In this document: positions 1 through 64,000 of the stretch, one piece after another
How positions within the stretch are numbered: position 1 is the stretch's first letter
How the letters are laid out: the number at the start of each line of letters is the position of its first letter
Source: a virus
Reading direction: 5' to 3' (one strand)
DNA: 64,000 nucleotides
Virus record (IMG/VR): IMGVR_UViG_3300026479_000007
Coordinates: 62,001-126,000 of that record
Position numbers and translations under genes: made by a program
The notes under the pieces: generated by a model
Database searches by the model: none
Told to the model about the DNA's origin: nothing
The model's input: the letters and a program-made list of their open reading frames with translations, nothing else

Positions 1-1090
1 GAGTGTCTGCTTCTAATGATATATTCAATTTATCTCCAGAAGTAATTTCAAATTGCTTACTTTCAAACCCTATAGGAGATGGTAAATCATCATTTTTTAT
101 GATTAATTCAAAATTAGAATTAATATCTTTTTCTGAATATTTTAGATTTTTAATACCAAAAATAATTCTTTCATCTTCCTCCGTAAATAAATCATCTAAA
201 ACTTGTAGATTAACTTCTTTAAATTGTTCTCCTTTTTCCCATTTTAAAATTTGATTTTCAAAAACAAAATCTTCATTTGGGTCTTTTAAAGTCTCATCTC
301 TTTCTATATAAATTTCAGCCTCTTCAACCCCATATAAACTAGGCGTTTCTAATTTAGCATAAAACTTTACTTCACCCGTTCTTTCGTTTACAGTTAAATT
401 ATTTAAATTATCAAATTCAGATTTAACTAGGGATATTTTGAGGGGTTTAGATAGACTAAATTCTTGTTTTATCCAATGAGTTCCATAAAAAAAAGGAAAA
501 TCATTTTCTACAACTTGTTCATTACCGTCTATATCTATATCAACTGTTTCTGTACCAAAATCAATAAAATTACCTTCAGAATCGAAAAATAAAAATGGTA
601 TCTCAAAATTGGCAAAAATATTTTTTTCCTCATCAATAATTTTAACTTCTAAAACTTTAGTTTCTCCATAATTATTTATATCAGGGCTAATTTCAAACAA
701 AAAATTAAAACAACTTTTATTTTTTTTAAATATATTTTTAGATAAATTATTATTTTTTGATAAAGGTGCTGATAACACTTTATGTGTAACAGAAGATTTA
801 GCATTAGGTTCTATTCTTGGGCTAAACAACAAATCTTCATGATTAGTTTTTATTTCTATCGATAAATTGTTGGTATCAGAAAAGATTGAATTTAAGGTTC
901 CATATATACAAAATCTCAAAGATTCTCTTCTTTCTTTGTTAAATTGTTCTCTTACATTAAAGTCATTATTAACTAACTCTTTTTTAATTTCATTAGGTGA
1001 ATTATAAATTTCTAAATTTATATAAACATCTTTATTTACTTGAGGAAAAACATCTTTTTCACCTAATAATATTTTTATTTTATCTTTCAT
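1..1090 (-). CDS. Virion surface/tail protein with Calx-beta-like domain (3'-truncated by window)
   Basis: The ATG is at 1088-1090 and the frame stays open to base 1, so only the first 363 residues are visible. The N-terminal half matches no family I recognise. Around residues 295-315 the stretch VLDDLFTEEDERIIFGI, followed by IIKNDDLPSP, fits the Calx-beta strand pattern: a paired Asp, an acidic turn, then a closing NDD. A second unit appears to begin at the window edge. Calx-beta modules occur in large extracellular adhesins and some phage fibres. It is first in line after two other minus-strand structural genes (start-to-stop spacing 15 nt), so a role on the tail or baseplate surface is inferred. 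No enzymatic motif is seen. Confidence 0.6.
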   Translation of the reverse strand, partial: MKDKIKILLGEKDVFPQVNKDVYINLEIYNSPNEIKKELVNNDFNVREQFNKERRESLRFCIYGTLNSIFSDTNNLSIEIKTNHEDLLFSPRIEPNAKSSVTHKVLSAPLSKNNNLSKNIFKKNKSCFNFLFEISPDINNYGETKVLEVKIIDEEKNIFANFEIPFLFFDSEGNFIDFGTETVDIDIDGNEQVVENDFPFFYGTHWIKQEFSLSKPLKISLVKSEFDNLNNLTVNERTGEVKFYAKLETPSLYGVEEAEIYIERDETLKDPNEDFVFENQILKWEKGEQFKEVNLQVLDDLFTEEDERIIFGIKNLKYSEKDINSNFELIIKNDDLPSPIGFESKQFEITSGDKLNISLEADT

Positions 1091-1105
1091 TAGTTTTTTT
1101 TAAAA

Positions 1106-4069
1106 TTAAACTCTCAAAATTTTAATACCACCATCAGCACAATCATGACCTACTCGTGATGAAGTGAAGCTTAATGCTGATGAAGATTTAGTTTTTTCAA
1201 AAATCAAACCATTAATCTGATATGTGCCTGCTTGATTGAATGTTTTTTTACACTTCTTAACTCCTTTTTTCTTGATTTTTACATTACCTTCAGCACTATA
1301 TACTGTCGTAACTAAATATCTAGTTGGTATTTGAGTTTGTTCACCAGCTGTTAAGGTAAAGTTATAATAATCATAAATTATAGTGTCTACTTTCTTAATT
1401 TCACTATTTTTAAACTTAAATGTATAATTACAAGTATCATAAGAATTTTTTTGAATATCATAATCTAAATTTGAAGTAAATGTAATTTCAGTATAAGATG
1501 CAACATTAAAAGAGATAGATTTTTTTGGTTCAACTTGTCTCTTATCACCATTAACTGTTATTTCAGATTTTATGGCACCATTATTTGTTATTTCAATAAC
1601 AGAATTTTGTGAAATTCTCATTCTATAGTTTTTTTTATTACTTATTCGTAATTCAAGCCTAGAGATAGCCTTTTCTCTATTGGTGTAGATATTTTCAATT
1701 ACAACTTTGCCATACTTTTTAATTGGTGATGGTATTTTTTCTTCTAAAAATTGAGGAGAATCATCTACAATTCTATAAAAATCAATAGCACCTTGTCTTA
1801 ACCATGAAGGAGAAATTGAGCTATCCATTTTTAATAATAAATTTTCACTCTGTCTATAATTTGCACCTATATAAGATTGAGGTATAAGTTTATTGTCTGA
1901 AGATGAATAATTTGAATTAATATCTGAATTTAACATAATATCACCCCAACCTTGATTATTAATTCTACCCCAACCTTCTGGTTTTAACCAATAAGCAAAT
2001 CCACATTCTATTCTTTGATACTTTTCTCCACTTTTTACAGTAAAATGTTTACCTTGAAAAAGATTAGAGTGTTGTGATTTTCTAAATCCATTTGAATATT
2101 CTTCATGCCAAGAAACATCTGTTTCATATTTATATATTCTACTTTTAGTAATCGTCTGTGAAAATTTATTATATATAGCATCACCTCCTTCTAAGGGAGT
2201 CATAAGTCCATACCCTGTTGATTCTTCTTGACCATAATAAAACCCAGCTAAATCACCATCTAAATATCTAGGCTCAACTTGATTATTGAAGTCTTTTTCA
2301 TTATATTCTATAGGTAGTGAAGGTATTTTATAAGGTTCTGGGTAATTTATTGTCCAAGTTCTTTCATATGGAAAAGTGTTGATAGAAGTATTGTATCCGT
2401 TGCCAGTAGCAGAAGAAGGATTAGAGTCTACACCTCTATTAGCATCAAAATGACTTGAATGAACAGCATTTTCTTCTAATTTATCTCTTAAAAATCCAGT
2501 TGTTCGATAAACATCTGGATTTCCTTCGTAATACATTTTCATTTGATAAGAACATAACCAAACACCTTTTTTAGAATTTAATTTAGTTCTTCCACCATCT
2601 TTAGATGATATTCCATTTGGGTCATAAAGATTAGCAGGTAGTTTAAAAGTTTGAAAATTATTTTTACTAAAATTAATCTGTGACTTAGTAAATTTATTTT
2701 CATTAAACCACTCTAATCTTTGATTTTCAACTCTAGAAAAAATATCATCCACTTCTACTATTTCTGTAGTTAAAGGATATCCTTCTTTAGTCATATCTTT
2801 AGCTAAAATATTTAATCTACTAAAATTACCTAAAGCAAAAAGTTCTTCTAAATTATTATCTTCAACAGAAATGGGAGATACATAAAAAGTAGACCATTTT
2901 CTCATATCTAAATTAGAAGTTATATTCACTTCAGTAAATCCAGTTTGAAATTCGCCCCAAGAAGAAACTACAGAGATTGGAATTTGCCTATAATAAAAAT
3001 GAGGTACATTATCTATGTTAGGTAATTCTTCATTAGTGTATGGGAAGAAATTTAAGGCGACTTCACTTTTATTCATCCCTTGTTTTAATAAATCTACTTC
3101 AAATAATAAAACTTGATTTCCAGTAGGTACATCATGAATTACAAATTCTCCTTTTTCATTTGTAATAGTTGAATATTTATAATGTTCAGGTAAATTTAAA
3201 CTTTCAACAGATTTTAACAAAGGTTTCAATCCATCAAACTCCTCTCCAACATCATTACTCCCTAAAGCTTCTCTTGCCTTATCTACACCTACATCTAAAA
3301 CATAAGAGTTTAAATCTGAATAATCTTCTGGTTCTGAATTTTGTATGACATTCAAAGTTATTCTATTGCCATTTTCATCCTGAGAAGTATATGTAGGAAA
3401 TTCTTCTGAAGGATTAAAAATAACTATTGGAACATTTGCCAAAGGAATTAAAGCTCTTTCTCCATTTTCATCTAAAACTTTTTGTCTAGCTACTAAAGTT
3501 CCACATACAACACCAGTGTCTGACTCTTGAGTTGGTACTTCAGATAAAAGATTATTTTTGACATTTAAAGTATCGAGTGTATCTATACTCCTTTTTAAAG
3601 TTATGTCAGCATAGTAATCTGTTTTTTTTTGAATTGTATTAAAAACATTTGAATATGCTGAATTTCCAGAGTAAGCTATTGCTTGTTCTATAAATTCTTC
3701 AACAGTTTCATTCTTTAATGGTCTTACATAATCTTGTTTTGCATAAAAAACTTTACCTTTAACTACATTCTTTTCTTCATCTTCAGATAAAAATTTAAAT
3801 TCATTAGTTAAAGGTATTCTTTTACAATAAGAACCATCTACCATTTCTAACAATTCAACAACTTTATTATTTGCTCCTTTTATTGCATAAGCTTCTTTTC
3901 CTTGTTGTTGTATAGTATCCCAAATTCTAAGTTGTCTATTTATAGTTGGTAAACTGGAAATATTTTTGAGTTTTTCAAAAATTTCTTTTGAACTCGCATC
4001 AACTGTCGTAAAGTAAGTTATTACATTTACATCTTTATTGGTTTTTATTTTTTTTATAATATCTGCCAT
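1106..4069 (-). CDS. Large putative baseplate/tail structural protein with carboxypeptidase-regulatory-like domain
   Basis: A 987-residue protein with no signal peptide or membrane segment. Residues about 185-345 carry a split beta-sandwich unit. It contains GTLVARQKVLDENGER and later TNEKGEFVIHDVPTGNQVLL, the latter the typical 'd.nG.f.i.nlp.G.y.l' end of a carboxypeptidase-regulatory-like (CarboxypepD_reg/SpaA-type) fold. The rest is rich in Asn, Ser, Tyr and beta-prone segments, as in phage tail appendages. The C-terminus ends in a small Cys-containing, Lys-rich beta unit. It lies in the same direction as its neighbours, 15 and 54 nt away. The position beside gp25/gp6 suggests a baseplate or fibre-anchor component; I do not recognise a specific T4 counterpart. 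Confidence 0.6.
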   Translation of the reverse strand: MADIIKKIKTNKDVNVITYFTTVDASSKEIFEKLKNISSLPTINRQLRIWDTIQQQGKEAYAIKGANNKVVELLEMVDGSYCKRIPLTNEFKFLSEDEEKNVVKGKVFYAKQDYVRPLKNETVEEFIEQAIAYSGNSAYSNVFNTIQKKTDYYADITLKRSIDTLDTLNVKNNLLSEVPTQESDTGVVCGTLVARQKVLDENGERALIPLANVPIVIFNPSEEFPTYTSQDENGNRITLNVIQNSEPEDYSDLNSYVLDVGVDKAREALGSNDVGEEFDGLKPLLKSVESLNLPEHYKYSTITNEKGEFVIHDVPTGNQVLLFEVDLLKQGMNKSEVALNFFPYTNEELPNIDNVPHFYYRQIPISVVSSWGEFQTGFTEVNITSNLDMRKWSTFYVSPISVEDNNLEELFALGNFSRLNILAKDMTKEGYPLTTEIVEVDDIFSRVENQRLEWFNENKFTKSQINFSKNNFQTFKLPANLYDPNGISSKDGGRTKLNSKKGVWLCSYQMKMYYEGNPDVYRTTGFLRDKLEENAVHSSHFDANRGVDSNPSSATGNGYNTSINTFPYERTWTINYPEPYKIPSLPIEYNEKDFNNQVEPRYLDGDLAGFYYGQEESTGYGLMTPLEGGDAIYNKFSQTITKSRIYKYETDVSWHEEYSNGFRKSQHSNLFQGKHFTVKSGEKYQRIECGFAYWLKPEGWGRINNQGWGDIMLNSDINSNYSSSDNKLIPQSYIGANYRQSENLLLKMDSSISPSWLRQGAIDFYRIVDDSPQFLEEKIPSPIKKYGKVVIENIYTNREKAISRLELRISNKKNYRMRISQNSVIEITNNGAIKSEITVNGDKRQVEPKKSISFNVASYTEITFTSNLDYDIQKNSYDTCNYTFKFKNSEIKKVDTIIYDYYNFTLTAGEQTQIPTRYLVTTVYSAEGNVKIKKKGVKKCKKTFNQAGTYQINGLIFEKTKSSSALSFTSSRVGHDCADGGIKILRV

Positions 4070-4123
4070 TTGGAATATTTATAATTGTTATTTTAAGGAA
4101 TTTAATAAAAAAGTCAATGAATT

Positions 4124-5530
4124 TTAATTTCTTTCATTGAAAATCTTAAAATAAACCGTTTCATCCAATACTCTTTTAGTTCCTAGTTCATTTACTCTTA
4201 ATTCAATCTTATAATTTTGATTAGATAAAAGCCAAGAAGTGTCTAAATCAATAAATTCTTTAGTGCAACCATCTATTACTATTGAATTGAAAGAAGACCA
4301 AGGTATAACTTCTGTAATTTCATTATGGATTAATCTATATTCTAAACCATAATATTCATTAGGAGTTTTTGTACTATATTCAACTCTAGTTTCTGCATAT
4401 ATTCTTATCAATTCTCCTTTTTTAAGAATTTGATTATTAGATATTCCATATAACTCAACTACATATTGATTAATTTCTTTTGGAAAATTAGTATAATAAT
4501 TACCTAAAATATGAAATTTTTGTTCAAAAGATTGTTTGTCAATGCCTGGGGAAAATGTTATATCATTCCACACATCTTTATAAATTTGATTTTTTGTTGC
4601 ACCTGTCATTAAAACATCTACATAATACACACCTTTTGTTAATTGGTTTGGCGTTAATCCAGTTATAACATCTTGATTAGCAGAGTTTTTTATAGAAACA
4701 GTTCCAGCAGAAAAATAATTAGCCGATGTATTTCCACTAAATAAATTTAAGAATAACCTAGAAGTTCTATTATTTGCTACTCTTAATCTATCATCTCTTA
4801 TTATTTGATTGTCATACACAATTTCCATATAAGGTTTAAAAGCTGTATTAGTGTGCTTAGTATAAAATCTAGACATATACCTAGTGTATCCTGAAATTAA
4901 TTCATAATCTCTTGTATAAGAAATTGCTAAACCATAATTTTCAGAACCTCCACTAAGCCAATCTTTTACGATATTAGTTATATCTAAATCTAAATCTTCG
5001 TCTCCAACATCAAAATGTTGAATAGAATAATTAGTTGTTGAAGCTGTAGGATTTATAAAAATTCCTGGCTCATCCCAAGAAGTAATAGATGTTGCTTGAT
5101 TCCAATTTGAATAGCCAGTTAAATTTGTATCGCCTTTTGTAGTTTTTATATATTCTTGACCCATTAAATCATAACCTCTACCAGCATCCCATTCTTTATT
5201 GACAGGAAAAGCGATTAAATCAAAAGAAGAAGCTATTTTTTTGTCCAATCTAGCAAATTCAAAATCACTTTCTAACAATTTTCCGTCTGGAACTACATTT
5301 GTCATCTTAAGTCTATAAGAAGAGATGTAATCAGAATTTATCTCCTTAGAATTTAATTTATTTTTTAATTCTTCTAAATCAAAGTGAATCAAAAATTTAG
5401 ATATACTATTTCTTAATCCAGACCCCCCATACCACAATATAGTACCTGGATTATAGGCAGAGTTAAAGTTTTCGAAATAACCAGAAGCTATTGTGTTATT
5501 TTTGTCAGGATAAATTCTAAGTCTTCCCAT
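4124..5530 (-). CDS. Tail-associated protein with DNRLRE-like beta-sandwich domain
   Basis: 468 residues. The N-terminal 210 residues fit the DNRLRE family of extracellular beta-sandwich modules. ISKFLIHFDLEELKNKL matches 'LLyFDLssLp', and DLDITNIVKDWLSGGSENYG matches the family signature 'vT..Vq.W..g..NyGl.l'. The C-terminal part is all-beta with no enzyme motif. DNRLRE modules are common in secreted Bacteroidota and Gram-positive surface proteins and occur in phage fibres. The gene is divergent from gp25, with a 124-nt promoter region between them. Likely role: an appendage or carbohydrate-contacting part of the baseplate (inference). Confidence 0.6.
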   Translation of the reverse strand: MGRLRIYPDKNNTIASGYFENFNSAYNPGTILWYGGSGLRNSISKFLIHFDLEELKNKLNSKEINSDYISSYRLKMTNVVPDGKLLESDFEFARLDKKIASSFDLIAFPVNKEWDAGRGYDLMGQEYIKTTKGDTNLTGYSNWNQATSITSWDEPGIFINPTASTTNYSIQHFDVGDEDLDLDITNIVKDWLSGGSENYGLAISYTRDYELISGYTRYMSRFYTKHTNTAFKPYMEIVYDNQIIRDDRLRVANNRTSRLFLNLFSGNTSANYFSAGTVSIKNSANQDVITGLTPNQLTKGVYYVDVLMTGATKNQIYKDVWNDITFSPGIDKQSFEQKFHILGNYYTNFPKEINQYVVELYGISNNQILKKGELIRIYAETRVEYSTKTPNEYYGLEYRLIHNEITEVIPWSSFNSIVIDGCTKEFIDLDTSWLLSNQNYKIELRVNELGTKRVLDETVYFKIFNERN

Positions 5531-5590
5531 ATTTTATAGTTTATTTTTATTTTAAATTATATATATTAATTAGTATTTATTATATATAAC

Positions 5591-5597
5591 ATAAATA
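5591..5597 (-). promoter_or_regulatory. Candidate late-promoter element (ACTATTTAT, minus strand)
   Basis: On the minus strand this reads CACTATTTATG, the same form as the gp25 copy. It lies about 60 nt upstream of the minus-strand start at 5530. Confidence 0.35.
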
Positions 5598-5633
5598 GTG
5601 CATTAAAAAAGTCTTTAATTTTTTTGACTTTAC

Positions 5634-5640
5634 TATTTAT
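5634..5640 (+). promoter_or_regulatory. Candidate late-promoter element (ACTATTTAT) before gp25
   Basis: TATTTAT preceded by AC and followed by AATA, ending 14 nt before the gp25 start codon. It belongs to a family of similar elements before virion genes across the window. Confidence 0.4.
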
Positions 5641-5654
5641 AATAAAAAAACATA

Positions 5655-6041
5655 ATGGCTAATAGTATAAATATTAAATTTCCTTTTAAAGAAACAACAA
5701 CAGGTGGTATATTTGATACTAACCAAACAACTGAACAAGCTTTAAAGGCTGATTTAATTTCTTTATTGACAACAAGAAGAGGGCAAAGACCTATGAGAAG
5801 TACTCTTTTTTCACCAATATACGACTATATTATGGAGCCATTGGATGATTTTACAAAATCTGAACTACAAAAAGATATTGAAGAAAAGGTTGCTGAATTT
5901 ATTCCTCAAATAACAATAGTAAAAATTTTTTTCACAGAACAAGAAGAAACTAATTTATTAACAATAGAAATAGTATTTAAAATAAACACTTTCTTTGGAG
6001 TTACAGATTCTGTAACACTAAATATACCAAGAGAATTTTAA
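5655..6041 (+). CDS. gp25: Baseplate wedge protein, gp25/GPW family
   Basis: 128 residues, the usual length for the GPW/gp25 family. The family core is clear: IKFPF near the N-terminus, the helix EQALKADLISLLTTRRGQRP with the conserved R-G-x-R-P turn, and a final beta segment with TLNIPREF. In T4, gp25 forms part of the wedge core with gp6 and gp53, and in contractile systems it helps trigger sheath assembly. It is followed after 18 nt by the gp6-like gene, the same pairing as in many contractile phages. The start ATG lies 14 nt after a TATTTAT element; no Shine-Dalgarno is visible. Confidence 0.92.
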   Translation: MANSINIKFPFKETTTGGIFDTNQTTEQALKADLISLLTTRRGQRPMRSTLFSPIYDYIMEPLDDFTKSELQKDIEEKVAEFIPQITIVKIFFTEQEETNLLTIEIVFKINTFFGVTDSVTLNIPREF

Positions 6042-6059
6042 TAATTAAACAAACACAAT

Positions 6060-7919
6060 ATGCCAGTATTAAAAAAGCAGGATTATCTTAAAAGAGATTT
6101 TAACACTATAAGAGAAGATATAGAAAAAGTTTTAAAAGTTTATTTTCCAAAACAATGGCAAGATTTCAATGTGACAAGTGCTGGTATGGCTTTAGTAGAC
6201 TTACTTGCTTATGTTTCTGATTTATTATCTTATTATACAGATAAAAGATTTAATGAATTATTTTTAGATGGAGTTAGTGAAATTTCTTCAGCTTATAGAT
6301 TAGCTAAAACTTTAGGATACAAAGTACCTGGAGTTAGAGGTAGCTCCACTCTTGTCGATATAACTATTAGAGTTCCAGCTATTTCTACAGGACCAGACGA
6401 ACAATATTTGCCTATTTATAGACCTGGAGTTAGATTTGATGGGAATGGCCAATCTTTTGAAACTGTTAATCAAGTTGATTTTTCAAGTGATTTTTCTGAA
6501 ACTGGTGTTACTAATAGAATTATAAATCCAATTTTTGATGCTTCACAAAATATATTAGGATATAATATCACAAAAAGAGAATTTGCAGTTGCTGGTATAA
6601 CTACAACTTTACAAAAAATTATCACAGATGAAGATTCTGAAACAGAATTTTTAGAGGTGTTTTTATCACAAACTAATATTTTAGAAATTTTAGATGTTAT
6701 AGTTCTTCCAGGAACTAACATAAACATTCCTCCAACATATACTGATTATAAAAATTTTGATTACAAATATTACGAAGTAGACCACTTAGCTGAAGATGAA
6801 ATCTTCTTAGAAGATACTGGGGTTTCTACTGGTTCTTTTTCTTATGGGAGATGGGTTGAAGTAAATAGAAGATTTACAAAAGAATTTTTATCAGATGGTT
6901 CTTGTAAATTAACTTTTGGAGGTGGTACACCAAATGTTAATGCATATGCTGAATACTTAAATAGTCTAGCATTAAATAGTGCTAATCAAGTTAGTTATGA
7001 AAGAATATTAAATAATACTTCTTTAGGTGAAAAATTACCTGCTGACTCTACTCTATTTATAAAATATAGAATAGGAGGCGGGGAAGAATCTAATGTTGGT
7101 ACAAACGTTTTAAATAAAATAGGAAACATAAATGCTGTAATACAAGGAGTTAATGCTACAGTTAACGATTCTGTCTTATCTTCAACAAAAGGGACTAATA
7201 TTATTCCAGCATTAGGAGGTCGAGGTTTGCCTAATGTTCAAGAAATTAGATATGCTGCATCTAGTAATTTTGCAGCTCAAGAAAGATGTATAACGCTTGA
7301 AGATTATATTGCAAGAGCAAAACAGATACCTGGCAAATTTGGTGCTCCTTTTAGAATTAATGGAAGAGTTAATGATAATAAAATTCAACTTTATGTTTTA
7401 TCTAAAGATTCTAATGGAAAACTTTCAGAAACTTCTTTAAGTTTACTAAAAAATAATCTTGTAAACTATCTTTCTAAATATAGAGCTATCAATGACTTTA
7501 TAGAAATAAATGATGCAAAAGTTGTTAATTTATCTTTTGAAATAGATTTACTTACAGATAAAAGTTTTAATAGTAATGAAGTTAAAGTAACTTGTTTGCA
7601 ACAATTAAAAGATTATTTTAATATTGACAATTGGGATATGGGACAACATGTTTATATTTCTCAATTAACAGATATCCTAAGAGAAGTTCCAGGTGTAATA
7701 AATGTTTCTGGAATAAGAGTTTACAATTTAGATGGAGGATTATATTCTTCTAATTTAATTTCTCAAGCTAGTGGACCTACAACTCTATTACCTTCTAGTG
7801 CTTCTAATAACATAAGAAAGACTTTAATAAATTTAATTGATAACACTATATATTCAACGCCTTTATCAATGTTTGAAGTTAGATATCCTGATGCAGATTT
7901 AAAAATAAGAACAACTTAA
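6060..7919 (+). CDS. gp6: Baseplate wedge protein, gp6/baseplate-J family
   Basis: 619 residues, close to T4 gp6. The N-terminal signature of the family is present: a helix with DFNVTSAGMALVDLLAYVSD and YYTDKRFNELFLDG, followed by RLAKTLGYKVPGVRGS. The C-terminal half contains YIARAKQIPGKFGAPFRING and a helical KNNLVNYLSKYRAINDFIEI segment, typical of the J-like domain. In T4, gp6 dimers form the continuous ring of the inner baseplate. The gene directly follows gp25, and its 3' end overlaps by 4 nt the tail of the convergent OB-fold hub gene. Confidence 0.9.
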   Translation: MPVLKKQDYLKRDFNTIREDIEKVLKVYFPKQWQDFNVTSAGMALVDLLAYVSDLLSYYTDKRFNELFLDGVSEISSAYRLAKTLGYKVPGVRGSSTLVDITIRVPAISTGPDEQYLPIYRPGVRFDGNGQSFETVNQVDFSSDFSETGVTNRIINPIFDASQNILGYNITKREFAVAGITTTLQKIITDEDSETEFLEVFLSQTNILEILDVIVLPGTNINIPPTYTDYKNFDYKYYEVDHLAEDEIFLEDTGVSTGSFSYGRWVEVNRRFTKEFLSDGSCKLTFGGGTPNVNAYAEYLNSLALNSANQVSYERILNNTSLGEKLPADSTLFIKYRIGGGEESNVGTNVLNKIGNINAVIQGVNATVNDSVLSSTKGTNIIPALGGRGLPNVQEIRYAASSNFAAQERCITLEDYIARAKQIPGKFGAPFRINGRVNDNKIQLYVLSKDSNGKLSETSLSLLKNNLVNYLSKYRAINDFIEINDAKVVNLSFEIDLLTDKSFNSNEVKVTCLQQLKDYFNIDNWDMGQHVYISQLTDILREVPGVINVSGIRVYNLDGGLYSSNLISQASGPTTLLPSSASNNIRKTLINLIDNTIYSTPLSMFEVRYPDADLKIRTT

Positions 7920-8941
7920 TTTGTTCTTACAGATTTTGAAAGAATTTCTTGTATTTTTTCATCAGATAAATATTCATTTAAAAGATTTATTTCTTCTACT
8001 GTAGCATAAGGTTTTTCTTGTGGTGTATGTTTATGATTTAAACAAAATCTAATTATAATCTTTAAAAGTTTCACCAATTCATCACCTAAAACTAAAGGAT
8101 GTAATTCTTTTGCTAAATCTCCATAAGTTTCTAAATCTGGATTCGTATTTATCTCAACATTAGATAAATCTTTTAGATTTCCATTTTCATCTAGTGCTCT
8201 ATTTTTTCTAGAAGACTTATTTGAGGATATTAAATTTATATTGGATGCTACAATGTTAGCTTGAGAAAAAGAGTCTCTAGTAATTATATTTTGATTTATA
8301 TCCAAAGAAGAACGAGCTATTTTTTCACGAGTTTGTTCTAAATTATCTTTTATTTGAATATAACATTCTGTTTTTTCATTTTTTTCAAAACTATTATCTT
8401 TTAAACCTCCAGCAGTAATTAAAACTTCTCTAGGCTTTAGAGCAATATTAGCATTATTTTTACCATCTAATCTAATATTATCTTTTATTATAAAATTTTG
8501 TACATCTACACTTTTATTTTCTCTAGAAAATGTATTTACAGTAAATAATTCATTAGAAGAAGAAGTACTTTCAAATTCTGTTTGAGCTTTTTTTACACTT
8601 CTAATTGGTCCTGCATAAAACCTTCTAGAACTTTGGTCTTTAGGGTTTTCCAAAAATACATAAACTAATTCATCAACTCTAGGTATTACATTTACAAATT
8701 GAGGTATTAATGGATAAGCCATTTTTGGAGTATTATCATTTTTATCTTTACCTGGTTGTTCTATACCAGTTTCAGAAGCAAAATCTATTATAGTAACTAA
8801 AAGCCTTCCCATATTAGAAGCATCTTCATTACTTATTACTTTACCCAAATATATTATCCTATTGCCTTGAGTTGCATCTCCAAACACAGAAGATTGACCT
8901 CCCATAATATTCAAATTTTCAGATAATCCATCTAAACTCAT
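7916..8941 (-). CDS. Baseplate hub protein with gp5-type OB-fold domain
   Basis: 341 residues. Residues about 28-120 look like the N-terminal OB-fold of gp5/VgrG-like hub proteins: GRLLVTIIDFASETG, then AYPLIPQFVNVIPRVDELVY and FLENPKDQSSRRFYAGPI. This matches the family order of a strand, a polar loop, a 'P..G..V.v.f' strand and 'R.Y.G.i'. The C-terminal half is helical and polar. No lysozyme catalytic motif and no triple-stranded beta-helix repeat are visible, so cell-wall digestion must be encoded elsewhere. It lies opposite gp6, followed by three further tail genes on the minus strand. Probable role: central hub between tube and spike. Confidence 0.65.
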   Translation of the reverse strand: MSLDGLSENLNIMGGQSSVFGDATQGNRIIYLGKVISNEDASNMGRLLVTIIDFASETGIEQPGKDKNDNTPKMAYPLIPQFVNVIPRVDELVYVFLENPKDQSSRRFYAGPIRSVKKAQTEFESTSSSNELFTVNTFSRENKSVDVQNFIIKDNIRLDGKNNANIALKPREVLITAGGLKDNSFEKNEKTECYIQIKDNLEQTREKIARSSLDINQNIITRDSFSQANIVASNINLISSNKSSRKNRALDENGNLKDLSNVEINTNPDLETYGDLAKELHPLVLGDELVKLLKIIIRFCLNHKHTPQEKPYATVEEINLLNEYLSDEKIQEILSKSVRTN

Positions 8942-8945
8942 TTTA

Positions 8946-9107
8946 TTATTTTTTTATTTCTTTTTGAAGTTCATAATATTTTAACTCTAAATTATCAATT
9001 TCTTCAAGTAAACTTTCAACTAATTGTTTTTTTTGTAAAAATTCATCTACAGTTTCTTGAATTTCTCTTAAAATTTGAGTTTTACTTCTTTTTGTTACCT
9101 CTTCCAT
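8946..9107 (-). CDS. Small coiled-coil protein
   Basis: A 53-residue reading frame, ATG at 9105-9107 and stop at 8946-8948. It fills the gap between the hub gene and the 138-residue gene with no other candidate. After a short basic N-terminus (TKRSKTQ) it is one long amphipathic helix with heptad-like Leu/Ile spacing (QILREIQETVDEFL, ESLLEEIDNLELKYYELQKE). Tight spacing on both sides (4-5 nt) supports co-translation with its tail-gene neighbours. Function unknown; a small chaperone or a baseplate coiled coil is possible. Confidence 0.6.
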   Translation of the reverse strand: MEEVTKRSKTQILREIQETVDEFLQKKQLVESLLEEIDNLELKYYELQKEIKK

Positions 9108-9112
9108 AATAT

Positions 9113-9529
9113 TTATGTAGCTAATCCACTTCCACTATGAGGTGCAACATTAGCACCAGTTGCAACAAGAGGACCCCCTCCATTCGCTCCACTAGATATA
9201 ACATTCATACCTGAATCTACCGCAATATCAACTCTCATATCATTTTGAATAGCATCAACTATTTCATTAGTTACAAGCTTAGTATATTCTTCCATTACAT
9301 TTGGAGTTCCATTCTCTAAAGGTCCAGTTGGAATTCCTATTTTTTCAAATTTTGATATAATTTCAGAACTTATAGAATCACTATCTAAGCCTGGTCTAAA
9401 TTTAGATAGTAATATTTGAAACAAACTAAACTTAGGTATTTTTACTCTATTCTCTTTAAACAAAAAAAGTAAAAACTTAGAAAGCTCTTCAGATTTTTGT
9501 AATTTATCATCAACTTTTATACAACCCAT
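9113..9529 (-). CDS. Hypothetical tail-region protein with Gly-rich C-terminus
   Basis: 138 residues, family not recognised. The N-terminal 60 residues are helical (SEELSKFLLFLFKEN, SLFQILLSKFRPG). The middle contains VMEEYTKLVTNEIVDAIQND, and the last 30 residues are Gly/Ala/Ser-rich (SSGANGGGPLVATGANVAP), resembling a flexible tail. A minus-strand TATTTAT element (9534-9540) sits 4 nt before the ATG. It lies between the hub and an 863-residue structural protein in one run of minus-strand genes, so it is probably a baseplate or tail component. Confidence 0.6.
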   Translation of the reverse strand: MGCIKVDDKLQKSEELSKFLLFLFKENRVKIPKFSLFQILLSKFRPGLDSDSISSEIISKFEKIGIPTGPLENGTPNVMEEYTKLVTNEIVDAIQNDMRVDIAVDSGMNVISSGANGGGPLVATGANVAPHSGSGLAT

Positions 9530-9533
9530 ATTT

Positions 9534-9540
9534 ATAAATA
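9534..9540 (-). promoter_or_regulatory. Candidate late-promoter element, minus strand
   Basis: Reads AATATTTATAA on the minus strand, 4 nt before the start at 9529. The short spacing could mean a near-leaderless transcript or a chance match in AT-rich DNA. Confidence 0.25.
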
Positions 9541-9555
9541 TTAAATTTAAATAAA

Positions 9556-12147
9556 TTATTGATTATCTTCTTTTCTAAAATTAAAAACATCTTTTAATCC
9601 ACTAGAATTTAACCTTTCTTTATATTCTGTTGCTTTACTAACTTTTTCAGAAGCGTTTTGAATTTTCTTTAAAAAGTCAAATTGTTCTTTTTGTCTCTTT
9701 ATTAATTTTAAGATTTTCTCTTTTGCTTTTTCTTGTATTAATTTTGCTATTTTTGATTTAGCTTCAGAAACTAACCTTCTTATAAGCATAGATAAAACGA
9801 TAGAATATAAAGAATTTATTATACTCTTAGAAAATGCTGATTTTTGCTCAAAATCTTTTTCATTTCCACTTTTACAAGATTCACAAATTTCACAAGGACT
9901 TGATAAAATTTCTTTAGAGCTCAAAGGTTCTTGTCCAGTTTTTATTAACTCAGCATTTATAACACCAAATACTTGATTCATTTCAGGACTAACAGATAAA
10001 GAAACACTTATATATTGCATTATTTTTTCAATAACTATTTGAAAAAAACTTTGTTTTACTTGTGTAGAATCTTCTTCATTTCTTTGTCTTTGCATTTCTG
10101 ATTTTACATAATTATTTAATAATGTAAAAGATTCTGCTGGATTAGGTCTTTGGCTTTCAGATATTCCTAAGTCTTCAGAAGAAACTAAATCAAATTCATC
10201 TTCAAAATTTTCTGGTAAGCTTATTTCAACTTTTTGACAAGAAACTATTAATTCAATTTTTCCAGCCTCTAACTGTCTTTTTAGTTCAACTCTATTATAT
10301 TCTAATTCTTGTTCAGTTACTCCTGGATTATTAGAAATAGAATACATCTTTTCTCCACAAGCAGCAGCATTTAATAGTTTTTCTTGAACTTCTGAGTCTG
10401 GGTTTATTTTTTCTTTAGGTCCAAAAATCATTTTTATAATTTGAGCAACTAAAGCTCTTTTACCCATTGATAATGAAGGTCTTAAGTATTTTGTTAGATA
10501 TTGTTCATTTGTTAATCCTATATCATCTGGATTTACTCTAAATGAAAATGTGTTTATTATTTGATTCCTAAAATCCTCAGTTACAGAACTTAAGCTTGTT
10601 AATAATAAATTTTCATCAATTTGAATATCTGATTCTATAACTCCAACAGTTTGATTTGATGTGTTATTTGAATCAGTTGAGTCTTGATTTGGTATAAACG
10701 TAGAAGAACCAACATTTGATTGGGTAGGGACAAATTCAGCACCTTGAGGTGGATAAGTTGTTCCACTTATAACTCTTTCTTCATTTAAGCTATCATCAAA
10801 TCTTAGGAAGACTTCAATGTAGCTTTCTGATAAATCTGCATTATCAACATATTTATAACTTGGTAAACTAGCATTATTTGTAACTAAAAATACATAATTC
10901 GAATCAGTATTTCCAGGATATGTAACTCCATCTACAACTAATTCATTAGAGTCAGAAAAGTCACTTACCCAATCATAATATTTATCATCTAAAGATTGAT
11001 AATCAACAAATTCATCACCATCTATTGGTCCAATTGTTATAGATGCAGTTGGGAGACCTTTATTATTAGTAACAGTTAAAATTAAACTAGTAATATCTTC
11101 AACTCTTGTTGCATTTGCAGGTATTTTTTGTTTTTTAAATTCATAAGTTAAAGGTTCTGCAACTAAACTGTAACTATATACTAAATTTTCAGTATTTCCA
11201 CTTGAATTAGAATTAGTAACACCAGTACTATAAGATTGACTATTTCCAGAAAAACTACTATCAATTTCTAATTCAAAATTTAATATATTTTCTATATTTT
11301 TATTTTTATCAATTTCTATGTTATTTAAAGCTTCTTTATATCCATCTAAAGACGCTTTAAGAACATAGGTTCCTGATTTCAATTTCTTTATTAAATAATT
11401 ACCACTTTCATCAGAAAGTAATTCCAAAGGCGGATTAGCTCCAACAATTTCTATTTTTGCACCATTTAAGGATTTGTCTTCACTTAAAGATTTAATATTC
11501 CCAGACACATCTCCATACAGATAAGGAACTTCTGCTTTTAAAGTTCCAGTAGGTGGATAGTTAATGTCAAACTCTTCTGAATAGTAACCAACATTATTAA
11601 ATTCTGTTTTTACTTTTTTTATAAATTCATCAACTGTAATCTGAGTATCTGCTGAAAATTTTGTTACTTTTACAGTAGGAAGTCTATCTGGTATATTACT
11701 ATAAACATTTGCATACCTAGCTCCATTTACTTGAAATTCAGAAAATTCATACTCTACAACATTAGTCAATTCTTGTGTAGAAGAATTTGAATCAGATGAA
11801 TCTGAAACTGTAGTATCTTTTACTTGTGGAGCTAAATTAATTTGTCTTACATCTAAAGATTTAGCTAAACCTTTTATAATTATGTCTTCTAATAAAAATT
11901 CATTTTCACCATAAGTAGCAAAAACTTTCCTTAAAAACTGATTCATAACAGCATCAGTAGTACCTGGCCCAGATATTGCATCTAAAAATTTAGTTGATAA
12001 ATCAAAAGTGCTTATTTGTTGACTTTTCTTTAAATTTGGAAATTGAATTTTAGGTGCTGTAACATAAGTGTTAAGCGAATTTAATTTAGAAAGTGCTTTA
12101 TTTTGACTTTCTGTTAATAGTGAATTTAAAGGTTTTTTAAATGGCAT
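9556..12147 (-). CDS. Large putative baseplate/tail protein with carboxypeptidase-regulatory-like insert
   Basis: 863 residues. The N-terminal region is helical and describes no known family. Residues about 205-290 form a carboxypeptidase-regulatory-like beta-sandwich: GDVSGNIKSLSEDKSLNGAK, then SDESGNYLIKKLKSGTYVLK and SLDGYKEA. A Ser/Asn/Thr-rich linker follows. The C-terminal 200 residues contain a Cys cluster (CEICESCKSG), which could bind a metal, and a long basic amphipathic helix (KSKIAKLIQEKAKEKILKLI). The mixture of helices at both ends with a beta insert suggests a connector within the baseplate. It is translated with the two genes upstream (8 nt spacing). Confidence 0.55.
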   Translation of the reverse strand: MPFKKPLNSLLTESQNKALSKLNSLNTYVTAPKIQFPNLKKSQQISTFDLSTKFLDAISGPGTTDAVMNQFLRKVFATYGENEFLLEDIIIKGLAKSLDVRQINLAPQVKDTTVSDSSDSNSSTQELTNVVEYEFSEFQVNGARYANVYSNIPDRLPTVKVTKFSADTQITVDEFIKKVKTEFNNVGYYSEEFDINYPPTGTLKAEVPYLYGDVSGNIKSLSEDKSLNGAKIEIVGANPPLELLSDESGNYLIKKLKSGTYVLKASLDGYKEALNNIEIDKNKNIENILNFELEIDSSFSGNSQSYSTGVTNSNSSGNTENLVYSYSLVAEPLTYEFKKQKIPANATRVEDITSLILTVTNNKGLPTASITIGPIDGDEFVDYQSLDDKYYDWVSDFSDSNELVVDGVTYPGNTDSNYVFLVTNNASLPSYKYVDNADLSESYIEVFLRFDDSLNEERVISGTTYPPQGAEFVPTQSNVGSSTFIPNQDSTDSNNTSNQTVGVIESDIQIDENLLLTSLSSVTEDFRNQIINTFSFRVNPDDIGLTNEQYLTKYLRPSLSMGKRALVAQIIKMIFGPKEKINPDSEVQEKLLNAAACGEKMYSISNNPGVTEQELEYNRVELKRQLEAGKIELIVSCQKVEISLPENFEDEFDLVSSEDLGISESQRPNPAESFTLLNNYVKSEMQRQRNEEDSTQVKQSFFQIVIEKIMQYISVSLSVSPEMNQVFGVINAELIKTGQEPLSSKEILSSPCEICESCKSGNEKDFEQKSAFSKSIINSLYSIVLSMLIRRLVSEAKSKIAKLIQEKAKEKILKLIKRQKEQFDFLKKIQNASEKVSKATEYKERLNSSGLKDVFNFRKEDNQ

Positions 12148-12155
12148 AATTTAAT

Positions 12156-12515
12156 TTATTCAGCACTTTTATTTTTATTACCGTTTATATATTTAAAAAT
12201 TTCTTTTTTCATATCATCATTAGGCATTCCGTTAGAAGATAATGAAGAATCTGGATTTGAACCATCTTTATAAATTATATCCTTTATCATTTTTGCTACA
12301 GAAAGCATCGAATTAGAACGTTCAGCAGCAACTTTTAAATAATCAACTGCAAATTTACCTTGCAAAACAAAATCTTCTGGACTAACTATAGTTTCATCTT
12401 GTCTTCTATATCTCTCTAAAGATAAATCTCTTTCTTCTTCCATATTTTTAAGAGATTTATCTAATAATTTTCGAAACATATCTTCTAAATTATTTGTATC
12501 ACCTTGATTTTCCAT
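12156..12515 (-). CDS. Small helical hypothetical protein
   Basis: 119 residues, mostly helical and charged, family not recognised. It has an N-terminal acidic/basic coiled segment (LEDMFRKLLDKSLKNMEEER) and a second helix (SPEDFVLQGKFAVDYLKVAA). Its placement directly upstream of the 863-residue structural gene (8 nt) and downstream of the late sigma gene suggests a late function such as assembly chaperone or minor baseplate part. A small-terminase-like role is conceivable from size and helicity, but nothing specific supports it. Confidence 0.55.
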   Translation of the reverse strand: MENQGDTNNLEDMFRKLLDKSLKNMEEERDLSLERYRRQDETIVSPEDFVLQGKFAVDYLKVAAERSNSMLSVAKMIKDIIYKDGSNPDSSLSSNGMPNDDMKKEIFKYINGNKNKSAE

Positions 12516-12530
12516 ACTTTTAATTTATTA

Positions 12531-12537
12531 ATAAATA
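12531..12537 (-). promoter_or_regulatory. Candidate late-promoter element, minus strand
   Basis: Minus strand reads TATATTTATTA, 15 nt before the start at 12515. Confidence 0.3.
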
Positions 12538-12556
12538 TATTTAACAAAAAAAATAA

Positions 12557-13441
12557 CTAATTTAATCCTCTTAAAAAATCTTCTTTAAAGTTTTTATACA
12601 TATTTCTTATTCTAGTTAAAGAATAAGTTATTTCTTTTGTTTGTAAATCTGTTCTTTCCTTAATTAAATGATACAATAAATTTTTATTGTAAATATTAAT
12701 TACTTCATGTCTATTAAATATAAAAATTATAGCCTCCATTACCTTTTTGTCATTTGGTAAAATTTTAGGATTTATTAATTCTTCTTCTAATTTTTTTATT
12801 GTCTCTCTAAAAACTACATTATTAATCTTTTCAGACTCTAAATCCATTTTCTTTTCTTCACTATCTTCTCCTAAATTTACTTCAGCTGATGAATTTTCTA
12901 TACTTATGTTACTTTGTGTATTTTTATAAGAGATTTTCTTTTCACCCATTAAATAATGCTTAGCAATAGTACCGAAAAAAGCAAAGGCTCTCGCACCTTT
13001 TGAGGGGTCATACCTATCCATTTTTGTTATTAAAAAAGACATACAATCCTCTTGTAACTCTCTTATTTCTATATCAGAACGAAAAAGTTTATAGGTAAAT
13101 ATAATGTTTTCAACTAATTTTTTTAAAGATTTATAAATATCTTCTCTAAAAATTTTTTCTTTTTTGATATTATCTTTCTCTTTTATAAAATTAGCTATAG
13201 CTCTTTCTTGTTCTACACTCCAATATACAGAGTTTTTTTCATACTTTTCTTCGACTTCTTCTTCATTGACAATTCTAGAATATTCTTCTCTAAGGAATTC
13301 AATTGTTAATTCTTTTTTATCGTCATTTTCTTGTTCAAATTCTGGATTGTATTTTGTAATATTTTTATGTAAATACAAAAATTCTTCTCCTATTGATTCA
13401 AACTTTAATTCACTTAAAGATTTTAAATTTTGCCCTGGCAT
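12557..13441 (-). CDS. gp55: gp55-like late-transcription sigma factor
   Basis: 294 residues. Residues about 120-165 resemble sigma-70 region 2 as kept in T4 gp55-type factors: helix EIRELQEDCMSFLITKMDRY, then DPSKGARAFAFFGTIAKHYL, matching 'e.eDl.qe.l..l...i.kyDp.kG..f.af....ar..i'. The C-terminal third is helical and basic and could hold the region-4 or clamp-contact part. In T4, gp55 directs host RNA polymerase to late promoters with the help of gp33 and the sliding clamp gp45. It is flanked by late baseplate genes on the same strand. The recurring TATTTAT elements in this window are natural candidates for its target. Confidence 0.75.
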   Translation of the reverse strand: MPGQNLKSLSELKFESIGEEFLYLHKNITKYNPEFEQENDDKKELTIEFLREEYSRIVNEEEVEEKYEKNSVYWSVEQERAIANFIKEKDNIKKEKIFREDIYKSLKKLVENIIFTYKLFRSDIEIRELQEDCMSFLITKMDRYDPSKGARAFAFFGTIAKHYLMGEKKISYKNTQSNISIENSSAEVNLGEDSEEKKMDLESEKINNVVFRETIKKLEEELINPKILPNDKKVMEAIIFIFNRHEVINIYNKNLLYHLIKERTDLQTKEITYSLTRIRNMYKNFKEDFLRGLN

Positions 13442-13531
13442 TTTTCATTTTTTTTATTTTTTAGGACATTTACTTTTTTATACGTAAATGATTTGTACAA
13501 TTTTTACGTCTCATGTTTTGTTTGAAAATTT

Positions 13532-13560
13532 AAAGGCAACCTTTTTAAGAGGTTGCCTTT
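13532..13560 (-). terminator. Strong hairpin terminator after the glycan operon
   Basis: A perfect 11-bp inverted repeat: AAAGGCAACCT at 13532-13542 and AGGTTGCCTTT at 13550-13560, with a 7-nt loop. T-rich sequence flanks both sides, so it may work in both directions. It lies just past the stop of the last minus-strand glycosyltransferase gene. Confidence 0.75.
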
Positions 13561-13568
13561 TATTTTTA

Positions 13569-14519
13569 TTAGGCGGTTGTTTCTTCGTATTCTATTTCTC
13601 TATCTTCAGACATAAAGTATTCACTTTTAGCTTGTTCCATCCAAAAGCCAATCTCTTTAGCAGTCAAACCTCCATTTTCCTTAGATATTGTAGTTATATT
13701 TGAAGGGATTTTTGAAGAGAATCTATCAAAAGTTGAGCTATTAACATCCATTCTCATTTGATAACCATATCTTGGAATAGTATAAGTTTTTAAATCTTCA
13801 TAAATCATTCTTAAGAAAAATTCATATGAAGAAGCGATACTCATATTTTCCTTAAAAGGATAATATTTACCTTCTCTTTCTTCACTGTATTCTTTAATAT
13901 CTTCAACTTTCAACATACAACCTGTTGGTGATAAGCAATTCCAAGACATTAATAATTGTAAGTCAGCTTGCCCAGAAACTTCAACTTTACCTTCAAGCCA
14001 AGTAGCTTCATTTAAATGTCCAGTCATATTTCCAGCTGAAACTTGTCTTACAATTGGGAAAAATACAGATACGTCTTCTTTTTCAGTAGAGAATCTATCA
14101 AAATTATAGACCCAACTTTCTTCAACAACATCATCTTTATCAATTACAGAAAACCACTTATATCCATTTTCGTTAGCAATATTAAAAGCATCGTTAAAAA
14201 CAGAGTTAAAACTAGTTGATGTAGTTGTCTGAATAGCAAAGTTCAATGTTTTTTCTGAAGTTAAAGTTTTTGTTAAAGGATTTCCTTTATCATCTGTTTC
14301 AAAAGCTCTTTTATAAGGTTTGTTAGCTATTTCAGAAATTTTTTCTAAAGTATCTTTTTCTAAATTTTCAGAAACTAAAATCAAAACATCCGTAGGATTT
14401 GTTTGTTCTGCTAAATTATATAAAGATTCACTTAAAGTTTCTTCTTCAATTTTATTAATTGGTAATACAACTAATAAATTTTTATTATTTAAGGTTTCTA
14501 AATTCTTCAATTCTTTCAT
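13569..14519 (-). CDS. Glycosyltransferase, GT2-like
   Basis: 316 residues, GT-A type. The N-terminus has an alternating beta/alpha start (NKNLLVVLPINKIEEE, then VLILVSEN). The central SVIDKDDVVEESWVYNFDRF carries the acidic D-x-D-D cluster that binds the sugar-nucleotide metal. Further along lie RQVSAGNMTGHLNEATW and a region resembling the acceptor-side GT2 segment (SPTGCMLKVED). Its 5' end overlaps the GT4 gene upstream by 35 nt, so the two are translated together and probably act on one glycan. It is last in the operon, followed by a strong terminator. Confidence 0.65.
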   Translation of the reverse strand: MKELKNLETLNNKNLLVVLPINKIEEETLSESLYNLAEQTNPTDVLILVSENLEKDTLEKISEIANKPYKRAFETDDKGNPLTKTLTSEKTLNFAIQTTTSTSFNSVFNDAFNIANENGYKWFSVIDKDDVVEESWVYNFDRFSTEKEDVSVFFPIVRQVSAGNMTGHLNEATWLEGKVEVSGQADLQLLMSWNCLSPTGCMLKVEDIKEYSEEREGKYYPFKENMSIASSYEFFLRMIYEDLKTYTIPRYGYQMRMDVNSSTFDRFSSKIPSNITTISKENGGLTAKEIGFWMEQAKSEYFMSEDREIEYEETTA

Positions 14520-15693
14520 TTTTAATAGTGTTATAAATATTTAATACAGATTCTACTTCTTTTTCTCTTGTATACTCTGAAATTGTTCTTTCGTATTCTT
14601 TTTGAATTTCTTCTGAATCTAAAACTCCAGAAAAATATCTATCCAAAGCCATACCAATCAATTCAGCCAATTGGAAAACATCTCCGTTAACAGCCCAAAA
14701 TCCATTTTTTTCATTCACATATTCTTTACTTCCAAAAGGAGTCCAACCAACAACGTGAGTACCGCTAGCCATAGCTTCTAAAGGTAATGTACCAAATCCA
14801 GCAACTTCATCAGTATATAATGCGATAGCAGAATTTTTTAACTGTTGTGCAAATTGTTCTTTAGTTAAACCTTGAAGAGGAGCGAAACGAATCCATCTAT
14901 AATGTGGATAAAATTCATAAAATGTTCTAATAACAGTATTAGTTTTCATTTGAGACTCTGGCCCTCTACCAGGCATATAGGAAATCATTGGAGCTTTATC
15001 AGAAATTTTTTCTGGGACATTAAACAATTTTCTATCAATACCTTGTTTATAATTTTTAATATTTAAACCTGGCATAATAGTATTTAAATATTCTGTAATA
15101 CCATCTGAAACAGAAATTACATCTTTAATTCCAAAGTGTTGCCATTTTTGACCAACCTTCATACCAGATAAAACATAATACCAACTTTGAGCCATAACAA
15201 CTCTTCTACAAGGTAATTGAGAAGTGTTTTCCATAATATTAGGAAATCCTTCAGGTATAATTAAGATGTCTTCTGGATTCATTTTTAATGATTCTACTGT
15301 TTCAGTCGTTCCATCAGTATAAGTAAGAACTCCTTCAGCTAAACATCTAACATCAATTTCTTCTTTTAAATCACCTAACCAAGTTGGGTTAAATTTATCA
15401 AAAATAATTACTGGGTCTTTAGCACCTTTTAATCTAGCTTTTTGAGTAGCTTCTAATGATGCTTTATTATTTTGTTGTGGTTCATAAATGATTGCCACAC
15501 TTTTTCCAGCATCTTTTAATATTTTTGCGTGTTCGAATAAAACAGAGATACCTCCACTAGGAGTGTTCATAGCAGGACAGTATATATATACTGTATTTTC
15601 TTCTTTTTCTATTTTAGAAATAAGACTTGAAATTGCTTTTTCTCTTTGTTTTAACATTTCTTCTTCTGAAATTTGTTGAGAAACTGTTTCCAT
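14485..15693 (-). CDS. Glycosyltransferase, GT4-like (GT-B fold)
   Basis: 402 residues with the two-domain layout of GT4 enzymes. The N-terminal Rossmann part has YIYCPAMNTPSGGISVLFEH and VAIIYEPQQ, with the glycine-rich PSGGI loop near the start. The C-terminal donor-binding part has ISYMPGRGPESQ and the hallmark GFGTLPLEAMASGTHVVGW, corresponding to 'E.fG..~lEAMa.G.pVv'. It transfers a sugar from a nucleotide donor, cytoplasmic by analogy. The 3' end overlaps the next glycosyltransferase by 35 nt. It is separated from the HAD-like gene upstream by a hairpin terminator, so it may have its own promoter. Confidence 0.8.
   Translation of the reverse strand: METVSQQISEEEMLKQREKAISSLISKIEKEENTVYIYCPAMNTPSGGISVLFEHAKILKDAGKSVAIIYEPQQNNKASLEATQKARLKGAKDPVIIFDKFNPTWLGDLKEEIDVRCLAEGVLTYTDGTTETVESLKMNPEDILIIPEGFPNIMENTSQLPCRRVVMAQSWYYVLSGMKVGQKWQHFGIKDVISVSDGITEYLNTIMPGLNIKNYKQGIDRKLFNVPEKISDKAPMISYMPGRGPESQMKTNTVIRTFYEFYPHYRWIRFAPLQGLTKEQFAQQLKNSAIALYTDEVAGFGTLPLEAMASGTHVVGWTPFGSKEYVNEKNGFWAVNGDVFQLAELIGMALDRYFSGVLDSEEIQKEYERTISEYTREKEVESVLNIYNTIKNERIEEFRNLK
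14533..14539 (-). promoter_or_regulatory. TATTTAT element before the GT2-like gene (inside upstream gene)
   Basis: Minus strand reads AAATATTTATAAC, 13 nt before the start at 14519. It sits inside the 3' end of the overlapping gene, so an internal promoter is possible but unproven. Confidence 0.25.
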
Positions 15694-15760
15694 ATTATTA
15701 ATTAATTTTTTATTTATAAATGTAATATAGTACTTAAATCATAAAAGTAAACTTTAAACA

Positions 15761-15790
15761 AAAAAAAAGCCTCAAATAATTGAGACTTTT
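15761..15790 (-). terminator. Hairpin terminator upstream of GT4 gene
   Basis: On the minus strand: stem AAAAGTCTCAA / TTGAGGCTTTT (one mismatch) with a 4-nt loop, followed by a run of nine T. It ends the transcript of the HAD-like gene and separates it from the GT4/GT2 pair. Confidence 0.7.
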
Positions 15791-15810
15791 CTTAAATTCA
15801 ATTTAAATAC

Positions 15811-16485
15811 TTATTCAAATAAATTTTTTATAAATTTTTCATTTTTTATATCATTTATAGAATCAAATGAATAATCTGATTGAGAATAAGAATTATACAT
15901 ATGATTGATTTTTATTGAAATCTTATCATTAGGTTTAGACTCAAAAACTTCAGGAGAATCACTAATAGCAACATCAGCAAATTCCCAAACATCTTTATAA
16001 TCTTCAATAAATTTTACATTTTTTACCTTACAAGCATTTTTAGCTAAGAAATGATAAGTCGAAATAATAGAAGCATCTTTACACTTTGCAAACAATACTA
16101 CATCAAACATTTTTGATACTTCTCCAAAAATTTGTAAAAAATTTACTGAATCCATAGATTTTGGAAAGCACTGAGAAGAGCCAAAAATTTGAAATGAAAA
16201 ATCATTATACATAAATTTCTCTAAATCCTCTCTATTTTCAAAAAAATAATGATTTAATAAATCAAAAGTATCTAATGGTAAATTTATTTTTTCATCAATC
16301 TGTCTTTGTATCTCTAAAATATCTTCTTCAGTTTCTTCTGGAGATTCTACATAATTAAAATTGTCATCCATCTGTACAAGAGAATCATTTTTTATAAAAG
16401 TTCTTCTGTACCAATTGTCAAATTGAGTGAAAACATCTCTTATTGTCCCATCTATTCCTATTGCTAATACTTTTTTATTTTTCAT
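15811..16485 (-). CDS. HAD-like protein with degenerate catalytic motif
   Basis: 224 residues. The N-terminus KKVLAIGIDGTIRDVF aligns with HAD motif I (hhhDhDGT), but the position of the nucleophilic first Asp is Gly (I-G-I-D-G-T). A second part, FDVVLFAKCKDASIISTYHF, and a later VAISDSPEVFESKP resemble motifs II/IV of 5'-nucleotidase-like HADs (phage deoxyribonucleotidase-type). With the nucleophile replaced it is probably not a normal phosphatase and may bind a nucleotide or a partner. Six nt separate it from the 166-residue gene upstream. The family call is tentative. Confidence 0.5.
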   Translation of the reverse strand: MKNKKVLAIGIDGTIRDVFTQFDNWYRRTFIKNDSLVQMDDNFNYVESPEETEEDILEIQRQIDEKINLPLDTFDLLNHYFFENREDLEKFMYNDFSFQIFGSSQCFPKSMDSVNFLQIFGEVSKMFDVVLFAKCKDASIISTYHFLAKNACKVKNVKFIEDYKDVWEFADVAISDSPEVFESKPNDKISIKINHMYNSYSQSDYSFDSINDIKNEKFIKNLFE

Positions 16486-16490
16486 ATTTT

Positions 16491-16991
16491 TTATTTTGTT
16501 ATATTAATATTTTCTACTTCATCTTCATAATAAAAAGAAGATTCTTCTTTCATTATTAAATTAAAACCATATAGTTCATAATCACTTTGAACCTCTTGAT
16601 TTTTAACTGAACCTTTTCCTTTTGGAACTATAGCATACTTTTCTAAATCAATTTCTTCACTATAAATCTCTCCAGTCAAACCATTACAAAATCCAGGTTG
16701 CTTAAAAGAAACAAGTCCAACCAAATATCCTTTATCATCTATTCTTAAATTCCTAACAATACCACAACTTAAAGAATCTAAAATAAAATCATTGTAAATA
16801 TCTCTAAAAACTCCCTCTTCTTCATTGTCTATAGCATATTCCAATTCATAACCATCTATAACTCCATTCTCTTCACTTTGTTTTTGATTTTGAATCCAAT
16901 CTTCAACAACCTCTTTTGTGTAAGCTCTAAAGTTTTTATTTTTATTATCTACTTTTAATATCTTATATTCTTTTTCTATTACTTTTGACAT
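16491..16991 (-). CDS. Possible inactive relative of the prohead protease (S80-like fold)
   Basis: 166 residues. By eye its order of motifs parallels the prohead protease at 34784-35428. NKNFRAYTKEVVEDWI matches NRNGRVYPLDILKREA; VRNLRIDDKGYLVGLVSFKQ matches VTEMWWEGETLMGKVKLLD; and GKGSVKNQEVQSDYELYGFN matches GVGSVKN...EDFELIGFD. The catalytic Ser segment (GISSRG in the protease) is IVPKG here, and no His sits in a GELDHP-like motif, so it should be proteolytically dead. It could be a capsid-assembly cofactor or a repurposed fold. A host-like promoter element lies just upstream. The alignment is manual and needs confirmation. Confidence 0.4.
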   Translation of the reverse strand: MSKVIEKEYKILKVDNKNKNFRAYTKEVVEDWIQNQKQSEENGVIDGYELEYAIDNEEEGVFRDIYNDFILDSLSCGIVRNLRIDDKGYLVGLVSFKQPGFCNGLTGEIYSEEIDLEKYAIVPKGKGSVKNQEVQSDYELYGFNLIMKEESSFYYEDEVENINITK

Positions 16992-17012
16992 ATTATATTT
17001 TTTTTATTTAAA

Positions 17013-17020
17013 CAAATATA
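17013..17020 (-). promoter_or_regulatory. Host-type -7 element (TATATTTG) before the 166-residue gene
   Basis: Minus strand TATATTTG fits the Bacteroidota -7 consensus TAnnTTTG, 21 nt before the ATG. The -33 position, 20 nt further up, is only TTAG, so the match is partial. Confidence 0.3.
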
Positions 17021-17048
17021 TATTTTTTTTTATATAAATGCTAATAAA

Positions 17049-18197
17049 TTAAAACAATTCTCTATTGTTACTTAAATTTACAAATTCTTCTTCAATAATT
17101 TCTTCTTTTCCTTCAAAATTTACTAGAAAAACATCTTCCTCTTCACCAAATTCTACATCACCCCACTCTTCATTAATATCTTCACCAAAAGGTCTGATTG
17201 GTCTCAAAGCTGCTTGCATTTTTCTAGGTTCTTTATGAAAATCTACTATACATTTAAACCTTTCTAATATTGTTTGTTTTTTGTCAAATATTCTATAATA
17301 CATTTCATCATTTAAAATAAAAAAGTTTTCTTTAGATACTTCTAATTGCATAATTATATTTTCAAAACTTTTTATCATATTTTCTTTCATCTCTTTAAGA
17401 GTAGAAATTACCTCATCATAATTTAAGTTTTTATAGTCATTTTCGAAAAAGTTATTTTGATTGTAAGTCTTTAAAGGTATAGTATTAAATTCTTTATCAT
17501 CCAATTCTTCTCCAAAAAGTGAAACTTTTTTTTCAAAAGGTATTTTACTTGTAATTGAAAAATCAAAATCATATTGATTTATATCATATAATTTATTTAT
17601 TTTATTTTGTTTTAACTTTTCTTCAAAAACTTCACTTTTTTCAAAAAACTCATTTATATACTCTAAAGTTTTTAAAGTAATATTTGAATTTGCAAACTCA
17701 TAATGTTGTTCTAAATTTCCATTTTTACCTATTTGTAAATGACATATTGTTTTTGAGTTTTTATCTTTTAAAGATAATATTGCTATATCTTTTCTTCTAA
17801 CTTCAGAACTTAAATCATTTAAGCAGTTTCTCATAAACTTTGCCTCAAAATATAATTCTTTAGGAGTTAAGTTAATAATGTAACTTTTATCTGGGAAGGT
17901 GTATAAAATTCTCTTCTTTTCACTTTCATCACTCTCTATAAATTGAGAAGCGTGAAAAAAAGCTTGTTTTAAACTTTTTAAATCCTCTTTAAGTTTTATA
18001 TTTTTATTAAAAAGCTTAACAACTAAACGTATATTTTTCTTAACTTCTTCAGAATTAATAGAAAAATTTTCTTTTTCTATTTTATCTACAAACCAAACTA
18101 TGTGGTTTTGAGGAACTTTTAAACTCTTACAAAATTTTATAGTTTCTATATTTCTACCATTTGATAATAAAAACTTTTCTCTACTTGTTAATTTCAT
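17049..18197 (-). CDS. PcfJ-like domain protein
   Basis: 382 residues. Residues about 115-170 contain EAKFMRNCLNDLSSEVRRKD, AILSLKDKNSKTICHLQI and EQHYEFANSNI, matching the core of PcfJ-like proteins ('m.hCv..y...v..g...ifsLr......~Tlei...~~i.q..g..N'). PcfJ-like proteins are found on conjugative plasmids and phages; their biochemical role is unknown. A smaller relative with the same core lies at 45508-46179. The C-terminal 40 residues are strongly acidic. It sits between the A1-like phosphoesterase and the protease-like gene on one strand. Confidence 0.6.
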   Translation of the reverse strand: MKLTSREKFLLSNGRNIETIKFCKSLKVPQNHIVWFVDKIEKENFSINSEEVKKNIRLVVKLFNKNIKLKEDLKSLKQAFFHASQFIESDESEKKRILYTFPDKSYIINLTPKELYFEAKFMRNCLNDLSSEVRRKDIAILSLKDKNSKTICHLQIGKNGNLEQHYEFANSNITLKTLEYINEFFEKSEVFEEKLKQNKINKLYDINQYDFDFSITSKIPFEKKVSLFGEELDDKEFNTIPLKTYNQNNFFENDYKNLNYDEVISTLKEMKENMIKSFENIIMQLEVSKENFFILNDEMYYRIFDKKQTILERFKCIVDFHKEPRKMQAALRPIRPFGEDINEEWGDVEFGEEEDVFLVNFEGKEEIIEEEFVNLSNNRELF

Positions 18198-18206
18198 TTT
18201 TATATA

Positions 18207-19820
18207 TTATTTAAATGTTGTATAATTTATATCTCCTTTTTTATTCTTAAAAAAATTAATATGTTGTGCTTTTCCGTTTTTATGAATTATAACATGAGAT
18301 TGTAACCAAGAACTTGGACCATTATTATAACCTACTCTTAATTTTGTTGAAGTACCAACTGCAAGAGCACCATCCTTTCTTTGTGGACTATGGTAATGAC
18401 CCACAACAATTTTTGTATTTAATTTTCTATATTGTAATAAACTACCTCTTGAACCATTCGAACCAACATCTCCATGTTGACCTAATTCCCAATCTAAAAC
18501 TTTATATGAATCTCTTCTTCCTAAAGTTTTGAAATTTGGAAATTTATTATTTATAATGGAAGGTATAATACCTTTTACATTTTCAGGGTGTTCTGCATAT
18601 TGTTTCAACAAAATAGAAGAGTATTCCATATATAAAGGGGAATTTTTGGGGGTTGGTTGACGTTTCCAATCTTCATTTTTAACCCATCTATCTAAAAAGT
18701 CATCGTGATTACTTCTTACAATAACTACATTTTCATACTTTTCAAAAGTTTCTAAACCTTCTAAAAGTTCATCAACTTCTTTTTTAAGATTATTCTTATC
18801 ATTTATCTCTTTTGAGTATTGAATAAATGGGTCTTTCATATCATGATGTGAAATTGAATATCCATCAAAAACATCATGCAAAACTACATGTTTAGGTTTG
18901 ATTTTATTTAACATCTTATGAGTAACATCTAACACTTCTTGTTCATGATGTCCCCAGTGTAAATCACCTAAAATACAAGCTTCTATATCTTTAATATCTT
19001 TAATGATTGTTTTTGAATTCTTAACATCATAAGTAACCTCTTTGTACAAATCTAAAAAATCACCATTATCTTCAGCGGAAACTTGTCTTATATAAAATGT
19101 TTCATCATCTTCAATTTCAACTACTACAAAACCTATTACGTGATGAAACTCACCTTTCTTTCCAGCTTTAGAATCAGTATAATTTTTTTCAGTACAAGCT
19201 CCAGTGGTAACCATCATTTTTGACTTTTCACCTTCTATTACTGGTATCATTTCCATTTGTAATTTAGGAGAGCCAAATATACAAGAGTTAACACCAGAAA
19301 TAGATTGCATACCAGTCATTGGATTAACTGCAGTAGGATGAATCTTAATGTCAGACATAATTGAAACATACTTATGTATATCGTGTCTATTGGCATCAAG
19401 ATATGGTTGAACCATTTCATCCCATCTTTCATCTTCTTCTTGTTCATCAGACCATACAGATGTTGGATTTTTATAACGTCCAGCAATAACGTGTATATCT
19501 GCGTCTATGTGTTTAGAATATTTAATTAAATTTTTGAAAAACCTTTCATTTACTGGAGTATTATTTTGTGCCCAAGTTACAATAAATTTCTTTTTCTTTT
19601 TATTGAAAATTCTTTTTTGAGCTTTAACATACTCTTCTGGGATACTTTCTTTTTTTTCGCTTAAGTTCAACTTTTCTGAAGCCCACTTTCTAACTGTTCT
19701 TTCACTTTTACCAGTTAGTTTCATAAGCTTTTCCATTCTTTTGTCCCAACTTAACTCTTTGTCTTTATAAATTTTAGTGAAGCGTTTTATGTCGCTTTTT
19801 GTCATATCTTTAAAATTCAT
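18207..19820 (-). CDS. Metallophosphoesterase resembling phage T5 A1 protein
   Basis: 537 residues. Residues about 24-52 form a helix-turn-helix-like segment (LTGKSERTVRKWASEKLNL). The C-terminal half has the full calcineurin-like set: GDLHWGHH (285-292), HDVFDG (315-320), SNHDD (370-374), QHGD (448-451) and GHYHSP (474-479). All metal ligands look present, so it is probably an active phosphoesterase or nuclease. Length and domain order recall T5 A1, an early protein linked to host DNA degradation and second-step DNA transfer; this similarity is from memory and unverified. It lies between the sulfation genes and the PcfJ-like gene with 10-nt spacing downstream. Confidence 0.7.
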   Translation of the reverse strand: MNFKDMTKSDIKRFTKIYKDKELSWDKRMEKLMKLTGKSERTVRKWASEKLNLSEKKESIPEEYVKAQKRIFNKKKKKFIVTWAQNNTPVNERFFKNLIKYSKHIDADIHVIAGRYKNPTSVWSDEQEEDERWDEMVQPYLDANRHDIHKYVSIMSDIKIHPTAVNPMTGMQSISGVNSCIFGSPKLQMEMIPVIEGEKSKMMVTTGACTEKNYTDSKAGKKGEFHHVIGFVVVEIEDDETFYIRQVSAEDNGDFLDLYKEVTYDVKNSKTIIKDIKDIEACILGDLHWGHHEQEVLDVTHKMLNKIKPKHVVLHDVFDGYSISHHDMKDPFIQYSKEINDKNNLKKEVDELLEGLETFEKYENVVIVRSNHDDFLDRWVKNEDWKRQPTPKNSPLYMEYSSILLKQYAEHPENVKGIIPSIINNKFPNFKTLGRRDSYKVLDWELGQHGDVGSNGSRGSLLQYRKLNTKIVVGHYHSPQRKDGALAVGTSTKLRVGYNNGPSSWLQSHVIIHKNGKAQHINFFKNKKGDINYTTFK

Positions 19821-19884
19821 TGAACTACTGTTATTAATTATTTGAGTAGCAAATTAAAGACTTTTTTTTATAAAAAACAAATTT

Positions 19885-20103
19885 TTATTTATTTCTTTTA
19901 ATTCCAAAGTTAGATTTATACCATAATCTCTCATGAATATAATAAAGAATCATTTTACTTATAACTTCAACACCTCCAATTGAAAAACCAATCATCCAAT
20001 TATTTGTCAAAAACCAACTAATTATTATAGTATCTATTGTTCCTAATAATCTCCAAGTTATAGTTTTGGCAATATGTCTTTTATGACTTATTTCTAGTTT
20101 CAT
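19885..20103 (-). CDS. DUF2061 small membrane protein
   Basis: 72 residues from the ATG at 20101-20103. A longer upstream frame would run far into the nucleotidyltransferase gene and is not preferred. The family signature is clear: RHIAKTITWRLLGTIDTI, IGFSIGGVEVISKMILYYIH, then ERLWYK. Two membrane segments are predicted (about 21-37 and 43-60). DUF2061 proteins are often encoded beside, or fused to, APS kinase, and here the gene overlaps by 23 nt the gene that follows cysC. This supports a job in sulfate activation or transport, but the function is unknown. Confidence 0.75.
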   Translation of the reverse strand: MKLEISHKRHIAKTITWRLLGTIDTIIISWFLTNNWMIGFSIGGVEVISKMILYYIHERLWYKSNFGIKRNK

Positions 20104-20548
20104 ATAAATAATTTTCAACATCTCCCTGGATTGATTCATCAACCATCTCTCTCCAAGAGTTATTACCTTCTTTAATTGATTCCCTAATCTTAGTGGCTGA
20201 AATAAACCCAATCTCTTCTGTTGGTCTGTATTCATTAATCTCGTATCCTACACCTCTACCATAATTAACCGATTCAATATCAGGTATAATCATTACCTTT
20301 ACATCATCACCTTTAGAATTATGATACTTTTCAATCATACTTACAGTTTGTTCTGTTGTAAAAGGATTCTTTTCATCTGGTTCAATATCTCTAACCATAA
20401 TAAGTACTGGAACACCCTCATCCAACTTTTGTTGAATTAAATTGATATGCCCATAATGGTATGGTTGATATCTACCAACGAATATCGCATATTTCTTATC
20501 TTTGTTTTTGGTGGGTTCACCTCCATGATTTTTCTTTTCCCAACTCAT
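20081..20548 (-). CDS. HxGH-type nucleotidyltransferase (adenylyl/cytidylyltransferase family)
   Basis: 155 residues. The family nucleotide-binding motif is VGRYQPYHYGHINLIQQ (24-40, with HxGH at 31-34) and the second signature is FISATKIRES (125-134). VNYGRGVGYEI lies between them. This resembles NMN/pantetheine-type adenylyltransferases in size. Its start overlaps the cysC stop by 4 nt and its end overlaps DUF2061, so it belongs to the sulfate-activation unit. It may make an adenylylated intermediate for that pathway, or act separately in NAD or nucleotide-sugar metabolism; the sequence alone does not settle which. It is too short to be a standard ATP sulfurylase. Confidence 0.7.
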   Translation of the reverse strand: MSWEKKNHGGEPTKNKDKKYAIFVGRYQPYHYGHINLIQQKLDEGVPVLIMVRDIEPDEKNPFTTEQTVSMIEKYHNSKGDDVKVMIIPDIESVNYGRGVGYEINEYRPTEEIGFISATKIRESIKEGNNSWREMVDESIQGDVENYLYETRNKS

Positions 20549-21120
20549 AAATTTTTATAAATAAATTCTACACTATCTTCTATACTCATCTTGTCTGTTC
20601 TAATAAACATATTAGGGTTTTTAGGTTCTTCATAAGGTGAATCTATACCTGTAAACATAGGTATTTCTCCAGCTCTAGCCTTTTTATACAACCCTTTTGG
20701 GTCACGCTCTTCACAAGTTTCTAATGGTGTTTTAATATAAATTTCAACAAAATTATCTTTGCCTATTATCTCTTTAGCCATTTGTCTTTCATTTTCAAAT
20801 GGCGAAATGAAAGCTGTGATAACTATAGCACCTAAATCAATCATTAAATTTGCAACTTCAGCTATTCTTCTAATATTTTCCTTTCTATCATCATCAGAAA
20901 AACTCAAATCTTTATTAAGACCCATTCTAACATTGTCACCATCTAAAATATAAGCTAATTTACCTTCATTATGCAATTTAGATGCTAACTCATTTGCTAT
21001 AGTTGATTTACCAGAACCAGATAATCCAGTTAACCAAATAACTTGAGGTTTTTGTTTTAATATTTCTATTCTTTCTTTTTGAGTTATTAAAAAATTTTGA
21101 GAAATTATATTTTTATTCAT
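20545..21120 (-). CDS. cysC: Adenylylsulfate (APS) kinase
   Basis: 191 residues, a complete CysC. It phosphorylates APS to PAPS, the universal sulfuryl donor. Visible motifs are the Walker A GLSGSGKST (32-40), DGDNVRMGLNKDLSFSDDDR (60-79), ISPFENERQMA (106-116), RDPKGLYKKARAGEI (129-143) and FTGIDSPYEEP (147-157), all intact. The gene lies between an FkbM methyltransferase and the nucleotidyltransferase, three genes downstream of a sulfotransferase that would use PAPS. APS itself must come from the host or from the neighbouring nucleotidyltransferase. The function is secure; its use for glycan sulfation is inference from context. Confidence 0.95.
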   Translation of the reverse strand: MNKNIISQNFLITQKERIEILKQKPQVIWLTGLSGSGKSTIANELASKLHNEGKLAYILDGDNVRMGLNKDLSFSDDDRKENIRRIAEVANLMIDLGAIVITAFISPFENERQMAKEIIGKDNFVEIYIKTPLETCEERDPKGLYKKARAGEIPMFTGIDSPYEEPKNPNMFIRTDKMSIEDSVEFIYKNL

Positions 21121-21129
21121 TGTTTTATA

Positions 21130-21753
21130 TTATTTTTTTTCATATATATCATCAACATTTATTTTTTTTATCAACTGATATCCATTATTTGATAATATTT
21201 TTTGAATTAAAGTATTGTTATAATTATTTTCAACAATAATTAATTTTATTTTCACTTTGTCGAAATCTATACTTTTTATTATATCAATTTCACCACCTTC
21301 AGTATCTATAGTGCAAAAATCAATCTCATTAATATTATGCTTATTTAATAAATTATTTAACAATTCTGTTTTAACTTTTATAATTTCAATTCCTTTATTT
21401 TTAGGATTTTTTATTTCTTGCTCAATTCTTTTTTTATGTTTTTCATCATAAGAGTCAACTATTCCACTTAAACCTTTGCCCCACCCTGATATATCCATAA
21501 AATCAACTTCATCAACCTTATTAGATAGTGCGTAATTTTCACATATACATGTTCTATTATTCTCAAGTAATTTAAAGCGTTTAGGGCTGGGTTCTATACA
21601 CATCCCATACCATCCAATATCTTCAAAAAATTTTGTATTACTTTTATCTATTCCATCATCTGCACCTATCTCTAAGAATACACCATTTTTTTTATTTTTA
21701 AAATATTTTTCATATAACCATTTATCTTGACCATATTGACTATAAAACTTCAT
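21130..21753 (-). CDS. FkbM-family SAM-dependent methyltransferase
   Basis: 207 residues. The SAM-binding motif is GVFLEIGADDGIDKSNT (24-40). MCIEPSPKRFKLLENN follows, then the FkbM hallmark DFCTIDTEGGEIDIIKSID near residues 146-164. FkbM enzymes O-methylate sugars or polyketides and are common in surface-polysaccharide clusters. The gene is in line with the GT10-like and CysC genes (14 and 9 nt spacing), so methylation of the same glycan is the simplest reading. Confidence 0.85.
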   Translation of the reverse strand: MKFYSQYGQDKWLYEKYFKNKKNGVFLEIGADDGIDKSNTKFFEDIGWYGMCIEPSPKRFKLLENNRTCICENYALSNKVDEVDFMDISGWGKGLSGIVDSYDEKHKKRIEQEIKNPKNKGIEIIKVKTELLNNLLNKHNINEIDFCTIDTEGGEIDIIKSIDFDKVKIKLIIVENNYNNTLIQKILSNNGYQLIKKINVDDIYEKK

Positions 21754-21767
21754 ATTATTATTATTAT

Positions 21768-22616
21768 TTAAATTATTATTTTTTTATTTTCAATTTCTTT
21801 TATTTTTTTATATATTACTTCCCATATATTATATTCATTGAGTATTAACATCCTTGCTTCTTTTAGTGAATTTTTTTCAGTTTTTGTTAAAGGTTTTTTA
21901 ATAATTTCATTTATATCATCTAAAGGATTACTACTATTAATATCAATTAATCTATAACTATCTTTTGGAAAGTAATTTTCTATATTTGGACACCCCCAAT
22001 AAATTGGCATACACCAAGACAAATAAGCATCAGCTAACTTTTCAGTCCAATAATTTTTTTGTTGTGAATTTTCCATAACAATAGTATATTCATAATCAAT
22101 TAAACCTTCAAATTTACAATTTCCATCATAATTTAAAATGCCCTTATAATTATCGCCATAATATTTTTCATTGTGACCCTTTCCATATAATTCAATATTA
22201 TTTTTTGTTTTAAATAAATTTTTAATATATTCATTTCTGTGAGTATGTTTTGAAGAGGCAACACAACTAATCTTTTTACTTTTATTTGGATATTTTAATT
22301 CTGTTAATTGTTTATAAGATTTATTCAACCAATAAGTGACACCAGTATTTTTTAAATTATAATCTACTATATGTTTATATTTTAAATTTCTATAAGGTCT
22401 TATATAATTTGGTTCTCTTTTTATAAAAATTGTTTTTTCAATTGGAGTATTTGTTGCAAAAACTTCTAAGACAATAAAATAATCAGCTTCATTCATATTT
22501 ATTGTTCCAACCAAATCTTTCCAAACACCATCACTATTTGGAGTTTGTTTGGAATATCTTTCTAAAAGTTTTCGATTGTCTTCATTCCAATTGTTTATAA
22601 AAAATATTTTTTTCAT
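21768..22616 (-). CDS. GT10-like (alpha-1,3-fucosyltransferase family) glycosyltransferase
   Basis: 282 residues. The C-terminal donor-binding block is characteristic of GT10: YEYTIVMENSQQKNYWTEKL, then ADAYLSWCMPIYWGCPNIEN and YFPKDSYRLIDI. These match 'ykf.iafENs....yvTEKl..a...g.vPiy.G...i..~fp..sfi.i'. The N-terminal acceptor domain is divergent. GT10 enzymes usually transfer fucose from GDP-fucose; no GDP-fucose synthesis genes are in the window, so the donor would come from the host. The start codon overlaps the sulfotransferase stop (TAATG), showing translational coupling with it. Confidence 0.75.
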   Translation of the reverse strand: MKKIFFINNWNEDNRKLLERYSKQTPNSDGVWKDLVGTINMNEADYFIVLEVFATNTPIEKTIFIKREPNYIRPYRNLKYKHIVDYNLKNTGVTYWLNKSYKQLTELKYPNKSKKISCVASSKHTHRNEYIKNLFKTKNNIELYGKGHNEKYYGDNYKGILNYDGNCKFEGLIDYEYTIVMENSQQKNYWTEKLADAYLSWCMPIYWGCPNIENYFPKDSYRLIDINSSNPLDDINEIIKKPLTKTEKNSLKEARMLILNEYNIWEVIYKKIKEIENKKIII

Positions 22617-23215
22617 TAAAATTTAAATTTAAATAATTCTATATCTTTAGCATATATCTCAGAAACAATATCTTTAGTTTCATTATCATAATAATCTTTA
22701 TATTTTTTATAACTTTTTTTACTTACATTTTTAACACTTAAGTTAGGAATTATTTTTTTAAATTTTAAATCTAACTCAATATCTTCTAATTTAAAAACGT
22801 AATCCAATAACATCAAACCTTCATTATTATAAATATACTTATTTTGAGATTCCCAACCTTGATGTTTTAAAAAGTTATTATCTTCTTTAAAAGCTTGTAA
22901 AGTTTCTTTAAAGTTAAGTTTTATTAAATTTTTATAATCTGGGTGAGCTCCATATATAGAATTACCACTAACTGAATGCCAATGACTTTCAGGCATTCTA
23001 GCGTATTCATAATTAGACACTACTCTATCCCAAGGATTTCTAATAACACAAAACTTTATATAATTTTCCCATTGATTTGGAAAGTTACTTTTATAAAAAG
23101 AAGGCAAATGATGACCTTTAAAAGAAAAATTCATCCCTTCTGAGTCAGTTATTGATGTCCCAGCATTCTTTGGGATATGTATAAAAATTAATTTATTTTT
23201 ATGTGATATTGGCAT
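22616..23215 (-). CDS. PAPS-dependent sulfotransferase (Sulfotransfer_2-like)
   Basis: 199 residues. The 5'-phosphosulfate loop is FIHIPKNAGTSI (11-22) and the 3'-phosphate site is CVIRNPWDRVVSNYEYA (56-72), both intact. The C-terminus has the usual DIVSEIYAKDIELFKF helix. This family sulfates carbohydrate hydroxyls using PAPS; here the PAPS-forming CysC is three genes downstream. It is embedded among glycosyltransferases, coupled to the GT10-like gene by a shared TAATG and only 2 nt from the GT25 gene. The acceptor is unknown. An alternative is a protein-tyrosine target, but the setting favours a glycan. Confidence 0.85.
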   Translation of the reverse strand: MPISHKNKLIFIHIPKNAGTSITDSEGMNFSFKGHHLPSFYKSNFPNQWENYIKFCVIRNPWDRVVSNYEYARMPESHWHSVSGNSIYGAHPDYKNLIKLNFKETLQAFKEDNNFLKHQGWESQNKYIYNNEGLMLLDYVFKLEDIELDLKFKKIIPNLSVKNVSKKSYKKYKDYYDNETKDIVSEIYAKDIELFKFKF

Positions 23216-23217
23216 AA

Positions 23218-23808
23218 TTATCTTAAATGTTTATTATTAGTTATAATATTTTCTATATCTGAAAATCCTGGCTTTTGCCATGCTATTGTTGGATTGCATA
23301 TAAAAGAATTAATGTTAGGTAATAATTCAGATAATAACACATCAACTTTAAATTCTCTTTCTTTAAATTTGTTTAACATTTTTTCAACAATCTCTTTTCT
23401 AATAATAAAAGCGTGTGTACAATATACTTTTTTAGCTAAATATAAAAAATCATTATATTTAATTTTATCTCCAACATTCCAACCACCTAAAAATAATAAA
23501 TCCCAATTTTCTGGTAAAGTTTTAGTTATTTTTTCTAAATCATTAATAAAATTTTCACCAACTTCAACATCATCTTCAAAAATTATAAAAAAATCTTCAT
23601 CTAACTCTTTTACTTTTTCCAACAATCTTATATGCGAATCTCTACATCCTCTCCAACCTCTTTCAAACATTGGTTTATTTGAGAAACTTTCTTTGCCATC
23701 AGTTGCTGAAAACCTTTCCCATTTTAAAGGTAATTTTATTTCAGATATTCTATCTACTCTTCTATCTAAGTTTATAACAAAAGTTTTTGTTTTTTCTAAA
23801 TTTATCAT
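23218..23808 (-). CDS. GT25-like glycosyltransferase
   Basis: 196 residues. It has the GT25 family start FVINLDRRVDRI (10-21), the helix WRGCRDSHIRLLEKVKELD (52-70) and the acidic motif FIIFEDDVEV (74-83). It is shorter than full-length LPS GT25 enzymes but includes the catalytic region (FLGGWNVGDK, THAFIIRK). It sits 1 nt from the next glycosyltransferase and 2 nt from the sulfotransferase gene. Beta-galactosyltransferase activity is common in the family; the specificity here is unknown. Confidence 0.8.
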   Translation of the reverse strand: MINLEKTKTFVINLDRRVDRISEIKLPLKWERFSATDGKESFSNKPMFERGWRGCRDSHIRLLEKVKELDEDFFIIFEDDVEVGENFINDLEKITKTLPENWDLLFLGGWNVGDKIKYNDFLYLAKKVYCTHAFIIRKEIVEKMLNKFKEREFKVDVLLSELLPNINSFICNPTIAWQKPGFSDIENIITNNKHLR

Positions 23809-23809
23809 T

Positions 23810-24478
23810 TTATTTTTCCCATTTTTTAATTATTTCACAATGTATAGGTGTTTCTTTAGAGTGTAAATCATCATATATTGTATATTTATTTTTCATTTTT
23901 GGATTGTATATAAAAAACTCTTTAGCTTTTCTTGCAATACTTATCATTTTTACATTTTGTTTTTTGCAAATATCCGATAAATATATATCTGCTTTATTTG
24001 GTGTTTTAAAATCTTTTAATTTTAAATCTAAAACTTCTAAATCTATTCTACAACAACCAGTACCTATAACATCTACTTCAGTATCTTTGTCTAATGCAGA
24101 ATTTGAATGCAAAACTATTCTGTCTTTATAATAATTTTTACAAGGATATTTTATTATTGAAGCATGAATACCAATTACTGGGTTGTTGTTTTTTAATAAA
24201 TGCTCAATATAATTTTTTTTATATATCAAATCATCATCACACGCAAAATAAAAATGACCTTTATATTCATCTACTTTGTAAAATTTAGCAGCATCTCCTA
24301 AGGAGTTATCCAATAAATAACTTTCTATTTTTTCTTTTTTTAAGAAACTAGGCACTTCTTTATAATTGTTTAATCCTACTATAATTTTATCTACTTGATT
24401 ATATAGAGAATTTACAGTATCTCTAAGGCATTCTTCTCTTTCAGGCAAACTTGCAATTCCTACTACTTTTAATTTCAT
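23810..24478 (-). CDS. GT2-like glycosyltransferase
   Basis: 222 residues, GT-A type. It begins with a beta strand and SLPEREECLRDTVNSLYNQ, typical of family-2 enzymes that open with 'tyP.R...l...i.sl..q'. FYFACDDDLIYKKNYIEHLL (77-96) carries the DxD cluster. A short histidine/tyrosine acceptor region follows. Its start overlaps the upstream GT2 stop by 4 nt, consistent with tight coupling in the operon. Confidence 0.7.
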   Translation of the reverse strand: MKLKVVGIASLPEREECLRDTVNSLYNQVDKIIVGLNNYKEVPSFLKKEKIESYLLDNSLGDAAKFYKVDEYKGHFYFACDDDLIYKKNYIEHLLKNNNPVIGIHASIIKYPCKNYYKDRIVLHSNSALDKDTEVDVIGTGCCRIDLEVLDLKLKDFKTPNKADIYLSDICKKQNVKMISIARKAKEFFIYNPKMKNKYTIYDDLHSKETPIHCEIIKKWEK

Positions 24479-25188
24479 ATTATTTCAAAATTTTCATTCA
24501 TTTCTGGTTCAATATATTCAAAATCTTTAGCTAATTTTTTAGTGATACTTTTTCTATATTCACTACCATAACCAGTTTCTCTTTTTTGAGTTAAGGATTC
24601 AGAATGAATTCTTCTTAAATAAAGAGGTTTTCTGATTATATATCTCTTAAATTTTTTAGTTCTCATTTCAAAATCACTATCAGCACCCACTTTCCAAGCT
24701 TTATAACCACCTATTTCTTTCCATACGCTCCATTTGACAGCAGCTATACCTTCCATTTCTTTTGGACTTAAACTATTCTTACCATCTTCAGTAAAATTTT
24801 GACAATGATACAAAACTAAGTCATTTTCTTTTAAGTGAGGCTCTACAGTTTCTAACAAATTATTTATTTGAATATCATCAGCACCAACAGTTATAGTTTT
24901 GTCAAAATTTACATTATTAAGTAAAGAGTTTAAAGTTACAAAAGTACCTTTATTCTCTTTGAAATTTATAACTTTTAAGTTTTTGTATTTATTTTTTATT
25001 TTCTTTACTTCATTTAATGTATCTAAACAACCATCTATACCTAATAAAATTTCATAATTATCTTTTTTTTGAAATAATGTTTGATTTTGAATTGAATCTA
25101 AACAACTTTCAATATATTTTTGTGCCTGATAAGCTGGTACTATTACACTCCAACCTTCTTGAATATTTCTTTCTGAAAATTTTTTCAT
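24475..25188 (-). CDS. GT2-family glycosyltransferase
   Basis: 237 residues with the canonical GT2 pattern: SVIVPAYQAQKYIESCLDSI (14-33), GIDGCLDT (50-57), NFKENKGTFVTLNSLL (75-90) and the DxD-type TVGADDIQI (100-108). A conserved W-K-E-x-G-G-Y segment (VWKEIGGYKAWKVGADSDFE) follows, as in chondroitin-synthase-like GT2 enzymes. It overlaps neighbours on both sides by 4 nt. Probably adds one residue to the surface glycan built by this operon. Confidence 0.85.
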   Translation of the reverse strand: MKKFSERNIQEGWSVIVPAYQAQKYIESCLDSIQNQTLFQKKDNYEILLGIDGCLDTLNEVKKIKNKYKNLKVINFKENKGTFVTLNSLLNNVNFDKTITVGADDIQINNLLETVEPHLKENDLVLYHCQNFTEDGKNSLSPKEMEGIAAVKWSVWKEIGGYKAWKVGADSDFEMRTKKFKRYIIRKPLYLRRIHSESLTQKRETGYGSEYRKSITKKLAKDFEYIEPEMNENFEII

Positions 25189-25478
25189 TTCTTTTCGATT
25201 AAAAGTTCATTTTTGTTTAAAAAAGGAAATTCTTTCAACATTTCCTCTACATTTTTTTTAAGATTTTCTATTTTTTTAATATATTTTTCTCTTTCTTCTT
25301 CTGGTAATACAATAGGATTTAAACAGTCAATATATGTTTCTTTGTTTCTAATAGGAATAAAAATACTATGATATTCTTCATTATATGTAAAAGTTTGTTT
25401 TATATTATTAATATATTCTGAAACTTCTACATTATCTAAATTTCCTATATTTATATAGTGAACTATTATTGGTTTCAT
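25185..25478 (-). CDS. Small protein within the glycan operon
   Basis: 97 residues, family not recognised. It begins with KPIIVHYINIGNLDNVEVSE, a beta/alpha start resembling a minimal Rossmann-like unit, and ends in a charged coiled segment (YIKKIENLKKNVEEMLKEF). It is locked into the operon by a 4-nt overlap with the GT2 gene downstream and 4-nt spacing upstream. It may be an accessory subunit for the adjacent transferases. Confidence 0.6.
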   Translation of the reverse strand: MKPIIVHYINIGNLDNVEVSEYINNIKQTFTYNEEYHSIFIPIRNKETYIDCLNPIVLPEEEREKYIKKIENLKKNVEEMLKEFPFLNKNELLIEKK

Positions 25479-25482
25479 ATCA

Positions 25483-26265
25483 TTAAATTAATTCAAATTT
25501 GTTTAAAGGAAAATCTAACTCTTGATAACATCCTTCAATTTGATTAAAATCCATATTTTTATAGTCAACTTCTAAGTCATCCAATATAAAAGAAGTGTTT
25601 AATTTTTCAATACTTTCAGTTTCTTTTGCTAAACCACTAACTAAAACACTCTCTTTGAAAGAAGACATATTTTTTCTGGGGAAATTATCAAATATTTGTA
25701 ATCCGCTCTCATAATCTTCCAAAGAACTAAAAGAAACTTTTTTTGTCAACTTCTTTATTTCTTTTGTTCTAAAGATATGTCCATTTAAAGATAAAGGATA
25801 ACCAAAATCCAAATAATGAACTTGCCAATCCCACATAATGTACTTATCATCTTCATAGTTAGGTCTTATAATATTATCAGCATCCATCGTATGACACTTT
25901 ATAGTATTTTTACCTAACCTCATAGAGAAACAAAATGTATCTTTATCATCTCTCAATTGAGTAACCAAATCTTCTTCCTTAACTTTACTAAAAAGAATAT
26001 TGTCATCTGTAAAGAAACAAGTATAATCACTTTTTGACTTTTCTAATAAGTCTAAAATTTTTTCTTTAAAATCTTCTACCCCTTCTACCCAATTAATTTT
26101 AGGATATTTCTTGATTAACTTTTCATAACCTAAATTATAACTATAGTTTGTAGAAGTATATACAACACTCAAATCAAAAATATCATTTGAATTTACATCA
26201 ATAGATGATAATAAAAGGTTTAATTGTACTGGATTGTTTTGTGAAATTATTATACCATTAATCAT
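25483..26265 (-). CDS. Divergent GT2-like glycosyltransferase
   Basis: 260 residues. NGIIISQNNPVQLNLLLSSI, VVYTSTNYSYNLGYEKLI and DYTCFFTDDNILFSKV follow the GT-A order (strand, donor loop, TDD metal motif near residue 100). The fit to GT2 is weaker than for its neighbours. A LNGHIFRTKEI segment lies where the acceptor loop is expected. It overlaps the first GT2 gene by 8 nt. Most likely a transferase of the same pathway. Confidence 0.6.
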   Translation of the reverse strand: MINGIIISQNNPVQLNLLLSSIDVNSNDIFDLSVVYTSTNYSYNLGYEKLIKKYPKINWVEGVEDFKEKILDLLEKSKSDYTCFFTDDNILFSKVKEEDLVTQLRDDKDTFCFSMRLGKNTIKCHTMDADNIIRPNYEDDKYIMWDWQVHYLDFGYPLSLNGHIFRTKEIKKLTKKVSFSSLEDYESGLQIFDNFPRKNMSSFKESVLVSGLAKETESIEKLNTSFILDDLEVDYKNMDFNQIEGCYQELDFPLNKFELI

Positions 26266-27127
26266 TTTCTTCTAATTTTTCTGTTTTATAACTTTCTAAT
26301 TTTTCGAAACTTTTCTTTCTATTAACATCAATATAGGTAGTTAACTGCAATTCTCTTTGTAGTCTATTATCGGATATTGGATTATCTACATTGTGTATAT
26401 ACATTTCTTCTTTATTAAAGAACACATGCTCCTTACCAGCCATTTCAAACATGGGTAAAAACATACAAACATCATATTTAACTTTATACCAATTGCCTGA
26501 TTTATCTTTCATACATTCAAAATTTTCATCTTGTTCTGCAATTTTACTATAAAGACCAGCTTTAAAAGTTCTTATGTGAGGTATTATAAAAGGTATTTTT
26601 CTTAAATCCTCAAATTCTTCTTTTGTATACTCTTTATGATTATATGTTTGACTATTGTTAGAACTTTTTGAATTCCCATACATTAACCAACACTCTTCAT
26701 TTTTGTTATAAAAATCATTAATTTGAGATAAAACTCTCTTATTAACAAGCCAATCATCTCCATTTACAATTACAACAATATCTTCTGAGTCTGTAGCAAA
26801 CCTCATTATTCCGTTATGCAAATTAGGAAGAGCAGTAATTCTTTCCCCAGACCTCCAAGCTAAAATATTGCTACAATTAGTTTTGTCTAATAAGTGATGT
26901 TTACTTTCAACTATAGGTTCTCCATTATCATCCATCAAAAGATTTCCTTCACTATCACCTTTATATTTTACAGCAGGTATTTTAGAAAAAGAATCATCTG
27001 TAGAACAATCATCTATAAAAAGAATTTCATAGTTATCATAATCTTGAGTTAGCAAAGAATTTATACACCTATCTAGAAACTTTCCTGGATTATAAAATGG
27101 GACTATGACTTTAATTTTATTTTTCAT
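26258..27127 (-). CDS. GT2-family glycosyltransferase (first gene of operon)
   Basis: 289 residues. Clear GT2: KVIVPFYNPGKFLDRCINSL (6-25), EILFIDDCSTDDSF (34-47), then IVVIVNGDDWLVNKRVLSQI with the D-D metal motif near residue 116. It carries an insertion with KYKGDSEGNLLMDDNGEP between the donor motifs. It is first in the run of overlapping minus-strand genes, so its upstream region (27128-27259) should hold the operon promoter. No clear Bacteroidota -33/-7 pair was found there. Sugar specificity unknown. Confidence 0.85.
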   Translation of the reverse strand: MKNKIKVIVPFYNPGKFLDRCINSLLTQDYDNYEILFIDDCSTDDSFSKIPAVKYKGDSEGNLLMDDNGEPIVESKHHLLDKTNCSNILAWRSGERITALPNLHNGIMRFATDSEDIVVIVNGDDWLVNKRVLSQINDFYNKNEECWLMYGNSKSSNNSQTYNHKEYTKEEFEDLRKIPFIIPHIRTFKAGLYSKIAEQDENFECMKDKSGNWYKVKYDVCMFLPMFEMAGKEHVFFNKEEMYIHNVDNPISDNRLQRELQLTTYIDVNRKKSFEKLESYKTEKLEEND

Positions 27128-27216
27128 ATTTATGAATTGTATTATTTCTTATATTAAGCAATATACATTTTTTTTATTAAAAATAAATGAAAAGTGTAAA
27201 AAACTTTTTTTTCAGC

Positions 27217-27223
27217 TATTTAT
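27217..27223 (+). promoter_or_regulatory. Candidate late-promoter element (GCTATTTAT)
   Basis: TATTTAT 36 nt before the ATG of the coiled-coil gene at 27260, on its coding strand. Confidence 0.35.
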
Positions 27224-27259
27224 TTTTAAAAATTATAAAATTATTAAATATAATTTAAA

Positions 27260-27655
27260 ATGAACAGTAAAAAATTAAACAAATCAAATATTCTTAACCT
27301 TATAAAAGAGGAAGCAGAATTTATTCTTAAAAAAGAAGAGTACTATAAAAAAGTAACTCAAATCAATGAAGAAATTAAAAATCTTTATGAAAATAGAGAT
27401 TTTGTTGGAACTTTTGGATTTCAAGGAGACAATAAAGATAAAAGTGTGTCTGGATTTGTTGATACTCCAAACATTTCTTATATAGCTCAATTAGAAAAAG
27501 AATTTGCTAAACAAGATGAAATTGAAGAAGCTTCTACAATCAATGAAGATGAGTTAAATGAAATAGATGAGTTAAAAAAAGAAAATAAAAATTTAAAAAA
27601 GCAAATAGAAGAAATTACAGCATTTATATCAGAAATGAAAAAAGCTGACAAATAA
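27260..27655 (+). CDS. Small coiled-coil protein, possible capsid-core component
   Basis: 131 residues, family not recognised. The N-terminal segment KLNKSNILNLIKEEAEFI resembles the N-termini of the proteins at 27675 and 33241. It contains L-I-K-E, which fits the (L/I)-x-E consensus cut by T4-type prohead proteases. The C-terminus is a Leu-zipper-like coiled coil (ELKKENKNLKKQIEEITAFI). It lies 19 nt before the acidic protein gene. A role inside the prohead is inferred, not shown. Confidence 0.55.
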   Translation: MNSKKLNKSNILNLIKEEAEFILKKEEYYKKVTQINEEIKNLYENRDFVGTFGFQGDNKDKSVSGFVDTPNISYIAQLEKEFAKQDEIEEASTINEDELNEIDELKKENKNLKKQIEEITAFISEMKKADK

Positions 27656-27674
27656 TAATTAAAATAACAAAAAA

Positions 27675-28244
27675 ATGAAAATTACAAAATCAGAATTAAC
27701 ACAAATTATTAAAGAGGAAGCTTTAAAATTCAAAAAAAAGCTACAATTAGAATCTAAACTTGCTGAAATTGAAGCTCAACTTGCTGAAGTTGAAGCTGGT
27801 GATATGCATGAATTACCTGATGGGACAAAAAAGTATAAGCCAGAATTTGAAGAATTAAGCAAAGATGGAGGTTTCCCAGCTTTAAAAGAAGAAGAAGAAG
27901 AATTTGGAGAAGAAATTTCTGAAGAAGAAGATATGATGGAAATGATGTCAGAAAAAATGGAAGATGAAGAAGAGAAAACTTTAGAAGAAATGTTAGCTGA
28001 AATCATGTCTGAAGAAGATGAAGATTTAGAAGAATGTGGAACTATGGAAGAAGAAGAAGTAGTTTCTGAAAAGGAAGAAGTTTGCGAAGAAGAAGAAGAA
28101 GTTTCTGAAAAAGAAGAAGTTTCTGAAGAAGAAGAAATGTGTGAAGATGAAGAAGTAGTTTCTGAATCAAAAAACAATACAGAAAATATTCTTACTGAAG
28201 AACAGTCTAGAATGAAAAAATTAGCTGGTTTAATTAAGGAATAA
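27675..28244 (+). CDS. Highly acidic prohead-core-like protein with terminal motifs
   Basis: 189 residues. The start KITKSELTQIIKEEALKFKK parallels T4 capsid-targeting peptides of internal proteins, which begin with about ten residues ending in (L/I)-x-E. The middle is almost pure Glu/Asp/Ser/Val (EEEVCEEEE-type runs), as in scaffold proteins. The C-terminus EEQSRMKKLAGLIKE shares R-M-K-x-L-A-G with the end of the scaffold at 35501. Together these point to a core or internal capsid protein processed by the gp21-type protease (inference). A strong terminator follows. Confidence 0.6.
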   Translation: MKITKSELTQIIKEEALKFKKKLQLESKLAEIEAQLAEVEAGDMHELPDGTKKYKPEFEELSKDGGFPALKEEEEEFGEEISEEEDMMEMMSEKMEDEEEKTLEEMLAEIMSEEDEDLEECGTMEEEEVVSEKEEVCEEEEEVSEKEEVSEEEEMCEDEEVVSESKNNTENILTEEQSRMKKLAGLIKE

Positions 28245-28264
28245 TATTTAATATCAATAATACA

Positions 28265-28296
28265 AAAAAACCCTCAAGATAACTTGAGGGTTTTTT
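28265..28296. terminator. Bidirectional hairpin terminator
   Basis: CCCTCAAG / CTTGAGGG (28271-28278 and 28283-28290) with a 4-nt loop, flanked by A6 and T6. It stands between convergent genes and can serve both strands. Confidence 0.85.
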
Positions 28297-28313
28297 ATTT
28301 TTTTAGAACTTTT

Positions 28314-28529
28314 TTATAAAATCATCCTACCAGAATTAATACCTTCTTTTATCTCAAAAGAATTGTGACAACAATTGCAAGTATATACTTTTACTTTTTG
28401 AACATTATTTACATTTCCCTTTTGTGAATCTAATAGAAGATTATTATTAGACGAATTAACAGATTTTACACTTTCTAAAAAAGTTGTGTTTTCGCAACCA
28501 TGAGGGCATTTCATCTTTTGTACAATCAT
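28314..28529 (-). CDS. Small zinc-ribbon-like protein
   Basis: 71 residues. Two Cys clusters, CPHGCE (8-13) and YTCNCCHNSFEI (49-60), are separated by a polar linker. This is the usual layout of a small zinc ribbon, although one pair has a CxC-C arrangement. Translation could start at either Met1 or Met6. It lies between a terminator and the PhoH gene on the same strand. Nucleic-acid or protein binding is plausible; the target is unknown. Confidence 0.6.
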   Translation of the reverse strand: MIVQKMKCPHGCENTTFLESVKSVNSSNNNLLLDSQKGNVNNVQKVKVYTCNCCHNSFEIKEGINSGRMIL

Positions 28530-28546
28530 AATTTCTGTTTTTATTT

Positions 28547-28553
28547 ATAAATA
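28547..28553 (-). promoter_or_regulatory. Candidate promoter element, minus strand
   Basis: Minus strand TTATATTTATAAATA, 17 nt before the zinc-ribbon gene start. Confidence 0.3.
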
Positions 28554-28560
28554 TAAAAAA

Positions 28561-29277
28561 TTATTCATTTTTATATGTATCTAATATTTTTTGAATTACT
28601 GGATTTCTTACAACATCAGTTTCTTCAAATGAAATAGTACCTATTTCAGATATATTTTTAAATCTATTCAAAGCATCATATAAACCAGTATCTAATGTGT
28701 TTTTATACCTATCTGATTGTTCTAAATCTCCAGAGATTATAAACTTACTTTTCCAACCTATCCTTGTTAATAAAGTTTTAGTCTGTCTTTTTGTGGAGTT
28801 TTGAAATTCTTCTGCTATTAATATTGAATTATCTATATTTATACCTCTCATATATGCTAAAGGCATAATCTGAATATGTTCAGAATCCATTAAGGCTTTA
28901 ACATTTTGTTTGCCAATAATTTTTTCTAATAGATAAATTGTTGAATAAGTATATGGAGACATTTTTTCTAATATATCACCTGGTAAAAAACCTAACTTTT
29001 CATCTGCTTCAACTGCAGGTGTAGTTATAACTATTTTGTAATATTCATTCTCTGAAGAAGCTAATAATTCTAAAGCCTTTAAAGCAGTCAAATAAGACTT
29101 TCCAACTCCTGCAGGACCTGTACATATTACAATTTCTTTATTATGCATTAAATCATAAAATTCTTGCTGTTTCTGATTTTTAGATTTAAAATGTATTTCT
29201 CCTATTATATTTTTTAAAAATTGTTTAGTATCATTTCCTCTACCTTTTGTTGATTTTGAATTTTTTTTAGTTGACAT
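28561..29277 (-). CDS. phoH: PhoH-like P-loop ATPase
   Basis: 238 residues. Walker A CTGPAGVGKSYLT (52-64); the PhoH-specific RxxE region is replaced by TTPAVEADEKLGFLPGD; Walker B ILIAEEFQNSTKRQ; then FIISGDLEQSDR and VRNPVIQKILD. PhoH is one of the commonest accessory genes in marine and environmental phages. Its role is debated (phosphate-starvation response or RNA-linked helicase/NTPase). The arrangement after a divergent TATTTAT-containing region suggests independent expression from the structural genes to the right. Confidence 0.9.
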   Translation of the reverse strand: MSTKKNSKSTKGRGNDTKQFLKNIIGEIHFKSKNQKQQEFYDLMHNKEIVICTGPAGVGKSYLTALKALELLASSENEYYKIVITTPAVEADEKLGFLPGDILEKMSPYTYSTIYLLEKIIGKQNVKALMDSEHIQIMPLAYMRGINIDNSILIAEEFQNSTKRQTKTLLTRIGWKSKFIISGDLEQSDRYKNTLDTGLYDALNRFKNISEIGTISFEETDVVRNPVIQKILDTYKNE

Positions 29278-29302
29278 ATAATTTATATTAGTTTATTATA
29301 TT

Positions 29303-29309
29303 ATAAATA
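29303..29309 (-). promoter_or_regulatory. Candidate promoter element before phoH
   Basis: Minus strand TATATTTATAA, 25 nt before the phoH start. Together with 29356-29362 it makes a divergent pair. Confidence 0.3.
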
Positions 29310-29355
29310 TAAGTATTATTTTATTCTTTGTAACTAATAACTTAATTTTATTTAA

Positions 29356-29362
29356 TATTTAT
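29356..29362 (+). promoter_or_regulatory. Candidate late-promoter element (AATATTTAT)
   Basis: TATTTAT 24 nt before the preferred start at 29387 (6 nt before an alternative ATG at 29369). The spacing favours the downstream start. Confidence 0.35.
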
Positions 29363-29386
29363 TATTAAATGTTTTATAAAAGTATT

Positions 29387-30265
29387 ATGGAAAAAATAAC
29401 TGTTTCAGAATTAGAAGAGATGATTAGAAGTAAATTTTTAGAAAAAGGAGCTTCTACAGATGAAATAAAAGAAGAGGTAATAAAAAACATAACAGAAAAA
29501 ATTAAAAATAAATCTAAAGAAGGTAAAAAAATAGATAATGAAAACAATGAAGAAAAAGTTTTAAATATTGATATTTCTAAACCTAAAGATGAAGAAGGAA
29601 AAGTTCCAGAATCTATAACTTCTACCTTAGAAACCTCTAAGGAGATGGAAGATATTTTAAAAAGAGAAGAAGAACTAAAAAGAAAAGAAGAAGAATTATC
29701 AAAAAAAGAATTAGAACTTAATGATAAAGAAACTATTTTATTATCTAAAGAAGAAGAATTAAAACATCATCCAGAAATTCCAAAACAATTAAAAAAATTA
29801 GAAAGTGAAAAATTATTTATTTTTGATGAAAATGAAATTTCTGTAGGTTCTGAAAAACTTTCTAGTATAGACCTTAAAACACTTGAAAATCCTGAAGAAA
29901 AAACAAATATGAAAGATATTTGGTTAAACAAAGGAGTTAAAGAAGCAGAATTATATATTGTTAAATTTGAAAAAATAGGAAAATTAGAATTTGACCCATT
30001 CGAAGGTAATACTGAATTCATAGAAGATATATTAGAAAATAAAGAAGACGATTTAGAGTTAAGTGATATTGAGTTAGATAGTCAAAGTAATATGAAAGAT
30101 TCTATTGAACCTGTAAAAGATGTAACTCAACCTATGATAGATAATTCAAATGAAAATTTAAATTCAGAAGAAAATAGTTTACATAATGATGTAGAAGAAG
30201 AAAATCATTATGATATGATTTTAAGCAAAAGAATAGAGGAAATTGTCAAAAAATATATTCAATAA
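29387..30265 (+). CDS. Acidic coiled-coil protein, putative prohead-core or internal protein
   Basis: 292 residues from the ATG at 29387; a start six codons earlier (29369) is possible. The preferred start gives EKITVSELEEMIRSKFLEKG, matching the N-terminal pattern of the gene at 27675. A long charged coiled coil follows (EDILKREEELKRKEEELSKK and similar). A globular segment near 140-200 contains LSSIDLKTLENPEEKTNMKD and KEAELYIVKFEKIGKLEFDP, and the tail is acidic. The family is not recognised; the composition resembles scaffold or core proteins. It is followed by the next gene after a single base. Confidence 0.5.
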   Translation: MEKITVSELEEMIRSKFLEKGASTDEIKEEVIKNITEKIKNKSKEGKKIDNENNEEKVLNIDISKPKDEEGKVPESITSTLETSKEMEDILKREEELKRKEEELSKKELELNDKETILLSKEEELKHHPEIPKQLKKLESEKLFIFDENEISVGSEKLSSIDLKTLENPEEKTNMKDIWLNKGVKEAELYIVKFEKIGKLEFDPFEGNTEFIEDILENKEDDLELSDIELDSQSNMKDSIEPVKDVTQPMIDNSNENLNSEENSLHNDVEEENHYDMILSKRIEEIVKKYIQ

Positions 30266-30266
30266 A

Positions 30267-30749
30267 ATGATTAGTGAATCTTACAAAAATAGAATCAAAT
30301 TTTTATCTGGAATATTAAAAGAAGATAATATTGAACTTAAGTCTGATACAGGTAGAAGCGATAAGGATACTTTAGGTTGGTTCTCAGAAGACTACCTGTT
30401 AAATTTAGGTTCTGACATATTAACTAGTATTGATGATGAAATTGAAAAAGATAAATCACTAAATCTAAAACTTTTAAAAAGCTCAACAAAAATAAATTCA
30501 AATTCTTTATTTATAAACATTAATATAAATGGTATTTTTGAAGAAAAACCAATAGATGAAAACTTTGATTTAGTTTTAACTGTACAATTTTCAAATGACT
30601 CAAATACAGTTGCTTCAATAAACTTTAAAGGAATTATAAGTAGGTTTAATTTAAATTCTAAACATTCTTCTAAAGATTTGGAGTTATTTAAAAATGAAAT
30701 CATAGATAACATTTTTAATTCTTTAAAAATTTCAAATAAAAATCAATAA
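30267..30749 (+). CDS. Hypothetical protein with RIKxLSGI motif
   Basis: 160 residues from the ATG at 30267, directly after the upstream stop (TAA-A-ATG). An upstream ATG at 30243 would overlap the previous gene and is less likely. The N-terminus SESYKNRIKFLSGILKED echoes the R-M-K-x-L-A-G motif at the ends of two acidic proteins in this window. The rest forms beta strands (SLFINININGIF, DLVLTVQFSND) with no known family. Probably part of the head-assembly set. Confidence 0.5.
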   Translation: MISESYKNRIKFLSGILKEDNIELKSDTGRSDKDTLGWFSEDYLLNLGSDILTSIDDEIEKDKSLNLKLLKSSTKINSNSLFINININGIFEEKPIDENFDLVLTVQFSNDSNTVASINFKGIISRFNLNSKHSSKDLELFKNEIIDNIFNSLKISNKNQ

Positions 30750-30756
30750 TATTTAT
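30750..30756 (+). promoter_or_regulatory. Candidate late-promoter element (AATATTTAT)
   Basis: Begins immediately after the stop of the preceding gene, 51 nt before the next ATG at 30808. Confidence 0.3.
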
Positions 30757-30807
30757 CATTTACTTTTAATAATTAATTACTATTTTGAACTAAAAATATA
30801 ATTAACT

Positions 30808-31152
30808 ATGAAAGTTTGGAAAATTACTAACAACTCAAAAGAACATGTAAAAGTTGCATGTAAAACTGCATCAATGCACTCAAAAGGAATTATTTTAAAT
30901 CCAGGTGAATTTTGCATTTCTGAAGCACAATTAACTGCCTCTTTAGATGCACAAGAAAGAAGAGGTTTTATTTCTGTAGATAGAGAATTCGATAATTCTA
31001 AATTAGAATTAGAATTTGTTAAAAATTATTCAGAAAAACACCTAGAAACTTTATTAAAAAAAATAAACTCTGAAGAAGAAAATAAAGAAAAATCTGATTT
31101 TGAAAAAGCTGCTGAAGCAGCAGATAAATATATAAATAACGAAAATTCATAA
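30808..31152 (+). CDS. Hypothetical protein, possible structural role
   Basis: 114 residues. The N-terminal 70 residues look like a compact beta unit (KVWKITNNSKEHVKVACKTA, KGIILNPGEFCISEAQL, RGFISVDREF). The C-terminus is acidic and helical (EKSDFEKAAEAADKYINN). The family is not recognised. It precedes the GT4-like gene by 3 nt and shares the transcription direction of the head genes. Confidence 0.55.
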   Translation: MKVWKITNNSKEHVKVACKTASMHSKGIILNPGEFCISEAQLTASLDAQERRGFISVDREFDNSKLELEFVKNYSEKHLETLLKKINSEEENKEKSDFEKAAEAADKYINNENS

Positions 31153-31155
31153 TAT

Positions 31156-32388
31156 ATGTCTGATAAAATAAAAATATTATTTCAACCTTCAGATTTGGCT
31201 GGAGTTGGGCACTTTAGGTCTATTTGGCCTGCACAAGAAATTCAAAGAAAATATAAAGACTCTTTTGAAGTTAAAATTGATTTAAGTCCTAATTTTAATG
31301 ATTTAGAATCTTTAAAAAAATATGATATCATACACTTTCATAGACACTTTGGACCAATAGAAAGAATTGATGAAATTTTTGATACCTTAAAATCTGCTGG
31401 TGTAACTATGATTATGGATATTGATGATTATTGGTCTCCTCCAACTACACATCCTATGTATCATGCTGCAAAAAGTGAAAATATAGAGGAAAAAATTATT
31501 AAAACTATCAAAAAATCTGATTATGTAACAACTACAACAGATATTTTTGCTAAAGAAATAGCTAAATATAACAAAAATGTGATTGTTATGCCTAATGCTA
31601 TTGATTCAGAACATAAAATGTGGAAACAAGATGAGACAGCCGAAAAATTTGATAAACTTAGAGTTTCTTGGATTGGTGGTTCATCTCATTTAGAAGATTT
31701 GAAGTTAATGGAAACTTCTATGGCAAAATTAAATTCAGACGATTCTTTAAAAGATAAATATCAAATTATTTTATGTGGTTTTGATACTAGAGGTCACATT
31801 ACAGAAATTAATCAACAAACTGGTCAAAAAAAGACAAGAAAAATAAAACCAGAAGAAAGTGTTTGGAATCGTTTTGAAAAAATTTTTACAAGTGATTACA
31901 AAATAGTTGATGAAGATTATAGAAAGTTTTTAAGTGAATTTAAAAATGAAAAATATCCAGAAGATTATTCTAAATTGAATTATGTTAGAAGATGGACTTT
32001 GCCATTAACTCAATATGGTAAACATTATAGTTTTTGTGATGTTTGTTTAGCTCCTTTAGTTCATAATAAATTTAATGAAGTCAAATCTGAACTTAAAATA
32101 ATTGAGGCTGGAATGACAAAAAAAGTTTTAATTGCTCAAGATTTTGGGGTTTACAAAGAATTAATTGAAGATGGTGAAAATGGTTTCTTAGTTAAAGATA
32201 ATAGAAATCATAAAGATTGGTATAAAAATATCAAAAAACTTATTAACAACCCAGAAGAAGTAAAAAGAATTTCAGAAAATCTACATAATTTCGTAAAAGA
32301 AAAATATGACTTGAAAAATGTAACGAAAAGTAGAGTTGAAAGCTATTTGAAATTACACAAAGAAAAAAGTGAAGTAGCTGTAAATTAA
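31156..32388 (+). CDS. GT4-like glycosyltransferase in the structural region
   Basis: 410 residues, GT-B fold. The N-terminal domain has LFQPSDLAGVGHFRSIWPAQ and YDIIHFHRHFGPIERID, then MIMDIDDYWSPPTTHPMY. The C-terminal domain has VSWIGGSSHLEDL, KSELKIIEAGMTKKVLIAQD and GENGFLVKDN, matching the donor-site segment of GT4. It is separate from the minus-strand glycan operon and faces the opposite way, among head genes. It may modify virion proteins or act in the same pathway late in infection. Confidence 0.75.
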   Translation: MSDKIKILFQPSDLAGVGHFRSIWPAQEIQRKYKDSFEVKIDLSPNFNDLESLKKYDIIHFHRHFGPIERIDEIFDTLKSAGVTMIMDIDDYWSPPTTHPMYHAAKSENIEEKIIKTIKKSDYVTTTTDIFAKEIAKYNKNVIVMPNAIDSEHKMWKQDETAEKFDKLRVSWIGGSSHLEDLKLMETSMAKLNSDDSLKDKYQIILCGFDTRGHITEINQQTGQKKTRKIKPEESVWNRFEKIFTSDYKIVDEDYRKFLSEFKNEKYPEDYSKLNYVRRWTLPLTQYGKHYSFCDVCLAPLVHNKFNEVKSELKIIEAGMTKKVLIAQDFGVYKELIEDGENGFLVKDNRNHKDWYKNIKKLINNPEEVKRISENLHNFVKEKYDLKNVTKSRVESYLKLHKEKSEVAVN

Positions 32389-32399
32389 AATTTCTTTCA

Positions 32400-32406
32400 T
32401 ATTTAT
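32400..32406 (+). promoter_or_regulatory. Candidate late-promoter element (CATATTTAT)
   Basis: TATTTAT ending 16 nt before the ATG at 32423. Confidence 0.35.
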
Positions 32407-32422
32407 TTAAAAAATATATAAA

Positions 32423-33235
32423 ATGGAAAAAATTAGCTTAAATTTTGGTGCTTTAAGAGATACTGTATACAAATTATCTTGTAGAGAGTTGGTAAATGAA
32501 TCGAATAAAGATTCTAATAATAAAAACTCTTTAAATAAATTTATTAAAAAATTAAAAGAAGAACCTATTTTAAGAGTTCAATATATGATTTTTGAAAATC
32601 TTACAAAAGGACACTTTGAAAATGAGAGATTAGCTGAGAGATATATAAATGAAAATCTTTCTCTATCTGAAAAGTTAGATTGGAATAAGTTATTAGAAGT
32701 AAACAAAAAATTAAGAAAAGAAATCTTAGATGAACACTTCGTATCTGCTTCTAATGGATATGATGAATTATATGAATCAATTCATACTTTAATTGAATCG
32801 AGAAGTAACTTATCTTTTTCAAACATAAATAAATCTCATGAATCTTATGAGCATATTTTATCTCATTTACAAAGAAATGTTTCTAATGAAAATAAATTAG
32901 AAGAAGATTTGAATGATATGCCTAAATTTTTATCTTGGAGATATGTAAATGAACATGCTGTAAGTAATTTTAATAAAAGGTATAGACATTTAAATGAATC
33001 TGACAAAAAATTATTTAAAGTATTAATTTCTTCTGATGATATAAAAATAAAATATGCTAATGATTTAAAAAGTGAAAGTCTTTCTTTAATTGATGGTATT
33101 ATTCTGGAAGAGGGTGAAAGTTTTTTAGAGAATTTTAAAAACAAATTAGAATCTATTGAAGAAATAAATTCTAAAAATGTTGATGAAATTATTATAAATT
33201 GTGCTGAAATAAATGATATATTAAACCAAATTTAA
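32423..33235 (+). CDS. Helical hypothetical protein of the head region
   Basis: 270 residues, predicted almost wholly alpha-helical (FGALRDTVYKLSCRELVNES, KFIKKLKEEPILRVQYMIFE, LSHLQRNVSNENKLEEDLND). The family is not recognised. It has no membrane segment and no catalytic motif. It is followed after 5 nt by the small protein with a prohead-targeting-like N-terminus, and lies in the run leading to protease, scaffold and capsid genes. A structural or core role is inferred from position only. Confidence 0.5.
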   Translation: MEKISLNFGALRDTVYKLSCRELVNESNKDSNNKNSLNKFIKKLKEEPILRVQYMIFENLTKGHFENERLAERYINENLSLSEKLDWNKLLEVNKKLRKEILDEHFVSASNGYDELYESIHTLIESRSNLSFSNINKSHESYEHILSHLQRNVSNENKLEEDLNDMPKFLSWRYVNEHAVSNFNKRYRHLNESDKKLFKVLISSDDIKIKYANDLKSESLSLIDGIILEEGESFLENFKNKLESIEEINSKNVDEIIINCAEINDILNQI

Positions 33236-33240
33236 TAGTT

Positions 33241-33645
33241 ATGAAAATCAACAAAAACAGACTAAGAGAAATTATATTAGAGGAAATTAATGTTTTCAAA
33301 AATCTCAAAGAAAGTGAAAATATTTTAAAAACTATCGAACAAATGAATGGAATTAAATTAACTCCAGAAGAGATAGAAAATATTGAATCTGCAATAGAGA
33401 TGGATAAACAAAATAAAAATGAATCTTTCGAAAGTGATGTTGAAATAAAAAGTACAGGTGAATTTTCAGATATGACAATTTCAGAACTTAAAAAAGAAGT
33501 TGCAAAACTTAAAAAAGAAAATGATAAATTTCAAGAAGAAGATAAAAAAGTACCAGAAAAAAACAAAAAAAGAATGGGACAATTACTTTTCGCAATCAGA
33601 GCTAAACAAGGTTGGAAAAAAGGAGAAGGAAGTACTGGTTTATAA
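33241..33645 (+). CDS. Small protein with prohead-targeting-like N-terminus
   Basis: 134 residues. The start KINKNRLREIILEEINVFKN follows the same K-x-x-x-x-L-x-x-I-I-x-E-E pattern as the protein at 27675, with (I/L)-x-E as a possible protease site. The centre is a coiled coil (ISELKKEVAKLKKENDKF), and the basic C-terminus (RMGQLLFAIRAKQGWKKGEG) could bind nucleic acid. Such a build, a targeting peptide with a DNA-binding body, is what one would expect of an injected or core protein, but function is unproven. Confidence 0.5.
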   Translation: MKINKNRLREIILEEINVFKNLKESENILKTIEQMNGIKLTPEEIENIESAIEMDKQNKNESFESDVEIKSTGEFSDMTISELKKEVAKLKKENDKFQEEDKKVPEKNKKRMGQLLFAIRAKQGWKKGEGSTGL

Positions 33646-33669
33646 TTAATAATTTGTTTTATAAATTAT

Positions 33670-33676
33670 TATTTAT
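33670..33676 (+). promoter_or_regulatory. Candidate promoter element before thioredoxin
   Basis: TATTTAT 31 nt before the ATG at 33708. A TATAAATA octamer (33701-33708) also abuts the start codon. Confidence 0.3.
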
Positions 33677-33707
33677 TATCTTTATATAAATTAAATGTAT
33701 TATAAAT

Positions 33708-34025
33708 ATGGCACTAGAATTAACAAAAGAAAATTTTGAAGAGTTAGTTTTAAAATCTAATAAACCTGTTTTAGTAGATTTTTGGGCGGAATGGTGTAAT
33801 CCTTGTAAAATGATAGGGCCAGTAATAGATGAGATTCATAATGAATTATCAGACAAAGCAATAATCAGTAAAGTAAATGTAGATTTATATTCTGATATAG
33901 CTAGAGATTATGGAGTTAGAAATATACCTACAATGCTTTTTTTTAAAGATGGAGAAGTCTATGATAAATTAGTAGGAATTAAAAGTAAAGAAGAAATAAA
34001 ATCCAAAATTGAACCTAAACTATAA
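33708..34025 (+). CDS. trxA: Thioredoxin
   Basis: 105 residues, the normal thioredoxin length. The active site is FWAEWCNPCKMIGPVIDEI with WCNPCK at 29-34 instead of the common WCGPCK. The cis-proline loop VRNIPTMLFFKDGEV and the closing Gly are present. It acts as a cytoplasmic disulfide reductase; in phages it can support ribonucleotide reductase or a DNA polymerase. The Gly-to-Asn change between the cysteines may shift the redox potential. It ends at a strong terminator. Confidence 0.92.
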   Translation: MALELTKENFEELVLKSNKPVLVDFWAEWCNPCKMIGPVIDEIHNELSDKAIISKVNVDLYSDIARDYGVRNIPTMLFFKDGEVYDKLVGIKSKEEIKSKIEPKL

Positions 34026-34031
34026 CATAAA

Positions 34032-34054
34032 AAAAGAGAGCAATGCTCTCTTTT
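34032..34054. terminator. Hairpin terminator between convergent genes
   Basis: Perfect 10-bp stem AAAAGAGAGC / GCTCTCTTTT with a 3-nt loop. It can serve the thioredoxin gene (plus) and the 191-residue gene (minus). Confidence 0.85.
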
Positions 34055-34060
34055 CTTTGT

Positions 34061-34636
34061 TTAATCCTTCTTAGATTTATGTACACTAAATTCAGTTTTA
34101 TCTTTTAATAAATCAGAATTAGATATAATTTCACAAACCTTTAAAGCTTCATTTAATAAAGTATTATCTCCTTTTTCAGATAAGGGGTAATTTTTATCAT
34201 TAAAACTTTCCATATTTAATGTATGTAAATTTAATTCTATAGAAACAAAACTTCTTTTGTTATTATAATTTACATTTTCAGGAAAATCATAAACATATAT
34301 ATTTTCTAAATATGCGGGAAATATTTTATTATTTGACAAAAAACTTTTTAAATCTTCTCTATATATACTTCTAATATAATTTTTCAATTTTTTAGAAATC
34401 TCATAATCATAATCTAAAAAAGAATATTTATCAGATTCATGTTGATAATATTTTTCTTTTATATCTATCCAAAAACCTAATTCTATATATATAGTTTCTG
34501 GGCTTTGTTTTTGAAAACAAGTTCCTATTTTAAATTTTATTTTATCATTCCCAAAAAGACTTCCATCTATTTTAATCTCTTTCCCAGTCCTTTTTGTTTG
34601 TTTGTCTTCTAAAGTTAATTCATTACATTCTCTCAT
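34061..34636 (-). CDS. Hypothetical protein
   Basis: 191 residues, family not recognised. It shows mixed beta/alpha content (IKFKIGTCFQKQSPETIYIE, LGFWIDIKEKYY, SFVSIELNLHTLN) and a charged C-terminus. No signal peptide, membrane segment or catalytic pattern is visible. It is the only minus-strand gene between thioredoxin and the prohead protease, enclosed by a shared terminator on one side and a 147-nt divergent gap on the other. This suggests an inserted accessory gene with its own promoter. Confidence 0.5.
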   Translation of the reverse strand: MRECNELTLEDKQTKRTGKEIKIDGSLFGNDKIKFKIGTCFQKQSPETIYIELGFWIDIKEKYYQHESDKYSFLDYDYEISKKLKNYIRSIYREDLKSFLSNNKIFPAYLENIYVYDFPENVNYNNKRSFVSIELNLHTLNMESFNDKNYPLSEKGDNTLLNEALKVCEIISNSDLLKDKTEFSVHKSKKD

Positions 34637-34743
34637 TTTTTAAGTTATACAATAATTTATTTCTGCTACACTTTACAATTTTAAATTTTTTTTTTAATTA
34701 AAACAAGTTTTTTAATTAAAAATTAATAAACTTTTTTTCATCA

Positions 34744-34750
34744 TATTTAT
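34744..34750 (+). promoter_or_regulatory. Candidate late-promoter element (CATATTTAT) before the protease
   Basis: TATTTAT 33 nt before the prohead protease ATG, in a 147-nt gene-free AT-rich stretch. Confidence 0.4.
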
Positions 34751-34783
34751 ATATGTTAATTATTATATAATAAATAAAAAAAA

Positions 34784-35428
34784 ATGAGTTTAGATAAATA
34801 TGTAATATCAGAGTTTTATACTTTTGAAGTAGACTCTACCTTAATAAAGGAAGCTGAAGAAAAAAATCAACCAATCTTTATGACTGGTATTCTTCAAAAG
34901 GCTAATACTGAAAATAGAAATGGAAGAGTTTATCCATTAGATATTTTAAAAAGAGAAGCTAAAAAATATGAGGAAGCAGTAAAAGAAAATAGAGCTACTG
35001 GAGAATTAGACCATCCAGATAGTGCTGTAGTTAGTTTGTCTAATGTTTCTCATATGGTTACTGAAATGTGGTGGGAAGGTGAAACTTTAATGGGTAAAGT
35101 AAAATTACTTGATACTCCTTCTGGAAACATTTTAAAAGGATTGTTGAAAAGTGGAGTTATGCTAGGTATATCTTCAAGAGGTGTTGGTTCTGTAAAAAAT
35201 AAAAATGGACTCGATGTTGTTCAAGAAGATTTTGAACTTATAGGTTTCGACTTTGTTTCTTCTCCTTCTACTCCTGGTGCATACTTATTTAAAGAGTCAA
35301 AAAGCTGGGGGATGACTAAATTAGATGGTAATAGTTCAAAAATATTAAAACCAAATGAATTGAATACTTTTAATGATTCAATGAAAGAATTATTCAAAGT
35401 TTCTAAAAAAGATTTTTGGAAAAAATAA
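34784..35428 (+). CDS. gp21: Prohead core protease (gp21-like, S80 type)
   Basis: 214 residues, typical for T4-type prohead proteases. NTENRNGRVYPLDILKREA is followed by the His motif ATGELDHPDSAVV (His77), then HMVTEMWWEGETLMGKVKLL and the Ser motif MLGISSRGVGSV (Ser130/131), and ends with EDFELIGFDFVSSPSTPGAY. The enzyme matures the head by cutting scaffold, core and capsid proteins after (L/I)-x-E. The gene order protease-scaffold-capsid is the T4 order 21-22-23. A related but catalytically empty protein is encoded at 16491. Confidence 0.93.
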   Translation: MSLDKYVISEFYTFEVDSTLIKEAEEKNQPIFMTGILQKANTENRNGRVYPLDILKREAKKYEEAVKENRATGELDHPDSAVVSLSNVSHMVTEMWWEGETLMGKVKLLDTPSGNILKGLLKSGVMLGISSRGVGSVKNKNGLDVVQEDFELIGFDFVSSPSTPGAYLFKESKSWGMTKLDGNSSKILKPNELNTFNDSMKELFKVSKKDFWKK

Positions 35429-35459
35429 CATTTTAAATGGAATTTAATTTTTTATAAAC

Positions 35460-35466
35460 TATTTAT
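35460..35466 (+). promoter_or_regulatory. Candidate late-promoter element (ACTATTTAT) before the scaffold
   Basis: TATTTAT 34 nt before the scaffold ATG, in the same ACTATTTAT form as before gp25. Confidence 0.4.
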
Positions 35467-35500
35467 CCGTAAACCTTTCATTTAAGTAAAAAAAAATAAA

Positions 35501-36937
35501 ATGTCAGAAAAAAGCAAAACATCTCTAGAAAAAGCTTTATTAGAAACTAGAGAAATAGAACAAGCAGCGATTAACAGTGCAAAAAAAGTAGTTGAAGAAT
35601 CTACTATTGCAAAAATGAACGAGGCTGTAAAAAAAGCTCTTGAGGAGTTAGAAAATAAAACTATCGAAGAAGGTGTTGAAATTGAAGTTGGAGATGCTGA
35701 TATTTCAGTTAGCGTTGAAGATGGAGTAACTTCTATTAAAGTAGATGCAGAGGAAGACGATTTAAACATTATACCTACTGACGAAGAAGAGGAAGGAATT
35801 GATTCTGAAGAAGAAATCGAATCTAAAGAAGAAGATGAAACAGAAAAAGAAGAATTTGAATCTGAAGAAGATGATGAAGATGAGGATGAAGAATTGTTTG
35901 AAGTAAATCTTTTTGAAGAAGAAATAGAAGAAGCACCAGTAGAAGAAGCACCAGTAGAAGAAGCTCCAGTAGAAGAAGCTCCAGTAGAAGAAGCTCCAGT
36001 AGAAGGAGATTTAGATACTGAAGAAGATTCTCAAACAGTAGAAGTTCCTACTAAATCTGCTATCGAACAATTAAGTTCAAAATTAGATGCAATTCTTTCT
36101 AAATTAGAACAACCACAAGAAAATATAGAAGCAGCTCAAGAAGAAGAAGAAGTGGCAAGTGAAAAATCAGAAGAAAATCCAGCAGCTGAAGGTGAAGTTG
36201 AAATAGAGATAACTGATGATGAAGCTACAGAAGCTCCTGAAACAGAAGAAGAAGTAGTTTCTGAAGAATACTTAGAAGAAATTGAAGTGGTAGATGAAGA
36301 TGAAGAAGTTTCTGAAAAAGAAATTGAAGACATTTTAGCAGGTATTTTACCAAAAGATAATGAAGAAGGTGATGAAGATATTTTAGATATCGAAACTGAA
36401 GAAGAATTAGAAGAAGTTATGGGAGTCGGACATGGAGTTCAAAGAGCTTTTGGGAACAAAACAAAAGCACAAGGACACCATTCACCAATAGCTCCTTTAC
36501 ACGAAAATAACGCTCATAATGAAGCTAAAATAGCTGAGCTCACAGAGGAAAACGAAAGTTTAAAAGAATCCCTAAAAGAGTACAAAGAATCTTTCAAAGT
36601 ACTTAGAAAACAAATTAACGAGGTTCAAACTTTTAATGCAAAGTTAGCATATGTTAACAAATTGTTCTCAAAGGGAGGTTTGACAAATGATGAAAAAGTT
36701 AAAATTGCTGAAAATTTTGATGAGACAAATACTGTCGAAGAAGCTAAAACGCTTTACAACAAAATTATTAGTGAAAGTACTAATTTATCAAATGAAAAAA
36801 CTGAACAATTAAAAAGCAAATTAAAGTCTACTAGCCCGTCTATTACTCCTGTTACTAAAACAGAAGCATTATACGAGAATAAAGAAGTTGCTAGAATGAA
36901 ACTTCTTGCTGGTATTAATAAAACCTTGAATTCTTAA
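35501..36937 (+). CDS. gp22: Prohead scaffold/core protein (gp22-like)
   Basis: 478 residues, extremely acidic between about 90 and 310, with a run of five EEAPV units encoded by a 15-bp tandem repeat. The C-terminal third is a helical coiled region (ELTEENESLKESLKEYKESF, VLRKQINEVQTFNAKLAYVN, LFSKGGLTNDEKVKIAENFD), the part that resembles T4 gp22. It ends in KEVARMKLLAGINKTLNS. Position between protease and capsid genes and the composition support the call. It guides capsid assembly and is then degraded by the protease. Confidence 0.85.
   Translation: MSEKSKTSLEKALLETREIEQAAINSAKKVVEESTIAKMNEAVKKALEELENKTIEEGVEIEVGDADISVSVEDGVTSIKVDAEEDDLNIIPTDEEEEGIDSEEEIESKEEDETEKEEFESEEDDEDEDEELFEVNLFEEEIEEAPVEEAPVEEAPVEEAPVEEAPVEGDLDTEEDSQTVEVPTKSAIEQLSSKLDAILSKLEQPQENIEAAQEEEEVASEKSEENPAAEGEVEIEITDDEATEAPETEEEVVSEEYLEEIEVVDEDEEVSEKEIEDILAGILPKDNEEGDEDILDIETEEELEEVMGVGHGVQRAFGNKTKAQGHHSPIAPLHENNAHNEAKIAELTEENESLKESLKEYKESFKVLRKQINEVQTFNAKLAYVNKLFSKGGLTNDEKVKIAENFDETNTVEEAKTLYNKIISESTNLSNEKTEQLKSKLKSTSPSITPVTKTEALYENKEVARMKLLAGINKTLNS
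35927..36001 (+). repeat. 15-bp tandem repeat (five copies) in the scaffold gene
   Basis: Five in-frame copies of GAAGAAGCWCCAGTA encoding EEAPV; the first two have A and the last three T at the variable base. Copy number can change without breaking the frame. Confidence 0.95.
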
Positions 36938-36966
36938 CAAACTTAATTAAAAAAAAAAGAAAAAAA

Positions 36967-38526
36967 ATGAGTGAATTATTAAACAGCGGTAATGTTGGTT
37001 TAACAAACTTAAGAAGTCTTTCAGAACAAAGAAGAGAAATCGTTGGAAACTGGGACAAGTCAGGACTTTTAGAAGGTCTTAACGGTGCAAAAAAATCAAA
37101 CATTGCTCAATTATTAGAAAACCAAGCGTCTCACATGTTAAATGAGGTGACACTTGATTCATCTGCAGGTCGTTTTGACACTGTAGCATTCCCAATGGTT
37201 AGAAGAATTTTCTCTAGATTATTGGCAAACGAAATCGTATCTGTACAACCATTAGCACTTCCTTCAGGATTGTTATTCTATATGGATGCTAGAGTATCAA
37301 CTGATAAAGTTGCTCCTGCTAATACAGCAAACGGTCAAGCTGGTTCAACTTTTGATGGAAATTCTGCTTACGAAAGATTTTATGACAACAGAGGTCAAGC
37401 TGCTTCTTTTGGAACTGGTGCAACTGCAAATGGTACTCAACAAACTTTAGGTTCAGGTAATACTGTTGATGGTTTAGTTGAAGTTACTTTTGCTTTAGGT
37501 TCTCAATTTGATGTTAACAAACAACAATCAAGCTCAACTTTAAGATTCTCTGCTGTAACAGCTGTTGAATATGATGGAGCTGAAGTTTTCGCTGCTGGTG
37601 ATAGCGTTAAATATTACTCTCAATTACAAACTTGGGGTCAAGACCAATTTTCTGGTCAACAAGCTAAAGTTATTTTAGATGTAAGACCTGCTGGTGTTTA
37701 TGGTGCAGATTTTGATGCTTCATTATTAGCTGACTTTACTGTTATTCCTGCTTATGAAGTATTCAATGACTTAGAAGCTAAATCAGAAATGAGTGAGTTA
37801 ACAATTAGATTCTCTTCTGTAACAGTAAATACTATTACAAGAAAAATGAGAGCTCACTGGACTCCAGAATTAGCTCAAGATTTAGAAGCTTACCACAGTA
37901 TTGATGCTGAAGCTGAATTGACAGCTTTATTATCAGAAGAGGTAGCTGCTGAAATCGATAGAGAGATTATTAGAGACCTTATCAATGGGGCAATGTTCGA
38001 AGCTAGATGGGATTATGCTGGTTTAAGAAACAATGCAAACTTCTTTGGTACTCAAAAAGACTGGAACCAAACTTTAATCACTAAAGTAAACGAAATTTCA
38101 GCTCAAATCCACAAAGCTACTTTAAGAGGTGGTGCTAACTGGATTATCTGTTCTGCTGAAGCTGGTGCTATCTTTGATGATTTAGAATACTTCCACGTAG
38201 ATGGTTCTGCTCAGCCAGAAGCTGAAAAATATAACTTAGGTATCGAGAAAATCGGTAACTTAGGAAACAGATATGTTGTTTATAAAGACCCTTATATGCC
38301 TGCAAACATCGTTCTTTGTGGACATAAAGGAGATACTTTCTTAGAAGCTGGTTATGTTTATGCACCGTACATTCCGTTGCAATTAACACAAACTATCTAT
38401 GACCCTAACGATTTCACTCCTAGAAAAGGAATTATGACTCGTTACGCTAAGAAGATGGTTAACAACCGTTTCTACGGAGTTATTTCAATCGATAACATCA
38501 ACACTTACCAACAAGTTTATAACTAA
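36967..38526 (+). CDS. gp23: Major capsid protein (gp23-like)
   Basis: 519 residues, T4 gp23 size. Conserved blocks include RAHWTPELAQDLEAYHSIDA and EAELTALLSEEVAAEIDREI, equivalent to T4 'YSIELAQDLRAVHGMDADAELS...EINREV'. Near the C-terminus are TFLEAGYVYAPYIPLQLTQT and FTPRKGIMTRYAKKMVNNRF. A likely propeptide cut is IAQLLE near residues 46-51, fitting (L/I)-x-E. Codons end in C more often than in neighbours, as expected for the most abundant protein. The ATG follows a purine-rich leader of A with a single G. A perfect terminator follows. Confidence 0.95.
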   Translation: MSELLNSGNVGLTNLRSLSEQRREIVGNWDKSGLLEGLNGAKKSNIAQLLENQASHMLNEVTLDSSAGRFDTVAFPMVRRIFSRLLANEIVSVQPLALPSGLLFYMDARVSTDKVAPANTANGQAGSTFDGNSAYERFYDNRGQAASFGTGATANGTQQTLGSGNTVDGLVEVTFALGSQFDVNKQQSSSTLRFSAVTAVEYDGAEVFAAGDSVKYYSQLQTWGQDQFSGQQAKVILDVRPAGVYGADFDASLLADFTVIPAYEVFNDLEAKSEMSELTIRFSSVTVNTITRKMRAHWTPELAQDLEAYHSIDAEAELTALLSEEVAAEIDREIIRDLINGAMFEARWDYAGLRNNANFFGTQKDWNQTLITKVNEISAQIHKATLRGGANWIICSAEAGAIFDDLEYFHVDGSAQPEAEKYNLGIEKIGNLGNRYVVYKDPYMPANIVLCGHKGDTFLEAGYVYAPYIPLQLTQTIYDPNDFTPRKGIMTRYAKKMVNNRFYGVISIDNINTYQQVYN

Positions 38527-38566
38527 GATAATTAGTTAAAACTTTATAAGTAAGTTTGAAATAATT

Positions 38567-38598
38567 AAGAGGCTAACAATGTTAGCCTCTTTTTTTTG
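38567..38598 (+). terminator. Strong terminator after the major capsid gene
   Basis: Perfect 11-bp stem AAGAGGCTAAC / GTTAGCCTCTT (38567-38577, 38581-38591), 3-nt loop, followed by a T run. Confidence 0.92.
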
Positions 38599-38655
38599 TT
38601 ATAAATTTTATGCCTAATTTAGGTTTTATGACTTTTTTAAGTTATATTTACAAAT

Positions 38656-40131
38656 ATGAAAGTTTTAATTTGCAAAATAACACAAAAAGAATTTAATGAT
38701 ATAGAAAATAAAAGTGGTTGTATTACTAATCATTTAAAAACTCTATCTATCAAAGTTGAATCTTCTTATAAAAGAAGGAAATATTTAAAAGAAAAAGGAG
38801 AATATTGGCATTTTAAATATTTTGATTTAATAGAAAAGGAAGAAAAAAATAAATTCAAATGTAAATATTGTAATTGGAACACATTAGATATAGAAAATTC
38901 AAGTGGACAATATACTTTACATTTAAAGAAAGTGCACAACAAAAACATCGAAGAATATTTAAAAGATTTCCCAGAAGAATCTATAAAATTTAAAACTTTT
39001 ATAAAAAATAAAGAAAAAAATTTAGAAACTATAAAAGAAGGTAATTTTGTTACTTGTAAAATATGTAATAAAAAAGTAAGATATTTAACAAATACACATT
39101 TAAAAAAACACAATTTAAACCTTGAAACATATAAATTAAGATTTCCAAAAGAACAATATGCAAGTAGTTCTTTTAAAGATAAAGCAGGTGAAATTTTAAA
39201 AAAAGCTTCTCAAAAAATAGAAAAAACTTTTGTTTCAAAACCAGAATTAGAATTAAAATATTTTTTAGAAAATGACTTAAATTTAAAAATATTAAAAAAC
39301 AATAGAAAAATTTTTAATGGTATGGAAATAGATATAATAATACCAGACAAAAAAATTTGTATAGAATTCAATGGAAATCTTTATCATTCAGAAAATTATG
39401 GCAAAAAAAATAGAAATTTTCATTTAAGTAAATCTGAAATATGTTTTAAAAAAGGCTATAAATTAATTCATATTTTTGAAGATGAATGGTTTTTGAAAAA
39501 TAATATTGTAAAAGAGAAAATAAAAAATATCTTAAAAACTAAAAATAAGCCATCGATTTTTGCTAGAAAATGTATTATAAAAGAGATAACATCAAAAGAA
39601 AAAGGGATTTTTTTAGAAAAAAATCATATACAAGGCAATGATAAAAGTGAAATAAAACTAGGAGCTTTATATGAAGGTAAATTAGTTTCTGTTATTACTT
39701 TATCTAACAAAAGAAATATGGTTTCAAAAATAAAAGATGAAAATTATGAAATAAAAAGATTTGCTTCAGATATTAATTATAATGTAGTTGGAATATTTTC
39801 TAAATTTATTTATTTTATTTCAAATAATTATGAATTTAATAATCTTTTTACTTTTTTAGACTTAAGATGGAATTTTGATAAAGAAAATAATGTTTATGCT
39901 AAAAATGATTTCAAATTGAAAAAAGTAATAAATCCAGATTACACATATTATAATTCTAAAGTTTCAAAATATAATAGATTTCATAAATTTTTATTTGGAA
40001 AAAATAAAATATCAAAAAAATTCCCAGAAATATATGATAAAAATAAAACAGAATGGCAAATGATGCAAGAATTAGGTTATGATAGAATATGGGATTGTGG
40101 AAAAGCTAAATTTGAGTTTAAAAAATATTAA
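38656..40131 (+). CDS. Homing-type endonuclease with zinc fingers and PD-(D/E)XK/Vsr-like core
   Basis: 491 residues. Two or three C2H2-like fingers occupy the N-terminus: CKYCNWNTLDIENSSGQYTL with LHLKKVH, and CKICNKKVRYLTNTHLKKH. Residues about 195-290 resemble a short-patch-repair/EDxHD nuclease: PELELKYFLEN, GMEIDIIIPDKKICIEFNGN, LYHSE, FHLSKSEICFKKGYKLIHIF, EDEW. The C-terminal domain (FLEKNHIQGNDKSEIKLGAL onward) looks like a further DNA-specificity unit. It is inserted after the capsid terminator and is markedly Lys/Asn-rich. A free-standing homing endonuclease is the best explanation. Confidence 0.78.
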   Translation: MKVLICKITQKEFNDIENKSGCITNHLKTLSIKVESSYKRRKYLKEKGEYWHFKYFDLIEKEEKNKFKCKYCNWNTLDIENSSGQYTLHLKKVHNKNIEEYLKDFPEESIKFKTFIKNKEKNLETIKEGNFVTCKICNKKVRYLTNTHLKKHNLNLETYKLRFPKEQYASSSFKDKAGEILKKASQKIEKTFVSKPELELKYFLENDLNLKILKNNRKIFNGMEIDIIIPDKKICIEFNGNLYHSENYGKKNRNFHLSKSEICFKKGYKLIHIFEDEWFLKNNIVKEKIKNILKTKNKPSIFARKCIIKEITSKEKGIFLEKNHIQGNDKSEIKLGALYEGKLVSVITLSNKRNMVSKIKDENYEIKRFASDINYNVVGIFSKFIYFISNNYEFNNLFTFLDLRWNFDKENNVYAKNDFKLKKVINPDYTYYNSKVSKYNRFHKFLFGKNKISKKFPEIYDKNKTEWQMMQELGYDRIWDCGKAKFEFKKY

Positions 40132-40144
40132 TTTTATTCTTTAA

Positions 40145-40162
40145 TATTTATAATATATTTAT
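40145..40162 (+). promoter_or_regulatory. Double TATTTAT element
   Basis: Two copies, 40145-40151 and 40156-40162, in the 43-nt gap before the membrane-protein gene at 40175. Confidence 0.35.
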
Positions 40163-40174
40163 AAAAAAGATGTT

Positions 40175-40531
40175 ATGGATTACATTAAGATAGGTATTGG
40201 GTCAGCATTTTTATTTGTTGCACAACTATTAGTTTGGTTTCAAATCTATGCGCCTGTTAAAGTAGAATGGTTTAAGAATAAGAGTTCATGGTTTCCATAT
40301 ATTATAGCTATCCCAATCTCCTTTATGTTTATTAAAGGTGTTGAGTATATTGTATTAGGTACTGGTGGTACTATGTGGCCATCACGTATTATAGGTTTCT
40401 GTTTGGGTATAATATCTTTTGCATTTTTAACATCACATTTCAACAATGAACCAATAAATTTAAAAACAGGTGTATGTATATTTCTTTGTGTTTGTATCTT
40501 AGCAATACAAATGTTATGGAAAACTAAATAA
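40175..40531 (+). CDS. Small four-helix membrane protein
   Basis: 118 residues with four predicted membrane helices (IGSAFLFVAQLLVWFQIY, SWFPYIIAIPISFMFI, SRIIGFCLGIISFAFLTSHF, GVCIFLCVCILAIQMLW). It has no signal cleavage site and no known family. Base composition is less AT-biased than in neighbouring genes, hinting at separate acquisition. Function unknown; holin, envelope-modifying or defence-related roles are all possible. Confidence 0.6.
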   Translation: MDYIKIGIGSAFLFVAQLLVWFQIYAPVKVEWFKNKSSWFPYIIAIPISFMFIKGVEYIVLGTGGTMWPSRIIGFCLGIISFAFLTSHFNNEPINLKTGVCIFLCVCILAIQMLWKTK

Positions 40532-40549
40532 CTTATTTTATTTTTATAA

Positions 40550-40556
40550 TATTTAT
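40550..40556 (+). promoter_or_regulatory. Candidate late-promoter element (AATATTTAT)
   Basis: TATTTAT 15 nt before the fibre gene ATG at 40572. Confidence 0.35.
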
Positions 40557-40571
40557 ATAACAAAAGATATT

Positions 40572-41855
40572 ATGAAATTATTTCTTTCACAAATTCAAGA
40601 CATAGATAAAATGCCTTATTACCTTAATAGGTTAGGTGAATTAAATATTGAAGATAATAATGTAGTATTAAATTATCAACTAAGTGGAAATACATCTAAT
40701 AAAGGTATAGGTGCTGGTTTAACTATACAAGATGGTGATGCTTTAGGTAATGATGTTACATTTAGAATAGCTTCATTAAATGTATTAACTAACAATCAGT
40801 TAAACATAAGTGAATATAATTCTAGTAGTGGATATACAAATTTAGGTTTTGCAACAGAATTGAATGATATTGTTTTGTGTAATAGTTCAAACTCTTCTTT
40901 GGATGGAGTTAGAGTAATTAAAGAAACAGATGTTGTTAATGGTGGTACTATAAGTGGTGAAACTTCTTATAGTGGAAGTAATAGATTTTTTAAATTTTTA
41001 GTTAAATCTTCAGAACAAAGCGGTTTAACACCTTCAGTAAGCGACTTACTACCTGGTGAGTTAATGTTAAATATTGCAGATGGGAAACTTTTTACTTTAA
41101 AAGGTGTCGATGGCAATTATGAAGTTGTAGAGATAGGTTCTTCTTCAATTTCAATTTTAAGTTCTAATAGTGGAATTACTTATTCTGGAGAAACTTCTGG
41201 AAGTACATCGGGAGATACATCAGGAAGTACATCAGGAAGTACATCGGGAAGTACATCAGGAAGTACATCGGGAAGTACATCGGGAGGTACAAATTCACCA
41301 GTAATACAAAATTTAATTTGGACATCATCAGTTGGGACAAGTAATGAAGAAAGATATCCTGCATATGGATATTATGATTATTCACACTCTATGTTTATAA
41401 TTAGAGCTTCAGAAATAGGCTCTGGAAGTAAAATATTACATGGTTTAGAAATAGAAGTTGGTGGATATACACCAGGTTACACTTTTAATAATCAAACTAT
41501 AAAATTAGCTCATATTAGCGATTTAGAATTTGGAAGTAATGTTAAAGTGGATTTAACAAATATTAATGACGTTTCTAACTTAACAACTGTTAAATCAAAT
41601 TTTAACTGGACTATAAACAATTCTGGTTATCAATCTATAGATTTCGATAATAACTTTGAATATAACGGAAATGATAGTTTATTGATAATTTGGGAAAATA
41701 GAGATGCTAATTGGGGGTCTGGTTTTGGATGGGCTGAATGTCATTTTGATAACACTTATTATGATTCATGGTATAGTTATCAAGATAATTCATATCCATC
41801 TGGATATGGAACAAGAGACCAATCATATAGACCTAACTTTAAAATAAAATACTAA
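40572..41855 (+). CDS. Tail fibre/appendage protein with SGST linker
   Basis: 427 residues. The N-terminal part contains LLPGELMLNIADGKLFTLKG, the 'pGELaiN.aDG.ly..' unit found in many phage fibres. A 12-bp tandem repeat encodes a (S-G-x-T) linker near residues 210-240. The C-terminal domain is a Tyr/Trp/Asn-rich beta unit (ENRDANWGSGFGWAECHFDN, SWYSYQDNSYPSGYGTRDQS), a plausible sugar-binding tip. The layout is stalk, flexible linker, then receptor-binding domain. Confidence 0.7.
   Translation: MKLFLSQIQDIDKMPYYLNRLGELNIEDNNVVLNYQLSGNTSNKGIGAGLTIQDGDALGNDVTFRIASLNVLTNNQLNISEYNSSSGYTNLGFATELNDIVLCNSSNSSLDGVRVIKETDVVNGGTISGETSYSGSNRFFKFLVKSSEQSGLTPSVSDLLPGELMLNIADGKLFTLKGVDGNYEVVEIGSSSISILSSNSGITYSGETSGSTSGDTSGSTSGSTSGSTSGSTSGSTSGGTNSPVIQNLIWTSSVGTSNEERYPAYGYYDYSHSMFIIRASEIGSGSKILHGLEIEVGGYTPGYTFNNQTIKLAHISDLEFGSNVKVDLTNINDVSNLTTVKSNFNWTINNSGYQSIDFDNNFEYNGNDSLLIIWENRDANWGSGFGWAECHFDNTYYDSWYSYQDNSYPSGYGTRDQSYRPNFKIKY
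41196..41291 (+). repeat. 12-bp tandem repeat (eight copies) in fibre gene
   Basis: Eight near-identical in-frame units of TCRGGAAGTACA type encoding S-G-S-T (with one D and one G variant). Copy-number change would alter linker length without a frameshift. Confidence 0.95.
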
Positions 41856-41857
41856 TT

Positions 41858-42085
41858 ATGGCAATAGATAATCAAGCTTTAGAAAATGATTTAAATAATT
41901 ATGGAAACGTTATTGTTTGTAGAGAAAATAACATAAAATCATATATTATTGTAATGGAAAATGTTATTACAGATGTTACAACTCTTAAAAGTTTAATAGA
42001 TAACTATTTAATTTTAGAATATCCAACAATAAAAGATATAACATTAATAGATAGCACTTTTAAGTGTTTATATGTAAACTACTAA
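41858..42085 (+). CDS. Small hypothetical protein after the fibre gene
   Basis: 75 residues, 2 nt after the fibre stop. Helical-beta pattern with SYIIVMENVITDVTTLKSLI. It may be a fibre-assembly partner, as small genes following fibres often are, but no family is recognised. Confidence 0.5.
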   Translation: MAIDNQALENDLNNYGNVIVCRENNIKSYIIVMENVITDVTTLKSLIDNYLILEYPTIKDITLIDSTFKCLYVNY

Positions 42086-42086
42086 C

Positions 42087-42112
42087 AAAAAAGCCCTAAT
42101 TAGGGCTTTTTT
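42087..42112. terminator. Palindromic terminator
   Basis: A 26-nt perfect palindrome centred on GCCCTAATTAGGGC with A6 and T6 flanks, between convergent genes. Confidence 0.85.
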
Positions 42113-42630
42113 TATTCATTTCTCAAAATTGAACTCATATCATTAAAAGATATTTTATTTTTATCTAATATAATTTTTGCTTTTTCAGTTTTTTGGTTGT
42201 AATTAACTAAAACCTTCTTATTTGTAAATTCTCTATAAAATTCTTTGAAATTATAAATACATTCATAAGTGCTGTCATTCAATTTATTCCATTTAACCAT
42301 TTTAAAAGTTTTATCTCTACCTTCTCCTATTCTTGGAAAATTTTTAATACTTTTACAATAATTTTTGATATCATAAAATTCTTTTCCATTTTCAATTAAG
42401 CACATATTAACCATTTGTTCATATTGAGAATATTTTTTATAACTTAAAAATATAGTTAATATATCTGAACCATTAATTAAAGAAGGATTAAATTCTTTTT
42501 TTGTTTCTTTTTTTAATAATTTCACATTTTTTAAATTATCTTGTTTTATCTCTACAGATTCATTAACATCTTTATGTGTACAAGATACTGTTAATAAAAT
42601 TAAAATAATTAAACTAAATATTTTTTTCAT
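42112..42630 (-). CDS. Putative lipoprotein
   Basis: 172 residues. A classical lipoprotein signal is present: basic start, KKIFSLIILILLTVSC with Cys at residue 17, then THKDVNES. The mature part is soluble and basic with LTIFLSYKKYSQYEQMVNMC and a C-terminal strand pattern. It has no enzyme motif. A phage-encoded outer-membrane lipoprotein suggests a change to the infected cell's surface, for example superinfection exclusion; this is inference. Confidence 0.65.
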   Translation of the reverse strand: MKKIFSLIILILLTVSCTHKDVNESVEIKQDNLKNVKLLKKETKKEFNPSLINGSDILTIFLSYKKYSQYEQMVNMCLIENGKEFYDIKNYCKSIKNFPRIGEGRDKTFKMVKWNKLNDSTYECIYNFKEFYREFTNKKVLVNYNQKTEKAKIILDKNKISFNDMSSILRNE

Positions 42631-42682
42631 TTTTTTTATTTTTAATGGTTTATATTTTTATAACGTATTTTTTTTTAAAATA

Positions 42683-43147
42683 TTACAATGAAGATTCAAC
42701 TTTATTCATTTCATCTCTTATTTGAGCTGCTAATTCATAATTTTCTGTCGAAATAGCCATTTCTAATTTTTCTTCATTTGTCAACTCAACTTCTTCCTCT
42801 TCTTTTAAACCAATTTCATTTGATTCTAAAAATTTATTCATAATTGACATAAATTTTTTTGATTCTGAATGTTCGTTTGTTATGTAACCCCTAAAATCAA
42901 AAACATTCAAATTATCAGTTATATCAATAATTGTATAAGCAGAATGAAGAGGTAAGTCATGAAATATTTCATCTATTTTTTCAATTCCTTCAGAAAAAAC
43001 AAAATAAATAGTACTTCCAGCACGAACATAATTTATTTCATTAGAATCAAAAAAGTTTTCAATTAAATTTTCTAAATCAAAAATAATTTCAGTAGGTTCA
43101 GAACCAAAAATTGTTGCAATATAAAATCTTTCTTCTTGACAATTCAT
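42683..43147 (-). CDS. Hypothetical protein with UVR-like C-terminal motif
   Basis: 154 residues. The N-terminal 110 residues form an unknown alpha/beta domain (RFYIATIFGSEPTEIIFDLE, YVRAGSTIYFVFSEG). The C-terminal 30 residues, EEKLEMAISTENYELAAQIR plus DEMNK, fit the UVR motif ('L...m..Ai...dfE.AA.lRD.i..l') that mediates UvrB-UvrC and Clp-adaptor contacts. A protein-adaptor role is possible. It lies upstream of the lipoprotein gene on the same strand and downstream of glnS. Confidence 0.6.
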   Translation of the reverse strand: MNCQEERFYIATIFGSEPTEIIFDLENLIENFFDSNEINYVRAGSTIYFVFSEGIEKIDEIFHDLPLHSAYTIIDITDNLNVFDFRGYITNEHSESKKFMSIMNKFLESNEIGLKEEEEVELTNEEKLEMAISTENYELAAQIRDEMNKVESSL

Positions 43148-43204
43148 AATATTAATTTTTATTTATTTATAATAACGTTTTTTTTACAAAAATATTACAT
43201 TTTT

Positions 43205-44809
43205 TTAAATTTTAAATGAATCTTTAAGTGGTGTAATCCTATTCCAGATATCTAAATTTTCTCTAACATAATATCCATTTCTTTCAAATTGAATACCAAC
43301 CCCTTCATTTTCATCATTTCCATCTATTTCCATAAAAGCATCTGTTTCAACTTTAGATTTTTCATTTAATTCATCTAAAAAGTTTTCACCAGGCTCTTCA
43401 ACATTAAAAAGTCTATCATATAAATTAACTTTAATTGGTATATTTTTATCTGCATTAACCCAATGTATAGTACCTTTCACTTTTCTTCCATCATCTGACC
43501 AACCTCCTTTAGTGTTTGGGTCATAAGTGCAAAGAAGTTCTACAATTTTACCTTCACTATCTTTAATAATATCATTACAAGTAACATAATAACCATATTT
43601 AAACCTAACTTCTCTACCTTGAGTCAATCTAAAGAATTTTTTTGGAGCATTTTCCATAAAATCTTCTCTTTCAATATATAAGTTTTTACCAAAATTTACA
43701 TATCTATATTTTTCTTCTTCAGATTCAGGATTTAATTTAGCTGGTAACATTTCATCTTCTTTATCCCAATTTGTTATTGTTACCTTTATTGGGTCAAAAA
43801 CAACCATTCTTCTATTAGCTTCTTTATTTAATACTTCTTTGATACAAGAATCAAATAAAGAATAATCGACTAAACTCTCTCTTCTAGAAATTCCTATCTT
43901 ATCACAAAAGATTTTAATTGCTTTTGCTGGTACACCTTTTCTTCTTAAACTTGATAAAGTAGGAAGTCTAGGGTCATCCCAACCATCTACAACATTTTCT
44001 TCTACTAGTTTTTTAATTTTCCTTTTACTCATAACAGTATGAGATAAATTAAGTCTAGAAAATTCTATTTGTTTTGGTTTAATTTCTCTTTCAATTAACT
44101 CATTTAAAATCCAATTATAAAGAGGTCTATGCGGTTCAAATTCTAAAGTACAAATAGAATGAGTAATACATTCAATAGCATCGGACAAACAATGAGCAAA
44201 ATCATACATAGGATATATACACCATTTATCTCCAGTTTTTTGATGGTTTTCCATTTTAATTCTGTATATAATCGGGTCTCTCATATGTACATTTGGAGAA
44301 GACATATCTATTTTAGCTCTTAAAGTCATTGCTCCATCATTAATTTGACCTTTTTTCATAGAATCAAATAAAAGCAAATTTTCTTCTACAGTTAAATTTC
44401 TATTTGGACTAGGTTTTCCTGGCTTGTCAGTTGTACCCATGTATTCTTTTATCTCTTTTGAATCTAAAGAACATACATAAGCTTTACCTTTTTTTATTAA
44501 TTCTATAGCAAAATTATAAATTTCTTCAAAATAATCTGAAGCATAAGTAATCTTGTTTGGATTTAAACCTAACCATTTAATGTTTTCAATTATAGATTTT
44601 GTATAAATGTCAGATTCATTAGAAGGATTTGTATCATCAATTCTTAAATTACATTTTCCCTTATACTTTTCTGCTAACCCAAAATTTAAAAATATAGATT
44701 TAGCATGTCCCAAATGAAGGTAACCAGAATTTTCTGGGGGGAATCTAGTTACTATTTCTTTTAAATTATCATTTTCAATTATACTTTCTATAAAATTTTT
44801 ATTTTCCAT
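43205..44809 (-). CDS. glnS: Glutaminyl-tRNA synthetase
   Basis: 534 residues, close to full-length bacterial GlnRS. The HIGH motif region is TRFPPENSGYLHLGHAKSIF (21-40) and the KMSKS counterpart is HTVMSKRKIKKLVEE (257-271). LRIDDTNPSNESDIYTKSII and DKWCIYPMYDFAHCLSDAIE match the GlnRS-specific core, and the C-terminal anticodon-binding beta barrels are present. It charges tRNA-Gln in the cytoplasm. A tRNA-Gln(UUG) gene with the U1-A72 pair favoured by GlnRS lies 450 nt upstream on the same strand. DHFR lies between them. No truncation is seen, so it is probably active. Confidence 0.93.
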   Translation of the reverse strand: MENKNFIESIIENDNLKEIVTRFPPENSGYLHLGHAKSIFLNFGLAEKYKGKCNLRIDDTNPSNESDIYTKSIIENIKWLGLNPNKITYASDYFEEIYNFAIELIKKGKAYVCSLDSKEIKEYMGTTDKPGKPSPNRNLTVEENLLLFDSMKKGQINDGAMTLRAKIDMSSPNVHMRDPIIYRIKMENHQKTGDKWCIYPMYDFAHCLSDAIECITHSICTLEFEPHRPLYNWILNELIEREIKPKQIEFSRLNLSHTVMSKRKIKKLVEENVVDGWDDPRLPTLSSLRRKGVPAKAIKIFCDKIGISRRESLVDYSLFDSCIKEVLNKEANRRMVVFDPIKVTITNWDKEDEMLPAKLNPESEEEKYRYVNFGKNLYIEREDFMENAPKKFFRLTQGREVRFKYGYYVTCNDIIKDSEGKIVELLCTYDPNTKGGWSDDGRKVKGTIHWVNADKNIPIKVNLYDRLFNVEEPGENFLDELNEKSKVETDAFMEIDGNDENEGVGIQFERNGYYVRENLDIWNRITPLKDSFKI

Positions 44810-44820
44810 TTATTTTTTTT

Positions 44821-45207
44821 TTAATCTATGTCAAATTTATAAAAAATTTTCTTACCAAAAAAGTTTTTTATCTCTGGCATTTTAGTATCACCTATAGTTT
44901 CATCATTTATTTCAGATATATGAAGTTCGTCACATAAATGAATTGTTGATTCATAAATTTTTTTTCCACCTATAATCCAATCTGGTTTTTGTTCAAGTGC
45001 TTCCTCTAAAGTATTATAACCTTTCCCTACAACAATTAATTCCCTTCCTTTTAGGGGGGGTAAAGTTTCATAAGTTTTTCTACCTACAAGTAACTTGCAA
45101 CCCATAGTCATTTTTTTAAAATGATTTAAATCATCTTTACATTTCCAAGGTAAACTCTCTTCTTTACCTATATACCCCAATTTGTTTACTGCAATTATAG
45201 CTTTCAT
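44821..45207 (-). CDS. folA: Dihydrofolate reductase
   Basis: 128 residues, shorter than the usual about 160. Conserved parts are AIIAVNKLGYIGKEESLPWK, then DDLNHFKKMTMG, LLVGRKTYETLP, GRELIVV and DWIIGGKKIYES. The proton-donor Asp lies in the KDDLNHFK segment. The C-terminal strands are abbreviated (DELHISEIND, IFYKFDID). It supplies tetrahydrofolate for thymidylate synthesis. It sits 11 nt before glnS and after the tRNA terminator. Confidence 0.85.
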   Translation of the reverse strand: MKAIIAVNKLGYIGKEESLPWKCKDDLNHFKKMTMGCKLLVGRKTYETLPPLKGRELIVVGKGYNTLEEALEQKPDWIIGGKKIYESTIHLCDELHISEINDETIGDTKMPEIKNFFGKKIFYKFDID

Positions 45208-45222
45208 ATATTTTTAAATTAT

Positions 45223-45258
45223 AAAAAAAAACACAACCATTAATGATTGTGTTTTTTT
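45223..45258 (-). terminator. Hairpin terminator after the tRNA genes
   Basis: Stem AAAACACAA / TTGTGTTTT with a short inner extension containing one mismatch, followed on the minus strand by a T9 run. It starts right at the 3' end of tRNA-Gln. Confidence 0.75.
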
Positions 45259-45259
45259 G

Positions 45260-45332
45260 TTGACCTACTAGGTTTCGAACCTAGACTCTTCTGAACCAAA
45301 ATCAGATGTGTTACCAGTTACACCATAGGTCA
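45260..45332 (-). tRNA. tRNA-Gln (anticodon UUG)
   Basis: Minus strand: acceptor TGACCTA pairs with TAGGTCA; the D arm has GTGTAACTGGTAACAC; anticodon stem TCTGA/TCAGA encloses loop TTTTGGT, giving anticodon UUG (reads CAA, CAG by wobble); T arm CTAGG-TTCGAAA-CCTAG. First pair U1-A72 as in E. coli tRNA-Gln. CCA is not encoded. Confidence 0.95.
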
Positions 45333-45337
45333 TTTTG

Positions 45338-45411
45338 CGGTCTGGATGAGATTCGAACTCACGACCCTCTGCGTGACAGGCAGATATTCTAACCATCTGA
45401 ACTACCAGACC
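45338..45411 (-). tRNA. tRNA-Asp (anticodon GUC)
   Basis: Minus strand: acceptor GGTCTGG with CCAGACC, discriminator G73 (typical of Asp); anticodon stem TCTGC/GCAGA encloses loop CTGTCAC, anticodon GUC; T arm GTGAG-TTCGAAT-CTCAT with one G-T pair. CCA is not encoded. Confidence 0.95.
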
Positions 45412-45414
45412 TGG

Positions 45415-45486
45415 TAGCCCATAGGAGAATCGAACTCCTGTTTCCAGGATGAAAACCTGGCGTCCTAACCACTAGACGAATGGGCC
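45415..45486 (-). tRNA. tRNA-Glu (anticodon UUC)
   Basis: Minus strand: acceptor GGCCCAT with ATGGGCT; D arm GTCTAGTGGTTAGGAC is tRNA-Glu-like; anticodon stem CCAGG/CCTGG encloses loop TTTTCAT, anticodon UUC; T arm AGGAG-TTCGATT-CTCCT. First in the three-tRNA array. Confidence 0.95.
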
Positions 45487-45507
45487 TTTAGATTATATAA
45501 ATATAAA

Positions 45508-46179
45508 TTAAATTCTTAAATCGTAATTATTTTTATCAAATTTTAAATTTAATTTATTGCAATAATCAATTACCATCTCTCTACTTTCTTTTGAAGCTGA
45601 AAAATTAGAATGAGCTTTTAGTTGATTAAAAATTAATTCATTATTTTTTATATTAAAACCTAAAGTCAGTCTTTCCCAAGATTTTTTGTTATAAAATTTA
45701 AAGGCTACATAATCACCATCTGTTATTTTATATCTATATGTAGAAATACAATGATTCATATATCTCCCCTCCCAGTCAAGTTCTTTCAATTTTTTTATAG
45801 GACTAACAATATAATCATCTGTATCAATAGAAAGATTAATAAAATCTTCTAATTGTTTCTCATACTGTTTAGTTAAATATAAATCTGAGTTAACTTTAAA
45901 TTTTTTTGTTAAATTATGATGAAAACCTAATAAATCTTCTTTTTCAATCTCTAATAATTCATCAACATTTCTATCTTCCATAATAGAAAGAGTCGTATAT
46001 GTATCTAAATAATATTCAAACAACAATTCATTATACATTTTTTTAGAAATAATATTTTCTAAATGATTATCAGGAATTGGAAATTCTTCACCATAATTTT
46101 CTTCAATATAATTAAAAAAAGATTTTAAAGCTTCTTTATCTTTTTTATTATCAACATTAATTATATAATCTTTATTCAT
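45508..46179 (-). CDS. Short PcfJ-like domain protein
   Basis: 223 residues. The C-terminal half has the PcfJ-like core: LKELDWEGRYMNHCISTYRY, KITDGDYVAFKFYNKKSWER, LTLGFNIKNNELIFNQLKAH. It is the counterpart of EAKFMRNCLNDLSSEVRRKD in the 382-residue protein at 17049. The N-terminal half is helical and acidic. The gene lies beside the tRNA array and has a host-type promoter element upstream, suggesting early expression. Function unknown. Confidence 0.6.
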   Translation of the reverse strand: MNKDYIINVDNKKDKEALKSFFNYIEENYGEEFPIPDNHLENIISKKMYNELLFEYYLDTYTTLSIMEDRNVDELLEIEKEDLLGFHHNLTKKFKVNSDLYLTKQYEKQLEDFINLSIDTDDYIVSPIKKLKELDWEGRYMNHCISTYRYKITDGDYVAFKFYNKKSWERLTLGFNIKNNELIFNQLKAHSNFSASKESREMVIDYCNKLNLKFDKNNYDLRI

Positions 46180-46211
46180 TCCCCTAAAATATTACTCCTT
46201 AAAAATAAACA

Positions 46212-46242
46212 CAAATATAACCAAATAGATTGTTTTTTCCAA
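46212..46242 (-). promoter_or_regulatory. Host-type Bacteroidota promoter before the PcfJ-like gene
   Basis: Minus strand: -7 element TATATTTG (46212-46219), exact match to TAnnTTTG, and TTG (46240-46242) 20 nt upstream as -33. The expected start would be about 25 nt before the ATG; an AAGGAG lies in the leader. Confidence 0.55.
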
Positions 46243-46243
46243 C

Positions 46244-46250
46244 TATTTAT
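46244..46250 (+). promoter_or_regulatory. Candidate late-promoter element (ACTATTTAT)
   Basis: TATTTAT 17 nt before the ATG at 46268, back to back with the minus-strand host-type promoter. Confidence 0.4.
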
Positions 46251-46267
46251 ATATAAAAAATAAAATT

Positions 46268-46525
46268 ATGAATATAAAAGCGAACTATAAAGTTATTCCT
46301 TTAGTGGGTACTATGGATTTAAATGATTTAGGAGATGGTATTACAGGTTCTAGTGTTCATCAAGTTTATTGTCTTTCAGATGGTTCAATTGATATAACAG
46401 CTTTAGGTGGTGGAACTTTTACTTGGAGTGGTACAACAAATAGTTCTATAGATGTTGTAGTTAAATCAATTAATGTTAATAGTGGAACTTTTATAGGTTT
46501 TAAATCAAAAAGTAACATTTATTAA
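46268..46525 (+). CDS. Small beta-rich virion protein
   Basis: 85 residues, all-beta with Gly/Ser/Thr-rich turns (GDGITGSSVHQVYCLSDGSI, GGGTFTWSGTTNSSIDVVVK). It ends GTFIGFKSKSNIY. The family is not recognised; the size and composition are those of a head decoration or small fibre protein. It is the first gene of the neck/tail block and has a late-type element at a good distance. Confidence 0.6.
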   Translation: MNIKANYKVIPLVGTMDLNDLGDGITGSSVHQVYCLSDGSIDITALGGGTFTWSGTTNSSIDVVVKSINVNSGTFIGFKSKSNIY

Positions 46526-46555
46526 TTTTATTTATTGAATTAAAAAAAAGATAAT

Positions 46556-47785
46556 ATGAGTCAAGGTTTTGGGTATTGTGAAATTATTTCTGAAGGTTGT
46601 TTAGAAGGAATGACTGACCAACAAATTTCTAGAATTTATAGAAGAATTAGAAGAAAGTTGGGTGAGCCTGTTATGGGTGTTGAATTAGAAGATGAACAAT
46701 TAGAAGAATGTTTATGTGAAGCTATTGAAGAATATTCTTCTTATATACATCAATGGGCTTTAGAAAATAGACTTTCACAAATGTTAGGTTTGCCTAGTGA
46801 TATAGATTTTACTTTAAAATTTGTTTCACAAAATTTTGGTTTTGAAAAAACATTCTCAACTGCTTATGCTGAACAAGTAAGTGGTCTTGGGGGTATGAAC
46901 AGTAATAGGGAGTTGAAGTTAGGAAATATTCCCCTAACAGCTGGTACACAAGATTACATAATTCCTGCAGGTCAAGAAATAAATGAAGTTCTTTGGTTTA
47001 CTCCTAACTTTATAAATTTATTTGGTTTAGACCCTTTTGCAAATTCAAATATAGCTTTTTCTGAATTTGGAGCTTCTTTTGCTGGTCACACATTATACCA
47101 TGTGATGCCAGTATATGACACTATTTTAACAGCTCAAGCTGCTGAATTAAGAAATAAAGTTAGAGGTTCTGAATATTCATACAGGGTTAGAGGAGGTGCA
47201 AATGGGACTAAAGTAATTTCTTTATATCCTATACCTAGAATAAACACTACTACAGGTCTTGGTGCTTCCAATATGGGTATTGGTGGAGGTGCTGGTACTC
47301 CAGGAACTATGTTTTATTATTATTATGATAAAATAGGAATTGGTGGTAATGATGCTTTTAGTGGAAATACTGCAAATCCAGGATTTACAGGTAGTACAAA
47401 TTCAGTAGACGGTTTACAAAATCAAGGTAATGGTTTAGTTTCTGGCCCTTCTGATGCTGTTTTATATAATTTAAGATTTAATGAATTAAATGACCCAGCA
47501 AAAACATGGGTTAAAAAATATGCACAAGCTAATGCGAAAGAATTGTTAGGAATTGGTGTTAGAGGTAAATTTTCAGGTGAATTACCAATACCAGATGCTT
47601 CTCTAACAATGAATCATGCAGATTTAATATCTAATGGTAAAGAAGATATGAAAACTTTAAAAGAGGAGTTAAGAGATTTATTAGATAGATTAAATTATAA
47701 ATCTTTATTAGAAAACAATGCATTAATGCAAGAGTATGTAAACAAAACTTTAGGTTATGGTCCACTTCCTATTTATTTAGGTTAA
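46556..47785 (+). CDS. gp13: Neck protein, gp13-like
   Basis: 409 residues. The N-terminus, EDEQLEECLCEAIEEYSSYI, resembles the 'l.deql...i..Al...s.y' start of head-completion proteins. The middle holds Gly-rich loops, and the C-terminus has WVKKYAQANAKELLGIGVRG, KFSGELPIPDASLTMNHADL and a helical LKEELRDLLDRLNYKSLLEN, a pattern I associate with gp13-type proteins of T4-like phages. The order 13-14-15-18-19 that follows supports the call. It closes the head and joins it to the tail. Confidence 0.65.
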   Translation: MSQGFGYCEIISEGCLEGMTDQQISRIYRRIRRKLGEPVMGVELEDEQLEECLCEAIEEYSSYIHQWALENRLSQMLGLPSDIDFTLKFVSQNFGFEKTFSTAYAEQVSGLGGMNSNRELKLGNIPLTAGTQDYIIPAGQEINEVLWFTPNFINLFGLDPFANSNIAFSEFGASFAGHTLYHVMPVYDTILTAQAAELRNKVRGSEYSYRVRGGANGTKVISLYPIPRINTTTGLGASNMGIGGGAGTPGTMFYYYYDKIGIGGNDAFSGNTANPGFTGSTNSVDGLQNQGNGLVSGPSDAVLYNLRFNELNDPAKTWVKKYAQANAKELLGIGVRGKFSGELPIPDASLTMNHADLISNGKEDMKTLKEELRDLLDRLNYKSLLENNALMQEYVNKTLGYGPLPIYLG

Positions 47786-47799
47786 TTAAATGATATTTT

Positions 47800-48363
47800 A
47801 TGTCTAGAAATAAAGGAAATAATAATAGAGACAGGTTATTAAATAGAAATCAAAAAAAACCTGCTGAAGCAAGAGAGATGGATAATTCCCAAAAGGGGAT
47901 TAAAAAATTTTTTGGCGAAAAAGAAAGAAGATTTTTTGAAAGTTCAGGAAGAGAAATAACTGAAGAGATATTACAAGAATCTTTCATTTTATATAGAATA
48001 GATTATCAAAAGACAAGAACTCACGATTTGTATGGCGAATCTAAAAAGAAAGTTCATTTAACTCCTGTTGAAGTTTTCGGAAGAATTAACGTAGAATCTC
48101 AGTCTCCAAATTATATTGCACCAGGTGGATTAATAAGAAGGGGATATGGTAAATTAACTGCTAGCATATATCTTACACATTTAGATGAATTAGATGCTGA
48201 AATAAGAGTAGGTGACTTTGTTTATCATAAAGGTAACTATTATGAAGTAACAGATGATGGTAGTTCAAATATAGATAATAAACATTCTTGGGGTGGTGAT
48301 AAATTATTCTCAATTACAATCATAGCTGTTGAGGTAAACAGTGATGTTTTTAATGCAAGATAA
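47800..48363 (+). CDS. gp14: Neck protein, gp14-like
   Basis: 187 residues. Basic N-terminus, then RRFFESSGREITEEILQESF, YRIDYQKTRTHDLYGESKKK and VEVFGRINVES. A beta part with GDFVYHKGNYYEVTDDG and DKLFSITIIAVEVNSD follows. The 'hD.LYGEs..k.y' motif and position right after gp13 fit gp14-type neck proteins. Sequence similarity to T4 gp14 itself is not obvious by eye. Confidence 0.6.
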   Translation: MSRNKGNNNRDRLLNRNQKKPAEAREMDNSQKGIKKFFGEKERRFFESSGREITEEILQESFILYRIDYQKTRTHDLYGESKKKVHLTPVEVFGRINVESQSPNYIAPGGLIRRGYGKLTASIYLTHLDELDAEIRVGDFVYHKGNYYEVTDDGSSNIDNKHSWGGDKLFSITIIAVEVNSDVFNAR

Positions 48364-48461
48364 TTTTCAAAAAAATATTAACAAAAATAAAACATATAGT
48401 TTACTGTATAAGATATTAACTCGCCGTATGTTAGTAAAATAAAATGCACACACAAAAAAAA

Positions 48462-49241
48462 TTATAATACTTCAACTGAAAAACCAACATTTTTCAAAAT
48501 AGAAGATTCTTTTACACTATAAAAATGTTTACCTTTTATTAAATTGCCATTTTTGCATAAATGTTCAAAGTCTTCTTTTTTACAATTTTCTAAAACTTTC
48601 ATTTGTTTCTTTTTTATATTTAACAAGCCCATCCTAACCATTTTTTTTAGTTGGTTATAACCTGTCATTTTAGTTTTATCTAACATATCACCAATTGTAT
48701 CACAGCATATAAAAGTATCAAACATTATCCTTTCACTCGCAATTGACCTTTGTAAAAAATCTGGATTAACTCCACTTTTATTTAACTTGTTTAATTGGTC
48801 TCTTTTCCGCATAAGCGAGTTGGACTTTCCTTTGATAGTATATCTCTGTTTATTGAGATTGTTAATTAAAACTTTAGAATAAAATCTAGTTTTAATATCT
48901 TGTACATTTTCAGAATCACGAAATATTATAGAACCACATTTACTATTATGGTTTACTCCGTATTTTTTTGAAATTTTTTCTATTGAAGAAAAGGTGATAT
49001 TTGTACCCCCTTTTTTATTTTTTACAATTTTTATAATTTCCATTTCTTCCATTTTTTTTAAATGGAATTTTATAGAATTAGGAGAAACGCCTATAAGTCT
49101 AGCAGCTTTTCTTAATGAAAAATTATAAATAGTAGAATTTGAGTATAAGTATTTTAATTTAACAAAATAAGAAAAAGTTAAAATCTCTTCAGATTTTATC
49201 AATTTATTTATTAAGTTATGTGTAATTCTTACTCTCTTCAA
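48462..49241 (-). CDS. Winged-helix HTH DNA-binding protein
   Basis: 259 residues. FSLRKAARLIGVSPNSIKFH followed by LKKMEEMEIIKIVKNKKGGT is a clear winged-helix unit (41-82). A second helix-turn-helix-like part, TIGDMLDKTKMTGYNQLKKM, lies near 185-205. The intervening stretch is basic. It is inserted backwards between the gp14-like and gp15-like genes. It has its own host-type promoter, so it is likely expressed early as a regulator. It could be a repressor, an anti-host regulator or a passenger gene. Confidence 0.7.
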   Translation of the reverse strand: MKRVRITHNLINKLIKSEEILTFSYFVKLKYLYSNSTIYNFSLRKAARLIGVSPNSIKFHLKKMEEMEIIKIVKNKKGGTNITFSSIEKISKKYGVNHNSKCGSIIFRDSENVQDIKTRFYSKVLINNLNKQRYTIKGKSNSLMRKRDQLNKLNKSGVNPDFLQRSIASERIMFDTFICCDTIGDMLDKTKMTGYNQLKKMVRMGLLNIKKKQMKVLENCKKEDFEHLCKNGNLIKGKHFYSVKESSILKNVGFSVEVL

Positions 49242-49256
49242 TTTAAAAACTTTTTG

Positions 49257-49288
49257 CGAATATATACATAATTTATTTTAAAATCAAA
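49257..49288 (-). promoter_or_regulatory. Host-type Bacteroidota promoter before the HTH gene
   Basis: Minus strand TTTG (49285-49288), 20-nt spacer, then TATATTCG (49257-49264), one base off TAnnTTTG. Predicted start just ahead of the ATG at 49241, so the leader is very short. Confidence 0.45.
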
Positions 49289-49309
49289 TGTTTAATTAAA
49301 ATTATATAA

Positions 49310-49316
49310 TATTTAT
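49310..49316 (+). promoter_or_regulatory. Candidate late-promoter element (AATATTTAT)
   Basis: TATTTAT 25 nt before the gp15-like gene start at 49342. Confidence 0.4.
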
Positions 49317-49341
49317 TATAAAAAAGATAAAATAAAAATAA

Positions 49342-50058
49342 ATGTCTATACAAAAAAATATTAATGATAATCTTGATGATAGTTTTAAAAATAATAATTA
49401 TTTACCTCAAAAACTTTTATTAGAAGATGTTGATAGGGGTATGAGAGATTTCATTTATGATTTAAATATTACTGTTGAAGATGCAGAAGGTAAAGACATA
49501 AGAGTTCCAGTTATATTTTTAACACAAGAAAGGTGGGCTGAATTTAAAATGAACTGGAAATATCTTAAAGATGAAAGTGGAGAGGAGATAAGAATGCCTT
49601 TTATGACTATGAGGAGAAAGTCAGTAAAAAAAGGTACAGCTCCATTAAGGAGAACTGTACCAAAAAAATTAAAATTTAATTATGTTAAAGTTCCTAGTAC
49701 AGATGGAGTGCTGGGGGGTTATGAAATTTTTAAAATTCCACAACCTACTTGGGTGGATGTAGAATATGAATTAAGATTTTTAACTCATTATATGCAAGAT
49801 GTAAATATTTCATATGAAAAAATGTTAGAAGAAGGTTTTTCTGACGGACAAGGTTATATGAAAATTAATGGTTATAATGTACCAGCTATTTTAGGAGACC
49901 CTAGTGAAGATAACACTGTAGATAGTATAGATTCAGATAGATTTTTTCAATTAGTATATCCTTTAACGGTACATTCTAGAATCGTAGACCCAAAGAAATT
50001 CGAGAGAGTTCAGACAATTACAAAAATTTCTATACAAATTCGTGAGGACGAATGTTAG
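49342..50058 (+). CDS. gp15: Tail completion/sheath stabiliser protein, gp15-like
   Basis: 238 residues. Features matching gp15-type proteins are GMRDFIYDLNITVEDAEGKD, IRVPVIFLTQERWAEFKMNW, then RMPFMTMRRKSVKKG and FKIPQPTWVDVEYELRFLTH, which is the order 'i.VPi.y......lP......' and 'P..v.ye~.i......d'. Position directly before the sheath gene agrees. It caps the tail tube and sheath and docks them to the neck. Confidence 0.75.
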   Translation: MSIQKNINDNLDDSFKNNNYLPQKLLLEDVDRGMRDFIYDLNITVEDAEGKDIRVPVIFLTQERWAEFKMNWKYLKDESGEEIRMPFMTMRRKSVKKGTAPLRRTVPKKLKFNYVKVPSTDGVLGGYEIFKIPQPTWVDVEYELRFLTHYMQDVNISYEKMLEEGFSDGQGYMKINGYNVPAILGDPSEDNTVDSIDSDRFFQLVYPLTVHSRIVDPKKFERVQTITKISIQIREDEC

Positions 50059-50076
50059 TTTTGAATTTTTTTATCC

Positions 50077-50083
50077 TATTTAT
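50077..50083 (+). promoter_or_regulatory. Candidate late-promoter element (CCTATTTAT) before the sheath gene
   Basis: TATTTAT 41 nt before the sheath ATG at 50125. Confidence 0.35.
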
Positions 50084-50124
50084 TGTAAAACTGTATAAAT
50101 TTAAAATTAAAAAATAATAATCAG

Positions 50125-52458
50125 ATGGCAACTATATTCGTATCGCCCGGCGTTTACACAAAAGAGCAAGATTTTTCGGTATTCGCATCAAGAGTTGGTT
50201 TAACTAAGTTAGGCCTTGTTGGATTAACACAAAAAGGACCAGCATTTGAACCAATTAGTATTAGAAGTACTGATGAGTTTTTGTTTAGATTTGGAGGAAC
50301 AAATTCAAGTTTACAATTACCTTATGTAGCAAACGCTTTTTTAACACAATCTAATGAATTAACTGTAACTAGAGTTTTAGGAAAAGAAGGTTTTACCGAT
50401 TCTAATGCATGGATTATCACAGCAACATCTCCTACTGGAGGAACAATAGATGATGGAGCTATTATTGCTGTAATAAAAAGTAAATCAGATGATGAAGGAA
50501 ATACTTTTTTACACAATATTGCAACTGACTTAGAAAAGGGAGTATCTTCATCTCCTTTAGGAAGTTTTGTATTAAGTGCTTCAACAGGGCCTTTTTCTGC
50601 AAATACTTTAACAGTTTCTTTAGATGAAAGTAGAGAAGATTATATTGTTAATGTTATAGGTAAAAATCCTAAAAAATTATCAGGAGATTATGGCATTTAT
50701 GTAGAATCTATTTATCCTCATTTTTTAAGACAAGCAGTAGCTGAAGGTTCAATAACAGGAATTTCAGATTCTATAACTTTTTCAACTGATTCAACTTATA
50801 CAGATTTTGCTGGACCTTACACTAATCCAGAGACACCTTATATTGTTTCTAATTTAGTTGGTGGTCAAGTTAGAAAATTATTTAAATTTCAATCTATTTC
50901 TGATGGAGATTCTGCGAATAGAGAAATTAAGATATCTATATCAAATATAGATACAATCACAAAAACTTTTGATGTAATAATTAGAGATTTTAACGATAAT
51001 GATTCAGCAGCTTTTCAAACAGCTTTAGAGAGATTTAGAGGTGTTACTATGGACCCTACTCAAAGAAATTATATTGCTAGAGTAATTGGTACTACTGATG
51101 AAGAATATCCTAGACAATCTGTATTTGTAACGTTAGATATGCAAGAAGGACATCCTTCAAATGTTGTTCCAGCAGGTTTTGAAGGATATAGTCAAGTAGA
51201 GGTAGAAACTGGAACTACTGCAACACCTTTATATTATAAAACATCTTATTTATCAGGAGATTCTGTAAATAAAACTTTCTTAGGTATTTCAGAATTAGCT
51301 TACACTGAATTTACTGCAGATAAAGTTACTTTTTCTAATGTTATTAATACTGTTGAAGCAGATATGTTTAAGTATGTAGGAACTGGAAGTGCTGGAAAAG
51401 TTGTAGTACCTGGTTTTCACTTAGAATCTGGAGCACCTTCAACGTTTGTTTCTGGAAGTTTAACTTTAAGTGGTTACACTAAAGCAGAAAGAAAGTTCAC
51501 ACTTGCTCCTGCTGGAGGTTTTGATGGTTGGAATAAATTTAGAACTCCTACATTTACAACAAATATTTCAGACACTTCTAATAGAACGGCTTTTAAAGAA
51601 GCGATAGATATCTTCACTAACCCAGAAGAAGTTGATGTTAACTTATTTGCTACTCCAGGTATTGATTACGGAAATAACCAAGAATTAGTTAAGTATGCTT
51701 TAGGAAAGATAGAAGATAGAGCTGATACTTTATATATAATTGATGCTCCTAGGTTAACTACAGATACAGCAAAAGGTACTCCAGAAGAAGCCGTTTTAGC
51801 AATGCAAGACACAGGTATTGATTCAAATTATGCAGCAACTTATTGGCCTTGGGTACAAATTGAAGACCAATCAACTGGACAATTTTTATATTTACCTCCT
51901 ACAGCTGAAGTTGTTAAATCAATCGCTTTAACAGATAATGTATCATTCCCTTGGTTTGCACCTGCTGGTATAAATAGAGGTACTGTTGGAGATTCTGTAA
52001 GAAAAGCAGATATTAAATTGAGTCAAACTGATAGAGATTCATTATATGAAGGAAGAATTAATCCAATCGCCACATTTGTTCAAAATGGAGTGGTAATTTA
52101 TGGACAAAAAACACTTCAAATTAGACAGTCTGCTCTTGATAGAATTAGTGTAAGAAGATTATTGTTACAAATTAGAAGAGTAGTAGCTGCAACATCTCAA
52201 ACTTTATTGTTTGAGCAAAATGACCAAACTTTAAGAGACCAATTCTTATCTAAAGTAGAACCTTTATTATTACAAATTCAAAATCAAAGAGGTTTAACTG
52301 GATTTAGAGTTATAATGGATGAAACAAATAATCCACCAGAGGTTGTAGATAGAAATACTTTAGTTGGTAAAATTCAATTGAAACCTACAAGAACTGCTGA
52401 GTTTATAGATTTAACTTTTCAAGTTTTACCTACTGGAGCTAGATTCGAAGATTTTTAA
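50125..52458 (+). CDS. gp18: Tail sheath protein (gp18-like)
   Basis: 777 residues, within the range of long T4-type sheath proteins. The N-terminus is VSPGVYTKEQDFSVFASRVG; the C-terminal conserved domain holds DRDSLYEGRINPIATFVQNG, VVIYGQKTLQIRQSALDRIS, VRRLLLQIRRVVAATSQTLL and GFRVIMDETNNPPEVVDRNT. The inserted surface domains lie between. The protein forms the contractile outer layer of the tail. A hairpin terminator follows. Confidence 0.95.
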   Translation: MATIFVSPGVYTKEQDFSVFASRVGLTKLGLVGLTQKGPAFEPISIRSTDEFLFRFGGTNSSLQLPYVANAFLTQSNELTVTRVLGKEGFTDSNAWIITATSPTGGTIDDGAIIAVIKSKSDDEGNTFLHNIATDLEKGVSSSPLGSFVLSASTGPFSANTLTVSLDESREDYIVNVIGKNPKKLSGDYGIYVESIYPHFLRQAVAEGSITGISDSITFSTDSTYTDFAGPYTNPETPYIVSNLVGGQVRKLFKFQSISDGDSANREIKISISNIDTITKTFDVIIRDFNDNDSAAFQTALERFRGVTMDPTQRNYIARVIGTTDEEYPRQSVFVTLDMQEGHPSNVVPAGFEGYSQVEVETGTTATPLYYKTSYLSGDSVNKTFLGISELAYTEFTADKVTFSNVINTVEADMFKYVGTGSAGKVVVPGFHLESGAPSTFVSGSLTLSGYTKAERKFTLAPAGGFDGWNKFRTPTFTTNISDTSNRTAFKEAIDIFTNPEEVDVNLFATPGIDYGNNQELVKYALGKIEDRADTLYIIDAPRLTTDTAKGTPEEAVLAMQDTGIDSNYAATYWPWVQIEDQSTGQFLYLPPTAEVVKSIALTDNVSFPWFAPAGINRGTVGDSVRKADIKLSQTDRDSLYEGRINPIATFVQNGVVIYGQKTLQIRQSALDRISVRRLLLQIRRVVAATSQTLLFEQNDQTLRDQFLSKVEPLLLQIQNQRGLTGFRVIMDETNNPPEVVDRNTLVGKIQLKPTRTAEFIDLTFQVLPTGARFEDF

Positions 52459-52495
52459 CTTTTTAAATATTAAGAATTTACAAATTTATAAAAAT

Positions 52496-52525
52496 AAAGG
52501 GAGCTATTTAGTTCCCTTTTTTTAT
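52496..52525 (+). terminator. Terminator after the sheath gene
   Basis: Stem AAAGGGAGCTA / TAGTTCCCTTT with one G-T pair and a short loop, then a T run. Confidence 0.82.
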
Positions 52526-52598
52526 TGGTGAATTTTAAATTTTATAGAAATAAATTAAAAAAAAAATTAAATATAATCAAATAATTTTTTTTGTTTAA

Positions 52599-52605
52599 TA
52601 TTTAT
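52599..52605 (+). promoter_or_regulatory. Candidate late-promoter element (AATATTTAT) before the tube gene
   Basis: TATTTAT 31 nt before the tube ATG. The tube gene is isolated by terminators on both sides, so this region must contain its promoter. This makes it one of the best-supported copies. Confidence 0.5.
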
Positions 52606-52636
52606 AAGTAATTAAAATAATAAAAACAAGTTTAAG

Positions 52637-53125
52637 ATGGCTACAATGTTTAGACCAGTTCCTGTAGACCAGGAACCTAAAAGAAAAAATAGATTCGTAT
52701 TGGAATTTCCTTCTGAATTAGGTATTGAATCATTTAATGTTCAAACTTCTGGAAAACCTACGATAGAAATTAATAGTACTGAAATTCAATATATGAACAC
52801 TAGTACATACGTTGCTGGTAGATACAAATGGTCAGCAATTGATATTGAATTTATTGATGTTATCGGACCATCAACAACTCAAAAAGTGATGGAATGGGTA
52901 AGATTACATGCTGAATCTGCAACTGGTAGAATGGGTTATGCAGTAGGATACAAAAAGAATTTAGTTTTAAAAGCTCTTGACCCTGTTGGTGTTGAAGTTG
53001 AAAAGTGGACTTTAATAGGTTGTTTTATTACAAATGCTTCTTTTGATAGTTATGATTATGGTTCAGATGATATTTCAAAAGTTAAAATCAATGTTCAACC
53101 AGACAGATGTCTTCTTAGTGCTTAA
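52637..53125 (+). CDS. gp19: Tail tube protein (gp19-like)
   Basis: 162 residues, typical for gp19. KNRFVLEFPSELGIESFNVQ, IEINSTEIQYMNTSTYVAGR and YKWSAIDIEFIDVIGPSTTQ follow the gp19 family, which ends with IGCFITNASFDSYDYGSDDI and KVKINVQPDRCLL. It stacks in hexameric rings to form the inner tube. It has its own promoter candidate and terminator, consistent with very high, separately set expression. Confidence 0.94.
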   Translation: MATMFRPVPVDQEPKRKNRFVLEFPSELGIESFNVQTSGKPTIEINSTEIQYMNTSTYVAGRYKWSAIDIEFIDVIGPSTTQKVMEWVRLHAESATGRMGYAVGYKKNLVLKALDPVGVEVEKWTLIGCFITNASFDSYDYGSDDISKVKINVQPDRCLLSA

Positions 53126-53147
53126 AACATATATAAATAAATTTTTT

Positions 53148-53182
53148 AAAAAGGAGATTGTTTTAATACAGTCTCCTTTTTT
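53148..53182 (+). terminator. Terminator after the tube gene
   Basis: Stem AAAAAGGAGATTG / CAGTCTCCTTTTT with one G-T pair and a U-rich 3' flank. Confidence 0.82.
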
Positions 53183-53187
53183 GTTAC

Positions 53188-53194
53188 TATTTAT
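53188..53194 (+). promoter_or_regulatory. Candidate late-promoter element (ACTATTTAT) before the fibre block
   Basis: TATTTAT 26 nt before the ATG at 53221, directly after the tube terminator. It would drive the whole fibre block. Confidence 0.5.
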
Positions 53195-53220
53195 TTGTGA
53201 GGAAATATCTTTTTTTGATT

Positions 53221-53583
53221 ATGGCTTATTTAAGACTTTATAGAGATTTTTATTGTATCAATATAACCACTTTAAGTGGAGAAACATATGATTTAATAAA
53301 TGTAGAAGAAATATCTGGTTATGTAACAATAGAAGGAGATTCTATTGTTATAGAGAGTCCTGAAGTTATAAATGATTCTTTAGGAAGGTATTATGTAAAT
53401 TTATCCCCAGGTTTATACAATATTGATGATATATATGAAATGAATTGGGTTTTAAAATATACAGTAGATAGTCCAGAAAAGAGACTTATAACAAGATTTA
53501 AATTAAGCCCTGTTGTAGTTGGTCAAAATATTGACATAAGACTTGAAAATCAAGAAGTAAGATTAGAAATAGTTAATAATTAA
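53221..53583 (+). CDS. Small beta-rich structural protein at the head of the fibre block
   Basis: 120 residues from the ATG at 53221; an in-frame ATG at 53197 would overlap the promoter element and is rejected. All-beta pattern: CINITTLSGETYDLINVEEI, YVTIEGDSIVIESPE, KRLITRFKLSPVVVGQNIDI. The family is not recognised; it is perhaps a fibre-connector or baseplate adaptor. It is 4 nt from the BppU-like gene. Confidence 0.6.
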   Translation: MAYLRLYRDFYCINITTLSGETYDLINVEEISGYVTIEGDSIVIESPEVINDSLGRYYVNLSPGLYNIDDIYEMNWVLKYTVDSPEKRLITRFKLSPVVVGQNIDIRLENQEVRLEIVNN

Positions 53584-53587
53584 AAGT

Positions 53588-53947
53588 ATGGCAAGAGGAG
53601 AAAAACCATTTATTATAAAAAGAAATGATACAGCACCAGCTTTGATAGCTACCGTTTATGATAAAGGTTGTTTAGGAGGTTGGAATAGATTGAATTTAAG
53701 TGCTGTAACTAAAGTTGAATTTTCTATGGTAGATGATTGTGGAGCTTTAGTTATATCTTCTAAAGTAGCTCAAGTAATTTCTAATGACTCTGGTATAATA
53801 CAATATCAATGGGTAGAAGGAGATACTGCTATTTCTGGAAATTTTATTGGTGAATTTGAATTGTTTTTTGCAAATGGAACAAAGATGTCTTTACCTAGAG
53901 AAGGAGGTATAAGTATTAAAATTGAAGAAGATATAAATAATATATAA
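53588..53947 (+). CDS. BppU-like N-terminal domain protein (fibre/baseplate adaptor)
   Basis: 119 residues. FIIKRNDTAPALIATVYDKG, NLSAVTKVEFSMVDDCGALV, GIIQYQWVEGDTAISGNFIG and EFELFFANGTKMSLPREGGI follow the pattern of BppU/DUF2479 N-terminal domains: 'f.i..nDt.p.l...l.D', 'v.f.m.d..G..v', 'G.v.Y.w...Dt...G.y..ef....~G...~~P'. In siphophages this unit anchors receptor-binding proteins to the baseplate. Here it stands alone before the fibre genes and may attach them. Confidence 0.7.
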   Translation: MARGEKPFIIKRNDTAPALIATVYDKGCLGGWNRLNLSAVTKVEFSMVDDCGALVISSKVAQVISNDSGIIQYQWVEGDTAISGNFIGEFELFFANGTKMSLPREGGISIKIEEDINNI

Positions 53948-53948
53948 A

Positions 53949-55937
53949 GTGGCTGGACAATATTTTTTTAAAATAGATGATAAATTTTTACCATTAAGTG
54001 GTGGTACTGTAAGTGGAAATACTTATATTCAAGCTAACTTATCTGCTAATACATTAAATATTGTAGATGTTCCAAGTAATGATAATTCTTTATTTCAAAT
54101 ATTAGCAAGAAATTCATCAAATGGGAATATAGATTATGTTGATGTTCAACATATAATTAGTGCAGCAACATCTCAAGATAAATATGTAACTGGAGCTACT
54201 TATAATCAAGAGTTAGATTTATTAACAATTTCTAGAAATGATTTTGTTACAATAGATGTTACAGGTATAACAGATACTTTTATTACAGGAAGCACTTATA
54301 GTAAAGAGAATGGTGTATTAACATTATTAGATAATGCTAATAATAGTATAAACATTGATGGTTTCTTTACAGGTGTAACTATTTCAAATACACTTTTTGT
54401 TGATGAGAATGGTGATGACTCAACTGGTGAAAAAGGTAGATTAGATAAACCATTTAAAACACTTTATGGTGCTAAAACAGCTTCAACATATGGTGATTTA
54501 ATATATGTGTTACCACAAACAATTGTTTTTGATAATAGTGATTCTACTGGTAATCAATATGATGGTGTTTGGCAGACTGAATTAAATTTATGGAAAGATG
54601 GTATAACGTATTATTTTTGTGCTGGTGTTAAAATTAATATGATTAATGAGGCACCAACTGGTCAAAGTGTTGGTCTATTCTCACCAAACGGAACAACTGG
54701 TGAAACATGTACAGTGTTGGGTTATTTAGAATTTGAAGCTACTGGTTTAGGACCAGATACAAGTAACGGTTTATCGATGTATTTCACATGTAATGGTGGT
54801 AATAATTTTAACTTCTTTTCAGAAACTAAAAGTTTAAGGTCTAATAGTTGTCAATTAATTGAAATCAGAAATACCGTTAATGACTGTAAATTCACATTAA
54901 TATCTGATGAGGAACACAAATACTTCTTATCTGGTAATGCTGGATATGGTAGTGTCTATACTATTATGGATTCCGAGTTTTTGGATTTTTCATCTTACGT
55001 AAAACGTAGATACTATTATGATTGCGCTTATTCTTTTTATATTAGAAACAATTGCACTTCATCTAATATTGATATAAATGGCGAATATATGTTGTCGTTA
55101 GCTCAAGTTTTTAATATGAGACAATTAACTTGTGGTAATATAAATGTCAACATAAAGGATATTTATTATCAAAATGCATATACAACATTCGCATATTACG
55201 GTGCAATTGTATCAACATTTATTAGTGGTGGTTGGGTTTTAAATATGAATTCAAATTTATATGATTATTCTGATAACAGTTTAACTACTGGTTTATTCTG
55301 GTTAAATCATTCTAATAATATTATAAATTATAAAGGTACTATAACAACAAAAACTAGTAGTGGTGTAGGTAGGTTTATTGTTAGTTCATCTAGTGGTAAT
55401 ATAATTAATTTTGATGGAGATATCAAGTTGTTAGGTACTGGGACAACTAGTAATGTTATTATGCAATCTTTTGGAACTTCAAAAGTTAATTTTAGAGGTA
55501 ATATAGAGGGTAATTTTAATTATACATTTCATCCTAGATTTGGAGGTGAGATAAATGTGAATAATAGTAAAATTATATCAACTGCTGATAGGTTTATATT
55601 ATATGACCATACAGATACTACAACATCAACATTTAGATTGAACAACTCTTATGTGAATGGTTATAATGATTTAGATTCTTATGGTGATGGACAATATTTA
55701 AACGTGTTAATTAATAATTCAAATATAGTTAATACAGGTAGTGGAGACACTTTAACTAATATAACTAATTTTGGTAGATTACAAGTAGTTAATAGTAGTA
55801 TCTATTCAAATAGTGGTTTATCGATTAATTATCCAACCACTTCTGAAGTAATCACATCGAATTTAACTGTAAATACTGATTATAGTGCGACAACACATAG
55901 TGGTGAAATAACGAAATTAACTGATTTAATTTATTAG
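53949..55937 (+). CDS. Tail fibre/spike with parallel beta-helix (DUF1565-like)
   Basis: 662 residues, starting with GTG at 53949 (1 nt after the previous stop). The N-terminus has the 'FLPLSGGTVSGNTYIQANLS' fibre-anchor unit and two YVTGATYNQELDLL-type repeats shared with the following fibres. From residue 150, NTLFVDENGDDSTGEKGRLD and KPFKTLYGAKTASTYGDLIY match DUF1565, the usual entry to a parallel beta-helix. Long runs of beta coils rich in Asn, Ser and Tyr follow. It is probably a receptor-binding or glycan-processing spike; no catalytic acid pair could be assigned. Confidence 0.75.
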   Translation: MAGQYFFKIDDKFLPLSGGTVSGNTYIQANLSANTLNIVDVPSNDNSLFQILARNSSNGNIDYVDVQHIISAATSQDKYVTGATYNQELDLLTISRNDFVTIDVTGITDTFITGSTYSKENGVLTLLDNANNSINIDGFFTGVTISNTLFVDENGDDSTGEKGRLDKPFKTLYGAKTASTYGDLIYVLPQTIVFDNSDSTGNQYDGVWQTELNLWKDGITYYFCAGVKINMINEAPTGQSVGLFSPNGTTGETCTVLGYLEFEATGLGPDTSNGLSMYFTCNGGNNFNFFSETKSLRSNSCQLIEIRNTVNDCKFTLISDEEHKYFLSGNAGYGSVYTIMDSEFLDFSSYVKRRYYYDCAYSFYIRNNCTSSNIDINGEYMLSLAQVFNMRQLTCGNINVNIKDIYYQNAYTTFAYYGAIVSTFISGGWVLNMNSNLYDYSDNSLTTGLFWLNHSNNIINYKGTITTKTSSGVGRFIVSSSSGNIINFDGDIKLLGTGTTSNVIMQSFGTSKVNFRGNIEGNFNYTFHPRFGGEINVNNSKIISTADRFILYDHTDTTTSTFRLNNSYVNGYNDLDSYGDGQYLNVLINNSNIVNTGSGDTLTNITNFGRLQVVNSSIYSNSGLSINYPTTSEVITSNLTVNTDYSATTHSGEITKLTDLIY

Positions 55938-55973
55938 AATAAAAAAAGAATATATAAAATATATTAAATAAAA

Positions 55974-57983
55974 ATGAGTTTAGAAAAAAGAATAAAAGGG
56001 CTAGTTGACTTAGATTATTTAAAAATTAATAGTCTTTATTCTGGTAGTTCTGTAAATAATTTAGGTATTGATATAAATGGTAATGTTGTTGTTGGTGTTA
56101 CTGGAGATACTAATTTTAATTATTATGTAACTGGGGGGACTTATGATTCTAATACTGATATTATAACATTAAATAGAAATGATAATGTAAATTTAGAGAT
56201 TTCTGGAATAACAGACACTTTTACTACTGGAGGTACTTATGATAACAATAGTGGATTAATTACTTTTGATAAAAATGATGGAACTAATTTTTTAGTAGAT
56301 TTATCTAGTTTAGATTTAAATGATACATATATTACAGGTCAAACATTTGATAATAATACTTATATATTATCTACTAAAAGAAATGATGGTGTTACTATAA
56401 ATTCAGATTTATCAATTTTAGCTTCAGATGTTTATGTTGTTAGTGGTGTTTATGATGTATTAACAGGTGTTGTTACTTATACTAATTCTAGTGGTGGAAC
56501 TTTTCAAGTTAGTGGTTTTACTACTGGAATGACAGATAGTTATACAAGTGCAGCTAATCTTAACGGTGAAGTAATTGAATTTGATAATAATATACAAGGA
56601 ACTAATTTATATAATGTAAATCTTTCCCCAGTATTAAGTGGAAAAACTAATAATACAGATTTTCATTCATATACAGCAGATACTAAAGTAGAAATAGATT
56701 CAAAATTAAATATAAATACATTTAATGTTTATAGTGGTGATGTACAAACACAATTAGACTCTAAGATTGAGAATGGCATTAATAGTGGTGGTGGAAATGA
56801 AGTTTTTAGTGGTAAGTCTGGAACTGATTTATATTTTAGAACACTTAGTGGAGGTAGTAACACAACAATAACTACAATAGATGATGTTATTAGAGTTGAT
56901 GTGAATGTACCTATCGATACAAATACATTTATTACAGGTGGTACATATGATGACTCTACTGATGTAATTACATTAACGAGAAATGATTCTGTTACAATAG
57001 ATATTACTGGTGTTACTGATACTTTTACAACAGGTGGAACTTATGATGATAATACATCTATTATTACATTTGAAAAAAATGATAGCACAACATATGATGT
57101 TGATTTAACATCCTTACCAGCGACAGATGAAGTCACAATAGAAGTTAATAATTTAAATGAAATTCAATTAAAAGAAATTGTTGAAGCACCAACTGGTGGT
57201 ACAAGGACATTTGATAGTTTTATTACAATAACAAGTGGTTTAACATTAAACAATTTATTCACAGGTACTTCAGTAAACAATTTAGGTGTAGATATCAATG
57301 GAAATCTTGTTATTGGAACAACTGGAGATACAGATACAAATACTTATGTAACTGGTTTTACATATGATGATATAAATACATTCACTATATCAAGAAATGA
57401 TAGTTTATCAGACTTAACAACAACTATATCAGTTTTATCTGGAGTTACTTATTATGGTGATGGAAGTAATTTAAGTGGTATATCAACAGATAATTTTTAT
57501 GTTACTGGAGGTAGTTTTTCGTTAGAAACTTTAACACTTGACAGAAATGATGGAAATAGTGTTATTGTTACTGGATTTACTTCACAACCAGATTTAAATT
57601 ATGGTGAAATTTTTGTTGGAGATTCTGGTAATACAGCACAATCAGTTCAGATGACTGGTGATGTAAATATAAATAACTTAGGAGTCACAACAATACAGCC
57701 AAATTCTGTTACTTACAATAAAATGCAAGATGTAACTCAAAAAGCTGTATTAGGTTCAGATGTTGTTAGTGGAGGTACTGTAACAGAAATACCAATTGTT
57801 GACCAATTTTTATCTTCAGGATTAGCAACAACTCTTTTGAGTAATGTTAGTAATTGGGATATAAATGGAATATATACAGGAAGTACTATATCAAATACTT
57901 ATCAAGGACAAATGTATTTCGATGGAAATTATTTTTTCATTGCTATTAATGATAATGATTGGGTTAGATTAATAAGAGGATAA
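55974..57983 (+). CDS. Repeat-rich tail fibre protein
   Basis: 669 residues composed mainly of units like FYVTGGTYDSNTDIITLNRND and TFTTGGTYDNNSGLITFDKN. YYGDGSNLSGISTDNFYVTG lies near residue 490, and the C-terminal part has LFTGTSVNNLGVDINGNLVI and MYFDGNYFFIAINDNDWVRL. The repeats resemble triple-stranded fibre shafts. Large parts are duplicated in the last gene of the window. One nt separates it from the BspA-like gene. Confidence 0.75.
   Translation: MSLEKRIKGLVDLDYLKINSLYSGSSVNNLGIDINGNVVVGVTGDTNFNYYVTGGTYDSNTDIITLNRNDNVNLEISGITDTFTTGGTYDNNSGLITFDKNDGTNFLVDLSSLDLNDTYITGQTFDNNTYILSTKRNDGVTINSDLSILASDVYVVSGVYDVLTGVVTYTNSSGGTFQVSGFTTGMTDSYTSAANLNGEVIEFDNNIQGTNLYNVNLSPVLSGKTNNTDFHSYTADTKVEIDSKLNINTFNVYSGDVQTQLDSKIENGINSGGGNEVFSGKSGTDLYFRTLSGGSNTTITTIDDVIRVDVNVPIDTNTFITGGTYDDSTDVITLTRNDSVTIDITGVTDTFTTGGTYDDNTSIITFEKNDSTTYDVDLTSLPATDEVTIEVNNLNEIQLKEIVEAPTGGTRTFDSFITITSGLTLNNLFTGTSVNNLGVDINGNLVIGTTGDTDTNTYVTGFTYDDINTFTISRNDSLSDLTTTISVLSGVTYYGDGSNLSGISTDNFYVTGGSFSLETLTLDRNDGNSVIVTGFTSQPDLNYGEIFVGDSGNTAQSVQMTGDVNINNLGVTTIQPNSVTYNKMQDVTQKAVLGSDVVSGGTVTEIPIVDQFLSSGLATTLLSNVSNWDINGIYTGSTISNTYQGQMYFDGNYFFIAINDNDWVRLIRG
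57452..57502 (+). repeat. 51-nt direct repeat, copy A (fibre shaft unit)
   Basis: Identical by eye to 60637-60687; both encode YGDGSNLSGISTDNFYV. Larger, less exact duplication surrounds it (about 56080-56900 against about 60700-61480). Confidence 0.9.
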
Positions 57984-57984
57984 A

Positions 57985-60153
57985 ATGTCAGTTATATTAG
58001 TAAATAATAATAGATTAACGGTAAATAGTGGTAATCCACCTGATGACCCAACACCGTACAAAACATATACTAGACCTAGTGAATGGATTGATTTACCTTC
58101 AGTAACTAGTGGTGAAGATATAATACATTTATTGGTTGCGGTATTTGAAGATGGTGATAATTATTTAGGTTTTAGATGTGCTGGTGATTTTGAAGTTGAT
58201 TGGGGTGATGGTTTTAGTACTGGATATACTGCTAACCACCCAACAACTGGTGGTGATGTAACAACATATAATATACAATATAGTGGCGTTTCGTCAGCAA
58301 CAACAACAAGTTATGGTTATAGACAGGCAGTGGTAACCATTACACCACAAAGTGGACAGACATTAACGAATTTTGATATTGATGAAGTTCCTTTTGCTGG
58401 AACAGGTGGATATGGAAATACTTATAATGGTGTTTTAGAGATTAGATTATCTGTACCTAATTTAACATCGGGTGATTTAGGTAGTAGTTATAGTAATATG
58501 TTAGAACATATAGATTGGATTGGTTCTCATTCAATTACAAATGCTACTAATTTGTTTGGATATTCTCAAATATATAAGTTGAGTAATTTTGATATGTATG
58601 GAATTACTGATGCATCTAGTATGTTTATTGGTTGTAGTAATTTAATTGAAATACCAGATTTAGATACATCTAACGTGTTACAAATGGATAGTATGTTTTA
58701 TAATTGTAGTAATTTAGAAAGAGTCCCAATATTTGATTGTTCTTCAGTTACAACACTTTATAGAATGTTTTATAGTTGTAGGAGTTTAAGAGAAGTTGAA
58801 CTTAATAATACCACATCTTGTACTAACTTTAGAGAAACATTCACAACCTGTGTTGTATTAAGAAAGGTTCTTGGTATCAACACAGTTAATTCAACCAACT
58901 GTCAAGGGTTATTCCAAAATTGTTATGAATTATGGAGTTTACCACCATTAGATTTGAGTAATTGTACCACAACTAGTTTAATGTTTCAAGTGACTAGGTG
59001 GTTAACTAAAAATTTATCTATTAGTAACACTGGTAACGTAACTAATATGTCTAGTATGTTTAATGGTACTGGGTTATATAAAATACCGATGATGGATACG
59101 AGTAGTGTGGTTACTATGTCTAGTATGTTTTACAACACAAAAAACATTAAAACAATACCGTTGTTCGATACATCTAACGTGACTAATATGGTACAAATGT
59201 TCTATTCATCGGATATAGAGACACTACCACCACTAGATATGTCTAGTGTCACAGATGCTAATAACATGTTTAGACAAGCTACAGAATTAAGAGAGTTCCC
59301 AAATGTGGATACATCTAACATCCAAAATTTTTATAGAATGTTTTATGGTTGTACTCGTTTACAATCTGTTGGGGTTGATTTTTCAACGAGTAGTGGTACA
59401 AACTTTAGGGAAACATTTAGTGGTTGTTATGAGTTGAAATGGTTACCAACAATAGATTTCAGTAATAGTGTTACGAATGAATTATATACGTTCAAGGATT
59501 GTCGTAGTTTATCATCAATAACGTGTGTTGGTATGTCAGCTGTGACATATTGTTCGTTATGGTTCCAAAATTGTTATGAGTTGGAAAGTGTTAGTTTAGA
59601 TGATACATCAAATGTAACTACAATGCAAAGCATGTTTCAAAATTGTTATAAATTAGAAGAAGGTCCTGATATGGATTTGTCAAGTTGTACAAGTATGCAA
59701 CAAATGTTTTATGATTGTAATCGTCTGAAAAGTATACCACAATACAACACATCTAATGTTACCAGTTTGTATCAAACGTTTTATTCTTGTGGTATGTTAT
59801 TTGAGTTACCAACACTTGACACATCTAACGTCACAAACACATATAGGTGTTTTTATTCAACAACAAACCAATTAAGGAAAATAGGTTCTTGGGATTTGTC
59901 TTCCGTGACTGATGGTAGAGATATGTTTAATGGTTCCACATACAATCTATCTATTTGTAATATATATGGAGCTGTACAGAATTTAGAATTCCAAAATAAC
60001 AATTTAGATAGGGATAACATAGTGAATATATTCAACAATTTAGGTATAGCATCAGCTAAAGTTATAAATGTTAGTGGTAATCCAGGTACAGCAAATTTAT
60101 CTGCTACTGATATTTTAATAGCAACTAACAAAGGATGGACAGTAACAATATAA
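57985..60153 (+). CDS. BspA/DUF285 leucine-rich-repeat-type adhesin on the tail
   Basis: 722 residues. An N-terminal beta domain contains DFEVDWGDGFSTGYTANHPT, a PKD-like entry. From about residue 200 it is built of about 18-20 repeats of 23-24 residues of the DUF285 type (TSNVTNMVQMFYSSDIETLP, SSVTDANNMFRQATELREFP, TSNVTTMQSMFQNCYKLEEG). DUF285/BspA-like repeats are known from bacterial and protist surface proteins that bind host matrix. The base composition is less AT-extreme than in the head genes. It probably serves as a receptor-binding fibre tip or decoration (inference). Confidence 0.8.
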   Translation: MSVILVNNNRLTVNSGNPPDDPTPYKTYTRPSEWIDLPSVTSGEDIIHLLVAVFEDGDNYLGFRCAGDFEVDWGDGFSTGYTANHPTTGGDVTTYNIQYSGVSSATTTSYGYRQAVVTITPQSGQTLTNFDIDEVPFAGTGGYGNTYNGVLEIRLSVPNLTSGDLGSSYSNMLEHIDWIGSHSITNATNLFGYSQIYKLSNFDMYGITDASSMFIGCSNLIEIPDLDTSNVLQMDSMFYNCSNLERVPIFDCSSVTTLYRMFYSCRSLREVELNNTTSCTNFRETFTTCVVLRKVLGINTVNSTNCQGLFQNCYELWSLPPLDLSNCTTTSLMFQVTRWLTKNLSISNTGNVTNMSSMFNGTGLYKIPMMDTSSVVTMSSMFYNTKNIKTIPLFDTSNVTNMVQMFYSSDIETLPPLDMSSVTDANNMFRQATELREFPNVDTSNIQNFYRMFYGCTRLQSVGVDFSTSSGTNFRETFSGCYELKWLPTIDFSNSVTNELYTFKDCRSLSSITCVGMSAVTYCSLWFQNCYELESVSLDDTSNVTTMQSMFQNCYKLEEGPDMDLSSCTSMQQMFYDCNRLKSIPQYNTSNVTSLYQTFYSCGMLFELPTLDTSNVTNTYRCFYSTTNQLRKIGSWDLSSVTDGRDMFNGSTYNLSICNIYGAVQNLEFQNNNLDRDNIVNIFNNLGIASAKVINVSGNPGTANLSATDILIATNKGWTVTI

Positions 60154-60157
60154 TAAA

Positions 60158-60355
60158 ATGGAAAAATTAGATACAAGTGGATTTTATAAGTTTGATGGTG
60201 AAAAATGGTTTTATGCACCTAATGCTGTTTATAATTTAAATTATACACTTTTAAAAGAAAATAAAGATACATATGAATATCCGATTGATGATTGGTTTTG
60301 GAGTCAAGAGTCTCCAGAAGAATATTTAATTTGGATAGAAAGTAATAAAGAATAA
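60158..60355 (+). CDS. Small protein between fibre genes
   Basis: 65 residues: MEKLDTSGFYKFDGEKWFYA and EYPIDDWFWSQESPEEYLIW. Trp/Tyr-rich; it resembles the small proteins that sit beside fibre genes in many environmental myophages. It may be a fibre chaperone or cap. It starts 4 nt after the BspA-like stop. Confidence 0.6.
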   Translation: MEKLDTSGFYKFDGEKWFYAPNAVYNLNYTLLKENKDTYEYPIDDWFWSQESPEEYLIWIESNKE

Positions 60356-60376
60356 AAATGATAATATTTATTAAAG

Positions 60377-63300
60377 ATGAGTGCAACTAAAAATATAAAT
60401 GCTGAAAAAATACAAGGAAATTTATCTCTCGATAGTGTTTCTGGAGTTACAATAAGTGGTGGAACTATTTATTCTGGTTCTACTGATTTATCTGATTTAT
60501 TTGTTACTTCTAATGTAAATGTTCAGCCAGGTATTAACATAAATACAGGAGGTACAGCAAGTAATCCTATTATAAATTTAGATGATGATATTTCTTTAAA
60601 TTCAATATCAACTAATATTATAAGTGGAGGTACTTTTTATGGTGATGGAAGTAATTTAAGTGGTATATCAACAGATAATTTTTATGTAACTGGCGGTACT
60701 TTTTCATCTCAAATTTTAACATTAGAAAGAAATGATGGCAATAATGTTTTAGTTAGTGGTTTTACAGATTTTTATACCACTGGAGGTACTTACGATAATA
60801 ATACTTCATTAATTACTTTTGAAAGAAATGATGGTAATTCTTTTGATGTTGATTTATCGTCAATAGATGTTAATGATACATTTGTAACTGGTCAAACTTT
60901 TAATAGTTTAACTTATAATTTATCAACAAGTAGAAATGATGGTATTACTATTAATACTGATTTATCATCTTTAGCATCTGATGTTTATGTTGTTAGTGGT
61001 ATTTATGATATATTGACAGGCATTGTCACTTATACAAATTCTACTGGAGGGACTTTTCAGGTTAGTGGTTTTACCACTGGAATGACAGATAGTTATACAA
61101 CAGCCGCTAATCTTAATGGTGAAACGATTGAGTTTGACAATAATATACAAGGAGGTAATTTGTATAGTGTAAACCTTTCCCCAGTCTTAAGTGGAAAAAC
61201 TGATTTAACATTATTTGATACACATACTGGCGATACAAATAACCCACATCAAACATCATTTAATAATTTAATATCTACAGCACATACTCATACAATATCT
61301 GATGTTACCAATTTACAGACCGAATTAGATTCTAAAATTCAAAACGGAATTAATAGTGGTGGTGCTAATGAAGTGTTTAGTGGCAAGTCTGGAACAGATT
61401 TATATTTTAGGACAATTAGTGGTGGTAGTAATACTACAATCACAACAATAGATGATATTATTAAAGTTGATGTTTCTATACCTATTGATACAAATACATT
61501 TGTTACTGGTGGTACATTCTCATCGGAAACATTAACATTAGATAGAAATGATGGTGGTAGTGTTGTTGTAACAGGATTTACAACAGGTGGTGGTGATAAC
61601 TTCTATGTTACTGGATTTACATATGATGATGCTAACACATTTACAATTAGTAGAAATGGTGGTTTAAGCGATTTATCAGCAACTATTAACACTCTTACAG
61701 GGTTAACAATAGATGGGGTGTTATCAGCATCTACATACACAGGTATAACACTTAACGATTTAGATGATGTAACAACAAATATACCAGCAACACCAGATAA
61801 TACATATCAAGGTAGATTACTTTATTTTGATGCACCTACTAATCAATGGTTAACAGGTGAAGAATATGTTTCTGCTGGTAATGTAACTATATGGAGTAAA
61901 AAAGGTTCTGCTGGAACAATAGATAAGGGTTGTCCAGTTTATATTACAGGGTTTGATAATGATATACATGAAGTTGAATTGGCTAATGCATCAACTGGTA
62001 GTACAATGCCAGTAATTGGGTTTACTGCTGAAGATTTTGATAATGCTGGTGTTTATCCACTTATCACTTTCGGTAAATTAAGCGGTATTGATACGACAAG
62101 TGGTTCAACAACTCTTAACCCATTTGGTGAAACATGGGAAGTTAATGATGTTCTTTATATGTCAAAAACTGATGGTGGGTTAACTAAATTCAGACCAACT
62201 GGTACAAATACACAAATACAAAGAATTGCTAAAGTATTAAATGTTGGTACTACAAACGGACAAATATTTATATTTAACACTGCTAGAACTGCTGGTTTAC
62301 CAAACTTAACAACAGGTTATTTATGGGTTGGTAATGGGGACAATTTACCACAAGAAGTTATTAGAACTGATGTGGGTATAACTACTACAGGATTTACATA
62401 TAATGATAATAACACATTTACGATAACCGATGATAATGGTGGTTCACTTACTTCAACATTTAATCAAGTTAGTGGTTTAACAATAAATGGTGATTTAGAT
62501 GTTACAGGTGATACAACACTTAATACACTAACAGCTAGTAGTATTACATCAAACTCGGCAATAGATGTATTTAACGGACATATTAATTTAAGAGATAATT
62601 CTTATTTCTTACAAGGTAGAACAATTGCTGATGTTAATGTATCTCTAATTGGTGTTGATAATCAAGATAGAGTATTTGTTGGTAATGCTGGATATGATAC
62701 ATACATAGATAGTGATACTATTGTAGATGGCAGTTTAACTGCTACAACATATTATGGTGATGGTTCTAATTTAAGCGGAACTACTCCATGGAGTCAATCA
62801 GGCACAAGTATATATTATAATGATGGAAATGTTGGTATTGGTGTTAGTGACCCAACATTTAATTTAGATATTGTTAGTAGTGGTGGCACATCTAGTTTTG
62901 AAGATATTGCTAGATTTAGAACTATAGATAGTACAGATTATTTAGCTATAACTAATGCTGTATCTACAGATGGTTCATTCAACCCAGTTTTTAGGTCTTT
63001 TAATAATACTAATACATCAACAAACTTATATATACAATCAGTTATAGACCCTTCTGTAGATACTGGTGTCAACCCATTGATAATGTTACAAGGTAGAGTT
63101 ACCACAAACCCTGGGGTTGACCCTTGGAGTGGTGTTACTACTAGACCCATTGTTAGAGTTAGAAACAATAGTGCTAACTTATTAGATGTAACAGCGGATG
63201 GTAAAGTTGGTATTGGTACAATTACACCAAGTGATATATTAGAAGTGACAGATGGTACAACAACATTTGCGACTAATTTAGATAATGGTAGTGGACCACT

Positions 63301-64000
63301 TATAAGTGTTGTAACAAGTGATACAGATAGTTTAATTAGATTTGGAGCAACAGATGGTACTAGTTCAATAAATGTCGGTACTGTCGGAACTACTTATTCT
63401 GGAATACAATCTTTTGGTGTACCTAGTGATAGTTATATTTATTCTAATTCTGCTGCAAATGGTTTAAATTTGATTAACGGACCTGGTACTGGAACAGAAG
63501 ATTACATTAGATTTTATGCTGGAGGTAATGCGTTATCAACTTCGCATTTACATATCCAAGGTTCTGGTAGTACAAAAGGATATATTGGTATTGGTACTGA
63601 AACTCCAACACAAAAATTACATATTTATGATTCAGTTGCAAATAGTTTAGCTAATTTTGAGAGTGGAGATGAAAGAGTAAATATTAGATTTAATGATTCA
63701 TTAACGACAAATACACCAGTCATTGGAGCAAGTGGAAACACTATTACATTTGGGCATATTTCAGGAGGAGATAAGTTAGTTATTGACAATGATGGTTATG
63801 TTGGTGTTGGTGTAGAAACTCCATCTGATAGATTGTCGGTATCTGGTTCAACAGGTCAGTTTCGTGCAAGAGTTGATAGAACGTTGCCATATACAGCTGA
63901 ATTTTATGGAAAGACAACAAATTCTTCTGGTTCAACAGTAATGCAATTAATTAACGATAATGTAAGTTCTATTGTTATGGGTGTATTAGGTTCAAATCGA
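60377..64000 (+). CDS. Long tail fibre protein (3' end beyond the window)
   Basis: The ATG at 60377 opens a frame that stays open to the last base, 1208 residues so far. The first third repeats the shaft units of the fibre at 55974 (YVTGGTFSSQILTLERNDGN, FYTTGGTYDNNTSLITFERN). The middle contains LYFDAPTNQWLTGEEYVSAG and a beta unit with KGCPVYITGFDNDIHEVELA. The last third has several 'GIGT..P...L.v' units (GNVGIGVSDPTFNLDIV, GKVGIGTITPSDILEV, GYIGIGTETPTQKLHI, GYVGVGVETPSDRLSV), known from the C-terminal part of phage long fibres before an intramolecular chaperone. A TATTTAT lies 5 nt before the ATG. Confidence 0.8.
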   Translation, partial: MSATKNINAEKIQGNLSLDSVSGVTISGGTIYSGSTDLSDLFVTSNVNVQPGININTGGTASNPIINLDDDISLNSISTNIISGGTFYGDGSNLSGISTDNFYVTGGTFSSQILTLERNDGNNVLVSGFTDFYTTGGTYDNNTSLITFERNDGNSFDVDLSSIDVNDTFVTGQTFNSLTYNLSTSRNDGITINTDLSSLASDVYVVSGIYDILTGIVTYTNSTGGTFQVSGFTTGMTDSYTTAANLNGETIEFDNNIQGGNLYSVNLSPVLSGKTDLTLFDTHTGDTNNPHQTSFNNLISTAHTHTISDVTNLQTELDSKIQNGINSGGANEVFSGKSGTDLYFRTISGGSNTTITTIDDIIKVDVSIPIDTNTFVTGGTFSSETLTLDRNDGGSVVVTGFTTGGGDNFYVTGFTYDDANTFTISRNGGLSDLSATINTLTGLTIDGVLSASTYTGITLNDLDDVTTNIPATPDNTYQGRLLYFDAPTNQWLTGEEYVSAGNVTIWSKKGSAGTIDKGCPVYITGFDNDIHEVELANASTGSTMPVIGFTAEDFDNAGVYPLITFGKLSGIDTTSGSTTLNPFGETWEVNDVLYMSKTDGGLTKFRPTGTNTQIQRIAKVLNVGTTNGQIFIFNTARTAGLPNLTTGYLWVGNGDNLPQEVIRTDVGITTTGFTYNDNNTFTITDDNGGSLTSTFNQVSGLTINGDLDVTGDTTLNTLTASSITSNSAIDVFNGHINLRDNSYFLQGRTIADVNVSLIGVDNQDRVFVGNAGYDTYIDSDTIVDGSLTATTYYGDGSNLSGTTPWSQSGTSIYYNDGNVGIGVSDPTFNLDIVSSGGTSSFEDIARFRTIDSTDYLAITNAVSTDGSFNPVFRSFNNTNTSTNLYIQSVIDPSVDTGVNPLIMLQGRVTTNPGVDPWSGVTTRPIVRVRNNSANLLDVTADGKVGIGTITPSDILEVTDGTTTFATNLDNGSGPLISVVTSDTDSLIRFGATDGTSSINVGTVGTTYSGIQSFGVPSDSYIYSNSAANGLNLINGPGTGTEDYIRFYAGGNALSTSHLHIQGSGSTKGYIGIGTETPTQKLHIYDSVANSLANFESGDERVNIRFNDSLTTNTPVIGASGNTITFGHISGGDKLVIDNDGYVGVGVETPSDRLSVSGSTGQFRARVDRTLPYTAEFYGKTTNSSGSTVMQLINDNVSSIVMGVLGSNR
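60637..60687 (+). repeat. 51-nt direct repeat, copy B
   Basis: Second copy of the 51-nt element at 57452-57502, in the next long fibre gene. Confidence 0.9.

Follow-up and report, generated by a model that had tools for sequence, protein, structure and literature searches.

An operon in a contractile-tailed phage probably encodes a viral PAPS module that feeds glycan sulfation, as predicted from its genes. CysC, an APS kinase, would phosphorylate APS to PAPS, and a PF03567-type sulfotransferase would pass the sulfuryl group of PAPS on to a sugar built with the help of neighboring GT2, GT25 and GT10 enzymes and possibly methylated by an FkbM enzyme. The donor side of the phage unit would also include a nucleotidyltransferase of the HIGH family (NTase) and DUF2061, a small membrane protein. 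The NTase would most likely supply APS, converting ATP and sulfate to APS and pyrophosphate, and DUF2061 may be a membrane partner of sulfate activation. With APS made by the NTase, the virus would be independent of the host ATP sulfurylase. The unit may serve to alter the phage or host surface.

Operon layout

The window, a 64,000-nucleotide stretch of DNA, belongs to a 138,334-base IMG/VR record whose sequence is also found, identical, on a 232-kb contig (G001), a linear record that may be incomplete. The record is identified as viral by profile matches in the window, one to a major head protein (phrog_138, E 4e-70) and another to a tail sheath (phrog_23, E 6e-79). A thioredoxin gene is also present in the window.

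All genes of the series lie on the minus strand. The first encodes a GT2 glycosyltransferase (26258..27127; PF00535 E 1.2e-15, N-terminal part), followed by two open reading frames of unassigned family, one of 260 residues (25483..26265) with nothing in Pfam at E 0.01 and one of 97 residues (25185..25478) with matches only under curated cut-offs. A further GT2 gene (24475..25188; PF00535 E 8e-14), an unassigned 222-residue frame (23810..24478; nothing in Pfam at E 0.01 or PHROG at E 0.001) and a GT25-type glycosyltransferase gene (23218..23808; PF01755 E 5e-14, phrog_2835 E 2e-15) lead to the PAPS-type sulfotransferase (199 residues, 22616..23215). Between the sulfotransferase and CysC (191 residues, 20545..21120; PF01583 E 5e-69), with GT25 and GT2 upstream, sit a GT10 fucosyltransferase-like gene (21768..22616; PF00852 E 8e-13, 48.9 bits against a cut-off of 23.9, profile positions 3–113 of 182) and an FkbM-type methyltransferase gene (21130..21753; PF05050 E 3e-20). 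The GT10 start overlaps the sulfotransferase stop in a TAATG, which the initial annotation had pointed out and which is seen in the sequence. The gene for the NTase, a candidate APS-forming enzyme of 155 residues (20081..20548; PF01467 E 4e-8), overlaps the end of CysC, and the start of DUF2061 (19885..20103; PF09834 E 2e-21) is placed at 20103, within the end of the NTase gene. The genes that the initial annotation had assigned to an operon at 20545–23215 are real, but that span is too short, as the NTase and DUF2061 continue downstream; these two most regular companions of CysC were absent from it.

CysC and the sulfotransferase

The window kinase is by sequence a canonical CysC, predicted to make PAPS from APS. 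It scores 231.5 bits against PF01583 (curated cut-off 21.1), and its closest solved chain is the adenylylsulfate kinase 6b8v_A (E 1e-54). The complete set of catalytic motifs claimed for it is in place: the Walker A motif GLSGSGKS, DGDN, the RDPKGLYKKARAG lid and FTGIDSPYE.

The sulfotransferase scores 38.4 bits against PF03567 (curated cut-off 22), with profile positions 5–252 of 252 covered, at E 2e-9; it also matches phrog_3347, annotated as "Galactose-3-O-sulfotransferase", at E 2e-14. Both PAPS loops read earlier, IPKNAGTS and IRNPWDRVVSNY, are present. In the loops IPKNAGTS and RNPWDRVVSNY, R59 and S67 are among five columns invariant across 41 viral sequences, and we take PKxxGTS to be the 5'-PSB and RxP...S the 3'-PB. 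Searches of solved-structure sequences with phmmer and with a 41-row profile each gave 0 matches. The AF2 model is confident (mean pLDDT 93.6). In the structure-based search that had been proposed, all 50 VIA-align matches listed are sulfotransferases, the best (Z 9.3, rmsd 3.7, 174 residues) being heparan sulfate 2-O-sulfotransferase with PAP; Foldseek alone is weak, with a best E of 0.011. Profiles and the confident predicted fold thus support placing this protein among the PAPS enzymes. Family assignments draw on Pfam, PHROGs and this fold, and there is good support for the pairing of a predicted PAPS-making and a predicted PAPS-using enzyme within a phage glycosyltransferase operon.

The nucleotidyltransferase

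The NTase has an HxGH core and its own YGRxVGY motif. Beyond PF01467 it matches HIGH_NTase1 under cut-off, and PF01747, the Sat-type ATP sulfurylase family, matches neither the NTase nor anything else in the phage's own record. The NTase is therefore not filed as an ATP sulfurylase, although it may work like one. CysD (PF01507) is also absent from the 232-kb copy, as far as that possibly incomplete linear record extends. The nearest solved sequences are NMN adenylyltransferases (phmmer E 1.3e-6), and the nearest fold is an archaeal NMNAT (Foldseek E 1.5e-6, TM 0.65), matched with a poor model whose mean pLDDT of 61 leaves the substrate undecidable. For the same reason, the absence of an ATP sulfurylase among the best 50 of 1218 Foldseek matches (E 10 or better) excludes nothing.

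Viral loci retrieved by the NTase alone number 23, from about nine lineages, and an APS-kinase-family gene adjoins or is fused to the NTase in 22, the remaining one being a cut fragment; DUF2061 is present in 20. The viral kinases beside or fused to the NTase take three different forms, of which KinB and KinC are without the CysC lid, and fusions occur in L016–L018, L035–L038 and L046–L047. Viruses L006–L008 keep CysC and DUF2061 and have no NTase. A scan of genome contigs found a single bacterial NTase locus, in a 1.1-Mb gammaproteobacterial MAG in which no APS kinase was detected; this relative is 78% identical and has, by eye, a sugar epimerase and metH alongside. Among 398 genomes from the same phylum, 19 have an NTase match. 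Most of the model is covered only in G101 and G472, and the other matches are shorter and lie in frames of 343–417 residues. In G472 a kinase–NTase fusion neighbors genes for an AMP-binding enzyme and an ABC exporter, and no sulfotransferase was seen by eye in the 20 kb examined there.

Tentatively, the 155-residue NTase could be a new minimal ATP sulfurylase outside Sat and CysDN. Together with DUF2061 and an APS kinase of CysC type or variant form, to which it is often fused, it would then make up a compact viral PAPS synthase feeding phage sulfotransferases.

DUF2061

The link between DUF2061 and sulfate activation extends from viruses to bacteria. The phage protein scores 76.5 bits against PF09834 (curated cut-off 23.1). 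DUF2061 matches occur in 13 plasmid records, of which seven were examined (two Mesorhizobium, two Microvirga, Gemmatirosa, Bradyrhizobium and Haloterrigena). Both Mesorhizobium plasmids carry sulfotransferase–DUF2061–cysD–cysN(C) beside nod genes, both Microvirga plasmids encode CysN–DUF2061 fusions, and CysC–DUF2061 fusions are found on the Gemmatirosa plasmid and in viruses L051 and L171. No sulfur genes are annotated near DUF2061 in the Bradyrhizobium and Haloterrigena loci, nor in MW202753, the sole match in the phage collection. A DUF2061 within CysNC of S. meliloti and Thiodictyon, hinted at by long tblastn coverage, was rejected, since Pfam finds none there.

Recurrence of the kinase–sulfotransferase pairing

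Sulfotransferase families PF03567 or PF13469 score over cut-off in 23 of 50 viral records selected by kinase or NTase, a set that includes several near copies, versus 2 in a random set of 50 viral records (58 contigs less the eight shortest; 2.6 Mb versus 4.6 Mb for the selected records). Neither family exceeds its cut-off in the other 27 selected records, many of which are fragments. By size, the selected and random counts are 3/13 versus 1/21 below 30 kb, 12/23 versus 1/22 at 30–100 kb and 8/14 versus 0/7 above 100 kb. Of the 14 clusters that carry a sulfotransferase, 8 have it within 3 kb of the kinase, where 1.5 would be expected (P about 4e-6), with clusters and distances set by hand and the 3-kb limit picked after inspection. 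The far distance in L049 was entered as 14 kb where coordinates give ~24 kb, which leaves this count unaffected. The sulfotransferase of cluster L035–L038 is borderline, at 19.5–21.8 bits alone and 22.6–24.1 with neighbors (cut-off 22).

A search from the sulfotransferase side added two arrangements, L135–L138 and L171, in which the kinase directly adjoins the sulfotransferase. This reverse test gave zero matches in random loci, a weaker control because these total 0.48 Mb versus 1.40 Mb. The phage-borne CysC/sulfotransferase observation is confirmed as real and above chance, and the close pairing recurs in eight hand-clustered lineages rather than in one genome. The pairing, which had been called unusual, is real, but the sulfotransferase has many viral relatives, 386 of them in a single scan, and phage cysC was already known.

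Comparison with known systems

The closest bacterial parallel in arrangement is rhizobial. According to the available text of PMC6192434, NodPQ and NodH provide a dedicated PAPS supply beside a sulfotransferase for Nod-factor and surface-polysaccharide sulfation. The phage operon likewise has PAPS supply adjoining a sulfotransferase, and the two Mesorhizobium plasmids place DUF2061 between sulfotransferase and cysD–cysN; the rhizobial system differs in being bacterial and in using CysD/CysN as ATP sulfurylase, whose place the NTase occupies in the phage. In Vibrio sp. KMM 8419, the available text of PMC11641403 describes a sulfated capsule cluster with cysNDC and sulfotransferases among glycosyltransferases, and takes a PAPS-making gene and a sulfotransferase in one glycosyltransferase cluster as the mark of sulfated-polysaccharide clusters, an arrangement that the phage operon shares. 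The Vibrio cluster, as described there, is chromosomal, spans 80 genes, has a known product and encodes a classical ATP sulfurylase with the full cysNDC, whereas cysC is the only certain one of these in the phage.

In three cultured phages, too, an NTase sharing this set of motifs is fused to a P-loop kinase: DLP_6 (Stenotrophomonas), phage 33 (Clavibacter) and AhaSv (Xanthomonas). PF01583 matches the fused kinases of DLP_6 and phage 33, the former a variant without the CysC lid. A Sulfotransfer_4-like frame lies two genes upstream of the fusion in phage 33, where it exceeds the cut-off (E 6e-5), and in AhaSv, where it falls short of it (E 9e-4); none of the sulfotransferase families was found in the one neighbor tested beside the DLP_6 fusion. 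No DUF2061 is annotated in the examined stretches of the three phages. The bifunctional PAPS synthase of the human PAPSS type similarly unites a nucleotidyltransferase with APS kinase, as the fusions in several viruses do. PAPSS uses a PF01747-type sulfurylase, and the viral NTase differs in matching PF01467 only. Among the matches listed in a literature search that covered few subscription papers, no phage CysC–NTase–DUF2061–sulfotransferase unit is described; DUF2061 is mentioned in at least four papers, a single time each.

Alternative explanations

Phage cysC has been read differently before. The COBRA survey reports 62 phage cysC genes, likewise encoding APS kinases and mostly from large genomes, and assigns them to assimilatory sulfate reduction, with the word "sulfotransferase" absent from its main text (PMC10914622). 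That CysC here is an ordinary auxiliary metabolic gene boosting this pathway and cysteine supply, with an incidental sulfotransferase nearby, is nevertheless highly improbable. Thioredoxin is the usual partner of PAPS reductase, and the thioredoxin gene in the window would suit such a role, but G001 encodes no companion PAPS reductase (CysH) and the kinase gene sits within a glycosyltransferase operon, neighbors that point to sulfation. A PAPS-reductase/CysD domain exceeds cut-off in only 2 of the 50 kinase/NTase records, versus sulfotransferases in 23, and one of the two (G029) is CysD beside CysNC. A donor of another group is almost as improbable. Cj1415 of C. jejuni is CysC-like. The available text of PMC11800397 has Cj1415–Cj1418 make CDP-phosphoramidate 3'-phosphate for the capsule, so kinase and NTase might make a comparable 3'-phosphonucleotide whose group the "sulfotransferases" transfer, and the lidless KinB and KinC are compatible with this. 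The window kinase is, however, canonical, and bacterial DUF2061 is linked to true CysD/CysN. Donor use also seems common to CysC and KinB loci, because the sulfotransferases adjoining CysC in L016 and KinB in L034 are 75% identical.

The NTase might be unrelated to sulfation and travel with CysC as an adenylyltransferase of NMN or a similar substrate, serving NAD or some other cofactor, as its closest solved sequences and folds and the MAG with epimerase, metH and no detected APS kinase suggest. We consider this unlikely: the fold likeness comes from a poor structural model, the NTase has its own YGRxVGY motif and not the layout of the phage NMNAT–Nudix protein in L052, and its association with the APS-kinase family holds in 22 of 23 loci across three kinase forms. 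It is also unlikely, and slightly more so, that PAPS is made and used on DNA bases, a nucleotide, a lipid or a virion protein. The sulfotransferase fold is uninformative on the acceptor, and viral sulfotransferases are suspected of modifying nucleotides or proteins in the available text of PMC10829341. A glycan acceptor is favored by the glycosyltransferases around the sulfotransferase here, by the GT25- and GT10-like genes with it in L020, by the GT25-like frame adjoining CysC in L051 and by a closest structural neighbor that acts on heparan sulfate.

Implications

The reading of viral cysC shifts with these neighbors, which favor sulfate decoration of surfaces over cysteine supply. The NTase and DUF2061, which recur in other viruses, may complete the PAPS pathway in a previously unrecognized way, the NTase being a candidate third route to APS. 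For DUF2061, viral and bacterial evidence together suggests that it acts in activating or using sulfate. If the NTase is an ATP sulfurylase, many viral cysC genes counted as "sulfur-cycling" would instead serve surface chemistry, and DUF2061 would be assigned to a pathway. Sulfate on phage or host glycans could alter adsorption, superinfection or recognition, and the phage genes show where to look.

Operon architecture

The window encodes a close-packed gene series on the minus strand, running from 27127 down to 19885 as delimited by sequence and profile matches. From first gene to last, the order is GT2, two ORFs of unknown family, GT2, a 222-aa ORF, GT25, the sulfotransferase (22616-23215), GT10, an FkbM methyltransferase, CysC (20545-21120), NTase, which is a 155-aa HIGH-family nucleotidyltransferase (20081-20548), and DUF2061, a small membrane protein (PF09834; 19885-20103). 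The initial annotation correctly placed CysC, the sulfotransferase, the glycosyltransferases, and FkbM in one operon and overlooked NTase and DUF2061. The TAATG that it reported as common to the sulfotransferase and GT10-like genes is present in the window sequence, as is an overlap between the CysC and NTase genes; the start of DUF2061 is best set at 20103, within the end of the NTase gene. The window is part of an IMG/VR virus record of 138,334 bases. Head and tail-sheath genes within the window identify a contractile-tailed phage, and the region recurs, with identical proteins, on a 232,514-base contig.

A 189-aa ORF with many glutamate runs (27675-28244) lies between the operon and divergent plus-strand genes. 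More glycosyltransferase genes occur outside the operon (13569-15693 and 31156-32388), GT-A-like and GT-B-like on the minus strand with a further GT-B on the plus strand. The window also carries a thioredoxin gene (33708-34025; PF00085, E 9e-33) and a tRNA-Gln, tRNA-Asp, and tRNA-Glu cluster (45259-45486).

The kinase and the sulfotransferase

The catalytic motifs attributed to CysC are in place, its PF01583 score is 231.5 bits, and the solved chain nearest to it is an adenylylsulfate kinase (E 1e-54). By established knowledge of the family, we take its product to be PAPS.

Matches of the sulfotransferase to PF03567 and phrog_3347 span nearly the whole profile length, and sequence searches of solved structures returned no match. 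An AlphaFold2 model built with 41 viral sequences has a mean pLDDT of 93.6. Foldseek alone is weak for this model, its best hit being a heparan sulfate 6-O-sulfotransferase (E 0.011). A second aligner, run on the Foldseek candidates, supports the proposed family, with sulfotransferases in all 50 rows listed and, at the top, a heparan sulfate 2-O-sulfotransferase with PAP (Z 9.3, rmsd 3.7, 174 residues). Because this aligner itself warns that Z values of 7 to 8 are common for unmatched models, the weight rests on the uniformity of the list and on the sequence profiles. Five columns are invariant among the 41 viral sequences, including R59 and S67, which are spaced like the Arg/Ser pair that binds the PAPS 3'-phosphate.

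Recurrence of the pairing

The predicted phage sulfation unit is real and recurrent. The CysC profile retrieved 39 viral loci and the NTase profile 23, 11 of the latter on contigs outside the CysC set, giving 50 kinase/NTase-selected records. PF13469 exceeds its cut-off in 10 of these and PF03567 in 14 (union, 23), compared with one separate record each among 50 random viral contigs. Neither sulfotransferase family was detected in the other 27, many of them fragments, and in L052, L057, and other viral loci CysC is present with no NTase, DUF2061, or sulfotransferase found. The co-occurrence of cysC and a sulfotransferase first noted in the window extends beyond this one genome: among 14 sulfotransferase-bearing clusters, grouped by hand, eight have the sulfotransferase within 3 kb of the kinase, a limit set after inspection, against 1.5 expected from random placement (P about 4e-6). 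These eight are the window, L016-L018, L034, L035-L038, L039/L041/L042, L051, L055, and L062/L066.

The reciprocal, sulfotransferase-side search found at least one of kinase, NTase, and DUF2061 in the flanks of 17 of 77 sulfotransferase loci, some distant and some with one gene only, and in none of 58 random viral loci. It also revealed two new close arrangements: sulfotransferase, kinase, NTase, and DUF2061 inside 2.3 kb (L135-L138), and a DUF2061-CysC fusion followed directly by a PF03567 gene (L171).

A PAPS-reductase/CysD domain exceeds the cut-off in only two of the 50 kinase/NTase-selected records, and Sat-type ATP sulfurylase was found in none. Set against sulfotransferases in 23, these counts show that viral cysC accompanies sulfotransferases far more often than reductive assimilation in these records, contrary to the published reading of phage cysC as a gene of sulfate assimilation (PMC10914622).

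NTase and DUF2061 as partner genes

When loci were selected on NTase alone, 22 of 23 had an APS-kinase-family gene next to NTase or fused with it; by eye, the 23 represent about nine lineages. The exception, L043, is 4.2 kb long, and its NTase sits at the end of the fragment. DUF2061 occurs in 20 of the 23. Across all 37 NTase-bearing viral records, a set that takes in loci picked via CysC or the sulfotransferase, 36 match our own profile for the kinase and 30 our profile for DUF2061. Identity to the window is higher for NTase than for CysC in L009 (84 vs 70%) and L010-L015 (77-79 vs 68%), and the order is reversed in L005 (77 vs 86%).

Three kinase forms, two of which we name KinB and KinC, pair with NTase: canonical CysC, in the window and other loci; KinB, which lacks the CysC lid (L034-L042 and L135-L138; PF01583 E 1e-17 to 4e-19 where run); and KinC, a lidless form fused to NTase (L044, L170, and Stenotrophomonas phage DLP_6). 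By profile, the fused frames of L157, L186, and L202 resemble KinC-NTase. In the alignment, all three forms keep a (D/N)(G/A)Dxx R stretch and the next arginine in the substrate-side region. The sulfotransferase that neighbours CysC in L016 is 75% identical to the one next to KinB in L034, which suggests that both kinases make the same donor.

Outside viruses, DUF2061 lies between a sulfotransferase and cysD-cysN, adjoining nod genes, on two Mesorhizobium plasmids, the first of which has a CysC domain in CysN. Two Microvirga plasmids carry it as a C-terminal domain on CysN, downstream of CysD, and in Gemmatirosa and viruses L051 and L171 it shares a single frame with CysC. Bradyrhizobium and Haloterrigena DUF2061 loci show no sulfate-activation context. 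The Mesorhizobium, Microvirga, Gemmatirosa, and viral linkages give good support to a role of DUF2061, at least for part of the family, in the activation or use of sulfate.

Related arrangements vary. Sulfotransferase-like ORFs lie near a kinase-NTase fusion in two cultured Casjensviridae phages, Clavibacter phage 33 and Xanthomonas phage AhaSv (L070:2621-3142 and 3587-4324; L071:2554-3132 and 3578-4324), with an annotated 'cysteine dioxygenase' a few kb upstream. L170 has three consecutive sulfotransferase-like ORFs, two of them by eye (4438-6365), and its kinase-NTase fusion about 4 kb beyond (10094-10930). An uncultured huge phage (LR756508, 484 kb; L020:18626-22782) has a tandem array of three, with GT25-like and GT10-like ORFs on its flanks. 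A HAD-hydrolase-like domain also accompanies the module repeatedly. It follows CysC in one fused protein in L015 (9995-10960; PF13419 E 5e-5, just over cut-off) and, by eye, L048 (9944-10903), whereas in L135 (11050-11391) and L171 (18438-18758) it forms a small ORF of its own close to NTase. This candidate domain could remove the by-product PAP.

Possible function of NTase

The substrate of APS kinase is the product of a nucleotidyltransferase; in rhizobial clusters CysDN fills this place, and in the virus NTase stands there. NTase may be an ATP sulfurylase, a tentative assignment that we judge slightly more doubtful than probable. If NTase and CysDN share a job, a degraded NTase beside CysDN is expected, and a Microvirga lotononidis plasmid (L234:35-5207) offers one such suggestive case, which could be simple decay. 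There, a kinase-NTase frame has as neighbours cysD and a CysN-DUF2061 fusion that carries no CysC domain, with a sulfotransferase-like fragment, below cut-offs, upstream. Its NTase half lacks the HxGH and ISAT motifs and any PF01467 match, and PF01583 still recognises its kinase half (E 2e-14). No kinase-NTase fusion was found within 10 kb of sequence at the second Microvirga locus.

Against an ATP sulfurylase, the nearest fold to NTase is NMNAT, though from a poor model, and a relative in a MAG has, by eye, a sugar epimerase gene and metH as neighbours, no APS kinase being detected in that MAG. NTase has also been lost from L006-L008, where its last residues remain at the CysC end; in L006, CysC with this ending (2699-3298) is followed by DUF2061 (3276-3488), which looks like in-frame loss of the gene.

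In human PAPS synthase 1, H425/H428 mutation is reported to have abolished ATP-sulfurylase activity (PMC11697783).

Precedents

Dedicated PAPS supply beside a sulfotransferase is described for rhizobial NodPQ/NodH (PMC6192434) and a Vibrio sulfated-capsule cluster (PMC11641403), and viral sulfotransferases are already noted in print (PMC8290583, PMC10829341). The accessible literature searched yielded no description of NTase and DUF2061 as phage partner genes. The pairing of PAPS supply with a sulfotransferase has precedents, and what the phage unit adds is two partner genes, NTase and DUF2061.
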